Assembly (NCBI GenBank): GCA_036874045.1
Contig: CM072343.1
Location: forward strand, 13,846,001 to 13,910,000
Origin: Cymodocea nodosa
Taxonomy: Eukaryota; Streptophyta; Magnoliopsida; Alismatales; Cymodoceaceae
Direction of reading: 5' to 3'
DNA length: 64,000 nt
A program made the translations under genes and the position numbers. The notes beneath the pieces were generated by a model. It was not told where the DNA came from. It made no database searches and saw only the letters and a program-made list of their open reading frames with translations. Shown in pieces: positions 1-64,000 of the stretch; position 1 is the stretch's first letter, and each line of letters starts with the position of its first letter.

Positions 1-540
1 TACTTTATATATATATATCGAGAGACGCTATCTACGGCTGTTTGGCTGATCTAATGACCGGCTGGCTGACTTTATCTGTGAAAGGAAGGACGGGGACCCA
101 CTTCGTTTCCCTGTTGCCTGATGGATGATGGAGGTCATGGACATTCTTGTCATCTCCATCCACTCCCGGTTTTGCGGTTGTGGATTAGGATGCCTTCCAC
201 TACCACCAGCAGTTTTCCCGCTTTCTTCCTTTTGTACGTCCATTGGATTGGAAAGAAAAAAAAACTCGTGCCAAGTTGCCAACTTCGGCTTTCGTCGTTG
301 TCGTGCCATATGGAAGTGGTGTGTTGGGCCTCGGTTTCCGTACGATATATTCGCTGGTTTTCTTATCCACAGATTTCCTTTTCTACGAGATCTTTCTCAC
401 CTATCGTTTTGGATTTGATTCATTATTTTTTCCGACGAAAATGGTTGAATCGATCTGAGACGAGGAATTTGATCTATACTTTTCTTTTTTATATTGAGGT
501 AAGAAATTTAAATATAGATGCGAGAATTTAAATTTAAAAA
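1..540. other. unassigned less AT-rich segment
   Basis: This stretch is visibly richer in G and C than what follows and does not resemble any repeat elsewhere in the window. Overlapping open frames of 136 codons (121-531, plus) and 97 codons (125-418, plus) exist, but they overlap in different frames and show no motif I recognise. It could be the edge of a host gene, such as an untranslated leader, or the end of a DNA transposon. A short TA microsatellite lies at about 5-19. I make no functional claim. Confidence 0.25.
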
Positions 541-1014
541 GGTATTTGTGTACATTTCTAATCGAGAAAAGAAATTATAGAAAATAATTGAAATGATGGA
601 AATAAAAATGATGAGAAATGACAAAATATGATAAGAAAATTTAAATATTTATGTATGTTGAAAAATGATGAGAAATAATGAAAAATAAAAGAAAATCCTA
701 AAGTATTTGTGCATAGGAAATGATAAGAAATATAATTTATAATATAGAAAACAATAAGTACTATTAACTTGAAAAGTAATATTTTAAATAATATAATATA
801 TATTTATAATATTTTAAGTAATATAATATATAATATGCATTATTTGAAATACCTTTTCATCACAAACATAATTCATTACAAGTAATCTTTAACAAAATTA
901 ACACATGCTACATATTATTTCTTTTCCACATAAAATACATAATTTGTTCTCATTTCCTATCAGCTAATCTTTTTTTTGTTCTACACTCATATTACTACAA
1001 TATATACTTTTTTC
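541..1014. other. AT-rich non-coding stretch
   Basis: There is no open frame of note here. The text is purine-rich at first, with many repeats of the words gatgagaaat and aaatgatg, then becomes simple AT sequence. It lies directly 3' of the Harbinger transposase relic read on the minus strand, so it may be that transposon's 3' non-coding part. I see no terminal inverted repeat that proves this. Confidence 0.3.
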
Positions 1015-1850
1015 TTAAACATTATGAACAAGTTCCTTAGGCATATCAACATTTTCTTGAACTAATTCATTTGCTAAATTTTTAAGTAAGTCTTCTTGAT
1101 CTCCTTTTCTAATGAAATTGTGTAGAAGAAAATATGCTAATATAATTTTAACTTGTGTCAAATAGGTATAACATGCAACCTCGTAAAATTACAAATTGAT
1201 GTTTAATCACTTCAAATGTATATTCAATTACATTTCTCAATTAAGAGTATTTGTAGTTGAAATTCTCCACTATATTATTTGAAACGCGATTTTGATCATA
1301 TTTTGATAGACCACGAAATAAAGAAATAAATTCTAGACGATTTGAGAAGTTTTGCATTTACTAAATAATGGTTACTTACAACATACATAACATTTAACAC
1401 TTTTTAGAAATCTATATTTATTTTAAAAAATATTGTACACTAAAGAAATGTCATACTAGGTGGGACTTCAAGCTTCTAGGGTTAGGAAGTAGTATCTTAT
1501 AAGATCCTTGCATCTATAGCTAATCCTTCCCATCCTGCAAGTACATATGTAATTTCCATATTAAGGTTACAAGCTACTAATATATTTTATGTTAATTCTC
1601 CCTTCTTATTCTTGTATTGTCCAAAATACATATCTTGTATTTTCTTATACATAAATTGTCACATTCACATGTGTACCATCGATAGCACCAATGCAATCCT
1701 AAATTGAAAAATCATATAGAATGTTAGTAATACAATGTCAAATTTATAAAAAAAATACTATGAATGAAAGATAAATTCATATCTTACCTTAAAATATAGG
1801 AAGACATTTAGATCATTTTGAATTCTACTAGGTGTTGATGATGAAGGCTT
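1015..1850 (-). pseudogene. PIF/Harbinger transposase relic, C-terminal half
   Basis: Read on the minus strand, this is a decayed DDE transposase of the PIF/Harbinger (HARBI1-like nuclease) family, which cuts and pastes its DNA transposon. The clearest motif is DCIGAIDGTHVNV near 1665-1706, which holds the first catalytic Asp of the family. It is followed by IQDMYFGQYKNKKGEL, NILVACNLNMEITYVLAGWE and, near the stop at 1015, a FLLHNFIRKGDQEDLL segment. Just before the DCIGAIDG motif the coding text ends in a YFK/GTAAG donor near 1797 and resumes after a pyrimidine-rich acceptor near 1708, so a small intron of about 90 bp is likely, as I recall for plant relatives. Several stops and frame changes show that it is dead. 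A solo LTR separates it from its N-terminal part. Confidence 0.85.
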
Positions 1851-2842
1851 TGTTAGGGCAAGTAGTATAGGTGTGGAGTATGCCACAAGAAGTCCAGGTT
1901 CAATCGGAAGCTTGTTAATAGTAAGTATTCAACAGTTTTATGTTTTTGGTAGGTTGCAGACCTAAGTATCCGAAAATAAAGGTTTAGTCGGAGGCTTTGA
2001 GTTAACTATCCGAAAGTTAGAAGATTTCGAAGAGTTATTGGTTGTAACTATCTGAAATGACTTAAAAGATACTTAAGTGGACATTCAAACAATTATGAAG
2101 CTATGTATCTGAAAGTCAGACACTTAAGTAGATCTTCAGATAGTTAAACAGCCAAGTATCCGGAAAGCAGTGACTTAAGTGGATCTTCGGATAGTTAGGT
2201 AGTAATTATCCGAAATTCATAAGTTTTTCAGAAGGTTATCGGCAGAACCTTCCAAAATACCTGAAGAGACACTTAAGTGAGTTTTCGGATAGTTAAGCTA
2301 TAACTATCCGAAAGACATGCAGTTTTCAGAGAGTTATCAATAGAACCTTCCGAAAGGACAGAGAGAGAGAAGTAAGTGACTTTTTGGATAGCTAAGTCAG
2401 TAACTGTCCGAAATACTGAATCTCTCTAGACAGTTAGCCTGCTACAGTACCGCCCGTTCAAAAAGAAGTTTCTCTTCGGATAGTTACATGTTGTAGATTT
2501 CGGAAAGATAAGAAGATAATGATCCGAAATTAAGAGTCTCTTCTTCGAAGCATTGTTTCTCTACTATAATGGCTTATATGTAATTAAAGGTTTATAAACC
2601 CTAAGTTGGGTAGTATATAAACCTTTATGATGTTGTAAAATATTGCGGTTGATTGTGCCGAAGCTCATAAGGAACCCTCTACTCTCCGTAGACTTAGGCT
2701 GTTGTTGAACCACGTAAATCCTATTTCTTCTCTATATTATTTCTTTTCTTACTCTTCACTCCTAGCATCGGTGAGTTTAGAGCTGAGTGTTTCAGTATCA
2801 TGTCATAGAAGGTTAACTGAACGATCCGTTAAGAAATCAACA
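1851..2842 (+). mobile_element. solo LTR, family with GGATAGTTA repeats (copy 1)
   Basis: This 992-bp LTR begins TGTTAGGG and ends AATCAACA, and is flanked by the perfect 5-bp duplication GGCTT at 1846-1850 and 2843-2847. It carries no internal coding region, so it is a solo LTR left by recombination between the two LTRs of a full element. It is homologous to the minus-strand solo LTR at 26491-27513. About 600 bp of it is a degenerate series of dyads such as 2186-2214, where TTCGGATAGTTA is followed by a near-perfect inverse arm. The lineage is not certain; the terminal sequence looks copia-like. It inserted within the Harbinger coding sequence. Confidence 0.88.
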
Positions 2843-2847
2843 GGCTT

Positions 2848-2990
2848 CATTATAAGTAAATCTTGTATTCTACATATAGCATTTACAATCTCATTGAAAT
2901 ATATATTAACTATTTAAGTAGATCGATGGAAACACTCAATTGTAACCTCATATCTTTGATTTTGACTAATTGTGACAAGGAAGATCATTA
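2848..2990 (-). pseudogene. PIF/Harbinger transposase relic, upstream part
   Basis: Minus-strand text here carries on the transposase of 1015-1850 across the solo LTR. Motifs RYEVTIECFHRS, IYFNEIVNAICRIQDL and, over the junction, MKPSSSTPSRIQND match the helical region that precedes the catalytic core in plant Harbinger transposases. Removing the LTR and one copy of GGCTT rejoins the frame at the junction. One internal stop (after HRST) is visible. The N-terminal start is not resolved. Confidence 0.75.
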
Positions 2991-2999
2991 ATTTTTGTT

Positions 3000-3172
3000 G
3001 GGTATGGGACCAACAATCTCACTCACAACGTCGAACGTAATTGACCTTGACTTGAACATGTCATAAGCCTCACTATTGATTACCTTAAGAGGATGTGTGA
3101 TGCCCTCACTATTAGCTTGAGCTTTTGGCATAGTGGCAGCACAATCCACCCTATGGTATTAGAGCTTGGGAG
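3000..3172 (+). mobile_element. remnant of a copia LTR 3' end with primer site
   Basis: The text near 3002-3060 (gggaccaacaatctcactcacaac) resembles the R/U5 end of plant copia LTRs, and 3154-3169 reads TGGTATTAGAGCTTGG. That is one change from the initiator tRNA-Met primer-binding site TGGTATCAGAGC with its usual extension. No coding sequence follows, so this is a scrap of a truncated element. Confidence 0.45.
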
Positions 3173-3300
3173 TGTTAGAACTCTTGTGTTTTGATAATGC
3201 AAACATCTATGTGAGGTAGTAATATGTATTTCATAGTGTCTTGTTTTCTTAAGTGTATTTTTATAAGTAATAAGTAATTTTCATGAACTATCTCTAATTT
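3173..3300 (+). mobile_element. fragment of a SIRE-type LTR start
   Basis: From 3173 the sequence starts TGTTAGAAC and continues TTTTGATAATGCAAA. This matches, for roughly 70-100 bp, the beginning of the solo SIRE-type LTR at 42917-44879 read on its own strand. The rest of that LTR is absent. Confidence 0.5.
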
Positions 3301-3904
3301 CAGTAACTTAGTTCATTAAATTTACTACAAGTGCATAATGTCTATTGTATAAGTGTGCAAGTATAGGTCAAACCCATAGGGAACTATCGAAATCACTTTG
3401 CTCTATAAATTTTCATAGCTTAGGTATAATGTATATTCATAATATGCTTACTCTGTTGATTTACAATTAACTCAACGAACGTAGTTTGTGGAGTTTAACG
3501 CCTTTATGTGTTATTAAATTAAACGACTAAAGCACAAATTTAACATTTATAATTGCAAACGCATGGTGCCTATTGTATTAAGTTGTGCAAGTACGAGTCA
3601 AATCTCCAAGGAGTTTTTTTAAAATAAATTTATTGAAATGATTATTTAATAAAATATCCACACAATTAAGTTTATAAATAAAACTCTAATTACGTGTAAT
3701 TAAGTTATAAATTACATAAATACACTAAAGAATTCAAAGATAGCACAAAACCTATTAAATTCTAGGGCTAAGAGCTAGAAAACTCAAGATAATCAATGTT
3801 TCTTGTCCCTGGAATCATAGAAATTAAGCTTGAATTCTAACTCTTCTTCCTTCCAACCTAGACATTGAAAAATCCATAAAAAATATTGGTTGGAAAGGTC
3901 ATCG
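3301..3904 (-). repeat. degenerate Tat-like LTR fragments with two copies of the conserved LTR block
   Basis: There is no coding sequence. Two copies of a block shared with many LTRs in this window (a word like ctacaagtgcatagtgtctattg, then aggtc, then cacaggga) lie at about 3326-3388 and 3553-3612. The stretch up to 3904 is the flank into which GyA inserted. It should be continuous with 24091-24158 and 26022-26485 once GyA and the neighbouring solo LTR are taken out. Confidence 0.45.
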
Positions 3905-3909
3905 AGTTA

Positions 3910-6900
3910 TGTTCGCTTGGCTAGCACGACACCAGAAAACTTGGTTGGATCTCCAGCAACACACTAGAAAAACTTGGATTTGTTAACTTCTGTTTTTACT
4001 TAGTTAATTTATCTTTATGCCTATTCCTTTTTTTAGAAGAAAACAAACAACCTTTCACACAAATTAGATATTAATTCCACTTTGTGTTTTAACTGCAAGT
4101 GCATAGTGTCTATTGTATTAGTGTGCAAGTACAAGTTGATTCCATAGGGAATTGCTTAAGAATTGAGAACTGTTTCATTTTTAACAATCAAATTTATATA
4201 TTCAATAAGCTCTCCATTCAATTACAGTTAACTCAACAGACAAAGCTCGTTGAGTTATGGCTAACTCAACGAACTAACCTCGTGGACTTAAGTTAACTCC
4301 ACGAGCTTGCATTTCCTATTTAATATTGCTATTTACAAAGGAATTCGGCCAACCATTGGGCGATTCCACAAATTGTAAATAACATCAATTAAGCTCTTTA
4401 ATGTTAGTAAATACTAGATTTATCATTAGGCAATACTAACATTCAGATAATTCAAACATTAACCATTAAAATCTTTTAGTCTTTTGAATGAACCAATTTT
4501 AGTAAACTGTAAAACTAAAACAAACATAAAACAATCACAATACTAACAAAGATAACATTAATCACGATACAAAACAAACAACACAACACTCAAATACAAA
4601 ATACAAACATAGATAAGTTGTTTTTGGTATTTTTGTTTTAATATGAACATGGAAATGGGCGAAAGGTGAAATGTAAAGTAATCTCAGTCGACAATAAATA
4701 CTTCCGTCACTACATGCGACGCGATTACACCACTGAAAATTAAACCACTTACAATTCTATCTCTTCTCCCCATAGAATCGCGAGTCCAGAATTGCAAGAT
4801 GATCTCCTCTTCAGCATATAGGCATCAACTCGAAACCAAGGCTAGAAGCTTTATGATCTCTTGAGATATGAGTCAGCGCTTGGTAAAAATGGCTTTCTAT
4901 TTGTGTTTTCCCAACACTACACCAAAATATCTGATTAGATCTCCAATAACGTACCAGAAAAACTTGGATTTGTTACTTCTTTTTTTAGTTAATTTATCTT
5001 TATGCCTATTCTTTCTTTTAGAAGTAAACAAACAACCTTTAATATAATTTAGATATTAATTCCAATTTGTACTTTAACTACAAGTGCATAGTGTCTATTA
5101 TATCAATGTGCAAGTATAGGTTGATTCCATAGGGAATTGTTGAAGAATTTGAGAACTGTTCGTTTGTTAACAATCAAATTTATATATTCAATAAGCTCTT
5201 CGTTGAATTACAGTTAACTCAACGGATAAAGTTCATTGAGTTATGGCTAACTCAATAGACTAACCTCGTGAACTTAAGTTAACTCCACGAGCCTGTCTTT
5301 TCTTTTTAGTACTGCTATTTACAAAGGAATTCGGTCAATCATTAGGCAATTCCACAGATTGTAAACATCAATTAAGCTCTTTAATGTTAGTTAACATTGG
5401 ATTTATCATTAAGCAATACTAACATTCAGAAAATTCAAGCAGTAACCATTAAAATCTTTAAGTCTTTTGAATGAACCAATTTCAGTAAACTATAAAACTA
5501 AAACAACATAAAACAATCACAACACTAACAAAGATAACATTAATCACGATATAACACAAACAATACAACACTCAAATACAACATACAAACATAGATAAAT
5601 TGTTTTTGATATTTTTGTTTTAATATGAACATGGAAAAATGGGTGAAAGGTGAAATGTAAAGTAATCTCACTCGATAGTAAATACTTCTGACACTACTTG
5701 CAACGCGATTACACCATTGAAAATTAAACCACTTACAATTTTGTCTCCTCTCCCTATAGAATCGCGAGTCCAGAATTGCAAGATAATCTTCTCTTCAGCA
5801 TACAGGCATCAACCCAAAGCCAAGGCTAAAAGCTTTACGATCTCCTGAAATATGAGTCGGCGTTTGGTGAAAATGGCTTCCCTTCCCGCGACGCGATCAC
5901 TCCTCATAGTGATTGTCAGGCACTGTGTTTGGCTCAGAATTGACCTGACATCAAGAAAGTATTCTCACAGACCTCCGATGGTTGGTGATTATGGTGGTGG
6001 TAACGATGGTTGGTGTGATACTTCAGAGAATCGCTGCTATTGTCTGCAGAAAGCTCGGTGCTCCTCCTCTGTATACACTGATCGTCCATCGATCACCCAC
6101 ACACTTCTTTTTCTTCTTTTCTTTTATATTTCTTCAATAGTAACTGCTTTTGCTTGAATGGTTAGTTGGATTTGCTTCATTCATATCAACGGCGATGATT
6201 TCTTCTCCTTACGCAATACATGCCATCGTGGTTTTTCTTCCAACTGTCCTGTTTCTACAACCGCTATAGTGGCATATTAGAAAATAAATAGTCTATGGAG
6301 TTACAGATAACTCAATGGACTTTCTTCGTTGATTTAACTATAAAACACATGCATAAATTTAACTATCCGATGCTCAGATGCATTTCGGATACTTATAAAC
6401 TTAACTATTCGATGCCCAGATGCAATTTCAGATAGTTACAGATAACTCACCGATATATAACTTAAGTAAATCTACCAAATCTCGACACGTGTTAGTAGTA
6501 GTTTAATAATAAAATACACATTTTGGAGAGTTACAGGTCTAACTATCCGATGCTCAGATACATTTCGGATAGTTACAGCTAACTCACCGAAAGTCCACTT
6601 AAGTCACTTTACCAGAACATGACACGTGTCCACAGCTATTTTATAAATAAAAAGAGATTTCGGAGGGTTACACATATAACTGTCTGATGCCCAGCAACAA
6701 TTTTGGATAGTTACAGATAACTCACCGAAAGTTCACTTAAGACATGCATTATGGTTTCGACATGTGTACTTCAAGAAATAATAAAATATTCTTTCAAAAC
6801 ATAACGGTTCGAAATATGTTCAATATGTTAAACATAATTGTTCGAAATATGTTCGGTATGTTAAACATAATTGTCTGAAATATCAGAAAAATTGGATACT

Positions 6901-8216
6901 TAAGAATTTCACAGCTTGCAACTTACCGACAGTTCAGAAATGTACTAAATTAACATTAATTCCCCAAAATTAAGCAGATTCTTCAATTAAAACATATAAC
7001 AGTGCAATTATAACATAATAGCTTAATTCTCATATGATAAGCTAAATATTATGCAATTAACCATCATTTAACCGTTAATAATATGCACTTTTTCATTCTA
7101 AACACTTCCCTTCCCACGACGCGATCACTCCTCACAGTGGTTGTCAGGCATTGTGTTTGGCTCGGAATTGACCCGACATTAGGAAAGTATCCTCACAGAC
7201 CTCCGATGGTTGGTGATTATGGTGGTGGTGATGTGGTGGTGATAATGGTTGGTGTGGTACTTCAGAGAATTACTGACACTGTTTTCAGAAAGCTCGATGC
7301 TCCTCCTCTATACACACTGGCCATACCCATCGATCACACACTCTTTTTTTTTTTTTTTCTTTAATATTTCTTCAGTAGTAACTGCTTCTGCTTGAATGGT
7401 CGGTTGGATTTCTTTCATTCATATCAACGACGATGATTTCTTCTCCCTACGCAATACGTGTGATCGTGGTTTTTCCTTCCAACTGTCCTGTTTCTGCAAC
7501 CGCTACAATGGCATATTAGAAAATAAATAGTCCGTGGAGTTACAAATAACTCAACGGACTTACCTCGTTGATTTAACTATAAAACACATGCATAAATTTA
7601 ACTATAAAACACATGCATAAATTTAACTATCCAATGCTCAGGTGCATTTCGGATACTTACAAACTTAACTATCCGATACTCAGATGTATTTCGGATAGTT
7701 ACAAACTTATTGATATATAACTTAAGTAAATCTTCCAGATCTCGACATGTGTCATTAGTAGTTTAATAATAAAAGAAACATTTCAGAGAGTTACAGGTCT
7801 AACTATTCGATGCTTAATTGCAATTTCGGATAGTTACAGATAACTCACCGAAAGTTCACTTAAGTCATGCATTATGGTTTCGACATGTGTACTTCAGGAA
7901 ATAATAAAATATTCTTTTAAAGCATAATTGTTTGACAATTTAAACATAACTATCTGATACATGTTCGGTATGTTAAACATAGCTATCCGAAATATCAGAA
8001 AATTCAGATACTTAAGGATTTCACAGCCTGTAACTTACCGACAATTTAGAAATGTACTAAATTAACATTAATTCACCAAAATTAAGTAGATTCTTTAATT
8101 AAAGCATATAACAGTGCAATTATAACATAATGGCTTAATTCTCATATGATAAGCTAAATATTATGCAATTAACCATCATTTAACCGTTAATATTATGCAC
8201 TTTTTCATTCTAAACA
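3910..8216 (-). repeat. GyA 3' LTR, split by a nested solo LTR
   Basis: The LTR lies in two pieces, 3910-4897 and 7110-8216, about 2.1 kb in sum, against 1967 bp for the 5' LTR at 22119-24085. The outer end reads TGTTCGCTTGG on the plus strand and the inner end ATTCTAAACA. The two pieces meet in the words ATGGCTT and CTTCCCTTCCC, which are contiguous in sister LTRs. It contains the conserved LTR block (about 4092-4152), the GTTGAGTTA dyad cluster (about 4224-4306) and part of the R region. Confidence 0.88.
4898..7104 (-). mobile_element. solo LTR of the GyA family nested in the GyA 3' LTR
   Basis: This 2207-bp LTR has ends TATTTGTGTTTTCCC and TTCATTCTAAACA. The expected TG terminus has become TA, a G-to-A change. 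Flanking 5-mers are CTTTC (4893-4897) and CTTCC (7105-7109), one mismatch apart. It is closely related to the solo LTR at 24164-26016. It has no internal region. The open frame 5852-6157 on the plus strand is antisense to the LTR and is not counted as a gene. Confidence 0.85.
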
Positions 8217-8230
8217 CTTCCCCCATACCT
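8217..8230 (-). other. GyA 3' polypurine tract
   Basis: On the element strand this reads AGGTATGGGGGAAG and abuts the LTR start TGTTTAG. This is the expected RNase H-resistant primer for plus-strand DNA synthesis. The same string borders the GyB LTR at 48818-48830. Confidence 0.8.
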
Positions 8231-9591
8231 AAATTTTGCTAGTCCCTTAACAAACTAAGATCTAATTAATGGGTCTTTCTAAAAAGTGCTAGAATTAATT
8301 CTCCCTTTTTTTTCTTCTTATGTTCAGCATAAGAACCTGTATTATTATATAGATATATTGTATGTTTCAGTAATCTGTTTTGACATTGTTTTCTCCTCTT
8401 CAACCTGTAAATATACTTAGAATATATGCAAATTACATACAAAGTATATCATCATCATATAGGTGTTAATTATATTATCGTTTGTTCTTCTTTTCATTAT
8501 CTGTCATCCTGAATTTTCCAATAACATTTCTAGAAGAAATTTCAACAACATACGAATCAAAGTACAATCCAATTCAATATGATTAAGACAAGTAGAATAA
8601 AGAATTGTATCTCCATTAAACAACTTCAAAAGTCAATTCTAGATTCATATTTCAGCAATTCTAGATAACAGAAAATATACTCGATTCATAAGATATCTGT
8701 ATTTCACAAAACACTTGTATCTTTTTAGAATAGTATATGTATTTTATTTTTTTTGTACTTTAAAAGTTAATTTTACAAGCTTGAATCAAACAAGAGCTTT
8801 CTAATGTACCCATGTAACGAGCTTTTAGTCAACAATCCTAGATCTGATCAAGATCTTAGGTTGCCAGATTTCAAGAGTCCTTTTTCAAGTCAACAATCCT
8901 TACATACCTATCTGCTCAAGTACAAAAGACTTGTGATCAAATAAGTCAATAAACTCTCAAAGTTTTTTTTTTCTTCTTCTATTTTTCTTTTTTTTCTCCT
9001 TTTTTTTTCTTTCTCTTTGTTTTTTTTTTTTTTTAAATACAAAACAAACATTAATCACATATTGTATATGTACGTATTTCATTAATACAGATGCAATAAA
9101 ACACCAATCTCATATAGTCCTGCTTCTATCATTTACTGAAAATATGAATCCATAACAATAAGCTCATACTTTTTCTATAGTTTAATAAGATCTACACATA
9201 AATCATTCTACAAGTTTAATTAGTCAAATTAAATGTATCTTTAATCATATGTGTTTCATTTAATCTAGAATTCACATCTCAGCTCTTTCAGGACTTTAGA
9301 TAATTTACTAATTTTTCATTAAGCATTCTGATTTCATTTTAAAATCGTGAAACTGTTATACTCATGAAATTCAGAAAAAACATAAGATACTATATCTAGA
9401 TTTGCTTAAATAGTAAATTCTATAGCATCTTATATAGCCTTCTAAATATAACATTGAAGTAGTTACAATTTATAAAAATTTTACAGTCTCAATTATAGGA
9501 TAGCTACAACAAGTTAATAAAAATTTTCAATTTCCACAAAACTTTGTAGTACCATTTTAATTAACAAACTTACATGATTTTTACTTTAATT
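8231..9591 (-). repeat. GyA non-coding block upstream of the polypurine tract, shared with the copia element
   Basis: No coding frame is present. The block (best conserved from about 8365 to 9470) recurs in GyB at about 48900-49990 and, more diverged, in the copia element CoA at about 33000-34010. Landmarks in order are a gacattgtt word, ttgaatca-aca-agagctttctaatgtaccc (8782-8813), taggttgccagattt (8858-8872), caacaatccttacatacctat (8892-8912), and ttaatacagatgcaataaaacac (9083-9105). Its role is unknown; a packaging, stability or plus-strand-priming function is possible but unproven. Confidence 0.75.
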
Positions 9592-9607
9592 ACCTCCCCC
9601 CATACCT
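9592..9607 (-). other. second polypurine-tract-like motif in GyA
   Basis: On the minus strand this reads AGGTATGGGGGGAGGT, nearly the same as the terminal polypurine tract 1.4 kb downstream. Equivalent second copies lie in GyB (50133-50148) and in the Tat-like element (46789-46803). It resembles a central polypurine tract in position and wording. Confidence 0.6.
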
Positions 9608-10043
9608 GCATTTTGCATTGTCCTCAATGTAAAAGATTTGACAATAAATACAGTAATTGTAGCAGACATGAATACAGTTTCGTTGATTTAGCACCAAACT
9701 CAACAAATGAGTTTAAATTTAAATTCAGGATAAGTAATCAGTTATACCTTGTTTCATTTGTATCTCCTTTTGCATATTTCGATTTTTGATTCTGAAAAAC
9801 TTTTCATTCACAGATAAAAGCAGAATATATAACAAAATAACATTTAATAGATATTTATAAATCATTGTCTTGTATGGAACCCAGACTCCTATACCTTTGG
9901 TGGCTCACAAGCAAACCTGTTGGTTTCCCATAACAGATACCAACAAACTAGATTGATATTTTTTTTTTGTTTTCTTTTATAAAATAAAATTAAAACTATA
10001 TTTTTCTAAAAGTAAATGCAGAAAACACACAACAAATCACAGC

Positions 10044-11171
10044 TTAAGAACATGATTGAAAAGTAGAAACAAATGGAATAAACGTGTTAGTCCAAGCAAA
10101 CTTTTTAGGCATAATTCTTCTTGCTATTAATTCTGTTTTAATTCTTCTTAATTTGTAAACTTGTAATATATTCTCAATGCTAAATACTAGTGTATTACCA
10201 TTAATGAAATGAAATGCAGAAAGGGATCTTTTTAGGTTCCAGGATAATGTAGTAGTTTCTATTTCTACATCTATTTCAATATATTCCTCTTCCCACTTCC
10301 ATTCATTTATGTCTTTCATAATCCATATTTGAAATTTCATCAATTCATCCCACCATCTTATCAGACATAAAGTAGGATCATCATATTCATTATACCACAT
10401 TCCTATTTGAATTTTATCATATTCTGCAGTTGGTGGTTTAGCTATATCACTCGGTATAGGTAATATTTCTATAAAATCATCATCATAGTTATCTATGCTT
10501 ACTATGTATAAATCAAATCTAAATGCAACTGATATATCAGTGACTAGATATATATATCCATCAAGTATGACATGCATGCTGTTAATTAATGATTTCTGTC
10601 CTAGATATATTATAGTATTTTCAGTCCAAGATCTATTTAGAAAATTATACACATTGAAGCATAAATCTTCATCCCAATTTTCTGTAGGTCTCCAATAATA
10701 TAATTTTTCAAGAATGGTAGAATTTTTATTAGAAAATATTAAAGCCGACCCACAATTTACAGTTGGTACTTCATATCTATTAGGTCTTCTTATATTCCAT
10801 TCTTCTCTAGTTATAGGATTTCTTATCAAATCATCAGGTAATAGACTAGCATACCTTGGTCTAGTTCTGTATATAATTAATCCTTCATCCATCCCTATAA
10901 TATGATCTATTCCTTCTAATGTATTGGGTGGAATTCCAGTAGTTTCTTCCATATTCAGATATTCATGGGTAATTGAACTATGATTAAATGACTTCCATAT
11001 GAATCCATCTCTAATCTTAGTCATTTTTGCAGCTTGTAGTCCCTGAAAATATTTTTCTCTAATACAGTTTTTAATTTCCTTTGATACACAACACAACTTG
11101 CACAGATTTTTAGCTAACAAGTTACTCAGTATTTCTCTTAGTGCATTCAACGGTAATTGCTTCAATTCCAT
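10044..11171 (-). CDS. retrotransposon-borne F-box protein (intact 375 codons)
   Basis: The N-terminal 50 residues read as an F-box: LPLNALREILSNLLAKNLCK, then CVSKEIKNCI, the Skp1-binding fold of SCF ubiquitin ligases. The remainder looks like an F-box-associated domain: RNPITREEWNIRRP near residue 115-130, a possible Kelch/FBA-like start, then tryptophan-rich beta-strand text (KFQIWIMKDINEWKW). F-box proteins choose substrates for ubiquitination; the substrate here cannot be told. The frame is uninterrupted and intronless, while gag and pol of the same element carry stops and frameshifts. It sits between the displaced gag frame and the non-coding block, in sense orientation, and recurs in GyB (50650-51367), so it belongs to the element rather than being a chance host neighbour. 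The start is the first ATG before the F-box. Function in the element, such as silencing suppression, is speculation. Confidence 0.85.
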   Translation of the reverse strand: MELKQLPLNALREILSNLLAKNLCKLCCVSKEIKNCIREKYFQGLQAAKMTKIRDGFIWKSFNHSSITHEYLNMEETTGIPPNTLEGIDHIIGMDEGLIIYRTRPRYASLLPDDLIRNPITREEWNIRRPNRYEVPTVNCGSALIFSNKNSTILEKLYYWRPTENWDEDLCFNVYNFLNRSWTENTIIYLGQKSLINSMHVILDGYIYLVTDISVAFRFDLYIVSIDNYDDDFIEILPIPSDIAKPPTAEYDKIQIGMWYNEYDDPTLCLIRWWDELMKFQIWIMKDINEWKWEEEYIEIDVEIETTTLSWNLKRSLSAFHFINGNTLVFSIENILQVYKLRRIKTELIARRIMPKKFAWTNTFIPFVSTFQSCS

Positions 11172-11360
11172 TTGTCGATTCTGTATAACACAAACAAAAA
11201 TTTAGCAGAAACAAAAATTAACATAACTACTGCACACCCTCGTGGAGTTAGGGCATAACTCAACAGACTAAGTTCGTTGAGTTAAGGACTAACTCTACGA
11301 TACTATTAACTATAAACTTATATATATATATATATATATAGCTACTTCAGTTATACTACT
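11172..11360 (-). promoter_or_regulatory. intergenic spacer with GTTGAGTTA dyads and TA run
   Basis: The spacer between the gag-like frame and the F-box frame holds two imperfect inverted repeats (GTGGAGTTA...TAACTCAAC near 11242-11265, CGTTGAGTTA...CTAACTCTACG near 11275-11299) followed by a TA microsatellite (about 11320-11341). The same dyads fill the spacers before gag and before ORF3. A role in expression of downstream frames is inferred only. Confidence 0.4.
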
Positions 11361-12702
11361 TCATTCAGCTATCCTCTTAGAAGAGGTGTCAATTTCATTA
11401 ATAGTTCTATTGACAGGGTTAGGTACTGCTTGCTTTGGCAATCCTCTAGTAGGTCTAACTTCCATTGATTCCTTCTGTCTAAGTGGTATATTTCTATTTA
11501 TATTTTGATTTGCAGTATTTCCAAATACAAAATCTAGACGATTGTTTAATTGTTGGATTATCTTTTCTAATTTCTCTATTCTAGATCCTTGTTCAAGTAA
11601 TGTTTCGTAACTTATATTCTTCTCATTTACATTTTCTCCTCCCTTGAAATTGTTGTTTCTCCAAGATAAATTCGAGTGATTTCTCCAATTAGGATTATAA
11701 GAATTTCCAAAGTTATTTTTCTGGTTTCTATCATAAATAATATCTAGATCATTTATGTTTGCATTCTTTTTTGCTAGCTTTTGATTTAATGATAACTCTT
11801 CTATTTTCTTTGTTAATTCAGTTAATTTCACTTCAAGCATAGTACTTGAATCTATTTCATGCATTCCTCTTGGCAATATTCTTTTATCTGCAATAGCTTC
11901 AACTGAGTTTTCCCACTGTGCAGTTCTTTTTGCAAAATTTTCTAAATATGCCCATGCTTCTTCACTACATAGTTTCAAAAATCCATTTTGACAAGTAGAT
12001 TTTAATAAAGATTTTGTTAAAACATCTATGCCTTCATAAATTATACCTATTAATTGTGCTTTACTCATTGCATGATGTGGACATTGAGTCAGTAAATCTT
12101 TAAATCTTCCAAAATATTTCCAGAATGATTCACCCTGTTTTTGACTACACATTAATATTTCTTTTTCTTTTTAATCGTTTGATGTGTTGGATAATATTTT
12201 TCAAGAAAAACAGAGCAAAATTCAGTCCATGTAGAAATTGAATCAGGCGATAGAGTATATAACCATCTCTTAGCTGTGTCTTTTAAGCAAAAGGGATATA
12301 TCTAAGTTTAATAGCATCTATACTCATGTTTGGCATTTTCATTATTTGACAAACTTCCTTAAATTCTCTAAGGAAATAATAGGCATCATCTCTTTCTAAT
12401 CCATGAAAATGTGGCAATTGACTAATATAATTAGATTTCAGTTCAAACCTATCTCCCTCAAAGTTTGGCAATCGAATACATGAAGGTTCATCAACTAATT
12501 CAGGATACAGAATTTCTCCTAATGGTTTTTCTACTAGAGCAGACATCTCTACGTTCTCTTTTAAAGAAAGGTCAGCTACACCCCAAAGGATTTCGTTAAA
12601 GTCCAATTTAGAAAATTTTTCATTGTGCCTCTATGTTGAAAATTTCTGGGTAGGTGTTCTTACTAATTGTTTAGTGCTTAGAGAACGAGTCCATGTGCTC
12701 AT
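11361..12702 (-). pseudogene. displaced Athila-type Gag, capsid half
   Basis: Two minus-strand frames (12606-12283 and 12152-11361) plus a short N-terminus from the ATG at 12702 form one broken gene. Motifs in order: CIRLPNFEGDRFELK, LPHFHGLERDDAYYFLREF, then after a frame break GESFWKYFGRFKDLLTQCPHH, SEEAWAYLENFAKRTAQW, and FGNSYNPNWRNHSNLSWRNN. These are hallmarks of Athila-lineage Gag (the retrotransposon gag domain plus the linker). No CCHC knuckle is present; a knuckle-like motif is instead at the 5' end of pol, 9 kb upstream in transcription. Breaks: a stop near 12634 after KFST, and a frame change around 12160-12290. A coiled-coil stretch (EKLEKIIQQLNNRL) follows. Its place downstream of ORF3 is unusual, since gag normally precedes pol. 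Confidence 0.82.
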
Positions 12703-13650
12703 AAATAAATACCAGAAGATTAATTACATACTAATCTAAAGCTTTCCATTTAGTAAATATTTGTTGACGGATGAAGTCAAATCAGCTGCTTCTCCTTCCA
12801 GTTCCCCCAACGCTTTTCTCCTTACTTTTAAAAGTGTTGGTAACTCGTAAATAACATTCTGTTTTATATATATAATGCACATCCATAAAGTGAATAAATC
12901 TCGTTGTAAGAATGTGTCTTGCAATGTGCATCGTGGTTGCTATTTTTATGGGTACGTGTACCACTATTAATTTCAAATTTTGGTAACCGTTAAGCCGATG
13001 AAGTTTCGTTCGTGGTTAAAAGAATAATCGTTCTGCTTAATCCACGAACTAACCTCGTTGAGTTATAGATAACTCAACGGAATAATGTCGGTTACTGTTG
13101 CTAACTCCACGGACTAACTTCGTTGAGTTACAGATAACTCAACGGAGTGACCTTATATTATATTACTAACCTCGTGGAGTTAAGTTTAACTCAACGAACT
13201 TACTTCATTGAGTTAACACTTGGCAACTTCTAAGTTTACTACTCGTATTAACTTCTAAATATAAATTTTTCATGTATTCTACTAACTGAAATAAAGTTAA
13301 ATCTATGTCATTAATGCATCATTCTAATCAAAATTTGTTTAAATATGAACATTATATAAATAGTTAATTTGCAGGTCATTTTATGTTATGCAGAATTTAC
13401 ATTTTACCTTGCAACATGTAGAAATTTTCAAGCATCTATCTTGTCATTTAGCAAATTTTAAATCTGTTAAATATTCATTCATAATGTTCCATAAATTATA
13501 TAACATTCAATATATTCCATTCATTTCACTTACAAAACACACATGAAAAGTATATCTGAAAATTTATATTCATTCATATGAATCAATTTACATTATAATC
13601 AATTCAGATATTTTTCATACAATTATATACAAGTAGACGAACAATACAAT
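12703..13650 (-). other. non-coding spacer between ORF3 and the displaced gag
   Basis: No supported coding region. It holds three GTTGAGTTA dyads in 13056-13205; 13056-13079 is a perfect hairpin with 11-bp arms and a 2-nt loop, and 13125-13148 has 10-bp arms with a 4-nt loop. The rest (13230-13650) is plain AT-rich text. It may act as leader or promoter for the gag-like frame, but nothing proves this. Confidence 0.5.
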
Positions 13651-14819
13651 TTAGCCTCTATTCCTAAGTTCATCTACTTCCTTCTGGAGTTTTTCTAATT
13701 GTTGCTCTAATTGATTAATCCTCTCTACGGCTCTTGTAATGCCTCTAGAAGGTGTAGCAATTTCTGCAGCTACAAAATTTCTGTACTCTTTCACTAAAAT
13801 GGTTCTTGATTTGATCCTTTTTGATGCCCATTTAGTGAAATCGATACAATCCACCATCAGTAGTGGAATCAAATCTCCATAAAACAATTTTTTCTTTATT
13901 GTTCTAAGCTTGGAGATAAAAACAGCAGACCAATTTATTTGAATTCTATTTACAACTGCAAACGTGGCTCATTTGACAAATTGACTCAGTTCTATGTCAT
14001 GGCCTTGTCGTTGATAGACATTCTTAATCAAAAAGTTAGCTATCATGTGTGCTTTACCATTTAAATGCTTCAGTCTATTTAATGAAGGCACACTAGGATT
14101 TATAGCCAAATTGTCCTTGATTTCTTGTTCTGTCCATTCAACGGTAGTTGTACTTTCTAATATTTCCTGTCCTTCATTCTTCAATCCAAAAATGTTGTGG
14201 AGAAGCTCTAGTGTTATTTGTACATCAGCTTCCTCCACGTTGGAAATTAATCCTCCTTCTCCTTCTCTTAAATTTGCATAAAAACAAGGCACTAGATTCT
14301 CATATATTGCATGCCCTCTTTCTTGAGAAATAAAATTCAGTAGACCTTGGAATTCAAATAATTCTTTGATTTCATGCATTCCGTCCCTATTTACTGGTCT
14401 ACTGTATATAATATCATAACTTCTAATCTCTTGGTATTTAATATAAGCTTCCTGACTCCAAAAATGTACTTCATTTAAAATTGTTGCTTCAGTTGGGTCA
14501 GGAATTTGACTTTGTTGTTCTAAAGGGGTTTGTTCTTGATCTTCCTTTACATAGGCTGCACTTGAACATGTTCAACAGATTCCTGAATTTTTGCTTCTAC
14601 TTTTGTCTGTGGTGGTGAGCCGGTAGAACTCTCCACTCTATCTTGAATTCTTTCCATAAATTGCTGAAGAGTTTCTTGCTCTTCAATGGAATCTGTAAAG
14701 TCATTTTTGTCCAAATGGCTTCGTTCAGCTTCTTCTTCATTTTCTATTCTTTCTTCTCCCTCTTGACTACCAATTTGCATTGTCACTATTCTTTCTAATT
14801 CTATGGAAGATTAGGATGG
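13651..14819 (-). pseudogene. GyA ORF3, C-terminal two-thirds (plant transposon protein domain)
   Basis: The accessory ORF downstream of integrase. Motifs in order: an acidic segment (EEERIENEEEAERSHL type text), SQEAYIKYQEI, KELFEFQGLLNFISQ, PCFYANLREGEGG, HNIFGLKNEGQEI, then after a stop NRIQINWSAVF, KLFYGDLIPLL, and a C-terminal leucine-heptad coiled coil (INQLEQQLEKLQKEVDEL) ending near 13654. This matches what I know as the putative plant transposon protein family found downstream of pol in Athila and similar elements. Breaks: stop or frame change near 14545 and a stop at 13969. The homologous protein sits in the copia element CoA (30216-32504) and in GyC. A solo LTR separates it from its upstream part. 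Confidence 0.75.
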
Positions 14820-14824
14820 AGTCA

Positions 14825-16627
14825 TGTTTAGAATGAAAAAGTGTATATTATTAACGGTTAAATGATGGTTAATTGCATAATATTTAGCTTATCATATGAG
14901 AATTAAGCCATTATGTTATAATTGCACTGTTATATGCTTTAATTGAAGAATCTGCTTAATTTTCAGGAATTAATGTTAATTTAGTACATTTATGAACTGT
15001 CGGTAAGTTGCAGGCTATGAAATTCTTAAGTATCTGAAAATGCATCTGAGCATTGGATAGTTATACCTGTAACTCTCCGAAATGTTATTTTATGTTTAAA
15101 CTACTGCTGATACGTGTTGAGATCTGGTAGATTTACTTAAGTTATAACTCATTAAGTTAACATAACTGCACGCGTTGAGTTACATGAATATACACTAAGG
15201 TAACGCGTTAGGTTAGCGGCTTATTTCTTAATTGCATGTATTTTATAGTTATTTTCCAAAATGCCACTATAGCGGTTGCAGGAACAGATAGTTGGAAGGA
15301 AAAACCACGTTTGCATGTATCACGTAGGAATTCAATTGCGCATGGAGAAGGAAGCATTGCCGTTGATCTGAAGGAAGGAAATCCAACCGATCATTCAAGA
15401 AGAAGTAGTTACTACTGAAGAAATATAAAAGAAAAGAAGAAAAAAAGAAGAAAGTGTGATCGATGGACGGCCAGTGTATACAGAGGAGGAGCACTGAGCT
15501 TTCTGCAGACAGTATCGGCGATTCTCTGAAGTATCACACCAACCATCGTTATCACCACCATAATCACCAATCATCGGAGGTCTGTGAGGATACTTGCCTG
15601 GTGTTGGGTCGATTCTAAGCCAAACACAATGCCTGACAACCACTGTGAGGAGTGATCGCGTCGCGAGAAGGGAAGACATTTTCACCAAGCGCCGACTCAT
15701 GTTTTAGGAGATCGTAAAGCTTTTAGCCTTGGCTTCGGGTTGATGCCTATATGCTGAAGAGGAGATCATCTTGCAATTTTGGACTCGCGATTCTATAGGG
15801 AGAGGAGACAGAATTTTAAGTGGTTTAATTTTTAGTGGTGTAATCGCGTTGCAAGTAGTGTCGGAAGTATTTACTGTCAAGTGAGATTACTTTACATTTC
15901 ACCTTTCACCCATTTCCATGTTCACATCAAAACAAAAATACCAAAAACAATTTATCTTTTTTTGTATGTTGTATTTGAGTGTTGTATTGTTTGTATTGTA
16001 TCGTAATTAATGTTATCTGTATCAGTTTTATGATTGTTTTATGTTAGTTTTAATTTTATAGTTTACTGAAATTGGTTCGTACAAAAAACTTAAAGATTTT
16101 AATGGTGACTGTTTGAATCATCTGAATGTTAGTATTGCTTAATGATAAATCCAATGTTAACTAGCATTAAAAAGCTTAATTGATGTTATTTACAATCTGT
16201 GGAATTGCCCAATGGTTGGCCGAATTCCTCTGTAAATAGCAGTATTATAAAGAAGAGACAGGCTCGTGGAGTTAACTTAAGTCCACGAGGATAGTCCGTT
16301 GAGTTAGCCATAACTCAACGAACTTAGTCCGTTGAGTTAACTGTAACTCAACGAAGTGCTTATTGAATATAAATTTGAATTGTTCACAATCAAACATTTC
16401 TTAAATTCGTCAGCAATTCCCTGTGGGATCGACCTGTACTTGCACAATGATACAATAGACACTATGCACTTGCAGTTAAAGTACAAATTGGAATTAATAT
16501 CTAAATTGTATTAAAGGTTGTTTGTTTACTTCTAAAAGAAAGAATAGGCATAAAGATAAATTAACTAAGTAAAAATAGAAGTAACAAATCCAAGTTTTTC
16601 TAGTGTAGTGCTGGGAAAACCCAAACA
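14825..16627 (+). mobile_element. solo LTR inserted in GyA ORF3
   Basis: This 1803-bp LTR begins TGTTTAGAATG, ends AAACCCAAACA, and has perfect AGTCA duplications (14820-14824 and 16628-16632). It is in the opposite orientation to GyA. It contains the U3 dyads, a TATA box at 15422-15430, the GTTGAGTTA cluster (about 16260-16355) and the conserved LTR block (about 16430-16490). Taking it out rejoins the ORF3 text on both sides. Confidence 0.92.
15422..15430 (+). promoter_or_regulatory. TATA box of the Athila-family LTR
   Basis: AATATAAAAG in a purine-rich context. The same string is at the same relative place in the GyC 5' LTR (53734-53742) and, inverted, in the minus-strand LTRs. It marks the likely U3/R boundary some 30 bp downstream. 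No transcript data are available. Confidence 0.5.
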
Positions 16628-16632
16628 AGTCA

Positions 16633-16990
16633 CGGGCACTTCAGTTTCTGCCCTAATTTCTGTTTCTTCTTCTTGTACAGGTTGCAGACTAATTTCAGCC
16701 TGTTTTTCTTCTTCTCTTTGCTCTTGCTGCTACTGCTCCTACTTCTCCTCAGAATCAGATAGCAAGTTTATAAAAATTGGTTCTACAGGTCCTTTTGATA
16801 TTGGTACTTCAAATTTAATCTCCTTTTGACACTCAGGCACTCTCTTTTCCTTTCCTTCGTGTGATTAATTGTGCGTGGTCTTCCTCTTCTTCTTCTAAGA
16901 TTAAATCTAAAACAAAGGCTCTACATGCCTTTGAGCCACAGGTACTGGCTCTTCTCTAACCAACTCTTGCTCTCTCATCCGCAATCTTAG
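16633..16990 (-). pseudogene. GyA ORF3, N-terminal remnant with SUMO-interaction-like motif
   Basis: Minus-strand text EEPVPVAQRHVEPLF, GPVEPIFINLLSDSEE and QPVQEEETEIRAETEVPV matches the better kept ORF3 of GyC (58070-58400). The hydrophobic-acidic motif FINLLSDSEE resembles a SUMO-interaction motif. Several stops and a frameshift break it. About 600 bp of upstream ORF3 that GyC keeps is missing here. Confidence 0.65.
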
Positions 16991-17372
16991 CTATAGTACT
17001 CCGTTGAGTTACAGTTAACTCAACAGAATAAGCTCAATGACTAACTCAAGTCTCAACGAAGTAAGCTCGTTGAGTTAAGCGTAACTCAACGAACTTCACG
17101 TACAAACAGATATAATAATAAAAATACTTAAGATAATAGTTTTTCTATTTTTTACCAGTTTAACCGATACTATGTTTCGATCAGACCTAATTTTTTTCCC
17201 GATTGAACCGATACTATGTTTTGGTAAAACCAAAATTTTTTTTTTACTAAAAATTAATATAGATATTTTATGTTTCGGTCATACCGATGGATCTGGTCGT
17301 TTGAACCGCAACGATTTTTATATTTTATAATTTTTTTTTATATATAAAAATAAAATAAAAACTGATTTCTTA
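16991..17372 (-). other. spacer between integrase and ORF3 with dyads and repeats
   Basis: No coding sequence. From 16996 to 17098 there are three GTTGAGTTA/TAACTCAAC pairs. From 17155 to 17320 two copies of AACCGATACTATGTTT (about 17162 and 17207) are followed by inverse-like text and poly-T, which looks like a small MITE-like insertion or a local duplication. I cannot define its ends. Confidence 0.4.
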
Positions 17373-18606
17373 CTAAGTAAAGCTCGAGTAGTCCTCTACT
17401 CTGACTTCTCCTATAATTCCAAAGGAGCTTTTTGGTATTTTCAGAATAGGTCTAAGTCTTTGTCCATTTACTTTAAATATATTCTGATTTTTAGGATTTT
17501 CAATCTCAATAGCTCCATAAGGATAAATATTTTGAACTATATAAGGTCCTACCCATCTAGATCTTAATTTTCCTGGATGGTTATGGAGTCTAGCCATATA
17601 AAGATATACTTCTTGTCCTATTTCGAAGCTTTTTGGAATAATTTTCCTATTATGCCAGAATTTCATTTTCTCTTTTTCTCTTACAATCTTCGAATAAGCT
17701 TCATTTCTAAATTCTTCTAATTCCATTAGTTGCATTTTTCTATTTTCAGAAGTTTGATTTAAATTAGTATTTAGAGTTTTTAATGCCCAATAAGCTTTAT
17801 GTTCTATTTGAGTAGGAAAATGATAAGTTTTTCCATATACTAGCCTAAAAGGTGACATACCTAAGCTTGTCTTATAAGCAGTTCTATAAGCCCAAAGTGC
17901 ATCTATCAATCTATTAGCCTAATCTGTTCTAGTAGGATTTATTACTTTTTCTAAGATTAACTTAATTTGTTTGTTAGCACTTTCTACTTGTCCACTTGTT
18001 TGCAGATTATATGATGTTGCAATTTTGTGGTTTTACTCCATATTTCTTCATTAAGGCTTCAAAACTTCTATTACAGAAATGAGTTCCTCTATCACTGATA
18101 ATAGGTTTAGGTATTCCAAATCTAGCAAATATATTGGTTCTTATAAATTGTATTACCACTTTGTTGTCATTAGTTTTTGTAGGAATAACTTTTATCCATT
18201 TAGATACATAATCCACCCCCAACAATATGTAATTAAATTGATTAGACATAGGAAATGGACCCATAAAATCTATTCTCCACACATCAAAGATTTCAACCTC
18301 AACAATAGGATTAAGAGGCATCATATTCCTATTTGATATTCTTCCTATTTGTTGACATCTTAAACAACTTAAGCAATATTTATGAGCATCTTTGAATAGT
18401 GTTGGCCAATAAAATCCACATTGCAGAATTTTTGCAGTAGTTTTCCCTGAACCAAAATGCCCTCCACAAGCTTGGTCATGACAGAAAGACAATATGCTTT
18501 GATATTCAGTTTCTGGAAGACACCTCCTTAAAACCAGATCAGGACATTTCGTAAATAAGTATGGGTCTTCCCAATAGTAATATTTTACTCTTGAGAAAAA
18601 CAATTT
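17373..18606 (-). pseudogene. GyA integrase
   Basis: Integrase inserts the cDNA copy into the host chromosome. The N-terminal HHCC zinc-binding part is visible (FCHDQACGGHFGSG ... YCLSCLRCQQIG), then the core: first Asp in VWRIDFMGPFP, second Asp in IISDRGTHFCN, and the Glu in SGQVESANKQ, which lies in a shifted frame after about 18010. The C-terminal part (FEIGQEVYLYMARLHNHPGKLRSRW, then GPYIV) is the usual GPF/Y region. It ends at 17373 with no chromodomain, as expected outside the chromoviruses. A frameshift near 18010 and a stop near 17910 break it. Confidence 0.9.
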
Positions 18607-18669
18607 CTTATCCTGTCTATTCCAATCCTTAGGTGTTAAACCAGTAACTAAGTAATTAACTATGTCTGC

Positions 18670-19110
18670 ATACTAAGGTATTGTGTTGATGGTCATTAAT
18701 TGTTCATCAAGAAAATTATCCTTAATTTCAATATTTGATTTTTCTATTTGTAATCTTGATAAATGATCTGCTACTACATTCTCACAACCTTTTCTATCTT
18801 TAATTTCTAGATCAAATTCTTGTAATAATAATATCCATCGGATCAATCTAGGCTTAGTCTCTTTTTTTGCTATTAGATGTTTTAAAGCTGCATGATCCGT
18901 GCATACTATTACTTTAGCTCCAATCAGATATGATCTAAACTTTTCTAAGGCAAACACAATAGCTAATAGTTCTTTTTCAGTAGTTGTGTAATTAACTTGA
19001 GCATCATTTAAGGTTTTGCTTGCATAATGAATCACTCTAGGAGATTTTTCTATCTTCTATCCCAACACTGCTCCTACAGCAAAATCAGATGCATCGCACA
19101 TTAATTCAAA
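18670..19110 (-). pseudogene. GyA RNase H domain
   Basis: Ty3-type RNase H that degrades the RNA strand during reverse transcription. Visible motifs: LMCDASDFAVGAVLG with the first catalytic Asp, [16 protein letters not shown] with the Glu, [13 protein letters not shown] with the next Asp, and VADHLSRL at the end. A stop (TAG) after VLG at about 19056 and a stop at 18673 interrupt the frame to integrase. Confidence 0.9.
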
Positions 19111-20200
19111 TGGATGGCTCCAATCAGGTACTTGAATTATAGAAGTTGAAATTAAGCTAGTTTTATGTCTGAAAAATACTTCCTTGCAATTTTTATCAAA
19201 GTTGAATGGGACATTTTTTAATACATTAGTTAAAGGACTAGCTATTTTGCTAAAGTCTTTAATAAATCTTCTATAAAAACGAGCATGTCCTAGAAATGAT
19301 CTAATATCTTTTACTAATTTAGGTTCTAGTAGATTAGAAATTACTTCTATTTTAGCTTTATCTACTTCCAACTCTTTCTTTGAAACAACATGCCCTAAGA
19401 ATATTCCTTGTTTAACCATGAAGTGACATTTTTCCCAATTTAAAACTAGATTTTTTTCCACACAACGTTTTAATATTTGGTCTAAATTGCTTAAACAAAC
19501 TTCATATGAGTTGCCATATACAATAGAATCATCCATAAATATTTCTAAGAAATCTTCAGTCATTCCAGTAAATATGCCTTGCATACACCTTTGAAAGGTA
19601 GCTGATGCATTGCATAATCCAAATGGCATTCTCTTAAAAACATAAGTTCCATTAGGACAGATGAAAGTTGTTTTCTCTTGATCCTCTAATGCCACTGGAA
19701 TTTGATTATAACCTGAATCCCTGTCTAGGAAACAAAAATATTCTTGCCCTGCTAATCTTTCTGCATTTGATCTATAAAAGGTATGGGAAAATTATCTTTC
19801 CTAGTCACAACATTCAACTTTCTATAGTCTATACATACTCTCCAGCATGATTGAATTCTAGTAGGTATCAAGTCTTGACTTTCATTCCTAATAACTGTTA
19901 ATCTTGATTTCTTGGGAACTACATGGATTGGGCTACCCCACGAGCTATCAGAAATTAGATAAATTATGTCATTATCTAACCATTTCACTATTTCCTTCTT
20001 AACTACTTCTTTAAGATTTGGATTTAATCTCCTCTCAGGAATTCTAACAGGTTTAGCATTCTCTTCTAAATATATGTGGTGACAGCATAAAGTTGAACTT
20101 AATCCTTTTATATCAGTCATAGTCCATCCTATTGCTTCTTTATAACTTTTTACTAAATCTTTTAATTTAGCTATTTGATCCTCTTTTAAATCTGAAGCAA
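19111..20200 (-). pseudogene. GyA reverse transcriptase
   Basis: RT copies the element RNA into cDNA. The order of motifs is typical of Ty3/gypsy: HVVPKK, WRVCIDYRKLNVVTRKD, FPIPFIDQM, then in the next frame TYVFKRMPFGLCNASATFQR, the catalytic FMDD (in LEIFMDDSIVYG), CHFMVKQGIFLGHVVS, and the thumb/connection SFLGHARFYRRFIKDFSK. FMDD rather than YVDD agrees with the Athila lineage. A frame break lies around 19700-19755, after IDQM. Confidence 0.92.
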
Positions 20201-20900
20201 TAATGATTGGACAGCTTCGTTTCTCTTTTAGAAATATATAGGTTAATTCAGGAGGTAAAAGTTTTAATTCTAAATGTTGCCCATCAGAAGCAAGAGCTCC
20301 TAATTGAACATCATCATTTTCTAAATTAATTTCTTCTAGATCTCCTTCTATATTTATGCTTTCACTTTCCTCTAAAGTTTCAGAATTGATTTGCCTATTT
20401 AATTCTTCTTGAATCACATCATCTAACATATCTCCTTTATCCTCTAAAAAGTCTATGGTATGTAAGGACATTTCTAATTCCTCAAACCTTTCTGGTTTGA
20501 AAATATTTAATTGAGTATCCTCATTACCATATGCTAATTTCATTTCTCCAGTTTTACAATTTATAACAGCCCCTGATGTTGCTAAAAATGGCCTTCCCAA
20601 AATTAAAGATGTATTACTATTTTTATGCTTAATTTGTTGGGAATCCAAAATTACAATATCAATAGGATATATAAAGTTTTTGATTTTAAATAAGACATCC
20701 TCTATTTTTCCTCTAGGGTATCTTATACTTCTATCAGCTAATTGAATAACCGTACTAGTAGGAGTTAAGCCTTCTAATCCTAAGGATGCAAATATATCAC
20801 TTGGCATAACATTTATACCTATACCTAAGTCTATTAAGGTTCTTTCTAGAATGGTATTTCCTATGGTGCATGATATAATAGGGATTTCAGGTTCAGATAA
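20201..20900 (-). pseudogene. GyA aspartic protease region
   Basis: Retropepsin-like protease that matures Gag-Pol. SCTIGNTILERTLIDLGIGI contains the active-site D-L-G, followed by INVMPSDIFASLGLEGL, QLADRSIRYPRGKIEDVL and LILGRPFLATSGAVINCKTG. In the Athila lineage the catalytic triplet is usually DLGA; GyC has DLGADIN, while GyA reads DLGIGIN, so the Ala after the triplet is lost. The frame is open from 20807 into RT. Confidence 0.88.
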
Positions 20901-22019
20901 CTTTTTAGGAATTTGTGGCAGAAATAGGGAACTACTTTGCTCAGCTAAATAGACCTTTCTAAGAACTTTTCACTCTCTTTTCTTAGTACACCAATCCTTT
21001 AGAAATTTAGCACAAGGTGGCATTTTCTACAATAGATCTAACAAAGGAATGTTAACTTATACTTTTTCAAAAATTTCTCTGATTTTTTCTTATTTTTCAG
21101 GTATTGTTTGTTGTAATCTTTTAGGATAGGGTGCTAAAGATTGTGATTTAAAAGATTCTTTTTCTTTCAGTTGATTTGTTTGATCATTTTTAGCTTCATT
21201 AGCAGATTCAGATTGTTCTTCAATGATTTGTAGATTTTCAACTATTACATTTTCATTATCATTTTGATTTTTACTCTTATCCACCTTCATATTATTTTCA
21301 TTTTGAGCTCTTGATGGTATATCAGTTTCAGATCTTAATGTTATACAAACATCTTCCAGATTTTCGTTACTCTCATGATGTTTTTGTATATCATTTTCGT
21401 GATTATGATCTTCAATTGTTTTTAGTTTTAAAGTGCATTCTTTAAATTCTCTTGCATTAATATTTTCTGTTTGCTGTATATTTTGCAAATTATGCAGATA
21501 TATAACATTATAATTTTCGTTGTCCTATTGCATAACTTGTATTTTCATTGTATATTCGTCTAATGCTTTTAATTTTCTTTCCAGATCATCTAATCTCATT
21601 GCATTCAATTTTTGATCAATTTTCATTATGGTTTTTTCAATTTCATAAATTATATCCATTTTAGGTTATGAATATGCTTCCTTATAGTTTAATTGGTTGA
21701 CTTCTTGTTGTTGACACATGAAGTATTCTATTTTGTCTAGGTTTTGCTCTATACTATGCTCCAGTCTATCATACCTATCCTAAACTTCCGTGTCTCTCAA
21801 CATATCACACATTCTATACTGACCATCAGTTGGGTAAACTATAGGATTCTCATACTCGGCTTTATTATATTGAGGATAATTCATTTGTTGTTCATGGGAT
21901 CTAACCATCTACAAATGTCTCAGTTTCAAACAGTCAGAAATGTCAAGACCTTCAGAATTATAGAATTCACATATACTAACTACAGGTTTCAAAAATCTTT
22001 GAGCATAAGCATATGCCAT
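20901..22019 (-). pseudogene. GyA 5' gag remnant with zinc-knuckle-like motif and acidic linker
   Basis: The first ATG after the primer site (22019) starts MAYAYAQRFLKP and soon gives CEFYNSEGLDISDC, a CCHC knuckle with exact spacing but Tyr for the second Cys and, in this copy, Leu for the His. Then come charged coiled-coil text and an open frame 21488-21090 (HESNENLEDVCITLRSETD), equivalent to the ITLRSGK gag-protease junction of Athila. Several stops occur between 22019 and 21490. The capsid domain expected before the knuckle is absent here; it is found at 11361-12702. GyC has the same shortened 5' end, so this layout is shared. Confidence 0.75.
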
Positions 22020-22094
22020 ATTCTCAATTACAGAAGAAAACACACAACTCTAGCTATTAAAATGAAATAGCTTTAATAGTTGCTTATATTAATT

Positions 22095-22111
22095 CCCCAA
22101 CAACGGTGCCA
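22095..22111 (-). other. GyA primer-binding site (tRNA-Asp)
   Basis: On the element strand TGGCACCGTTGTTGGGG differs by two C-to-T or G-to-A type changes from TGGCGCCGTTGCCGGGG, the complement of the 3' end of plant tRNA-Asp. It lies 7 nt inside the LTR end. Both visible losses are at CpG or C sites, as expected after cytosine methylation. Confidence 0.85.
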
Positions 22112-22118
22112 TAAAACT

Positions 22119-24085
22119 TGTTCACTTGGCTAGCATGACACTAGAAAACTTGGTTGGATCTCCAGCAACGCCCTAGAAAAACTTGGATTTGTTAACTTTT
22201 GTTTTTACTTAGTTAATTTATCTTTATGCCTATTCCTTTTTTTAGAAGAAAACAAACAACCTTTCACACAAATTAGATATTAATTCCAATTTGTGTTTTA
22301 ACTGCAAGTGCACAGTGTCTATTGTATTAGTGTGCAAGTACAGGTCGATCCCATAGGGAATTGCTTAAGAATTGAGAACTGTTCCATTTTTAACAATCAA
22401 ATTTATATATTCAATAAGCTCTCCGTTAAATTACAGTTAACTCAATGGACTAACCTCGTGAACTTAAGTTAACTCCACGAGCCTGCATTTCCTATTTAAT
22501 ACTGCTATTTACAAAGGAATTCGGCCAACCATTGGGTGGTTCCACAGATTGTAAATAACATCAATTAAGCTCTTTAATATTAGTAAATATTGGATTTATC
22601 ATTAGGCAATACTAACATTCAGATAATTCAAACAGTTACCATTAGGCAATACTAACATTCAGATAATCACGATACAAAACAAACAACACAACACTCAAAT
22701 ACAAAATACAAACATAGATAAATTGTTTTTGATATTTTTGTTTTAATATGAACATGGAAATGGGCGAAAGGTGAAATGTAATGTAATCTCAGTCTATAGT
22801 AAATACTTTCGTCACTACATGCGATGCGATTACACCACTGAAAATTAAACCACTTACAATTCTTTCTCCTCTCCCTATAGAATCACAAGTCCAGAATTGC
22901 AAGATGATCTCCTTTTTAGCATGCGGGCATCAACCCGAAACCAAGGCTAGAAGCTTTACGATCTCCTGAGATATGAGCCGGCGCTTGGTGAAAATGACTT
23001 CCCTTCCCGCGACGTGATCACTCCTCACAATGGTTGTCAGGCACTGTGTTTGGCTCAGAATCGACCCGACATCAGGAAAGTATCCTCACAGACCTCCGAT
23101 AGTTGGTGATTATGGTGGTGGTGATGTGGTGGTGATAATGGTTGGTGTGGTACTTTAGAGAATTGCCGACACTATTTACAGAAAGCTCGATGCTCCTCCT
23201 CTATACACATTGGCCATACCCATCGATCACACACTCTTCTTTTTCTTTTTTTTCTTTTATATTTCTTCAATAGTAACTACTTCTGCTTGAATGGTCGGTT
23301 GGATTTATTTCATTCATATCAACGATGATGATTTCTTCTCCCTATGCGATACATGTGATTGTGGTTTTTCCTTCCAACTATCCTGTTTTTGCAACCACTA
23401 CAGTGACATATAAGAAAATAAATAGTCCGTGGAGTTACAGATAACTCAATGGACTTACCTCGTTGATTTAACTATAAAACACATGCATAAATTTAACTAT
23501 CCGATGCTCAGGCGCATTTCAGATACTTACAAACTTAACTATCCGATGCTCAGATGCATTTCGGATAGTTACAAACTTATCGATATATAACTTAAGTAAA
23601 TCTACCAGATCTCGACACATGTCATCAGTAGTTTAATAATAAAAGAAACATTTCGGAGAGTTACAAGTCTAACTATCTGATGCTCAGCTGCAATTTCGGA
23701 TAGTTATAGATAACTCACCGAAAGTTCACTTAAGTCATGCATTATGGTTTCGACACGTGTACTTCAGGAAATAATAAAATATTCTTTTAAAGCATAACTG
23801 TTCGGCAATTTAAACATAACTATCCGATACATGTTCGGTATGTTAAACATAACTATCCGAAATATCAGAAAATTTGGATACTTAAGGATTTCATAGCCTA
23901 CAATTTACTGATATTTCAGAAATATACTAAATTAACATTAATTCACCGAAATTAAGCAGATTCTTTAATTAAAGCATATAACAGTGCAATTATAACATAA
24001 TGGCTTAATTCTCATATGTAAGTTAAATATTATGCAATTAACCATCATTTAACCGTTAATATTATGCACTTTTTCATTCTAAACA
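22119..24085 (-). repeat. GyA 5' LTR
   Basis: A 1967-bp LTR with plus-strand ends TGTTCACTTGG and ATTCTAAACA. It aligns by eye with the 3' LTR 3910-4897/7110-8216, with many transitions and two visible deletions (part of the dyad cluster near 22440 and about 90 bp near 22640), so the insertion is old. It contains the conserved LTR block at about 22300-22363. Confidence 0.9.
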
Positions 24086-24163
24086 AGTTATCTTTAAAAT
24101 GTTAGTGATTTTCAGACTAACTCATTCTAGGATGTTGCCAAAGTCAGATATAGGAATAGTGTG
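24086..24163. other. flank between GyA and a solo LTR
   Basis: These 78 bp start with the AGTTA target duplication of GyA and end with the GTGTG duplication of the next solo LTR. The sequence is the older host or Tat-like DNA seen also at 3613-3904 and 26022-26485. Confidence 0.6.
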
Positions 24164-26016
24164 TGTTCGTGTTTTCCCAGCACTACACTAGAAAAACTTG
24201 GATTTGTTACTTCTATTTTTACTTAGTTAATTTATCTTTATGCCTATTCTTTCTTTTAGAAGTAAACAAACAACCTTTAATACAATTTAGATATTAATTC
24301 CAATTTGTACTTTAACTACAAGTGCATAGTGTCTATTGTATTAGTGTGTAAGTACAGGTCGATCCCACAGGGAATTGCTGACGAATTTAAGAAATGTTTG
24401 ATTGTGAACAATTCAAATTTATATTCAATAAGCACTCCGTTGAGTTACAGTTAACTCAACAGACTAAGTTCATTGAGTTATGGATAACTCAACGGACTAT
24501 CCTCGTGGACTTAAGTTAACTCCATGAGCTTGTCTCTTCTTTATAATACTGCTATTTACAGAGGAATTCAGCCAACCATTGGGCGATTCCACAGATTGTA
24601 AATAACATCAATTAAGCTTTTTAATGCTAGTTAACATTGAATTTATCATTATGCAATACTAACATTTAGATGATTCAAATAGTAACCATTAAAATCTTTA
24701 AGTTGTTTTGTACAAACCAATTTAAGTAAACTGTAAAATTAAAACTAACATAAAACAATCATAAAATTGATACAGATAACATTAATCACGATACAACACA
24801 AACAATACAACACTCAAATACAACATACAAACAAAGATAAATTGTTTTTGGTATTTTTGTTTTTATGTGATGGGCGAAAGTTGAAATGTAAAGTAATTTC
24901 ACTTGACAGTAAATACTTCCGACACTACTTGCAACGCGATTACACCATTGAAAATTGAACCACTTACAATTCTGTCTCCTCTCCCTATAGAATCGTGAGT
25001 CCAGAATTGCAAGATGATCTCCTCTTAAGCATACAGGCATCAACCCGAAGCCAAGGCTAAAAGCTTTACGATCTCCTAAAATATGAGTCGACGCTTGGTG
25101 AAAATGTTTTCCCTTCCCGCGACGCGATCACTCCTCACAGTGGTTGTCAGACACTGTGTTTGGCTCGGAATCGACCTGACATCAGGCAAGTATCCTTATA
25201 GACCTCCGATGATTGGTGATTATGGTGGTGATACGATGGTTGGTGTGATACTTCAAAGAATCGCCGATACTGTCTGCAGAAAGGTCGGTGCTCCTCCTCT
25301 GTATACATTGGCCATCCATCGATCACCTTTTTTCTTTTTTTCTTCTTTTCTTTTATATTTCTTCAGTGGTAACTACTTCTACTTGAATGATCGGTTGGAT
25401 TTCCTTCCTTCAGATCAACGACGATGATTTCTTTCTCCCTACGCGATTGAATTCCTGCATGATACGTGCGAACGTGGTTTTTCCTTCCAACTGTCTGTTC
25501 CTACAACCGCTACAGTGGCATATTAGAAAATATATAGTCTGTGGAGTTATAGATAACTCAACGGACTTCCTTCATTGATTTAACTATAAAACACGTGCAA
25601 AAATAACAACTTAAGTTTATAACGCTAACCTAACGCGTTGCCTTAATGTATTTTCATGTAACTCAACGCGTGCAGTTATACTAACTTAACGAGTTATAAT
25701 GTAAGTAAATCTACCAGCTCTCAACACGTGTCAGCAGTAGTTTAAACATAAAATAACATTTCGGAGAGTTACAGGTATAACTATCCGATGCTTAGATGTA
25801 TTTTCGGATACTTAAGAATTTCACAGCCTGGAATTTACCGATAGTTCATAAATGTACTAAATTAACATTAATTCCCCAAAATTAAGCAGATTCTTCAATT
25901 AAAGCATATAATAGTGCAATTATAACATAATGGCTTAATTCTCATATGATAAGCTAAATATTATGCAATTAACCATCATTTAACCGTTAATAATATGCAC
26001 TTTTTCATTCTAAACA
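24164..26016 (-). mobile_element. solo LTR of the GyA family
   Basis: This 1853-bp LTR has plus-strand ends TGTTCGTGTTTTCCC and TTCATTCTAAACA, with perfect GTGTG duplications (24159-24163 and 26017-26021). There is no internal region. The dyad cluster at about 24436-24530 is one of the best kept: three successive GTTGAGTTA/TAACTCAAC or GTGGACTTA/TAACTCCA pairs. The plus-strand open frame 25083-25427 is antisense to the LTR and is treated as incidental. Confidence 0.92.
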
Positions 26017-26021
26017 GTGTG

Positions 26022-26485
26022 CAAAACAATTCTAAAAAATTTCCAGAAACACGCCATTGGTGTAATAATCATAACTCAATCAAATCTCAAGGAAACACCA
26101 TGAAATCAACACACCTTGAAAGTTAGTTCTTGTTCTAACAAGGAAAATTTACAGAAAACCATTTTGAAGCAAACAAAAGTGAAGTAACATGAAGGCGTCG
26201 AGCACAATTTCTAATGCTGGACTAGAAAAATTGAATAGATGCTTCCTTCGAAATATAAATCTAAAAATTGAAGAAATACATTCTTAAAAATTCCAAAAAC
26301 ACTACAGACGTATTGTACACTTGAAGTACTTCAAGAAAAGCTATAACACGACATATAACTTAGAGAAATCGAATCATACAACATATAACAAATTAGAGCT
26401 CATATTGTAATTTACAACAAGATATACACACATTCACAAGGGTTAGGAGTTAGTTTTATGCACAACATTCACACATTCACATGAA
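26022..26485. other. non-coding flank between two solo LTRs
   Basis: No open frame and no motif I recognise. It is continuous in origin with 24091-24158 once the solo LTR is removed, and is probably part of an old Tat-like LTR. Confidence 0.4.
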
Positions 26486-26490
26486 GCAAC

Positions 26491-27513
26491 TGTAAGAGTT
26501 AAAACCGATCGTTTAATCAATGCACTATGGCACAATTCTGAAACACTCACATCTCAACTCACCGAAATTGGGAAGTGAAGAGAAAGAGGAAGAAAAAACA
26601 CTGATGACATAAGATTTACGTGGTTCGGCAATAGCCTACGTCTACAAAGAGTTGGGGATTCTTCTTTGAGCTTTGGCATAATCAACCGCAATGTTTTACG
26701 ACATCATAAAGGTTTATATACTACCCAACTTAGGGTTAATAAACCTTTAATTACACTTGAGCCATTATGGTAGAGAGAAAATGCTTTGGAGAAGGAACTC
26801 TCAATTTCAAAGCTTTATCTTCCTATCTTTCTAAAATCTGTAATACTTTGGATAGTTACAGAGCTTAACTATCCAAAAAAAATTCTTCTTTCTTCATTTG
26901 TCGTAACGGGCGGTACTGTAACATGCTAACTGTCTGGAGAGATTCGGTCTTTCAGATAGTTCAAACTTAACTGTCTTAAAACCCACTTACGTCTCTCTCA
27001 GTCCATTCGGAAGGTTCTACCATTAACTTTCCAAAAACTGCTTGTCTTTCGAATAGTTACTATCTTAACTATCCGAAAACTCACTTAAGTGTCTCTTCGG
27101 TCACTTCGGAAGATTATAGTTGTAACCTTCTAAAAAACTCACGACTTTTGGATAGTTACTGCCTAACTATCCGAAGATCTACTTAAGTCCCTGTCTTTCA
27201 GATACTTAGCTTCTTAACTATTCGAACATTCACTTAAGTGTTTGACTTTCGGATACTTAGCTTCATAACTATTTGAACATCCACTTAAGTGTCCTCTAAG
27301 TCGTTCCAGATGGTTACAACCAGTAACCCTCTGAAATCTCCTAGCTTTCGAATAGTTAGCTCAAAGCCTTCTAACTAAAATGTTATTTTAGATACTTCGA
27401 TCTAGTAACCTTCAGAAATCATAAATCTACTAGAGACTTACTGCTAACAAGCTTTTGACAAAACTTGGACTTCTTGTGGCATACTCCACACACCTGTACT
27501 ACTCTCCCTAACA
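26491..27513 (-). mobile_element. solo LTR, family with GGATAGTTA repeats (copy 2)
   Basis: A 1023-bp homologue of 1851-2842 in the opposite orientation; plus-strand ends are TGTAAGAGTT and CTCCCTAACA. Flanks are GCAAC (26486-26490) and ACAAC (27514-27518), one mismatch. It carries the same chain of GGATAGTTA/TAACTATCC dyads with cacttaagt spacers, from about 26840 to 27400. Confidence 0.82.
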
Positions 27514-27840
27514 ACAACCATATTCCACGAGATCTAATCTAAAACAACTATTTAAATTAAAGAAATAGACATTTAATAAAGATCCTAAATGTACATACAT
27601 TCATAAATCCAAAATCCCTAAATACTCATACACATATGATATGAAAATGAGAATACAAGTATGAGGATCTCTCCTCTCCAATATACCTTTAAGTTTTCCA
27701 CCTTCCTTCAAGTAAGAGCTCCCTTTCGACCTTGAATCATGTTAATCCACTACACCACAGGGCTGTCATCACCTATAACATGTTCAAAAGAGGTCTTCTA
27801 GGGTTTCCTTGAAGTGGTGGTTGCTTGTTCGGAGTTTACA
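27514..27840. other. unassigned AT-rich flank
   Basis: About 330 bp between a solo LTR and the Tat-like LTR start. No coding sequence or repeat identity is evident. Confidence 0.4.
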
Positions 27841-28102
27841 TGTTATGAAATTAACACACAACTGAGTTTTAATATTTATAACCGCAAGCGCATGGAGTCA
27901 ATTATAGAAAGCATGTAAGAATGGGTTGAATCCACAAGGACCAGCAATTAAACATAAAATTCACGAGAGTTTATAGATATGCCTTGTGTAAATGCATTCT
28001 CATCACATGTTTGCCTTAACAATCATGTGTATGTTAGAAATGACTTCATATAGAGTTGAATTAGTAATGAGAAACCTCATTCATGTCCCCCTCTATCCAT
28101 CA

Positions 28103-29715
28103 TGTAGGATCGTATGGCTACACAAGAGGGGGGTGAATTGTGTATTTTTAATATTTTCTGAAATATAATTGAAACTTTAAAACTCAAAAACAAGTCGAGA
28201 CATTGTTTTCATAAAATCATTTTTATTCAAGGTTTCAATTACAATATACAATTCAATTCTCCTCAGAAATTGTAGATGCAATTATATTTCGATACCATGT
28301 ATCATCTAAACAATTTCATAACTACAAATAGAGAAAACTAATTTGCGAAATTTAAAACTTTTCTCCCTATTTGAGATCTTTCTTCTTCTTCTTTTTCTTC
28401 TTCAGCAATTCTTCAGTGACGAATATCTTGTCTTTTCATGCTTCACCGAATTTGATTTCTTCTGATACTTCAAATCTTCAGTGATGAAAATCTTACCTTT
28501 TTATGCTTCACTGAACTTTCTTCCACTTGAGAGATTTTCCCCGAGAAGGTGTTTTTCATCCTTGAAAAAGATTTTTCTTTTGGTGTGTAGGGATGGTTTG
28601 ATCCTTGAAAAGATTTTTCGTTTTGTGTGCAAGGATAAATTGATCAACAAGAATTCTATGCCTTTTATACTGTATCTTCATTTCATGCATATCCTTCACG
28701 TTTAACCACCACCAGTTTTCCACTTCTCCACGTCTTTTCTTTTTCCTTCATCGAAACACACACGTTCTAACCCACGTTTATATTTCGAATTTTCTTTAAT
28801 CATCAGTCCTGGATCTCTGAAAAATTTCCTGCAAAATAAACTTTCTCATCCAAAAGTTTTTCATTAGTGTAATAAGAAGTCGTTACTTTAATGTTAACTA
28901 AACGAGTAACACAAGTATATATATAACTTAACGTTTCTAACTTAACGAGTTCCTCATGTGCCATTTCACGTGACAAGTACTGTAGCTAAGTCAACGAACC
29001 ATCTCCGTGGTGTTATGATATCTCAACGAACCATCTCCATTGTGTTATGATAACTCAACGAACCATCTCCGTTGTGTTATGATAACTCAACGAACCAGAA
29101 ATAAACAAATGTTTTTATAATAAGAATTTTGCCACGTGCAAAAATAACAACTTAAGTTTATAACGCTAACCTAACGCGTTGCCTTAGTGTTCAATATAGC
29201 AACTCAACGCGTTTAGTTATGTTAACTTAATGAGTTAAACATGTGCACCTCACGTGATACAATATAACATTCGAAACTTATAATTTAACCACGTGTATAA
29301 CACTAACTTAACGAGTTCGTCTCTTCTTTTACTCACTAACTTAACAAGTTATCACGTGACCTATTTTAACCTTTAAGCCTCTAACCTAACGAGTTCTCAC
29401 GTGACCTCTATACAAACAAAACTCTAACTTAACGAGTTGTCTAAACGTGCACTGTTCATGATACAGAAGATATAACATTAAAACATATCATGCTTTTCAA
29501 TAAAAACACACGTTAACTTAACGTTTAGCTAAATGAGAAATTAATGCAACGAAACGACTTGTTATTAACTTCAGATCCAATACAAACAAGTATTTATATG
29601 AGTAAGCTTTTTCTGTATTAATTGATGATTTTAATTTCTTTTCACAAGCAATAGTAATTGAGCAAATATGATTATTTTCATTCAGCACACATCATCAAAA
29701 CAAAAATACTCAACA
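28103..29715 (-). repeat. CoA 3' LTR
   Basis: Plus-strand ends are TGTAGGATC and TACTCAACA. It holds several CACGTG (G-box) sites, many TAACTTAACGAGTT-type dyads, and a tandem array of a 32-bp unit starting at 28991, 29023, 29055 and 29087, each unit containing TCAACGAACC and TTGTGTTATGAT. On the element strand a TATA box (TATAAAAGG) lies near 28661-28670. Confidence 0.92.
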
Positions 29716-29731
29716 ATCTCCCCCTTTTTGA
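29716..29731 (-). other. CoA polypurine tract
   Basis: On the element strand TCAAAAAGGGGGAGAT abuts the LTR start TGTTGAG. This is the usual copia polypurine tract for plus-strand priming. Confidence 0.88.
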
Positions 29732-30215
29732 TGATGACAAAACCATATTAAATCAATTATGAAACATGTATAACTCAACAAGGCACCTTCGTTGGGTTAA
29801 CTTTTAATTCAACAAACTTGTTTGTTGACTTAAGTTCACTTAAGCTTATTTCTATTGTTTGTGTAAATTTTACCTCTTAGAACTAAAACTCTCAAATGTC
29901 AATAATTATATAAGTATCAGTTTTCTAATTATCATCTGTTAGATTACTATAACCATTTAAATATCATCTCCTTTTATAATATATATATGCAATTAAGATC
30001 ATAATCATCTTTTTATAATATTTCTCCCCCTTTTTGTCATTAATCAAAAAGATAATTACAAAGAATATATATACATATATAAGAGATATAATTACAACAA
30101 CTCTTTCTGTAAACAAGAATAATAATTAAAGACATTTATAGAAAAATGTATTGTTCAATGAATCAAATAAGTAATACAAACATTACATTTTGTATTCAGA
30201 AACAAACAAAAACAG
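29732..30215 (-). other. CoA spacer with a second polypurine-like tract
   Basis: Non-coding. A second copy of the tract (AAAAAGGGGGAGAAA on the minus strand, 30021-30036) lies about 300 bp upstream of the terminal one. A GTTGGGTTA/TTAATTCAAC pair is near 29790-29815. Confidence 0.55.
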
Positions 30216-32504
30216 TTAGCGACCCCTCCTAAGTATATCACTTATAGCATTACATATTTTATCTCCTAGATGTCTAATGTCATTTCTGATGTCGTTAAGC
30301 ACTACATCTAAGTCAGGAGGTAGCTGGGTTTGCTGTTCTGCTTGAACTGAATGACTTTGTTGTTGTTGTTGTATATGGTCTGTATTAGGTTGTTGTTGTT
30401 GTCGTTGAGGTTTATGCATGGCCTGAAATTTTTGCAAATCTTTGATACTAAATGCTCTCATGCCTTTAGTTTTAGAGGGCCAGTCGGATAAATTCAATTG
30501 GCTTGCAATGAGTCTACATACAGCATCACCATAAAATAACTTTGAACTCATATGCTGTAGTTGAGAACTGAAAACATCAAACCAATTGATTTGAATTCTA
30601 TTCAGCAAGCTATAAGTTGCATATAAACAACTTCTGCTGACTTCCATATTGAGTCCAACTCTCTGAAATAAATTTGCATGCAATATATTTGCAATAAACC
30701 TTGCCTCTGCATTCAGATTTTCCATTAATCTCATTTCAGAATATACATCTGGAATTTTTGATAAAGACTGAATGTTCCATTTCAGTTGTCTTATCATGTC
30801 AAATCTGTTGGTAACAACAACACCTTCATTCTTTAATCCTAAAACTTCAAAAATTAACTAAGGAGACAATATAAACTCCTGTTCATTTATTTGAGTTTTA
30901 AGAAAAATTCCATTCTTGACCAGATTACTATAAAAAGCTACAATAAGCTCTGTGTATTGCTTCCATTTCGGTCCTACTGGCAAGAATTTAATGAGGCCTT
31001 GAAACTCAAATAGATCTCGTATGTCCATCAAATTTCTAAATTTTATTGGACGAGCATGTAGAATCTGACATGTAATCAGATTATTGTATTTCTGCAATGC
31101 TTCTTCAGATCTAAAATGAATTGCATTACTTTGAATTTTTAATATTGTACACAAAGAAGGTGATACCTGAAGCCGTGATTCAGAGTTTAATTCATCTTCA
31201 GGAACCTCTTCTTCAAAATGAATGCCATGTTGTTCCTCTTCCAAAATATTATCTTGAAGCTGCTTAGGTAAGCTTGATTCTTCAGCTTCAACAGTGTTAG
31301 GAACATTGTCAATATGCACAACATTCATCTGTTCAGTCTCTATAGAATGTTCAGAGTACAATTTTTCCACAAATTCTACAACCGATATATCTGCCAGGAA
31401 TTGTTCATTTTGTTCAACAGATAATTCCATTGATTCATGTTGTGAATTCTCAAACTCTGCTTCTATAGATTCCGTAGAAGGTTGGTTAACTTTTAGCTCT
31501 TCTAGAGTCTTAACAATTTCAATATCTGCTACTCCAGACAATTCAGCCTTTGAACTAGTTACTACCTCAACATTGTCAATTATATCTGCAATAACTTGTT
31601 CAATGTCAGGTGCCTGATGCTCTGATTTGTCAATTTCTACATCATCAGGACTTGTACTAATAGAAAAACTTGAGCTTATATTTGACTTGGATTTCTTCTC
31701 AAGCTTTCTAGCAAGGGAAAATAAAGTCTCATTATCTTCATCAGTTTCAGTGTGTTCGGAACTGATGAGTTTATCAGATGCACAAAAAGGTACAATGTCT
31801 AGACATACATTGTCCTTTGAAAATAAATTTTCATCTGATTTTCCTTTTTCAATAGACTTTGTTTCCTTAGACATAATTTTTCTGACTTTCCTTCTTCTGT
31901 AACATTTTTGTTTCTCCTTTTCAAGTATTACTGTTTTCTTTTCAAATTGCTCCATAAAAGTTTTCTGCTTTAATTCTTCTAAGGCACTTTCTATTGCAAC
32001 GGCATTTCGAAGACTATCAACTTTTCTTTTGTCTACAGCAATATCTGATTCTACTTGTTTTGAATATAAAGGAGTAGGGATAGCTGATTCATTCTCTTCC
32101 TCAAATGCATGTAGTCTTGTACCATTTATAGGAGTTTAAGGAGTTCTATTTGATGAACCTACACCTTTTTCCAAATATTTTGCATACTGTTCCAAAAATA
32201 CAATCTCAGCACATTTCATTCTGTATTCTCTATCATATTTACTTCGAATACCCATGTATGTAATACTTGCATCAGTATGTTGAAGTTCTTGTCTAACTTC
32301 ATCTAATATATCCTGAGAAAAGAAGTAATCTCTATCAAGTTCTTCTAACCTTTTGTCCACTCGAAATATTTTCTTGAACCAAGTACGTGGAACTTCATAA
32401 TTCTCTATTTCTTTTCCTTTTGCATCTCTTCTACTTTTGCCTTTTCTTCTGCCACGACCTTTGTAGAACTTGGAGACCATCGTCGCAGGTTGTAACAACA
32501 ACAA
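30216..32504 (-). pseudogene. CoA ORF3, homologous to the gypsy ORF3
   Basis: A single frame of about 762 codons interrupted by only two in-frame stops (32136-32138 and 30858-30860). The N-terminus is basic (YKGRGRRKGKSRRD), suggesting nucleic-acid binding or a nuclear signal. A long acidic, low-complexity middle follows. The C-terminal third has MDIRDLFEFQGLIKFLPVG, VAFYSNL, LGLKNEG, NRIQINWFDVFSSQL, SSKLFYGDAV, a Gln-rich stretch and a terminal NAISDILRRGR. The words FEFQGL, FYxNL, GLKNEG, NRIQINW and KLFYGD occur in the same order in the Athila-type GyA ORF3. In SIRE elements the ORF after pol has been called envelope-like; I see no signal peptide or clear membrane segment here. I therefore call it the plant transposon protein family, function unknown. 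Confidence 0.8.
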
Positions 32505-32999
32505 GCGGGAAAGATTTTCTTGACAAAGTTTACAAATAACCTAAGTCCCCGTGTTATAAGTGTTTAAATAGGGTTTTTAGGCGTATAACTCAACGTGAAG
32601 ATAAGTCGGGTTTAGAAATAAAATAAATATTGAATAAAGTTTATTCAATCAAGGTACCCGAAATATTCAAGTATAACTCATTGAGTTAACTAACCTAACG
32701 AGTAAAACGCTGTCTAGAGGCAGTTTTACACGTTACCTTATCTAACATAACGTCTAGTTAGTATACTTAAACAAGTTTTGGATGCTTCCAACTAAAACGT
32801 TCTGAAAACAACACACATGCTAAAACTTAACATTATCTTGAGAACATAGTAAACTATTTGAACATTTTGTCCTTTGAATCTAAAATAGTTTATTTGTCTT
32901 TTTAAATTATTTCATCAAGATTTTAAGAGGACATTAAATCAAATTAACTAAAATTTGTATTTTAAATTATTTTAATCTTTTTTTTTTGACATTGTTAAT
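32505..32999 (-). other. CoA leader region before ORF3
   Basis: Non-coding. Near 32670-32705 it contains ACTCATTGAGTTAACTAACC and ACGAGT text, the same dyad vocabulary as the gypsy spacers and LTRs, so it may act as leader for ORF3. No promoter is proven. Confidence 0.4.
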
Positions 33000-34071
33000 G
33001 CTCCCCCTACAAATATACTTCAAATATATTCAATCAAAATACAAAATATATTTGTAGTGACAATAGATGTTAAGTATAACTATACTTTTACATTTTATTT
33101 TTAGAGACTTCCGTTATCCTGACATCATCAAAAATGATTTCCAAAATCAATTCCTACTGTATATGAATCAAAACACAACTTTCAACTCAATTCGATTAAT
33201 TCAAGGAGAATAAAAGAATGTATCTCAAATAAACGTTTTCAAAAGTACTAATGTTGATTCAATAAATCAGTAGTAATATTAGTATAAACTATATGCGATT
33301 CAAAGATATCTATAATTAATGAAACAACTTTTTCTTTTCAAAACAGTAAATATTGATAATTTTCTTTAAAAGTTAGTTTGAAAAGCTTGAATCATACAAG
33401 AGCTTTCTAATGTACCCGTGTAATGAGCTTTCAGTCAACAATCCCAGATCTAATCAGGACCTTAGGTTGCCAGATTTAAAGAATCCTTTTTCAGGACAAC
33501 AATCCTTACATACCTATTTGCTCAAGTACAAAAGGCTCGTGATCAAACTGATCAATAAACTCTCAAAGATTTTCACTTTGTAAGCACTTTTCATTTTAAG
33601 CACAGTATATATGTATTCCATTAATACAGATGCAATAAAACACAAATCTCATACAATTTTTACTGTTATGATTGTACTGAGAATATGAATCAGTTTCAAT
33701 AAGCTTATACTTTTGATTAACAGTTTAAGATGAGTTACATATAACTTATTCTACACGTTTAATCAATTAAGACAAATTTATGCATGATCATATGCATTTT
33801 CCTTGATTCAAAGAAAACATTTAATCAAAATTTCAAAATGTCAGAAGTATTTAATGTTTTTCATTTACACTTCCACTTAAAATCGTAAAAACCATTAAAA
33901 TTGATAAACTACTTAAAATCAATAAGATACTACTATGATTTTACAATAAATACATAGTATCTTAAGCAGCAGTTTAGATATTACTTTAGATATTTATAAT
34001 AAGTATATAATATCTATGAGGTGAACAACATCATCAATAATATTTATCTTTTTATGTGGAGTTTAAGCATT
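33000..34071 (-). repeat. CoA non-coding block homologous to the gypsy block
   Basis: Lies between pol and ORF3. It shares ordered landmarks with GyA 8365-9470 and GyB 48900-49990: gacattgtt, aagcttgaatcatacaaga with gctttctaatgtaccc (33388-33418), ttaggttgccagattt (33463-33478), caacaatccttacataccta (33498-33517), ttaatacagatgcaataaaa (33624-33643), and the ataagatactat...atagtatctta pair (33921-33963). A third polypurine-like run (TAGGGGGAG on the minus strand) is at 33001-33009. Confidence 0.75.
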
Positions 34072-35868
34072 TTACACATCACATAGCCTACAAATACCTA
34101 AATTTAATCTAATGTTGCATAATGTATTTTCGTCTAGAGGTTTTGTAAATATATCAGCTAATTGATTTTTACTAGACACAAATTCTAATTTAATTTTTCT
34201 TTTAATTACGTTATCTCTTTGAAAATGATGTCTAACCTCTATATGTTTTGCTCTTGAATGTAATACAGGATTTTTGGAAAGATTTATCGCAGAACTACTA
34301 TCACAATAAATCTCAGTTGTATCATAAGATAATCCAAAATCTTCTAAAGTTTGCCTTATTCACAGAATCTGAGTGCAACACAGTGCAGCAGCAACATATT
34401 CAGCTTCTATAGTAGAAAGTGCTACACAGTTTTGCTTTTTACTAAACCATGACACCAAATTATTTCCTAATAATTGACATGTGCCACAGGTACTCTTTCT
34501 ATCAGATTTAGATCCTGCATAATCAGCATCAGTATATCCTATAAGATCTATTGAACTATCCTTAGAATAATACAGTCCGAAATTTTTAGTTCCTTGTATA
34601 TATCTAAATATTCTTTTAACTGCAATTAAGTGTGATTCTTTAGGATTAGATTGAAATCTAGCACAAACACACACAGCAAACATAATATCAGGTCTACTAG
34701 TAGTTAAATAAAGTAAAGAACCAATCATACTTCTGTATTTTCTTTGATCTATAGATTTTCCTATGTCATCAATATCTAACTTTAAAGTAGTACTCATAGG
34801 AGTTCCTTGAATCCTTGTATTATTAAAATTAAATTTCTTAAGCATTTCATCTGCATATTTTTCCTGATTTAAAAATATACCTTTATCCATTTGCTTAATT
34901 TGAAGTCCTAGAAAATATGAAAGTTCTCCTATCATACTCATTTCAAACTGATTAGTCATCTCTTCAGAGAATATTTCTATCAACTTATCAGAGGTTGCTC
35001 CAAAGATTATATCATCCACGTATATTAGAACAACAATCTGATATTTACCATCTCTCTTAATAAATAGAGTATGATCCACTTTCCCCATGATATAGCCTTT
35101 TTCTATTAAAAAAGTAGACAATCTTTCATACCATGATCTAGGTGCTTGCTTCAAACCATATAAGGCTTTCTTCAATTTATACACAAAGTCAGGATTTTTA
35201 ATATCTTCAAATCCAGGTGGTTGTTTTACATAGACTTCTTCATTAATTAAACCATTTAGAAATGCACTCTTTACATCCATTTGATATAATTTAAAATCTA
35301 TATAACAAGCATAGGCCAATAATATTCTAATACTTTCTAACCTAGCCACAGGAGCAAATGTTTCATCATAATCTAATCCTTCTTCCTGTGTATACCCTTG
35401 TGCAACTAATCTAGCTTTATTCCTTATAATTTGACTAGTTTCGTTAGTTTTGTTTCTAAAGATCCACTTTGTACCTATTATGGACTGATTTTCTAGTGGA
35501 GAGACTAATTCCCATACATCATTTCTGTTGAATTGATTTAGTTCTTCTTGCATTGCCACTATCCAATTTTCATCAGATAATGCTTCTTGTATATTCCTTG
35601 GTTCCACCATAGAAACAAACATACACATACTATTTAAATTTACTGAAGCTCTAGTTTTAACTCCCTCATTAATATTACCAATGACTTGAGTAATGGGATG
35701 TGATGAAGAATAACGCCAATTTCTCTGATTTTCCTCAATATTCTCATCAACATCTGAAAGTCCATCACTTTCATCATTAGTTTGATCATTTAAGTTCATA
35801 TTTTTGATTTTCTCAGATAAATCATCAATCTCTCTATTGATCTCTAACTCATTTGGAAAATTGATCAT
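34072..35868 (-). pseudogene. CoA reverse transcriptase and RNase H
   Basis: Ty1/copia [73 protein letters not shown] with the first catalytic Asp, [14 protein letters not shown], and the active site [11 protein letters not shown]. RNase H follows: [36 protein letters not shown], then after a Trp-to-stop change at 34360 the words IYCDSSSAI, RAKHIEVRHHF and LADIFTKPL, ending at 34072. The frame is open from 35868 to 34360, so this is the best kept part of pol. It joins integrase across a frameshift near 36018. Confidence 0.95.
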
Positions 35869-35996
35869 GTCATCATTATCAGCTTTAGATTGAGATTCTC
35901 TAAGAGAATTTTCATTGAAGCTTACATGGAGGGTTTCTTCAATAGTCCTAGAAGTTTTGTTATATACTCTATACGCTTTACTTCTAGTAGAGTAAC

Positions 35997-36850
35997 CTAC
36001 AAAAATTCCTTCATCCGATTGGCTTGAAATTTATCCCTTTTATCCTTAGTATTAAGAATAAAACACTTGCAGCCAAATGGTTTCATATAGGAAATTGTTG
36101 GAACCCTATTAAACATAATTTCAAAAGGAGTTTTATTAATATGAGGTCTTAAATGACTTCTGTTAATAACATAACAAGCTGTATTTACTACTTCAGCCCA
36201 AAGATTTTGAGGTAACTTATGTTCATTCAACATAGTTCTGGCCATTTCTTGAAGTGATCTATTCTTTCTCTCAACAACACCATTTTGACATGGTGCTCTT
36301 GGAAAAGAAAATCTATGATTAATGCCATGCTCATTACAATAGTTATCCATTTGATCATTATCAAATTCAGTTCCATGATCACTCCTAAGTTTTTGAATAG
36401 AGACACTTTGCTCATTTTGAACAAAATTGCAAAACATTTTAAATTTTTCAAAAACTTCTGTCTTAGATGCTAGAAAATATACTAAAGTGTATCTAGAGAA
36501 GTCATCTACTAAAACAAATACATACCGTTTACCACCAAGACTCATGATTCTTGTTGGTCCAAATAGATCCATATGTATAAGTTCTAAGACTCTCTTGCTT
36601 GAAATATCAGTTTTGGATTTAAAAGAGTTTTTGTGAAGTTTACCTAACTCACATGCATCACACATAAAGTTCTTTGAGTATTTAATCTTTGGTAAACCTC
36701 TCACTAAATGTTTTCTAGATAGTTTATGTAACAGTTTCATATTTATATGCCCAATCCTTCTATGCCACAGATATGCATCACTAGTTTCAGTTAGCAAACA
36801 TGAATTTAAATCAACTGCACCAGAAGGTAAAGATAAAATACATACAGAAC
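35997..36850 (-). pseudogene. CoA integrase
   Basis: The pre-integrase region (YLWHRRIGHIN) and zinc-binding CDACELGKLH are followed by the DDE core: LIHMDLFGPTRI, KLRSDHGTEFDND and CQNGVVERKNRSLQEMA. Then LWAEVVNTACYVINR and PFGCKCFILN. Integrase upstream of RT is diagnostic of Ty1/copia. A single-base frameshift near 36018, just after KDKRDKFQA, disconnects it from RT. Confidence 0.93.
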
Positions 36851-37451
36851 CTTTTCTTTTAGCAATAAACTAAATTCCATCTTTATTTTTATCAATTATT
36901 TTGCATACATTATCTTCAAACACTACATAATATCCATTTTCAGTTAGTTTTATGACACTCAGCAAATTAAATCCTAGGTTTTCTACATATAGTACATTCT
37001 AAATAACACAAGTAGGAGTTATTTGAACATTGCCCATACCTATGATTTTATCTTTGCTTTTGTTTCCAAATGTTACACTTCCTTTCATGGTATTTGTAAA
37101 ATTTTGTAATAGACTTTTTTGTCCGGTCATGTGACTTGACGCTCCACTGTCCAAGATCCATTTTGATGTTGTTTCCTCCTGCAACACAAATTAAGAAAAA
37201 CTTTTTCTTGGTACCCAATGTTGTTGAGGACCAAGTTCATTAAATGCATATTTCTTCTTTTTGTTTAAAAATAGTTTAACATTAACATTTATATTCTTAT
37301 TAGTTGTAAGTACTATTGATTTATCATTAGCTTCATACTCACATATAGCATTATTGCTTTTGCAATCATTCTTTTTGTTTTCAGATGTAGTATAATCAAG
37401 ACCAAACATATTTTTATCAGATGTTAATTTATTTTGGTCATGCTTATGCAT
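36851..37451 (-). pseudogene. CoA protease region
   Basis: WILDSGASSHMTGQKSLL at about 37100-37160 holds the DSG active site of copia retropepsins. The frame is interrupted by a stop at 37191 just before QEETTSKWILD, at 36999 after TPTCVI, and near 36870. Upstream text 37451-37191 (LDYTTSENKKNDCK and NELGPQQHWVPRK) is the Gag-protease linker. Confidence 0.85.
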
Positions 37452-38249
37452 TTCTGTAAGTTCATACCAAGATTTTGTACTTGTATTAACACTTTCCGTA
37501 CATACAAAATCTTTTTCTGCACAAGAATTTTTTGTTTTATCACATGCAGAATAAGTAATTGGTCTAATACCAGTGTATTGAATTACATGCTCAGGTTTCT
37601 GAATTTTTAGTTTACTACAATTGTCTGAAATTTTAGAAACATTAGAAATTGAATTTCCTGAACAAGAAACAAGATTTTTAGAATAGTCATATTAGAAGTA
37701 CAATTTGACAAATCACATTGATTTATATTATTACTGCATGATTGATCCCTTGAAGTATCTACTTCTACATATTTATTACCTTGTTTCATAATAAAAGGAA
37801 TTTTAGTCTTAGATTTACTTGAACTGCAACTAATAAATCCTTTATTGGCTTGAGATTCAGGATATTCAAGATAATCAAATCCTAAGCCAAATTTATAAGA
37901 CACCGCAGGGGTACTAGTTAGTTTGTCTAACTTAGTTTGACTTAAATTCCATTTCTAAAAGGTAGAATTTAAATCTTGCTCTCTTAGTTTTAATTTATCT
38001 ACTTCTAATTCAAGTTCGTTTATATTGTTTCTCAACATTTCATTTTCAGATTCTATCTTTAATTTTTTACCATTTATATTCTGTATTTGTTCATGCAAGA
38101 TACATTCATTAAATCTAAATTTTTACAAATCTCTAGCATGATTTTCATTATCACATTTAAACTTTTCTAAAGTAGTAGACAGGAAACAATTTTCTTCTTC
38201 CATAATGGATGAAGATTTTCTAATATTCTTATTTTCCAGTTTACATACT
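37452..38249 (-). pseudogene. CoA gag C-terminal coiled-coil and linker
   Basis: Decayed frames corresponding to CoB 63015-64000. Motifs: an NELELEVDKLKLREQDL-type heptad segment near 38020, and SYKFGLGFDYLEYPESQANK (frame 37903-37607). CoA has lost about 10 nt near 37690 relative to CoB, shifting the frame. This long charged linker between the knuckle and protease is typical of SIRE-type elements. Confidence 0.7.
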
Positions 38250-39443
38250 TTAAGTTTTTGTAATAATGCATGATAAGCACATAATTAATTCATCAAAGTT
38301 GAAATCTGAATGACTTTCAGGATCAGATATTACCTCAGACTCATCTGCCATGAAGCACACATGAGCAACGTCTTCTAACTCTTGTTCTCCTTCTGAATGT
38401 GAAGATTTTGATGCTGATTCCTTAGATTCAGACTCTTCAGACGTGTCATCCCAAGTGACCTTCAAAGCCTTTTTCTTGTAAAACTTTTTTTGAGTTTTCT
38501 GAGCCGTCTTCTTCTGATTTGTCCTACTTTGCTTTTCATTTTTCCTCATAGGAAAATCTGGAGAAAGATGTCTAGGTTTCTTACAGTTGTAACATACATA
38601 CTTTCTGGATGAAGAATTCTTGTTATTCAATGATTTTGACGTTGAGGGTTTATCATTTTTGTTCCTTTGATGTTTCCTAGCTTTCCATGCTTTCTTGAAT
38701 TTCCTAGTTAGCAAAATCAAATCCTTGTCAGAATCAGTAGATATATCAGAATTTGAATTAATTTCGAAGGCTATTTCTTTCTTCATTTTTAGTTTGTAGT
38801 GACTTAGTGATTCATTTAATTGAACTTCATAAGTTGTTAAATTTCCTATAAGTTCATTCATAGAATAAACATTTAAATCTCGTGATTCCTCAATTGATGT
38901 TACTTTCTGAGACCATTTAGAACTTAGGGATCTTAGAATTTTCCTCACCAAATCCTTTTGTTCAAAATTCTTTCCTAAACATTTTAAAGAGTTTATGATA
39001 TCAAGAAATCTGGAAAACATCTCAGAAATATTTTCGTCTTCATGCATCTTAAAGAGTTCATACTTATGAATCAACATGTTTATTTTTGTCTCTTTAACTT
39101 GAGAAGTACCTTCATGTGAAACTTCTAATGCATGCTACACCTCATAAGCAGATTTATATGCCGACACTTTACTGAACTGTTCATAACTCAATGCACAAAA
39201 TAAAATATTTAAGCCCTTAGCATTCAGAGTTTCATTTTCTTTTTCAGTAATTATCCAAGTATTATAAGGAGTAGTTAACGAAGTATATGGTTTAGAAATC
39301 ATGAACCACAACTTATGATCTATACATTGAAGAAAAACAGTCATCCTATATTTCCAATATTCAAAATGTATTCCATCAAATAAAGGAGGACGATTAAGAT
39401 TTTGGCCTTCATATAAAGAAAAATTACCATTTTCAGTAGCCAT
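38250..39443 (-). pseudogene. CoA Gag
   Basis: Starts MATENGNFSLYEGQNLNRPP, then FDGIHFEYWKYRMTVFL (the DUF4219/UBN2-type start of copia Gag), ENISEMFSRFLDIINSL and KILRSLSSKW. The Zn knuckle is CYNCKKPRHLSPDF, where the fourth ligand Cys is Phe; CoB keeps Cys there. A Trp codon has become TAG at 39135-39137. The product would bind RNA and form the particle; this copy is inactive. Confidence 0.9.
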
Positions 39444-39629
39444 TTTACCTTAGATTTTTCAACCTATTTGATTTTAAACAGTCTAAAAACTTTAAAATAA
39501 CTTGAGCCTTAAATCAATAGAGTTAAACGTATGCTCAGATATTAATTTCTATTTAAAAACAAGGAAGGTAGAATAAGCAATGATATTAAATAAGTTGGTA
39601 TCGATTTTATATCAAGGATTATTAACGAT

Positions 39630-39641
39630 GCTCTGATACCA
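39630..39641 (-). other. CoA primer-binding site (initiator tRNA-Met)
   Basis: TGGTATCAGAGC on the element strand, two bases inside the LTR. It is a perfect match to the common copia primer site. Confidence 0.95.
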
Positions 39642-39643
39642 CT

Positions 39644-41254
39644 TGTAGGATCATATGGCTACACAAGAGGGGGGTGAATTGTGTATTTTTAATATTTTCT
39701 GAAATATAATTGAAACTTTAAAACTCAAAAACAAGTTGAGACATTGTTTTCATAAAATCATTTTTATTCAAGGTTTCAATTACAATATACAATTCAATTC
39801 TCCTCAGAAATTGTAGATGCAATTATATTTCGATACCATGTATCATCTAAACAATTTCATAACTACAAACAGAGAAAACTAATTTGCGGAATTTAAAACT
39901 TTTCTCCCTGTTTGAGATCTTTCTTCTTCTTCTTTTTCTTCTTCAGCAATTCTTTAGTGATGAATATCTTGTCTTTTCAAGCTTCACCGAATTTGCTTTC
40001 TTCTGATACTTCAAATCTTCAGTGACGAAAATCTTACCTTTTTATGCTTCACTGAACTTTCTTCCACTTGAGAGATTTTCCCCGAGAAGGTGTTTTTCAT
40101 CCCTGAAAAAGATTTTTCTTTTGGTGTGCAGGGATGGTTTGATCCTTGAAAAGATTTTTCTTTTTGTGTGCAAGGATAAATTGATCAACGAGAATTCTAT
40201 GCCTTTTATATTGTATCTTCATTTCATGCTTATCCTTCATGTTTAACCACCACCAGTTTTCCACTTCTCCACGTCTTTTCTTTTTCCTTCATCGAAACAC
40301 ACGTTCTAACCCACGTTTATATTTCGAATTTTCTTTAATCATCAGTCCTGGATCTCTGAAAAATTTCCTGCAAATTAAACTTTCTCGTCCAAAAGTTTTT
40401 CATCAGTGTGATAAGAAGTCATTACTTTAATGTTAACTAAACGAGTAACACAAGTATATATATAACTTAACGTTTCTAACTTAATGAGTTCCTCATGTGC
40501 CATTTCACGTGACAAGTACTGTCGCTAACTCAACGAACCATCTCCGTGGTGTTATGATATCTCAACGAACCATCTCCGTTGTGTTATGATAACTCAACGA
40601 ACCATCTCCGTTGTGTTATGATAACTCAATGAACCAGTAATAAACAAATGTTTTTATAATAAGAATTTTACCACGTGCAAAAATAATAACTTAAGTTTAT
40701 AACGCTAACCTAACGTGTTGCCTTAGTGTTCAATATAGCAACTCAACGCATTTAGTTATGTTAACTTAACGAGTTAAACATGTGCACCTCACGTGATACA
40801 ATACAACATTCGTAACTTATAATTTCACCACGTGTATAACACTAACTTAACGAGTTCGTCTCTTCTTTTACTCACTAACTTAACGAGTTATCATGTGACC
40901 TATTTTAACCTTTAAGCCTCTAACTTAACAAGTTCTCACGTGACCTCTATACAAACAAAACTCTAACTTAACGAGTTGTCTAAACGTGCACTGTTCATGA
41001 TACAGAAGATATAACATTAAAACATATCATGCTTTTCAATAAAAGCACATGTTAACTTAACGTTTAGCTAAATGAGAAATTAATGCAACGAAACGACTAG
41101 TTATTAACTTCAGATTCAATACAGACAAGTATTTATATGAGTAAGCTTTTTCTGTATTAATTGATGATTTTAATTTCTTTTCACAAGCAATAGTAATTGA
41201 GCAAATATGATTATTTTCATTCAGCACACATCATCAAAACAAAAATACTCAACA
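39644..41254 (-). repeat. CoA 5' LTR
   Basis: A 1611-bp partner of 28103-29715, with the same ends and the same 32-bp tandem array (units at 40530, 40562, 40594 and 40626). Differences between the two LTRs are few and mostly transitions. Confidence 0.93.
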
Positions 41255-42916
41255 CATCACTTAAGAGAAAGCAACACACAATAATTATTACACTACAAAA
41301 ATAGAAAATAAAATTACACTACATCAAACTACTAATTCTACTACAAAACTAGCATACATGGACTTAAAACCATACATCTACATCCATGTATGCTCTAATC
41401 TACTAAGTACAAGCTATATACAATTAAAACCAAGTAAATCAAGAGGTTAGAGTTAAGTAACAAACGTCTAAACTATGTTAGAGTTAGAGGAACAAACATT
41501 GAGCAAAATCCATACAAAGAAACATAAAATCAAACACATAGAAGGCAAAAACTCAAACTAAGCTTAGAATTGAAATACATTGAAACTAACACAAGAATTC
41601 AACAATAAACTAAAGGGAAATCACGTGGACAACACAAACAACAACAATTAACAAACATATACTACTGAAATTGAAATTACAACTCCATCTCCACTCAAAT
41701 GTCTACTCCTATTACCTTAAGATTACACCTCCAATGGCTTGAGCACAAGGGACGTCACCTCCTTGCTTCACACCACTTGAGATGGCTACCTTCTCCAACA
41801 ATTCTCCACATCCAAAGCTGCTTGTTCCCTCCATGGATTAGAGGTCCAATGCCGAAGGGAATACAACAACGTGTAGAACAATTGAAGAGCTCTCTTGGAT
41901 GCAAGTTTCCACACCTTCAAGTGTATCTCCAATGGAGCTTCATCCACAGATTCAGCACCAACAAGAGGGGATTTGCAGCAGCAATTCACCTCCTCTAGAT
42001 GTAGAATGCCGGATGAAGTTTTGGAGAAGACAAGAAGAAGAAGAACCTTACCTCCAAGAGACATTTGGAGGAGAAGACACCAAGAGGGGAGCTCCTTCAC
42101 CTCCTTGCTTGGAGCACCAAGGGGCATTCCGAATTTTGGAGTTGGAGAGCGGAGAAAACTTGTGGGATACAAGGCCTATTTATAGAGATTTTGATCATCA
42201 AGGATTGATGATACCAAGGCTTGATCCAAGGGCCAACATTCACCTATAACAAATTCCATTTAACTCATGCATGTAATGTTAGTAATACATGCCAAAAATA
42301 ACTCTAGTTATGAACTTGAAATATATTTATTTCTAAGGTATGTAACATTCATTTTAACATGTTTACAAATGTGGAATAGAATTTCATTCATGAATGAATC
42401 AATTAGTAACATGTATTTAAAATTATTCATAACCAATGTCACATTATTACATTTAATGTCCACAAGTTCATAACCATAGTGTGTAAAATATATGTGGCCA
42501 TATCAAATTATTTCAATACCTTGATGACCTTTAAAATCTCTTTCTTGGCCTAAGAATTATTAAATCATACATTCAAGCATATGAACATCTAGTATGTTTC
42601 GTGAAAATTGCATTAAAGGCGTGCATTTGTGCACATATTCATGCAATGTCATAAAAATGTGATTAACATGTATTTTCTTGTATAAGTGCATATAACTTGA
42701 GTTTCAAGACATAGAATGCATGAATTATCATTTAAAAATGTGCACAAATATCATCTATACATTGCACGTCCTCAAACCACTTCCAAGATGCACAAATTTG
42801 TTGGCTGTCCTCTTCAACTTTGATGCTTCCTAATTACCTCACCTTGAAGATCACATCTTAAGCTCTTCCAATGCTGTCACATGTGCCTTCAATACCACCA
42901 AATTCACCCATGGAGA

Positions 42917-44879
42917 TGTTAGGAATGTATGGCTTCACCAGAGGAGGGGTGAATGGTGATCAGTGAGTAATTAAAACTTTTTACTAACTTTTCTAACTAA
43001 TTTGATTAATCAGTTTGCACAAGTACTAAACAAAAATACCAAACATGCATAGTGGAAATAAAAGTAAGATACACAAGGGAATTTTAGGTGATTCACCAAC
43101 TTGGCTAGTCCACCCCCAAGGGTCACTTGGGCTTCACTAAGTATCTCAACACTTACACACTTGCTTTCAGGTCGAAGCAAGAACCAACCACACAGAAGTT
43201 TTCAGGTATAAACTCTAGAAAACCAACACTCAGAAGTTTTCAGGTATAAACTCCAGAAAACCAACCTCTTGAGTTTTCAGGTTGAAACTCAAACCAACAA
43301 CTGAATGAAGCCTTAAGGTTGAAGCCACGAACCAAATGATCCTTCTTGGATCAGACATTCAGCACATGGAGAGCTTTAAGAATCTTCTTGTAAATCCAGC
43401 TTTCAATCGATTCTTTGTTGAACTGAATTTGAGCTTTCTTCTATATCAGTAATTGATATGCAATGCATACTGTATTTCTGTATATAATTATATCTGTAAT
43501 CTCACATCTCAGCTCTTACTGAATATTGAATGATTTGACTGTATATATGCTTGAATATCCAACGATCATATTTTCTCCTCAACGGATTTATTCTACTATA
43601 CTTGCTAAATAATCAAACCTAAATATGGTAAGTTACCATTTTGTCTGATGTTCAATAAGTAACCTTTCGATTTCCTTTAACTTTCAGATGGTTATATGAA
43701 TAACTCATCGAAGAGCATCCATAACTTACCAATTCTTCACTTACATCCTGTTATCTATGTCACGTGAGGATTTTAAGTTGCTCATGTGAAATGTCAAGTA
43801 ATTGGAGACTTGTAGTTTTAACTCACCAAAAAAACTCTTGACTTTCGGATAGTTAACTATAGTAACTCTCTGATTTTTCTTTTAAACTTCTGACTACTAT
43901 CTCTTTAATTCTACATGTGCATAAAAGAATAACTTAAGTTTCGGATAGTTAAAAATGTAACTCACTAAAACTTCCTGCTTTTCGGATAGTTAGCTTTCTA
44001 ACTCTCTGAAAACTTATTTGAGCTTCTATCTAGATTTCTGCACATGGGAAATTCAGTGACTTAAGTTTCGGATAGTTAAACTGTAACTCACTGAAACTGT
44101 TTTTCAATTTCAGATGGTTATCTAACTCTCCAATTTTTCCTTTTAAGCTTTTAACTACCGTCTTCTCCATTCTACACGTGTGTAATAGGATAACTTAAGT
44201 TTTGAAAAGTTACACCTGTAACTCACCGAAAAAGTCAGATAGTTATCTTCCTAACTCTCCTAAAAATCCTTTAAGCTTCTGTTCTGGAATTCTGCATGTG
44301 GTAAATTGAATGACTTAAGTTTCAGATAGTTATACTTGTAACTCACTGAAAAAGTCGGATAGTTATCTTTCTAACTCTCCAAAAAGTCCTTTAAGCTTTT
44401 GTTCTGGAATTCTGCACGTGGTAAATTGAATGACTTAAGTTTTGGATAGTTATACCTGTAACTCACCGAAAAAGTCAGATAGTTATCTTTCTAACTCTCC
44501 AAAAAGTCTTTTAAGCTTTCAGATAGTTAACTCCTTAACTTTCCGATCATTCAAACTTTCTTAACTGTCCGATCATTTAACTCTTCGAAAAAGTCGGATA
44601 GATATCTTTCTAACTGTCTGATCATTTAACTCTCCAAAAAAGTCAGATAGATATCTTTCTAACTGTCCGATAGTATTGCTGCTGCTGTAGACTTGCTCTT
44701 CAGATACTTTGATCTGTACCTGTCTGATTTTCTGTAGCAACACATTCTGGGATTAACTGCAACTTGTTTGCTGGTAAGAATTGTCTGTCTTCTAATCTTT
44801 TGCTGCACTGACTTATCTGTGAAATACAATATGTTTCCTTACATAGGTTTTGCATTATCAAAATACTCAGGTTCTAACA
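42917..44879 (-). mobile_element. solo SIRE-type LTR with about 120-bp tandem repeats
   Basis: This 1963-bp LTR has plus-strand ends TGTTAGGAATG and GGTTCTAACA, with perfect GGAGA duplications (42912-42916 and 44880-44884). Its inner end (GGCTTCACCAGAGGAGGGGTGA) resembles the CoA LTR end. From 43840 to 44660 it consists of degenerate repeats of acttaagtttcggatagtta plus taactcaccgaa; two units starting at 44281 and 44401 are exactly 120 bp apart and nearly identical. Confidence 0.9.
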
Positions 44880-45644
44880 GGAGATCCTTCCGTATGACGA
44901 CTTGGGGTGAAGAAGAGGAGGTTGTTTAGGATGAAGGGGAAGCTCACCAACCTTGAAGGAAAGCTCTTCCACAATCTTGGATGGAAGAGGGAGGCTGAAA
45001 ATTGGAGTTCTTTCCTTAGCCTTGCTGTGTGGAGGAGAAAGAGGGAGATGATTCTTTCCTTGGTCGACCATCCACTTTGGTCTTCCTTTGCTATTCATCT
45101 ATGGAAATAATTCAAACTCCTTCCAATTTGTGACCTCCTAAATTAAGCAAGTTTTGATGATTAATTGATTGAGATCTTCAAGAGTTGGAAGTATGAAATG
45201 GACGACCATGGGTTGTTGATTTCCAATGATTTTATCTAAAGGTCCACATCCTTCACCCTTATCAACAACTCACAAAATAACATTAAATGTATATGCACAT
45301 TACACATAAATTCCTACTAGATTATAAAGCAAAAATGAAATGTGCATAATATATTGCTTGCTCAATTGAAAATTATTTGATTTCATATCTTAACGATAAT
45401 TCTTTTAAGACATACATGAAATCAATATATAAAATTACTTATATCTACACATGGGCTAATTAACTAGGTGTTAATTTAATAAAGGATAACTTTGTGTATA
45501 ATCAACTATTTAATCCTTAATTCATGCATATGTCTAGAAATATGATTTGCATGTAATTCCACATTAGAACATATATATTTGCAACTTATAATCGTTAACA
45601 TGCATGAATTAACATATATAAAATGTACACATTGATACTTTACA

Positions 45645-46821
45645 CACCCCCATACCTAGTCTTTACTAGTCCCTTAGTAAAGGACTAAAACTAGACAATG
45701 AAAACACAAAGGCCATATGAAAGTGCACTTATTAAAAATAGAAAACAAAAACAACTAATAACAAATAACAAAAATAGAACTAACCTAAGCCACTTTTGTA
45801 GGGATCACAACTACACTTAGCATGTGCAGTAAGCCTTTAAATCCCTAAGTCACTCTAGTGGCAGAGTTGTGTCTTCGAAGGGTTTTCAGCGGATGTACCT
45901 ATAAAATCCAAAAGAAAATATAAAACAAATACAAATAAAAGACAAAAATAACAAAAATATGCTCTTGGTTTCCTAAACATAGATAAAGTTGCTCTTAAGT
46001 AGTCTCAACCTATTAGCTTCACTTTTATTCAATCACCTTCTCACCTTTCTAGTTTGGATTCAAATAATCATTCAATTTCCATCACAAGAAAGTAAAGTAC
46101 TATATAAATAAATGTATGTGATAATGGCCAAGACTAAGAAATAACCTACTCAACTCCCTTCAAGTTACCTAGGCAATCCCAAAGGTCTATCCTTGAGTCT
46201 ATTGTCCCTTTATTTTTACTCTCTTTTTTATTTTCTTTTTTAGATTACCTCCTACTCCAACACCTTTTTACACCACCACAATCCCTTACTTAGGGGAAAG
46301 TTGACCAATTACTTAGTAGTTTTTGTAAGAATAGGTAATCAATCTTTCTTCTTCTTCTTTTTTCTTTTCTTTTTTTTCATCATTTTTCTTGTTTTTCTTC
46401 TTCTTTTTTTTCTCCCTAGCCCTCTACCCCTAAGAGTTTCTTCCACATCATTGTGTGGGAATGGGCAATTTTACCTTAGCCCTTTTATTCTACCCTTCTC
46501 ATAGGACAACTCCAAGGTATATTCCTAAGTTCTTGCCTAAGTTTTCTTTCAAGAGGAGTGATTCCTTTCTAATCAAGGCCTTGTGTAAGTGCAACACGAC
46601 ATATAATCTCAAAAATATGGATGGTTTTGAATTTTATTCTTCTCCTCCCCTTAAGGTTTAAGGGTAAAGAATTCACTTCTAGGTCTCAATTATACCTAAG
46701 AAAATTTTATCCATTAGGACCTAAGAGCATATATAAAACATAATAAACAAGAAAAAGCACAAAATTGAAAAAAACTATCATCAAATGCCTTCCCCCCATA
46801 CCTAAATTTTGCATTGCCCAT
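45645..46821 (-). other. internal remnant of the Tat-like element, no coding sequence
   Basis: Between its polypurine tract (45645-45657) and the GyB LTR. It contains low-complexity pyrimidine runs (46340-46420) and, at 46789-46803, a second polypurine-like motif AGGTATGGGGGGAAG (minus strand). The small open frames here show no motif. Confidence 0.5.
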
Positions 46822-48830
46822 TGTATTGTTGTGAAAAGTTAAATCACAAACTTGTTTAATTTATTTTTATGCTTATATCAATAATTACTTTTAGAAGTAA
46901 ACAAACAACCTTTCACAAAAATTAGATATTAAATCTAATTTGTATTTTTAATTGCAAGTGCATAGTGTATATTGTATTTGTGTGCAAGTACAGGTCAATC
47001 CCATAGAGATTGAGTAAGAATTGTGTATTATTCTGATTTTTATATTGGAGTTTATATATGTTCAGTCAAGCACTCCGTTGAGTTACATTTAACACAACGT
47101 ACTTAGTTCGTGGAGTTATAGTTAACTCAACGGACTAACCTCGTGGACTTAAATTAACTTCATGAGCCTACTTTTCTAGTTAAATACTGTTATTTACAAA
47201 GGAATTCGGCCAACCATTGGTCGGTTCTACAGAATGTAAATAACATCAATTAAGCTCTTTAATATTAGTTAATAGTAGATTTATCATTAAGCAACACTAA
47301 CATTCAGATATTTCAAATAGTAACCATTAAAATCTTTAATATCTAGGATGATTCAATTTCAGTAAACTATAAAACTATTTTCTGAATCAAACAAACATAA
47401 AACATTCACAATACTAATAATGATAACATTAATCACGATACAAAACAAATAATACAACACTTTAATACTAAATGTAAACACAGATAATGAATTGTTTTTG
47501 GTATTTTTGTTTTGATATGTTCCTAAAGATGAGCAAAAGGTGAAATATAAAAATCTCTATCGATAGTAAAAACTTCTATCACTACATGTGATGCGATTAC
47601 ACCACTGAAAACTTAATCACTTACAATCTTGCCTCCTCTCCCTATAGAATTGTGAATCAAGAATTGTAAGATGATCTCCTCTTCAACATACTGGCATCAA
47701 CCTGAAACCAAGGCTAGAAGCTTTATGATCTCCAGAGATATGAGTTGGTACTTGGTGAAAATGGCTTCCCTTCCTGCAACGTGATCACTTCTCATAATGG
47801 TTGTCAGTCACCATGTTTGGCTCGAAATTGACCCGACATCTAGAAAGTATCCTCAAAGACCTCCAATGGTTGGTGATTTTGGTGGTGGTGTGGAGCTTCA
47901 GGGAACTTCCAATGCTTCCTGCAGTTAGCGCGGTTCTCCACCTCCACACACACACTTTTTCTTCGTCTTTCTCCTCTTCTTTTATATTTCTTTCTGTAGT
48001 AACTGCTTCTGCTTAGATGATCGATTGAATTTCCTTCATTCCTATCAACGATGGTGATTTCTTCTTCATTCCATGAGTGAATTCTTGCGTGATACGTGCA
48101 ATAATGGTTTTCCTTTGAATTTCCTGTTTCTACAACTACTATAGTGGCATATTAGAAAATAAATGGTCTGTGGAGTTGTGGAGTTATAGATAACTCAACA
48201 GACTTACTTCGTTGATTTAACTATAAAACATGTGCAATAAAGAAATAACTTATAAGCTTACTAATACAACGTGTTACCTTAGTGTATATTCAATTAACTC
48301 ATTGCGTATAGTTATGCTAACTTAACAAGTTATACATGTGCAATTCACGTGATATACTAAAGCATTTAAATTCAACACATGCATAATTCTAACTTAACGA
48401 GTTCAGATATTTTAGATACTTACAAACCTAACTATCCGATGCTTAGATGCATTTCAGATAGTTAACAAATAACTTATCGAACATTCACTTAAGTCATGCA
48501 TTATGGTTACAACACGTGTACTCCAGGAAATAATAAAATATTCTTTAAGCATTTAAAACATAACTATCTGTACATGCAATATAACTCTCCGAAATAACAG
48601 AACTTTGGAGACATAAGAATTTCAAAGCCAATAACTTACCGACAGTTCAAAAATATACTTAATTAACGCTAATTCCTTGAAATTATGCAGATTCTTTCAT
48701 TAAAGCATATAACAGTGCAATTATAACATAATGGTATAATTCTCATATGATAAGCTAAATATTATGCAATTAACCACCATTTAGGCGTTAATATTATACA
48801 CTTTTTCATTCTAAACACTTCCCCCATACT

Positions 48831-50649
48831 TAAATTTTGCTAGTCCCTTAGCAAACCACTATGATCTACTAGTTGGTCTTTCTACAGTGTTAGAATTAAT
48901 TCTTCCTTTTTTTCTTTTTAGAATACATAAATTAGATTAATGTAAAGATAGTCTGTATTAATTCAGTAATCTAATTTAACATTGTTTTCTCCTCTTCAAC
49001 TTGCAAATGTATTTAAAACATATGTAAATTACATACAAAATATATTAGCATTACATAGGTGGTAATTATATTATCATTTTTTCTTCTTTTCAACATCTGT
49101 TATCCCAAATTTTGCAATATGATTTCCAGAATAAATTTCAACTACATACGAATCAAAACATAATCCAACACAATATGATTAAAATAAGAAGAATAATGAA
49201 TTGTATCTCAGATAAACAACTTCAAAAGTCTAATCTAGATTCATACTTCAATAATCTTAGATAACAGAAAATATACTTGATTCAAAAGATATCTGTATTT
49301 CACAAAACACTTTTATCTTTTAAGAACAATATATGCATATTTGTACTTTAAAGTTTATTTGAAAAGCTTGAATCATACAAGAGCTTTCTAGTGTACCCAT
49401 GTATTGAGCTTTCAATTAATAATCCCAGATCTAATCAGGATCTTAGGTTACCAGATTTAAAGAGTCCTTTTTGAGGTCAACAATCCTTACATACCTATCT
49501 GCTCAAGTACAAAATGCTCATGATCAAACAAGTCAATAAATTCTCAAAGTTTTTCTCTTTTTTTTCTTTTTCTTTTCAACACAATATATATTCATATTTC
49601 ATTAATACAGATGCTATAAAACACAAATCTCATATAATCCTACTTCTATTATTTACTAAAAATATGAATCCATAACAATAAGCTCATACTTTTTTTGTAG
49701 TTTAATAAGATTTACACATAAATTATTCTACAAGTTTAATCAATCAAATTAAATGTATCCTTGATCATATGTATTTCATTTAATCCAAAAATCAACATTT
49801 CAACTCTTTTAGGATTTCAGATCATTTACTGAATTTTAGTTAAGCATTCTGATTTCTTTTTAAAATAGTGAAATTATTAAACTCATAAAATTCAACAAAA
49901 ACATAAGATACTATATCTAGATTTGTATAATAGTAAAATTTGTAGTATCTTATATGAAATTCTAAATATAACATTCAAGTAGTTACAGTGTTGTTAAAAA
50001 TTTGACAGTCTCAATTATCGGATAGTTACAGCAAATTCATCAAATAAAATTTTCAATTTCAGTTCCCACAGAAATTTACAACACTGTTCTAATTCCTTTA
50101 ATTAACAAAATTACTTGACTTTTAATCTAATTACCTCCCTCCATACCTATATTTTGCATTGTCCTCAAAGTAAAAGATTTTACAATAAATACAGTAATTG
50201 TTAGCATGCATGAATATTGTTTCGTTGACTTAGCACCTAACTCAACGAACTTAATTTGTTGAGTTAATGAATAACTCCATGAACTAAGTTTAAATGTAAA
50301 TTCAGGATAAGTAATCAATTACATACCTTGTTCTTTTGTATCTCCTTCAACATCTTCTGACTTTTGATTCTGAAAAACTTTTCATTCACAAATAAAAGCA
50401 GAATATATAACAAAATAACAAAACATAAATTGTTAATTCTATGTCTTGTGTGGAACCTAGGCTCCTATGCCTTTGGTGGCTCACAAGCAAGCTAGCTAGT
50501 TACCCAGAACAGATACCAACAAACTAGATTGATATTTTATTTGTTTTTTTCTTTTCTTTTTATAAAATAAAACAAAAACTAAAAATTTTTCTTCCTTTTC
50601 TAAAAATATATGTAGAGTACACACAACATTAAAAGTACAAAATCATAAT
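48831..50649 (-). repeat. GyB non-coding block
   Basis: Matches GyA 8231-10043 throughout, including agcttgaatcatacaagagc at 49366, taggttaccagattt at 49444, the second polypurine-like motif, and ggctcctatgcctttggtggctcac near 50460. No coding frame. Confidence 0.8.
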
Positions 50650-51367
50650 TTAAGAACATGATTGAAAAGTAGTAACAAACAAAATAAACGTGTAAGTCCA
50701 AGCAAACCTTTTAGGCATAATTCTCCTTGCAATTAATTTTGTTTTAATGCAATCCACTCTCTTTTTTAACTTGTAAACTTGCAGTATGTTATCAATACTA
50801 ATTATAAGTGTATTACCATTAATAAATTGAAATGCAGAGAGGGATCCTTTTTCGTTCCAAGATAATGTAGTTGTTTCTATTTCTACAGATATTTCAAAAT
50901 ATTTCTTTTCCCATTTCCATTCATTTATGTCTTTTATAATCCATATTTGAAATTTCATCAGTTCATCCTACCATCTTATTAGACATAAAGTAGGATCATC
51001 ATATTCATTATACCACATTCCTAATTGAATTTTATCATATTCTGCAAACAGTGGTTTAGCTATATCACTAGGTATAGGCAATATTTCTATAAAGTCATCA
51101 TCATAACTATCTATGCTTACTATGTATAAATCAGATCTAAATGCAACTGATATATCTATGACTAAATATATATATCCATCAAGTATGACATGTATGTTGT
51201 TAATTAATGTTTTCTGTCCTAGATATATCATAGTATTTTTAGTCTAAGATCTATTTAGAAAATTATACACACTTAAACATAAATCTTCATCCCAATTTCT
51301 AGTTGGTCTCCAGTAATACAATTTTTTAGGAATTGTTGAATTTTTATTAGAAAAGATTAATGTTGAC
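50650..51367 (-). pseudogene. GyB F-box protein, C-terminal part
   Basis: Homologous to residues of about 140-375 of the GyA F-box protein: IYLGQKTLINNIHVILDGYI, IVSIDSYDDDFIEILPIPSD, YNEYDDPTLCLIRW, then after a Trp-to-TAG stop near 50960 FQIWIIKDINEWKW and ARRIMPKRFAWTYTF. A second stop lies near 51245 (Trp codon of NRSW). The N-terminal F-box lies beyond the GyC insertion and is missing. It proves that the F-box frame has been propagated with the element. Confidence 0.88.
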
Positions 51368-54300
51368 TATTTAGAATGAAAAAGTGCATAATATTAATGG
51401 TTAAATGATGGTTAATTGCATAATATTTATCTTATCATATGACAATTAAGCCATTATGTTATAATTGCATTGTTATATGCTTTAATGAAAGAATCTATAT
51501 AATTTCAAGGAATTAGCGTTAATTTAGCACATTTCTAAACTGTTAGTAAGTTGTTGGTTTTTAATTCTTTAGTATCTGAATTTTCTATTATTTCGGAGAG
51601 TTATATTGCATGTACCGGATAGTTATGTTTTAAACGCTAAAAGAATATTTAGGTGAACAGTAACAACTCATTGAGTTAGTGTTCTTTTTGTTAAAAGATC
51701 ACGTGCCAACTCGTTGAGTTACATGTTTAAAGGTATAAAAAGATCACGTGAGAACTCGTTGAGTTAGCGAGTAAAAACCTTAAGTTATATATTTGAACTT
51801 GTTAACTTAGAATTATGCACGTGCTGAATTTAAATGCTTTATTATGTCATGTGAGATGCACATGGTTAACTCGTTGAGTTAGCATAACTATATGCGTTGA
51901 GTTACGTGAATACACACTAAGGTAACTGTTGAGCTATATTTTTAGCTCAAGCTTTACTGCAAGTGCACAGTTCTTTTGGTGTACATGGCAAATACAGGTC
52001 ATTCTTCCACAAGGATTGTGTTTATGACTTAATCAACTATTACTCAACTTGTTCTTCAAGCTCTTAGGTATACTTCAGTAAATTAATGACATGTGAATGT
52101 AGAATAATCAAAGTTAACACAAGCTCACAAATCATGCAATTTCAAGGCAATTTGTAGTGTAAAATGGTGATGTGAATCAATTTCTTTACTTGTAAATCTA
52201 TCAACTCATTCAATTATAACATGCACACAAGTTCCACGTGATTTCAGAAGTGATATCAATGCATCAATATTAAGGAAAGAAAAATAAAACAACAAGGTTC
52301 AATAGACTATACTACTCTATTCTAATTTATACTAAATGCATGCAACTATGCTATTTGCTAATCTAGCTAAACTATACTATACTACTTGCATTAGAAATTC
52401 TTTTTGGAGATTGATTAGGACAAAATGTGATCTATATAAGATATAACAAAATCAATTAACTACTGAAATTAAAATTAACAACTAGATATAAGTGATAGGT
52501 TCTTCATTCAAATGAACATCAACACTTATTTTCTTCTTCTTTCAATTCACACCTTCTTCTCAAATGCGTCAAGCCACCATTGATGAGTGTCATTCACTCG
52601 TGTGAAAGCCTCACCAACAGCCCCAACAATACATGTGAATAGAGGATGCAAATTAGAAGTTGAAAAGAAGAATTAAACATTCATATACATTCATTGAACT
52701 CTATCTAGCTAAGAAGACATATAATTGAGATGTTCACCACCATTTCTCATCAATTCTTCCTTCTATACAAGAAAATAATAAACTCTAAGAGTTGTTACTA
52801 CCTTAGGAGCTTCTTATCTTCTTCTCTAGAGCTTTGAATTCAATGGAACTTGGCAGCAAATCCACCTCCAAGCTTGGACGTCTTCTCCTTAGCCCTTGGA
52901 ATGGTGAATAGCATCAATGGATGGTCTCCTTGCAAGCATAAGCCTCACCTCCAAGCTTTCTTCTCTTCTTTCTTTCTCTCCTTGGATGCACCAAGGTGTT
53001 GGCCGAAAATCCTCTCCCCTTGTATTTATGTTGTTTTGTCTTCTCTCTCTTTGATGTGGCACCTTGGTTTTATCACCAAGCCAATAAGATGCCATAGATC
53101 TAGGAGGGCCAATAAGGTGTTGGCATGTCCTCTTCTTTAAAGTTTAGTCCACCAACTTTTGATTCTTTACATCTTCTTTGGTCTTTTGCATTAAGCTCCT
53201 CCCATATATATGTTACCTACAATTAATGGAAGTTGAACTCCAAGAGACATTAGCCAACATAGGACATGCAAAATAAATCAATGTGTTTCATGTAAAATTA
53301 TATCTAATGGGGGATGCACTTGTTAATTAAATTTCTATATTGCACTATATTTCAAGACTTATATTACCCATAATTAATATCATTTATCCATCATAGGTAT
53401 ATAATATCATGCAAAATTACTTATAAAATTCATTAAAAATGGGCAAAATTAAAGCTTGAACAGTAACACGTTATGTTAGCAGCTTATTTCTTTATTGCAC
53501 GTGTTTTATAGTTAAATCAACGAAGTAAGTCCATTGAATTATTTGTAACTCCACGGATCATTTATTTACTAATATGCCACTGTAGTGGTTGTAGAAATAG
53601 GACATTCGAAGGAAAACCACGATTGCACGTATCACGTAGGAATTCACTCGTGGAAGGAAGAAGAAATCACCATCGTTGATATGAACGAAGGAAATCCAAT
53701 CGATTATCTAAGTAGAAGTAGTTACTACTAAGAAATATAAAAGAAAAGGAGAAAAGACGAAGTGTGTGTGTGTGCAGAGGTGGACCATGCTAATTGCAGG
53801 CAGCGTTGGAAGTTCCTTGAAGCTCCACACCACCATCACCGTAATCACCAACCATCCGAGGTATGTGAGGATACTTTCCTGATGTCGGGTCGATTTCGAG
53901 CCAAACACGGTGCTTGACAACCACTATGAGGAGTGATTGCATCGCGGGAAGGGAAGCCATTTTCACCAAGCATCGACTCATATCTTAGGATATTGTAAAG
54001 CTTCTAGCCATGGTTTTGGGTTGATGCCAGTATACTGAAGAGGAGATCATCTTGCAATTCTGGACTCGCAATTCTATAGGGAAAGGAGGTAGGATTGTAA
54101 GTGGTTAAGTTTTCAGTGGTGTAATCGCGTCGCATGTAGTGACAAAAGTTTTTACTGTCGATAGAGATTACTTTTACATTTCACCTTTCACCCATTTTCA
54201 TGACCATATCAAAAGAAAAATACCAAAAACAACAAATTATCTATGTTTACATTTCGTATTTAAGTGTTGTATTGTTTGCTTTGTACCACGATTAATGCTA

Positions 54301-54859
54301 GCATCGTCAGTATTGTAAATGTTTCATGTTTGTTTGATTTAGAAAATAGAAAATAGTTTTACAATTTACTGAAATTGATTAGTTCTTGATACTTAAAGAT
54401 TTTAATGGTTACTGTTTGAAATATCTGAATGTTAGTGTTGCTGAATGATAAATCTAATATTAACTAGCATTAAAGAGCTTAATTGATGTTATTTACAATC
54501 TATGGAATCGCCTAATGGTTGGCCGAATTCCTTTGTAAATAGCAGTATTAAATTGGAAAGATAGCTTCGTTGAGTTAATTCAATTCCACAAGGTTAGTCC
54601 ATTGAGTTAGCTATAACTCAACGGAGTGCTTACTGAATATATAAATTTCATAATTAAAAATGAAACAGTACACAATTCTTACTCAATTCTCTATGGGATT
54701 GACCTGTACTTGCACACAAATACAATATACACTGTGCACTTGTAGTTAAAATACAAATTGGATTAAATAACTAATTTATGTGAAAGGTTGTTTGTTTACT
54801 TCTAAAAAGGAATAACTGATATAAGCAAGTTTAAGATTTAACTTTTCACAACCAATACA
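51368..54859 (+). repeat. GyC 5' LTR, split by a solo LTR
   Basis: Begins TATTTAGAATG (TG terminus decayed to TA) and ends CACAACCAATACA. Without the nested LTR it is about 1.95 kb, like the GyB LTR (1996 bp), with which it shares its 3' terminus. It carries a TATA box at 53734-53742. Confidence 0.88.
51927..53462 (-). mobile_element. solo LTR of a third, unrelated family
   Basis: 1536 bp, plus-strand ends TGTTGAGC and TTGAACA, with perfect GTAAC duplications (51922-51926 and 53463-53467). Removing it restores the word acactaaggtaac-acgtta of the host LTR. It contains a version of the conserved LTR block (51957-52017), which sets the orientation as minus. The open frame 52850-53140 has no motif. 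Confidence 0.88.
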
Positions 54860-54866
54860 AGTTTTC

Positions 54867-54883
54867 TAGCGCCGTTGCCGGGG
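54867..54883 (+). other. GyC primer-binding site (tRNA-Asp)
   Basis: TAGCGCCGTTGCCGGGG, one G-to-A change from the perfect complement of the plant tRNA-Asp 3' end. It lies 7 nt after the LTR, the same spacing as in GyA. Confidence 0.9.
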
Positions 54884-54966
54884 AATTGAGTAGCTAAGCA
54901 GCTGTAAGTGCTGTTTTGTTTTAATAGCAAGAAGAGTATTGTGTGTTTTCTTCTATAATTGAGAAT

Positions 54967-56090
54967 ATGACATATGCTTATGCTCAAAGATTTTTGAAAC
55001 CTATAGTTAGCATATGTGAATTCTACAATTTGGAAGGTCACAACATCTCTGATTGTTTGAAATTGAAACGATTGCAGATGGTTAGATCACATGAACAACA
55101 GATGAATTATATTCAATAAAATAGAGTTGAGTATGAGAATCCTATAGTTTACCCAACTGATGGTCAACTAAGAATGTGTAATATGTTGAGAGACAATGAA
55201 GTTCGGGATAGGTAAGACAAATTGGAGCGTAGTTTAGAATAAAACATGGACAAACTAGAACAATATATGTGTCAGCAATAAGAAGTCAACCAATTAAACT
55301 ATAAGGAAGCATATTTAGAACCTAAAATTGATATTATATACGAAACTAAAAAACTATAATGAAAATCAATCAAAAATTGAATGTAATGAGATTAGATGAT
55401 CTAGAAAGAAAACTAAAAGTATTGGATGAGTTTACAATGAAATTACAAGTTATGCAACAGGGAAACACAAATGAAAACTTTAATGTTATAGATTTGCATA
55501 ATTTGTGAGACATACAAACAACAGAGAATACCAATGCAATAGAATTTAAAGAATGCAATTTAAAACAAAAAACAGTTGAAGATCATAATCACGAAAATGA
55601 AATACAAGAACATCAAGAAAGTAACGAAAATCTGGAAGATGTATGTATAACACTAAGATCTGGAATTGATATACCATTAAGAATTCAAAAAGAAAGTAAT
55701 ATGAAGGTGGATACGAACACAAATCAAAATGATAATGAAAATATAATATCTGAAAATATAGAAATCAATGAAGAAAAGTCTAAATCAAAAAATGAGACTA
55801 AAAATGATCAAATGAAAGAAAAAGAATCTTTTAAATCACAATCATTAGCACCCTATCTTGAAAAATTACAACAAACATTTCCTAAAAAACAAGAAAAAAT
55901 TAGAGAAATTTTTGAAAAAGTACAAGTAAACATTCCTTTGTTAGACTTATTGCAAAAAATGCCACCTTGTGCTAAATTTCTTAAGGATTGGTGTACTAAG
56001 AAAAGAGAGCGAAAAGTTTTAAGGAAAGTCTTTTTAGTTAAGCAAAGTAGTTCCCTATTTCTGCCATAAATTCCTAAAAAGTTATATGAT
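54967..56090 (+). pseudogene. GyC 5' gag remnant with zinc-knuckle-like motif
   Basis: ATG at 54967 gives MTYAYAQRFLKPIVSICEFY, then NLEGHNISDC: CCHC spacing with Tyr in the second Cys place and His kept. No capsid domain precedes it. Then heptad-rich charged text, NLEDVCITLRSGID at 55630 and a linker to 56069. Stops and frameshifts are frequent. Confidence 0.7.
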
Positions 56091-57317
56091 CCTAGAATTC
56101 TTATTATATCATGCACCATAGGAAATACCATTCTAGAAAGAACCTTAATAGACCTAGGTGCAGATATAAATGTTATGCCAAGTGATATATTTGCATCCTT
56201 AGGATTAGAAGGCTTAATCTCTACTAGAACTATTATTCAACTAGCTGATAGAAGTATAAGATACCCTAGAGGAAAAATAGAGGATGTCTTAATTAAAATC
56301 AAAAACTTCATATATCCTATTGATATTGTAATTTTGGATTCCCAACAAATTAAGCATAAAATAGTGATACATGTTTAATTTTGAGAAGACCATTTTTAGC
56401 AACATCAATGGCTGTTATAAATTGTAAAACTGGAATTATGAAGTTAGCATATGGTAATGAGGATACTCAATTAAACATTTTCAAACCAGAAAAGTTAGAG
56501 GAGTTAGAAATGTCCTTACATACTATAGACTTTTTAGAGGATGAAGGAGATATGCTAGATGATGTGATTCAAGAAGAATTAAATAGGCAACTCAATTCTG
56601 AGATTTTAGAAGAAAGTGAAAGCATAAATGTAGGAGATCAGGAAGAAATTAATGTGGAAAATGATGATGTTCAATTAGGAGCTCTAGCTTTTGATGGACA
56701 ACAGTTAGAATTAAAACCTTTACCTCCTGAATTAACCTATATATTTTTGGAAGAAAAACGAACATGTCCAATCATTATTGCTTTAGATTTAAAAGAGGAT
56801 CAAATTGCTAGATTAAAAAATATAGTAAAAACATATAAAGAAGCAATAGGATGGACTATGACTGATATAAAAGGGTTAAGTGCAACTTTATGCTGTCACT
56901 ACATATATTTAGAAGAGAATGCTAAACCCATTAGAATTCATGAGAGAAGATTAAATCCAAACCTTAAAGAAGTAGTCAGGAAGGAGATAGTGAAATGGTT
57001 AGATAATGACATAATTTATCTGATTTTTGATAGCTCATAGGTTAATCCAATCCATGTAGTTCCCAAGAAATCAGGATTAACAGTTATAAGGAATGAAAGT
57101 CAGGACTTGATACCTACTAGAATTCAATTAGGCTGGAGAGTGTGTATAGACTATAGAAAGCTGAATGCTGTAACTAGGAAAGATCATTTTCCCATACCTT
57201 TTATAGATCAAATGCTAGAGAAATTAGCAAGGCAAGAATATTTTTGTTTCCTAGATGGGTATTTAGGATATAACCAAGTTCTAGTAGCATTAGAGGATCA
57301 AGAGAAAACAACTTTCA
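56091..57317 (+). pseudogene. GyC protease and N-terminal RT
   Basis: Protease: SCTIGNTILERTLIDLGADI with DLGA kept, then PSDIFASLGLEGL and QLADRSIRYPRGKIEDVL; a frameshift near 56375 precedes RRPFLATSMAVINCKTG. RT begins (HYIYLEENAKPIRI, VVPKKSG, WRVCIDYRKLNAVTRKDHF, FPIPFIDQM, YFCFLDGYLGYNQ) and stops abruptly after EDQEKTTFT near 57317. A Trp codon is TAG at 57038-57040. RT palm FMDD, RNase H and integrase are deleted. Confidence 0.88.
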
Positions 57318-59125
57318 CCAATCCTTCACCTATTCCATTGCGTAACTCCACGATGAGGAAGATGACACCTGAGTTCTGGGAGGATGCAGTAGACACGTCA
57401 GAATTTCTCAAAGATATAGTGGAATGACACATAAGGTAGAAGATCAAAAATACTACGAGAGAAAAAGAGCTACTAAAGGTAGAATCTGACATTTTTTACT
57501 AGAGGAAAATGTTAGTAGATTTGGGTATGCAAATACCTCAAATAATGGAAACAAGAATAAAAGTTGCTATGAAAATTGCTGTAAGTAGAGAGAGAAGAAT
57601 CAGGCCAAATAACAAAGTTGCCCTAGAACTAATCCAATGTAAGTCTCGACTCTTGTTCAAAAGACGCATAGTTAGATGGGCTTAGTGGGCAATCCAGGAG
57701 CAACAAAGGGAAAAAAATGAAGAACAAGAGGAGCTGACTACTGAAAGACCTATTCTTGAGGAACAGCAGCCAGGACCTTCAGTTCCACCAACAAGGCCAT
57801 TGGAACGAGCAGCAATTTTGGGGCCTTCTACTGAAGAAGAGAGAAGAGAATTTCAAGAACTAGTTCAAATAGGAAAAGACCAAGGAGAACCAGAAGAATT
57901 GGCAGTGGCTATAGCACATCTGGTGTTTGATGCACGGTGCAAAAAGAAGGCTGTAGACAAGTTGAAAGCCCAATATAAAATCAAAGTGGAACAACATCGT
58001 GAAGCTACTATCAGACCTGCTGTAAAAGGAGATGAAGCTGGTCCTTCGAGACCAGTAATTATGGGAAGAGTTAAACAAGAAGAGCCAGTACCTGTGGCTC
58101 AAAAGCATATAGAGCCCATTTTTGTAGATTTAATCTCAGATGAAGAAGAGGAATACCAAGCACAGTTAATCAAAAGAAGGAAAGGAAAAGAGATAGTGCC
58201 TGAGCATCAAGAGGAGATTAAATCTGAAATACCAAGATCAATAGGGCCTGTAGAGTCGATTTTTGTAAACTTGCTATCCGATTCTAAAGAGGAGCAGGAG
58301 CAGCAAGAGCAAAGAGAAGAGGAAAATCAAGCTGAAACTAATATGCAGCCTGTACAAATAGAAGAAACTGAAATTAGGGCAGAAGCTGATTTACCCGTAA
58401 TTCCTCCCAATTTACCACAGAATCAGAAAGAACAGTGACAATGCAGATTGGTAGTCAGGAGGAAGAAGAAAAAGAAGAAACTGAATAAGAAGCTGAACAA
58501 GTACATATGGAAAGAGATGACTCGACAGATTTCACTGAAGAGCAAAGAACTCTTTAGCAAATTTTAGAAAGCATTCAAGATAGAGTAGAGAGTTCTGCCA
58601 GTTGTCTGCCGTAGACAGAAGTAGAAGCAAAAATGAAGGAATCTGCCGAGCATTTTCACCAAATTCAAACTCAGCTTATGGAAGAGGAAGTTCAAGAACA
58701 AACCCCTCTAGAGCAACAAATGCAAATTCCTAACCCGACTGAAGCAACAATTTTAAATGAAATACACTTTTGGAGTCAGGAAGCTTATAATAAATACCAA
58801 GAGATAAGGGGTTATGATATCATTTACAGTAGACTAGTAAATTGGGACGGAATGTAAGAAATAAAGGATTTATTTGAGTTCCAAGGTCTACTGTAGTTTA
58901 TTTCTCAAGAGAGAGGGTATGCAGTAAATGAGAATTTAGTAGTCTACAAATAACATGGAGCTTCTCCACAACATTTTAGGATTGAAGAATGAAGGACTAG
59001 AAATTCTGGAAAGCACAACCATCGTTGAGTGGACAGAATAGGAAATCAAGGATTGTTTTGCTATCAATCCTGGTGTGCTATTATTAAATAGACTAAAGTA
59101 CTTAAATGGTAAAGTACACATGAGT
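57318..59125 (+). pseudogene. GyC ORF3
   Basis: Begins out of the RT fusion (MRKMTPEFWEDAVDTSEFL). The central open frame 57800-58438 has the repeated motif EPIFVDLISDEEEE and ESIFVNLLSDSKEE, each a hydrophobic core followed by acidic residues like a SUMO-interaction motif, plus Lys/Glu-rich and Gln-rich text. The rest (58441-59125) is broken by stops but shows HFWSQEAYNKYQEI, FEFQGL, LGLKNEGLEILES and the equivalent of LKHLNGKAHM, where the homology to GyA ORF3 ends and LTR sequence begins. Confidence 0.75.
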
Positions 59126-59522
59126 ATTCGAAATGCACCTGAGCATCGGATAGTTAAATTTATGCACGTATTTTATAGTTAAATCAACGAAGCAAGTCCA
59201 CTGAGTTATCTGTAACTCCACAAACTATTTATTTTCTAATATGCCACTGTAGCGGTTGTAGAAACAAGACAGTTGGAAGGAAAAAAACCACGATTGCACG
59301 TATTGCGCAAGGAGAAGAAATCATCGTCATTGATATGAATGAGGGAAATCCAACCAACCATTCAAGCAGAAGTAGTTACCACTGAAGAAATATAAAAGAA
59401 AAGAAGAAAAAGAAGTAAAGTGTGTGTGATCGATGGGTGTGGCCAATGTGTGGAGGAGCACCGAGCTTTCTACAGGTAGCGTCGGCAATTCTCTAAAGTA
59501 CCACACCAACCATCATCACCAC
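59126..59522 (+). repeat. GyC truncated 3' LTR piece
   Basis: About 400 bp of internal LTR sequence (with TATA-type text near 59388) directly fused to ORF3, starting gtattcgaaatgcacctgagcatcggatagtta. Both LTR ends are missing, so the join and the 59522 edge are deletion breakpoints. Confidence 0.75.
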
Positions 59523-59993
59523 TGTAGAGTCATAATTTATGCATATTTTATATAGTTAATTGATGCATTTTATGTGCTAAAGGCTATATACTCATAAGTG
59601 TTTAATGAAGATTTAAGTTATAATGCATTTTGGGCAAATAATGTAGATATGGGCTTAAATGAAGAAAGTAATGCATAAATGAGACTCTATTTGTTATTTA
59701 GCATTTCATGAAAACGCATTTACATTTTGGTGGCAACACAATTTCATTTTATTAAGTAGATTAAATTTTACTCTAGCATTTAGGATCAATTATTTAAATA
59801 AGTACATGGGTATTTCTGGAATTCAATGAAAAATGTGATTTTTGGCTCCTTTGAAGTATCCATGTTTAGGAATATATCTTATTTTATGTCTTTAGTGTTT
59901 TGATGTATTTGTTTAAGTTTTAAAGGTTGAAGAATAAGAAAAATAAAGTAAATCAAGTTAGGAGGAATTTTGGCCCTTGGATTGAAGATCAAG
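59523..59993 (+). mobile_element. Tat-like LTR start interrupted by CoB
   Basis: Begins TGTAGAGTCATAATTTATGC, wording like Tat-type LTR starts as I recall them. No coding sequence. It ends in TCAAG (59989-59993), the presumed target duplication of CoB. Confidence 0.45.
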
Positions 59994-61180
59994 TGTTGAG
60001 TATTTTTGTTTTGATGATGTGTGCTTAATGAATATAATCATATTTGCTCAATTACTATTGCTTGTGAAAAGAAATTAAAATCATCAATTAATACAGAAAA
60101 AGCTTACTGATATAAATACTTGTCTGTATTGGATCTGAAGTTAATAACTAGTCGTTTCGTTGCATTAATTTCTTATTTAGCTAAACGTTAAGTTAACGTG
60201 TGTTTCTAATGAAAAGCATGATATGTTTTAAAGTTATATCTTCTGTATCATGAACAGTGCACGTTTAGACAACTCGTTAAGTTAGAGTATTGTTTGTATA
60301 GAGGTCACGTGAGAACTCGTTAAGTTAGAGGCTTAAAGGTTAAAATAAGTCACGTGATAACTCGTTAAGTTAGTGAGTAAAAGAAGAGACGAACTCGTTA
60401 AGTTAGTGTTATACACGTGGTGAAATTATAAGTTACGAATGTTATATTGTATCACGTGAGGTGCACATGTTTAACTCGTTAAGTTAACATAACTAAACGC
60501 GTTGAGTTGCTATATTGAACACTAAGGCAACGCGTTAGGTTAGCATTATAAACTTAAGTTGTTATTTTTGCATGTGGTAAAATTCTTATTATAAAAACAT
60601 TTGTTTATTACTGAATCGGTGAGTTAAAGTTTTTCTTCAGAGACTTACAGGCATAACTATCTGAAAGGTAACTTAAGTCATGTTTTCAGGTCTTGACACA
60701 TGTCTCACTAGTTTTATAATATAAAGAGTTTTTCGGTGACTTACATCTGTAATTATCTAAAACTTAAACTGTTTTCGGTGAGTTATCGTTTAACCATCCA
60801 AAAGAAAGGTTAAGCTGGTTCGTTGAGTTAGAATAACACCACAGACTTAGTTCGTTGAGTTAGCTATAGTAGTTGTCATGTGAAATGGCACATGAGGAAC
60901 TCATTAAGTTAGAAACGTTAAGTTATATATATATACTTGTGTTACTCGTTTTGTTAACATTAAAGTAATGACTTCTTATTACACTGATGAAAAATTTTTG
61001 GACGAGAAAGTTTATTTTGTAGGAAATTTTTTAGAGATCCAGGACTGATGATTAAAGAAAATTTGAAATATAAAAGTGGGTTAGAACGTGTGTGTTTCGA
61101 TGAAGGAAAAAGAAAAGACGTGGAGAAGTGGAAAACTAGTAGTGGTTAAACGTAAAGGATATGCATGAAATGAAGATACA

Positions 61181-61188
61181 ATATAAAA
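61181..61188 (+). promoter_or_regulatory. TATA box of the SIRE-type LTR
   Basis: ATATAAAAGG in the CoB LTR, also present in both CoA LTRs (as gtataaaagg or atataaaagg). Likely core promoter; no expression evidence. Confidence 0.5.
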
Positions 61189-61754
61189 GGCATAGAATTC
61201 TTGTTGATCAAACTATCCTTGCACACAAAATGAAAAATCTTTTCAAGGATCAAACCATCCCTACACACCAAAAGAAAAATCTTTTTCAGGGATCAAAAAC
61301 ACCTCTTCGGGCAAAATCTCTCAAGTGGAAGAAAATTCAGTGAAGCATAAAAAGGTAAGATTTTTGTCACTGAAGATTTGAAGTATTAGAAGAAAGCAAA
61401 TTCGGTGAAGCATAAAAAGACAAGATATTCGTCACTGAAGAATTGCTGGAGAAGAAAGAAGAAGAAGAAGAAGAAAGATCTCAAACAGGGAGAAATGTTT
61501 TAAATTCCGCAAATTAGTTTTCTCTGTTTGTAGTTATGAAATTGTTTAGATGAAACATGGTATCAAAATATAATTGCATCTACAATTTCTGAGGAGAATT
61601 GAATTGTATAGTGTAATTGAAATCTTGAATAAAAATGATTTTATGAAAACAATGTCTCGACTTGTTTTTGAGTTTTAAAGTTTCAATTATATTTCAGAAA
61701 ATATTAAAAATACACAATTTACCCCCCACTTGTGTAGCCATATGATCCTACAAG

Positions 61755-61766
61755 TGGTATCAGAGC
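61755..61766 (+). other. CoB primer-binding site (initiator tRNA-Met)
   Basis: TGGTATCAGAGC, two bases after the LTR, identical to CoA. Confidence 0.93.
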
Positions 61767-61951
61767 TTTGTTAATAATCTTTGTAATAAAATCGATACCA
61801 ACTTATTTAATATCATTGCTTATTCTACCTTCTTTGTTTTTAAACAGAAATTAATATCTGTGCATCCGTTTAACTTTCTTAATTTAAGGCTCAAGTTGTT
61901 TTAAAGTTTTGGACTATTTAAAATCAAATAGATTGAAAAATCTAAGGTAAG

Positions 61952-64000
61952 ATGGCTACTGGAAATGGTAATTTTTCTTTATATGAAGGCCAAAATCTTA
62001 ATCGTCCTCCTTTATTTGATGGAATACATTTTGAATATTGGAAATATAGGATGACTGTTTTTCTTCAAAGTATAGATCATAAGTTGTGATTCATGATTTC
62101 TAAACCATATACTCTGTTAACTACTCCTTATAATACTTGGACAATTATTGAAAAAGAAAATGAAACTCTGAATGCTAAGGGCTTAAATATTCTATTTTGT
62201 GCATTGAGTTATGAACAGTTCAGTAAAGTGTCAACATATAAATCTGCTTATGAGGTGTGGCATGCATTAGATGTTTCATATGAAGGTACTTCTCAAGTTA
62301 AAGAGACTAAAATAAACATGTTGATTCATAAGTATGAACTCTTTAAGATGCATGAAGACGAAAATATTTCTAAGATGTTTTCCAGATTTCTTGATGTCAT
62401 AAACTCTTTAAAATGTTTAGGAAAGAATTTTGAACAAAAGGATTTGGTGAGGAAAATTCTCAGATCCCTAAGTTCTAAATGGTCTCAGAAAGTAACATCA
62501 ATTGAGGAATCACGAGATTTAAATGTATATACTATGAATGAACTTATAGGAAACTTAATAGCTTATGAAGTTCAATTAAATGAATCACTAAGTCAAAATA
62601 AACTAAAAATGAAGAAAGAAATAGCCTTCGAAATTAATTCAAATTCTGATATATCTACTAATTCTGACGAGGATTTGATTTTGCTAACTAGGAAATTCAA
62701 GAATGCATGGAAAGCTAGGAAACAGCAAAGGAACAAAAATGATAAACCGTCAACGTCAAAATCATTAAATGACAAGAATTCTTCATCTAGAAAGTATGTA
62801 TGTTACAACTGTAAGAAACCTAGACATCTTTCTCCAAATTGTCCTATGAAGAAAAATGAAAAGCAAAGTAGGACAAATCAGAAGAAGATGGCTCAGAAAA
62901 CTCAAAAAAAAGTTTTACAAGAAAAAGGCTTTGGAGGTCACTTGGGATGACACGTCTGAAGAGTCTGAATCTGAAGAATCAGCATTAAAATCTTCACATT
63001 CAGAAGGAAAATAATTGTTAGAAGACATTGCTCATGTGTACTTCATGGCAGATGAGTCTAAGGTAATATTTGATCTTGAAAGTCATTCAGATTTCAACTT
63101 TGATGAATTATTATGTGCTTATCATGCATTATTACAAAAACTTAAAGTATGTAACTGGAAAATAAGAATATTAGAAAATCTTCATCCATTATGGAAGAAG
63201 AAAATTGTTTCTTGTCCACTACTTTAGAAAAGTTTAAATGTGATAATGAAAATTATTCTAGAGATTTGCAAAAATTTAGATTTAATGAATGTATCTTGCA
63301 TGAACAAATACAGAATATAAATGTTGAAAAATTAAAGATAGAATCTGAAAATAAAATGTTGAGAAACAATATAAATGAACTTGAATTAGAGATAGATAAA
63401 TTAAAACTGAGAGAGCAAGATTTAAATTCTACCATTGAGAAATGAAATTTAAGTCAAACTAAGTTAGACAAACTAACTAGTACCCCTGCGGTGTCTTATA
63501 AATTTGGCTTAGAATTTGATTATCCTGAATATCCTGAATCTCAAGCCAATAAAGGATTTATTAGTTGCAGTTCAAGTAAATCTAAGACTAAAATTCCTTT
63601 TATTATGAAACAAAGTAATAAATATGTATAAGTAGGTACTTCAAGGGATGAATCATGTAGTAATAATATAAATCAATGTGATTTGTCAAATTGTACTTCT
63701 AACATGACTATAAATGTTTCTAAAAATATTGTTTCTTGTTCTGGAAATTCAGTTTCTAATGTTTCTAAAATTTCAGACAATTGTAGAAAACTGAAAAATC
63801 AGAAACCTGAGCATGTAATTCAATACACTAGTATTAGACCAATTACTCATTCTGCATGTGATAAAACTAAAAATTCTTGTGCAGAAAAAGATTTTGTATG
63901 TATGGAAAATGTTAATACAACTACAAAATCTTGGTATGAACTTACTGAAATGTATGAGCATGACCAAAATAAATTAAAATCTGATAAAAATCCGTTTGGT
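61952..64000 (+). pseudogene. CoB Gag and linker
   Basis: Starts MATGNGNFSLYEGQNLNRPP; a Trp codon is TGA at 62087-62089. The frame 62093-62950 then runs through ENISKMFSRFLDVINSL, KILRSLSSKW and a complete knuckle CYNCKKPRHLSPNC. Frame changes occur near 62920 and 63013. Downstream come a coiled-coil segment (NNINELELEIDKLKLREQDL, 63365-63425) and SYKFGLEFDYPEYPESQANK (63496-63555). Protease is beyond the window. Confidence 0.9.

What the first reader, a model, noticed from the sequence alone, without database searches (positions are those of the whole stretch)
13651..32504. Homologous ORF3 in a Ty3/gypsy and a Ty1/copia element of the same window
Seen: GyA ORF3 (13651-14819) and CoA ORF3 (30216-32504) share, in order, FEFQGL, FYxNL, GLKNEG, NRIQINW and KLFYGD, although their pol genes belong to different superfamilies (integrase after RT versus before). 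Known: accessory ORFs after pol occur in Athila and SIRE. Inference: exchange of this module between superfamilies, or repeated capture of a common gene.
Basis: partly seen in the sequence, partly recalled or inferred. Interest (0 to 1): 0.85.

Follow-up and report, generated by a model that had tools for sequence, protein, structure and literature searches.

The report
Accessory gene shared by unrelated retrotransposons
Two kinds of plant jumping genes whose core enzymes are too different to align carry clearly related copies of the same extra gene, which suggests that such elements swap parts with each other.

Summary
ORF3 of a Ty3 element (GyA) and of a complete Sirevirus-type Ty1 element (CoA, 28103-41254, TSD CATCA) are homologous: 36-39% identity in three collinear blocks (59, 39, 60 bits), significant profile-profile scores, and no other piece among 1,283 in the window at E<=1e-3. 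pol proteins of the same elements reach 22 bits at best. ORF3 is not markedly slower than pol: between two Ty3 copies dN/dS is 0.21 for the ORF3 core, 0.32 for protease/RT start. Descent from the common ancestor of the superfamilies therefore fits badly.

A third copy lies at 57686-59122. All three are broken.

Co and Gy families also share non-coding DNA: about 1 kb of linker (72-75%) and an LTR U3 segment (87% over 105 nt), but in Gy copies other than GyA and GyB, so each segment has its own history. I favour repeated exchange between co-resident lineages. Independent capture of a common gene is not excluded: no plant genome could be searched and no tree was possible.

The parts
13651..14819 (-). 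GyA ORF3, conserved core and C-terminus (pieces 13972-14571 and 13651-13968; N-terminal piece 14547-14810 in another frame)
14825..16627 (+). solo LTR of the Gy family inserted in GyA ORF3, TSD AGTCA at 14820-14824 and 16628-16632
16632..16955 (-). upstream part of GyA ORF3, matched by GyB 58078-58398
17376..20969 (-). GyA pol: protease-like (weak), RVT_1, RNase H, integrase (integrase after RT); several frame breaks
22122..24085 (-). GyA 5' LTR (lower edge approximate)
28103..41254 (-). CoA, Sirevirus-type Ty1 element complete from LTR to LTR; TSD CATCA at 28098-28102 and 41255-41259
28103..29715 (-). CoA 3' LTR (97.2% identical to the 5' LTR, K2P 0.029)
39644..41254 (-). CoA 5' LTR; PBS TGGTATCAGAGC at 39630-39641
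34075..36869 (-). CoA pol: gag_pre-integrs, rve, then RVT_2, with an RNase H-like end piece 34075-34359 (by eye, not Pfam-scanned)
30216..32540 (-). CoA ORF3, one frame with two in-frame stops; first ATG at 32480
29718..29725 (-). Sirevirus PPT octamer AGGGGGAG starting 10 bp before the 3' LTR (others at 30024-30031 and 33001-33008)
58405..59122 (+). GyB ORF3 core (third copy), frames broken
57686..58435 (+). GyB ORF3 N-terminal acidic region, downstream of a truncated RT (57041-57424)
32984..33970 (-). CoA linker module between pol and ORF3, shared with GyC 8378-9440 and GyD 48985-49960
29133..29237 (.). Co 3' LTR U3 segment shared with Gy LTR 25592-25696 (86.7%; 54 nt exact)
8378..9440 (-). 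same linker module in GyC, just before the Gy-type LTR
48985..49960 (-). same linker module in GyD

Best explanation
ORF3 is a post-pol accessory gene that passed between an Athila-like Ty3 lineage and a Sirevirus (Ty1) lineage long after their pol genes had diverged. Likely route: both RNAs in one cell, mixed packaging and template switching during reverse transcription, so that post-pol and LTR segments are swapped while gag-pol stays with its lineage. Linker DNA and a U3 segment were swapped in other events. The protein probably has an acidic, fast-changing N-terminus with basic clusters, a conserved core of about 200 residues and a short C-terminal helix, and acts as a soluble, probably nuclear helper of the element rather than as an envelope. 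Shown here: homology, the contrast with pol, the shared non-coding segments, no membrane helix in the six pieces scanned. Inferred: direction, route, nuclear role.
For: ORF3 blocks 37.5%, 35.5% and 38.7% identical (59.3, 39.3, 59.7 bits) against 21.9 bits at best among pol pairs; only ORF3 pieces hit among 1,283 pieces; hhalign probabilities 94.9, 97.4 and 97.7%. GyA-GyB, in-frame pairs only: ORF3 core 81.9% amino-acid identity, dN 0.088, dN/dS 0.21 (127 codons); protease/RT start 87.9%, dN 0.059, dN/dS 0.32 (380 codons; RT start alone 0.23, 57 codons), so constraint is of the same order. CoA has LTRs, TSD and PPT octamers on both sides of ORF3. Shared non-coding DNA: linker 72-75%, K2P 0.32-0.35; U3 segment 86.7% over 105 nt, K2P 0.15; motif AACTCAACGAGTT 56 times against 2.2 expected, in both LTR families and elsewhere. 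GyA-CoA ORF3 dS is near saturation (4.6), so the segments differ in divergence.
Against: Three ORF3 copies, all broken, from one 64-kb window plus one short fragment (P0001). No tree was possible. Relative to dS the ORF3 core is not faster than pol (dS is 0.414 against 0.184), and pol was compared only over protease and the RT start. No one Gy element shows more than one shared segment: GyA and GyB have ORF3, GyC and GyD the linker, and the U3 segment is in 4 of 8 Gy LTR stretches tested, not in the LTRs of GyA or GyB. The linker lies before ORF3 in CoA but next to the LTR in GyC and GyD. Direction is unknown. Structure models were too poor to use (mean pLDDT 40.5 and 45.5).
Confidence: 0.53

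Rival explanations
1. Repeated capture: both lineages independently took up members of one plant gene family (perhaps PF20167-like), and the gene never moved directly between elements.
For: Elements can capture genes; in this window an F-box ORF lies between a Ty3-type gag piece and Gy LTRs, with a related second copy. PMC6317226 (passages) reads eORF diversity as independent acquisition from several sources.
Against: No host version was found, but no plant genome could be searched, so this is weak. Capture does not explain the shared linker and U3 DNA.
Confidence: 0.3
2. Vertical descent: ORF3 was present in the common ancestor of Ty1 and Ty3 elements and was kept.
For: Same position after pol in both elements. 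Relative to dS the ORF3 core is about as constrained as, or a little more than, protease/RT start.
Against: pol proteins of the same two elements are barely detectable by BLASTP (21.9 bits at best) while ORF3 gives about 60 bits. For descent ORF3 would have to be far slower than RT and integrase; between GyA and GyB it is not (81.9% against 87.9% identity).
Confidence: 0.06
3. Artefact: ORF3 of CoA is a piece of a Ty3 element nested in it, or the elements are misassembled.
For: The window is full of nested LTR insertions.
Against: CoA has matching LTRs (97.2%), a TSD and PPT octamers flanking ORF3; the two ORF3s are only 36-39% identical, far apart for a recent nested insert; a 91%-identical relative of CoA ORF3 exists in another record (P0001), whose own context is unknown.
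Confidence: 0.03
4. ORF3 is a retroviral-type envelope gene in both elements (a question of function, compatible with exchange).
For: Post-pol sense position; such ORFs are called env-like in print (PMC7264820, PMC3414828).
Against: No 19-residue stretch above 1.06 on the Kyte-Doolittle scale in six pieces scanned (the usual cut of 1.6 is recalled). Not scanned: the N-terminal pieces of GyA and the core pieces of GyB.
Confidence: 0.07

Closest known systems
Athila post-pol sense ORF with a Transposase_32 (PF20167) domain, sunflower Athila 14 (PMC11728184, passages)
   Same: Ty3 Athila-type element, ORF in sense in the 3' part, partial PF20167 match; predicted nuclear with a basic NLS
   Different: Reported there for Athila; here a relative of the core also sits in a Ty1 Sirevirus, and the PF20167 scores are far below the curated cut-off
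Sirevirus env-like proteins: SIRE1, ToRTL1, MtRetro3 (774 aa), LjRetro3 (793 aa) (PMC4093653, passages)
   Same: Position between pol and the terminal PPTs; CoA frame of similar length (about 755 codons from the first ATG, stops included)
   Different: No Ty3 relatives of these proteins named in the passages read; MASiVEdb (PMC3414828, passages) describes transmembrane and coiled-coil domains, and no membrane helix was seen here. CoA ORF3 was not aligned with these proteins (none at hand)
Bdelloid rotifer ORF3s shared between LTR and Penelope-like retroelements (PMC5408684, passages)
   Same: The same accessory ORF type in unrelated retroelement classes of one host, read as gene sharing
   Different: Animal host, enzymatic ORFs (GDSL, DEDDy) with known relatives
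Palindromic repeat (RM) boxes of Sirevirus LTRs and of the region upstream of ENV (PMC2829016, section 9)
   Same: Palindrome-like repeats mostly in the upper half of the Co LTR, and one about 200 bp upstream of the CoA ORF3 ATG
   Different: Motif AACTCAACGAGTT lacks the CGG-CCG core; here the segment is shared with Ty3-type LTRs, whereas RMs were reported absent from classic copia elements

Membership tests
Sirevirus / SIRE (CoA) | Ty1 order: integrase before RT | tested here: met
Sirevirus / SIRE (CoA) | AGGGGGAG PPT exactly 10 bp before the 3' LTR, with several copies in the linker | tested here: met
   three copies in the window, all in the CoA linker: 29718, 30024, 33001; criterion
Sirevirus / SIRE (CoA) | PBS complementary to tRNA-Met | tested here: met
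   39630-39641, exact; the 12-base pattern is recalled
Sirevirus / SIRE (CoA) | RT falls in the SIRE clade | not tested
   no reference set at hand
Sirevirus env-like protein (CoA ORF3) | transmembrane domain | tested here: not met
   hydropathy of the three CoA pieces, maximum 0.91; pieces apart, no dedicated predictor
Athila, Ty3 (GyA, GyB) | Ty3 order: integrase after RT and RNase H | tested here: met
   GyA only; GyB lacks everything after part of RT
Athila, Ty3 (GyA, GyB) | no second RNase H and no chromodomain | tested here: inconclusive
   none in the five GyA pol pieces scanned; piece 17376-17918 gave no Pfam match at all, and 17375-16632 was not scanned
Athila, Ty3 (GyA, GyB) | RT falls in the Athila clade | not tested
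   no reference set at hand; 'Athila-like' is by elimination and recall
PF20167 Transposase_32 | score above the curated cut-off (45 bits) | tested here: not met
   2 of 9 ORF3 pieces matched at all: GyA 19.8 bits (E 8e-4), CoA 13.3 bits (E 0.075, and only second best for that piece)
PF20167 Transposase_32 | collinear match along the profile | tested here: inconclusive
   GyA 79-190 to profile 7-117, CoA 47-103 to 96-151: within about one position of the register of the BLAST alignment
retroviral envelope | membrane anchor | tested here: not met
   six pieces

The most novel reading that the evidence does not exclude
Post-pol accessory genes of plant Sireviruses and of Athila-type elements are in part one gene family, traded back and forth between the two superfamilies, as are linker and LTR control sequences, so that the region from pol to the 3' LTR is a common pool of parts rather than lineage property.
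Probability: 0.33. Interest if true: 0.8.

Novelty: new variant of a known kind. Interest (0 to 1): 0.6.

Why it matters
The origin of the env-like genes of plant Sireviruses and of some Ty3 elements is called unknown in print (PMC3414828, passage). Large surveys describe these ORFs as heterogeneous and of several sources (PMC6317226, passages), or found 15 extra domains in Gypsy and none in Copia elements (121 angiosperm genomes; PMC9289625, section 12; that chart leaves out ATHILA domains). A homologous core in both superfamilies gives a testable alternative: one family that crosses superfamilies. It would also mean that control DNA of LTRs can pass between unrelated elements in one genome.

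Tried and rejected
Homologue searches: the search for homologous proteins with CoA (50 candidates) and GyA (85 candidates) gave none at E<=0.001; with alignment A5 1 protein at E<=1 among 2,680 candidates, P0001, 91% identical to CoA ORF3 over 93 residues, 115 aa, no Pfam match, so it adds no third lineage. IMG/VR scans with ORF3 and with the two RTs, bacterial and archaeal genomes and plasmids: no relative. PDB by sequence: nothing below E 0.7.

Structure: two AlphaFold2 jobs on pieces gave mean pLDDT 40.5 and 45.5, so no fold search was run.

RNA structure of the conserved linker core: z -3.9 in CoA but -0.4 and -0.8 in GyC and GyD; other strand of CoA -1.1. Not claimed. No Rfam or tRNA match in the window. 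The linker module has no long open frame (longest 72 codons over three copies and six frames).

Relative rates: a first count with mixed-frame pairs gave dN 0.121 (194 codons) for the ORF3 core and 0.065 (427 codons) for pol, which I first read as ORF3 being the faster gene. In-frame pairs only give 0.088 and 0.059 with dS 0.414 and 0.184; I dropped the claim.

Alignments A1-A3 placed fragments badly in part; A5 and A4 were used for folding. A9 was not used.

Literature: ten paper searches listed no paper that I recognised as reporting Ty1-Ty3 homology of these ORFs. This is no proof of absence: subscription papers, supplements and Pfam's own family page were not seen. PMC1142308 (passage) says that only the env-like proteins of Calypso and Cyclops-2 appeared homologous.
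Full report
What is there. The window is a nest of LTR retrotransposons from what looks like a plant genome (organism not given; inferred from the element types). CoA is a Ty1 element on the minus strand, whole from LTR to LTR, 28103-41254, with LTRs 28103-29715 and 39644-41254 (97.2% identical, K2P 0.029), a 5-bp duplication CATCA at 28098-28102 and 41255-41259, a tRNA-Met-type PBS, gag, integrase, then RT, and three copies of the octamer AGGGGGAG, all in its linker, the last starting exactly 10 bp before the 3' LTR. Those octamers are the published mark of Sireviruses (PMC2829016, section 6). GyA is a Ty3 element on the minus strand: 5' LTR about 22122-24085, then a weak protease match, RVT_1, RNase H and integrase. 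GyB (+, LTR from about 53463, internal part to 59122) is a related, internally deleted copy in which a truncated RT is followed by ORF3. GyC and GyD are related fragments next to Gy-type LTRs with an F-box ORF, GyC also with a gag piece. 'Athila-like' for the Gy elements is by elimination and recall; no RT tree was made.

The observation. All five motifs are found in order in both ORF3s. BLASTP on separate pieces gives 30/80, 27/76 and 29/75 identities with E 5e-15, 9e-9 and 6e-17. For the first and third block the best of 150 shuffles each gave 23.1 and 22.3 bits, against 59.3 and 59.7 observed. In a search of all 1,283 stop-to-stop pieces of at least 25 aa of the window with four ORF3 queries, the pieces at E<=1e-3 were ORF3 pieces only; the GyB piece 58615-58854 reached just 0.0073 with the CoA query. 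Profile-profile comparison gave probabilities 94.9, 97.4 and 97.7% with E 4.6e-8, 1.5e-11 and 1.4e-12 (E for a single pair, profiles of 1-4 sequences).

GyA ORF3 does not begin at 14819. A solo LTR of the Gy family (14825-16627) with duplication AGTCA lies there; in GyB the flanking sequence runs on without it. GyA's upstream part is at 16632-16955. None of the three copies is intact. A relative of CoA ORF3 without its interruption at that place exists in another record (P0001).

Age of the shared gene. Among the pol pieces of the same two elements the best cross-superfamily score was 21.9 bits (integrase, E 0.01), with RT pairs at 20.8 bits or less. Neumann et al. [quoted passage not shown] Could ORF3 simply be slow? 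Between GyA and GyB, counting in-frame pairs only, the ORF3 core has 81.9% amino-acid identity, dN 0.088, dS 0.414, dN/dS 0.21 (127 codons); protease/RT start has 87.9%, dN 0.059, dS 0.184, dN/dS 0.32 (380 codons), and the RT start alone 0.23 (57 codons). So ORF3 has changed more in absolute terms but not relative to dS; its constraint is of the same order as pol's, not far tighter, which is what descent would need. The pol sample lacks the RT core and integrase, which GyB has lost. Why dS is twice as high in ORF3 is not explained. GyA-CoA ORF3 has dN 0.79 with dS near saturation (339 codons in four blocks, one of which, 74 codons of an acidic stretch, is doubtful). So ORF3 looks younger than the pol split, yet old.

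Other shared DNA. CoA 32984-33970, between pol and ORF3, matches GyC 8378-9440 and GyD 48985-49960, which lie just before Gy LTRs: 72.4 and 74.4% identity over 968 and 958 sites, K2P 0.35 and 0.32; GyC-GyD 86.2%. About 180 nt inside (33574-33395) are 85-92% identical between Co and Gy. It has no long open frame. The LTRs share a U3 segment: Co 29133-29237 and Gy 25592-25696, 86.7% over 105 nt with 54 nt exact (28 nt exact with the other Co LTR). Of eight Gy LTR stretches tested, four match this U3 region (solo LTR 14825-16627, 24133-26022, 46821-48823, 51370-53462) and four do not, among them the LTRs of GyA and GyB themselves. The segment lies among repeats of AACTCAACGAGTT (56 matches with up to 2 mismatches; 2.2 expected), placed much as the RM boxes of Sireviruses are (PMC2829016, section 9) but without their CGG-CCG core. 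No single Gy element shows more than one of the three shared segments, and the linker is not collinear with ORF3, so each has its own history. By divergence the U3 segment is least, the linker more and ORF3 most diverged; constraint may differ, so this is an ordering, not dates. I read it as repeated traffic between co-resident lineages.

What the protein may be. Of nine ORF3 pieces scanned, two match PF20167 (Transposase_32): GyA at 19.8 bits and CoA at 13.3 bits, both far below the cut-off of 45, and for the CoA piece another family scored slightly better. The two matches agree in register to about one position. A sunflower Athila ORF has a partial PF20167 match and a predicted nuclear signal (PMC11728184, passages). 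None of six pieces scanned is hydrophobic enough for a membrane helix (maximum 1.05). Basic clusters occur in the N-terminal parts of CoA (GRGRRKGKSRR) and GyB (KRRKGKE) but not in the three N-terminal GyA pieces (calling them NLS-like is recall). The AlphaFold2 models, all helical, are too poor to use. I commit, at about 0.4, to a soluble nuclear helper (for example against silencing, or in nuclear steps of replication), with env at 0.07; the rest is open.

Known or new. Post-pol ORFs in Athila and Sireviruses are well known, and PF20167 in Athila is in print. In ten paper searches (listed under Tried and rejected) I did not find homology between the Ty1 and the Ty3 genes, or shared LTR and linker DNA between them. 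Sharing of ORF3 types between unrelated retroelements is published for rotifers (PMC5408684, passages), so the kind of event is known. I rate it a new variant of a known kind.

Limits. One window, three broken copies, no plant genome or protein set within reach, no tree. The choice between exchange and repeated capture rests on the non-coding evidence and stays open.

Noticed in passing
10044-11171 (-) and 48824-51360: An F-box ORF (PF00646, 375 aa) lies between a Ty3-type gag piece (11364-12152, PF03732) and a Gy-type LTR; a second copy shares about 3 kb at 81% including part of the LTR. Either a gene captured by an LTR element or a duplicated host gene with an LTR beside it.
   Followed up: partly
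54857-57325 and 19654-22121: By eye, GyA and GyB run from the PBS region to protease and RT without a recognisable N-terminal gag, as if both came from a gag-less subfamily; these pieces were not Pfam-scanned.
   Followed up: no
13972-14571 and 58615-59122: Synonymous divergence between GyA and GyB is about twice as high in ORF3 (0.414, 127 codons) as in protease/RT start (0.184, 380 codons); ORF3 and pol may have different histories even among Ty3 copies.
   Followed up: no
33360-33570 (-): Core of the shared linker folds unusually well as RNA in CoA (z -3.9) but not in the two Gy copies.
   Followed up: partly
32675-32687, 11271-11283, 17064-17095: Copies of the palindrome-like motif lie about 200 bp upstream of the CoA ORF3 ATG, 100 bp upstream of the F-box ATG and upstream of GyA ORF3; could be internal promoter parts.
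   Followed up: no
2173-2413, 6381-6741, 26947-27293, 44169-44519: A second repeat type with GGATAGTTA and its complement forms tandem arrays in several stretches, one of them among Gy LTRs.
   Followed up: no
59123-59522: In GyB the ORF3 core is fused directly to an internal part of the Gy LTR, so its 3' end is deleted.
   Followed up: no
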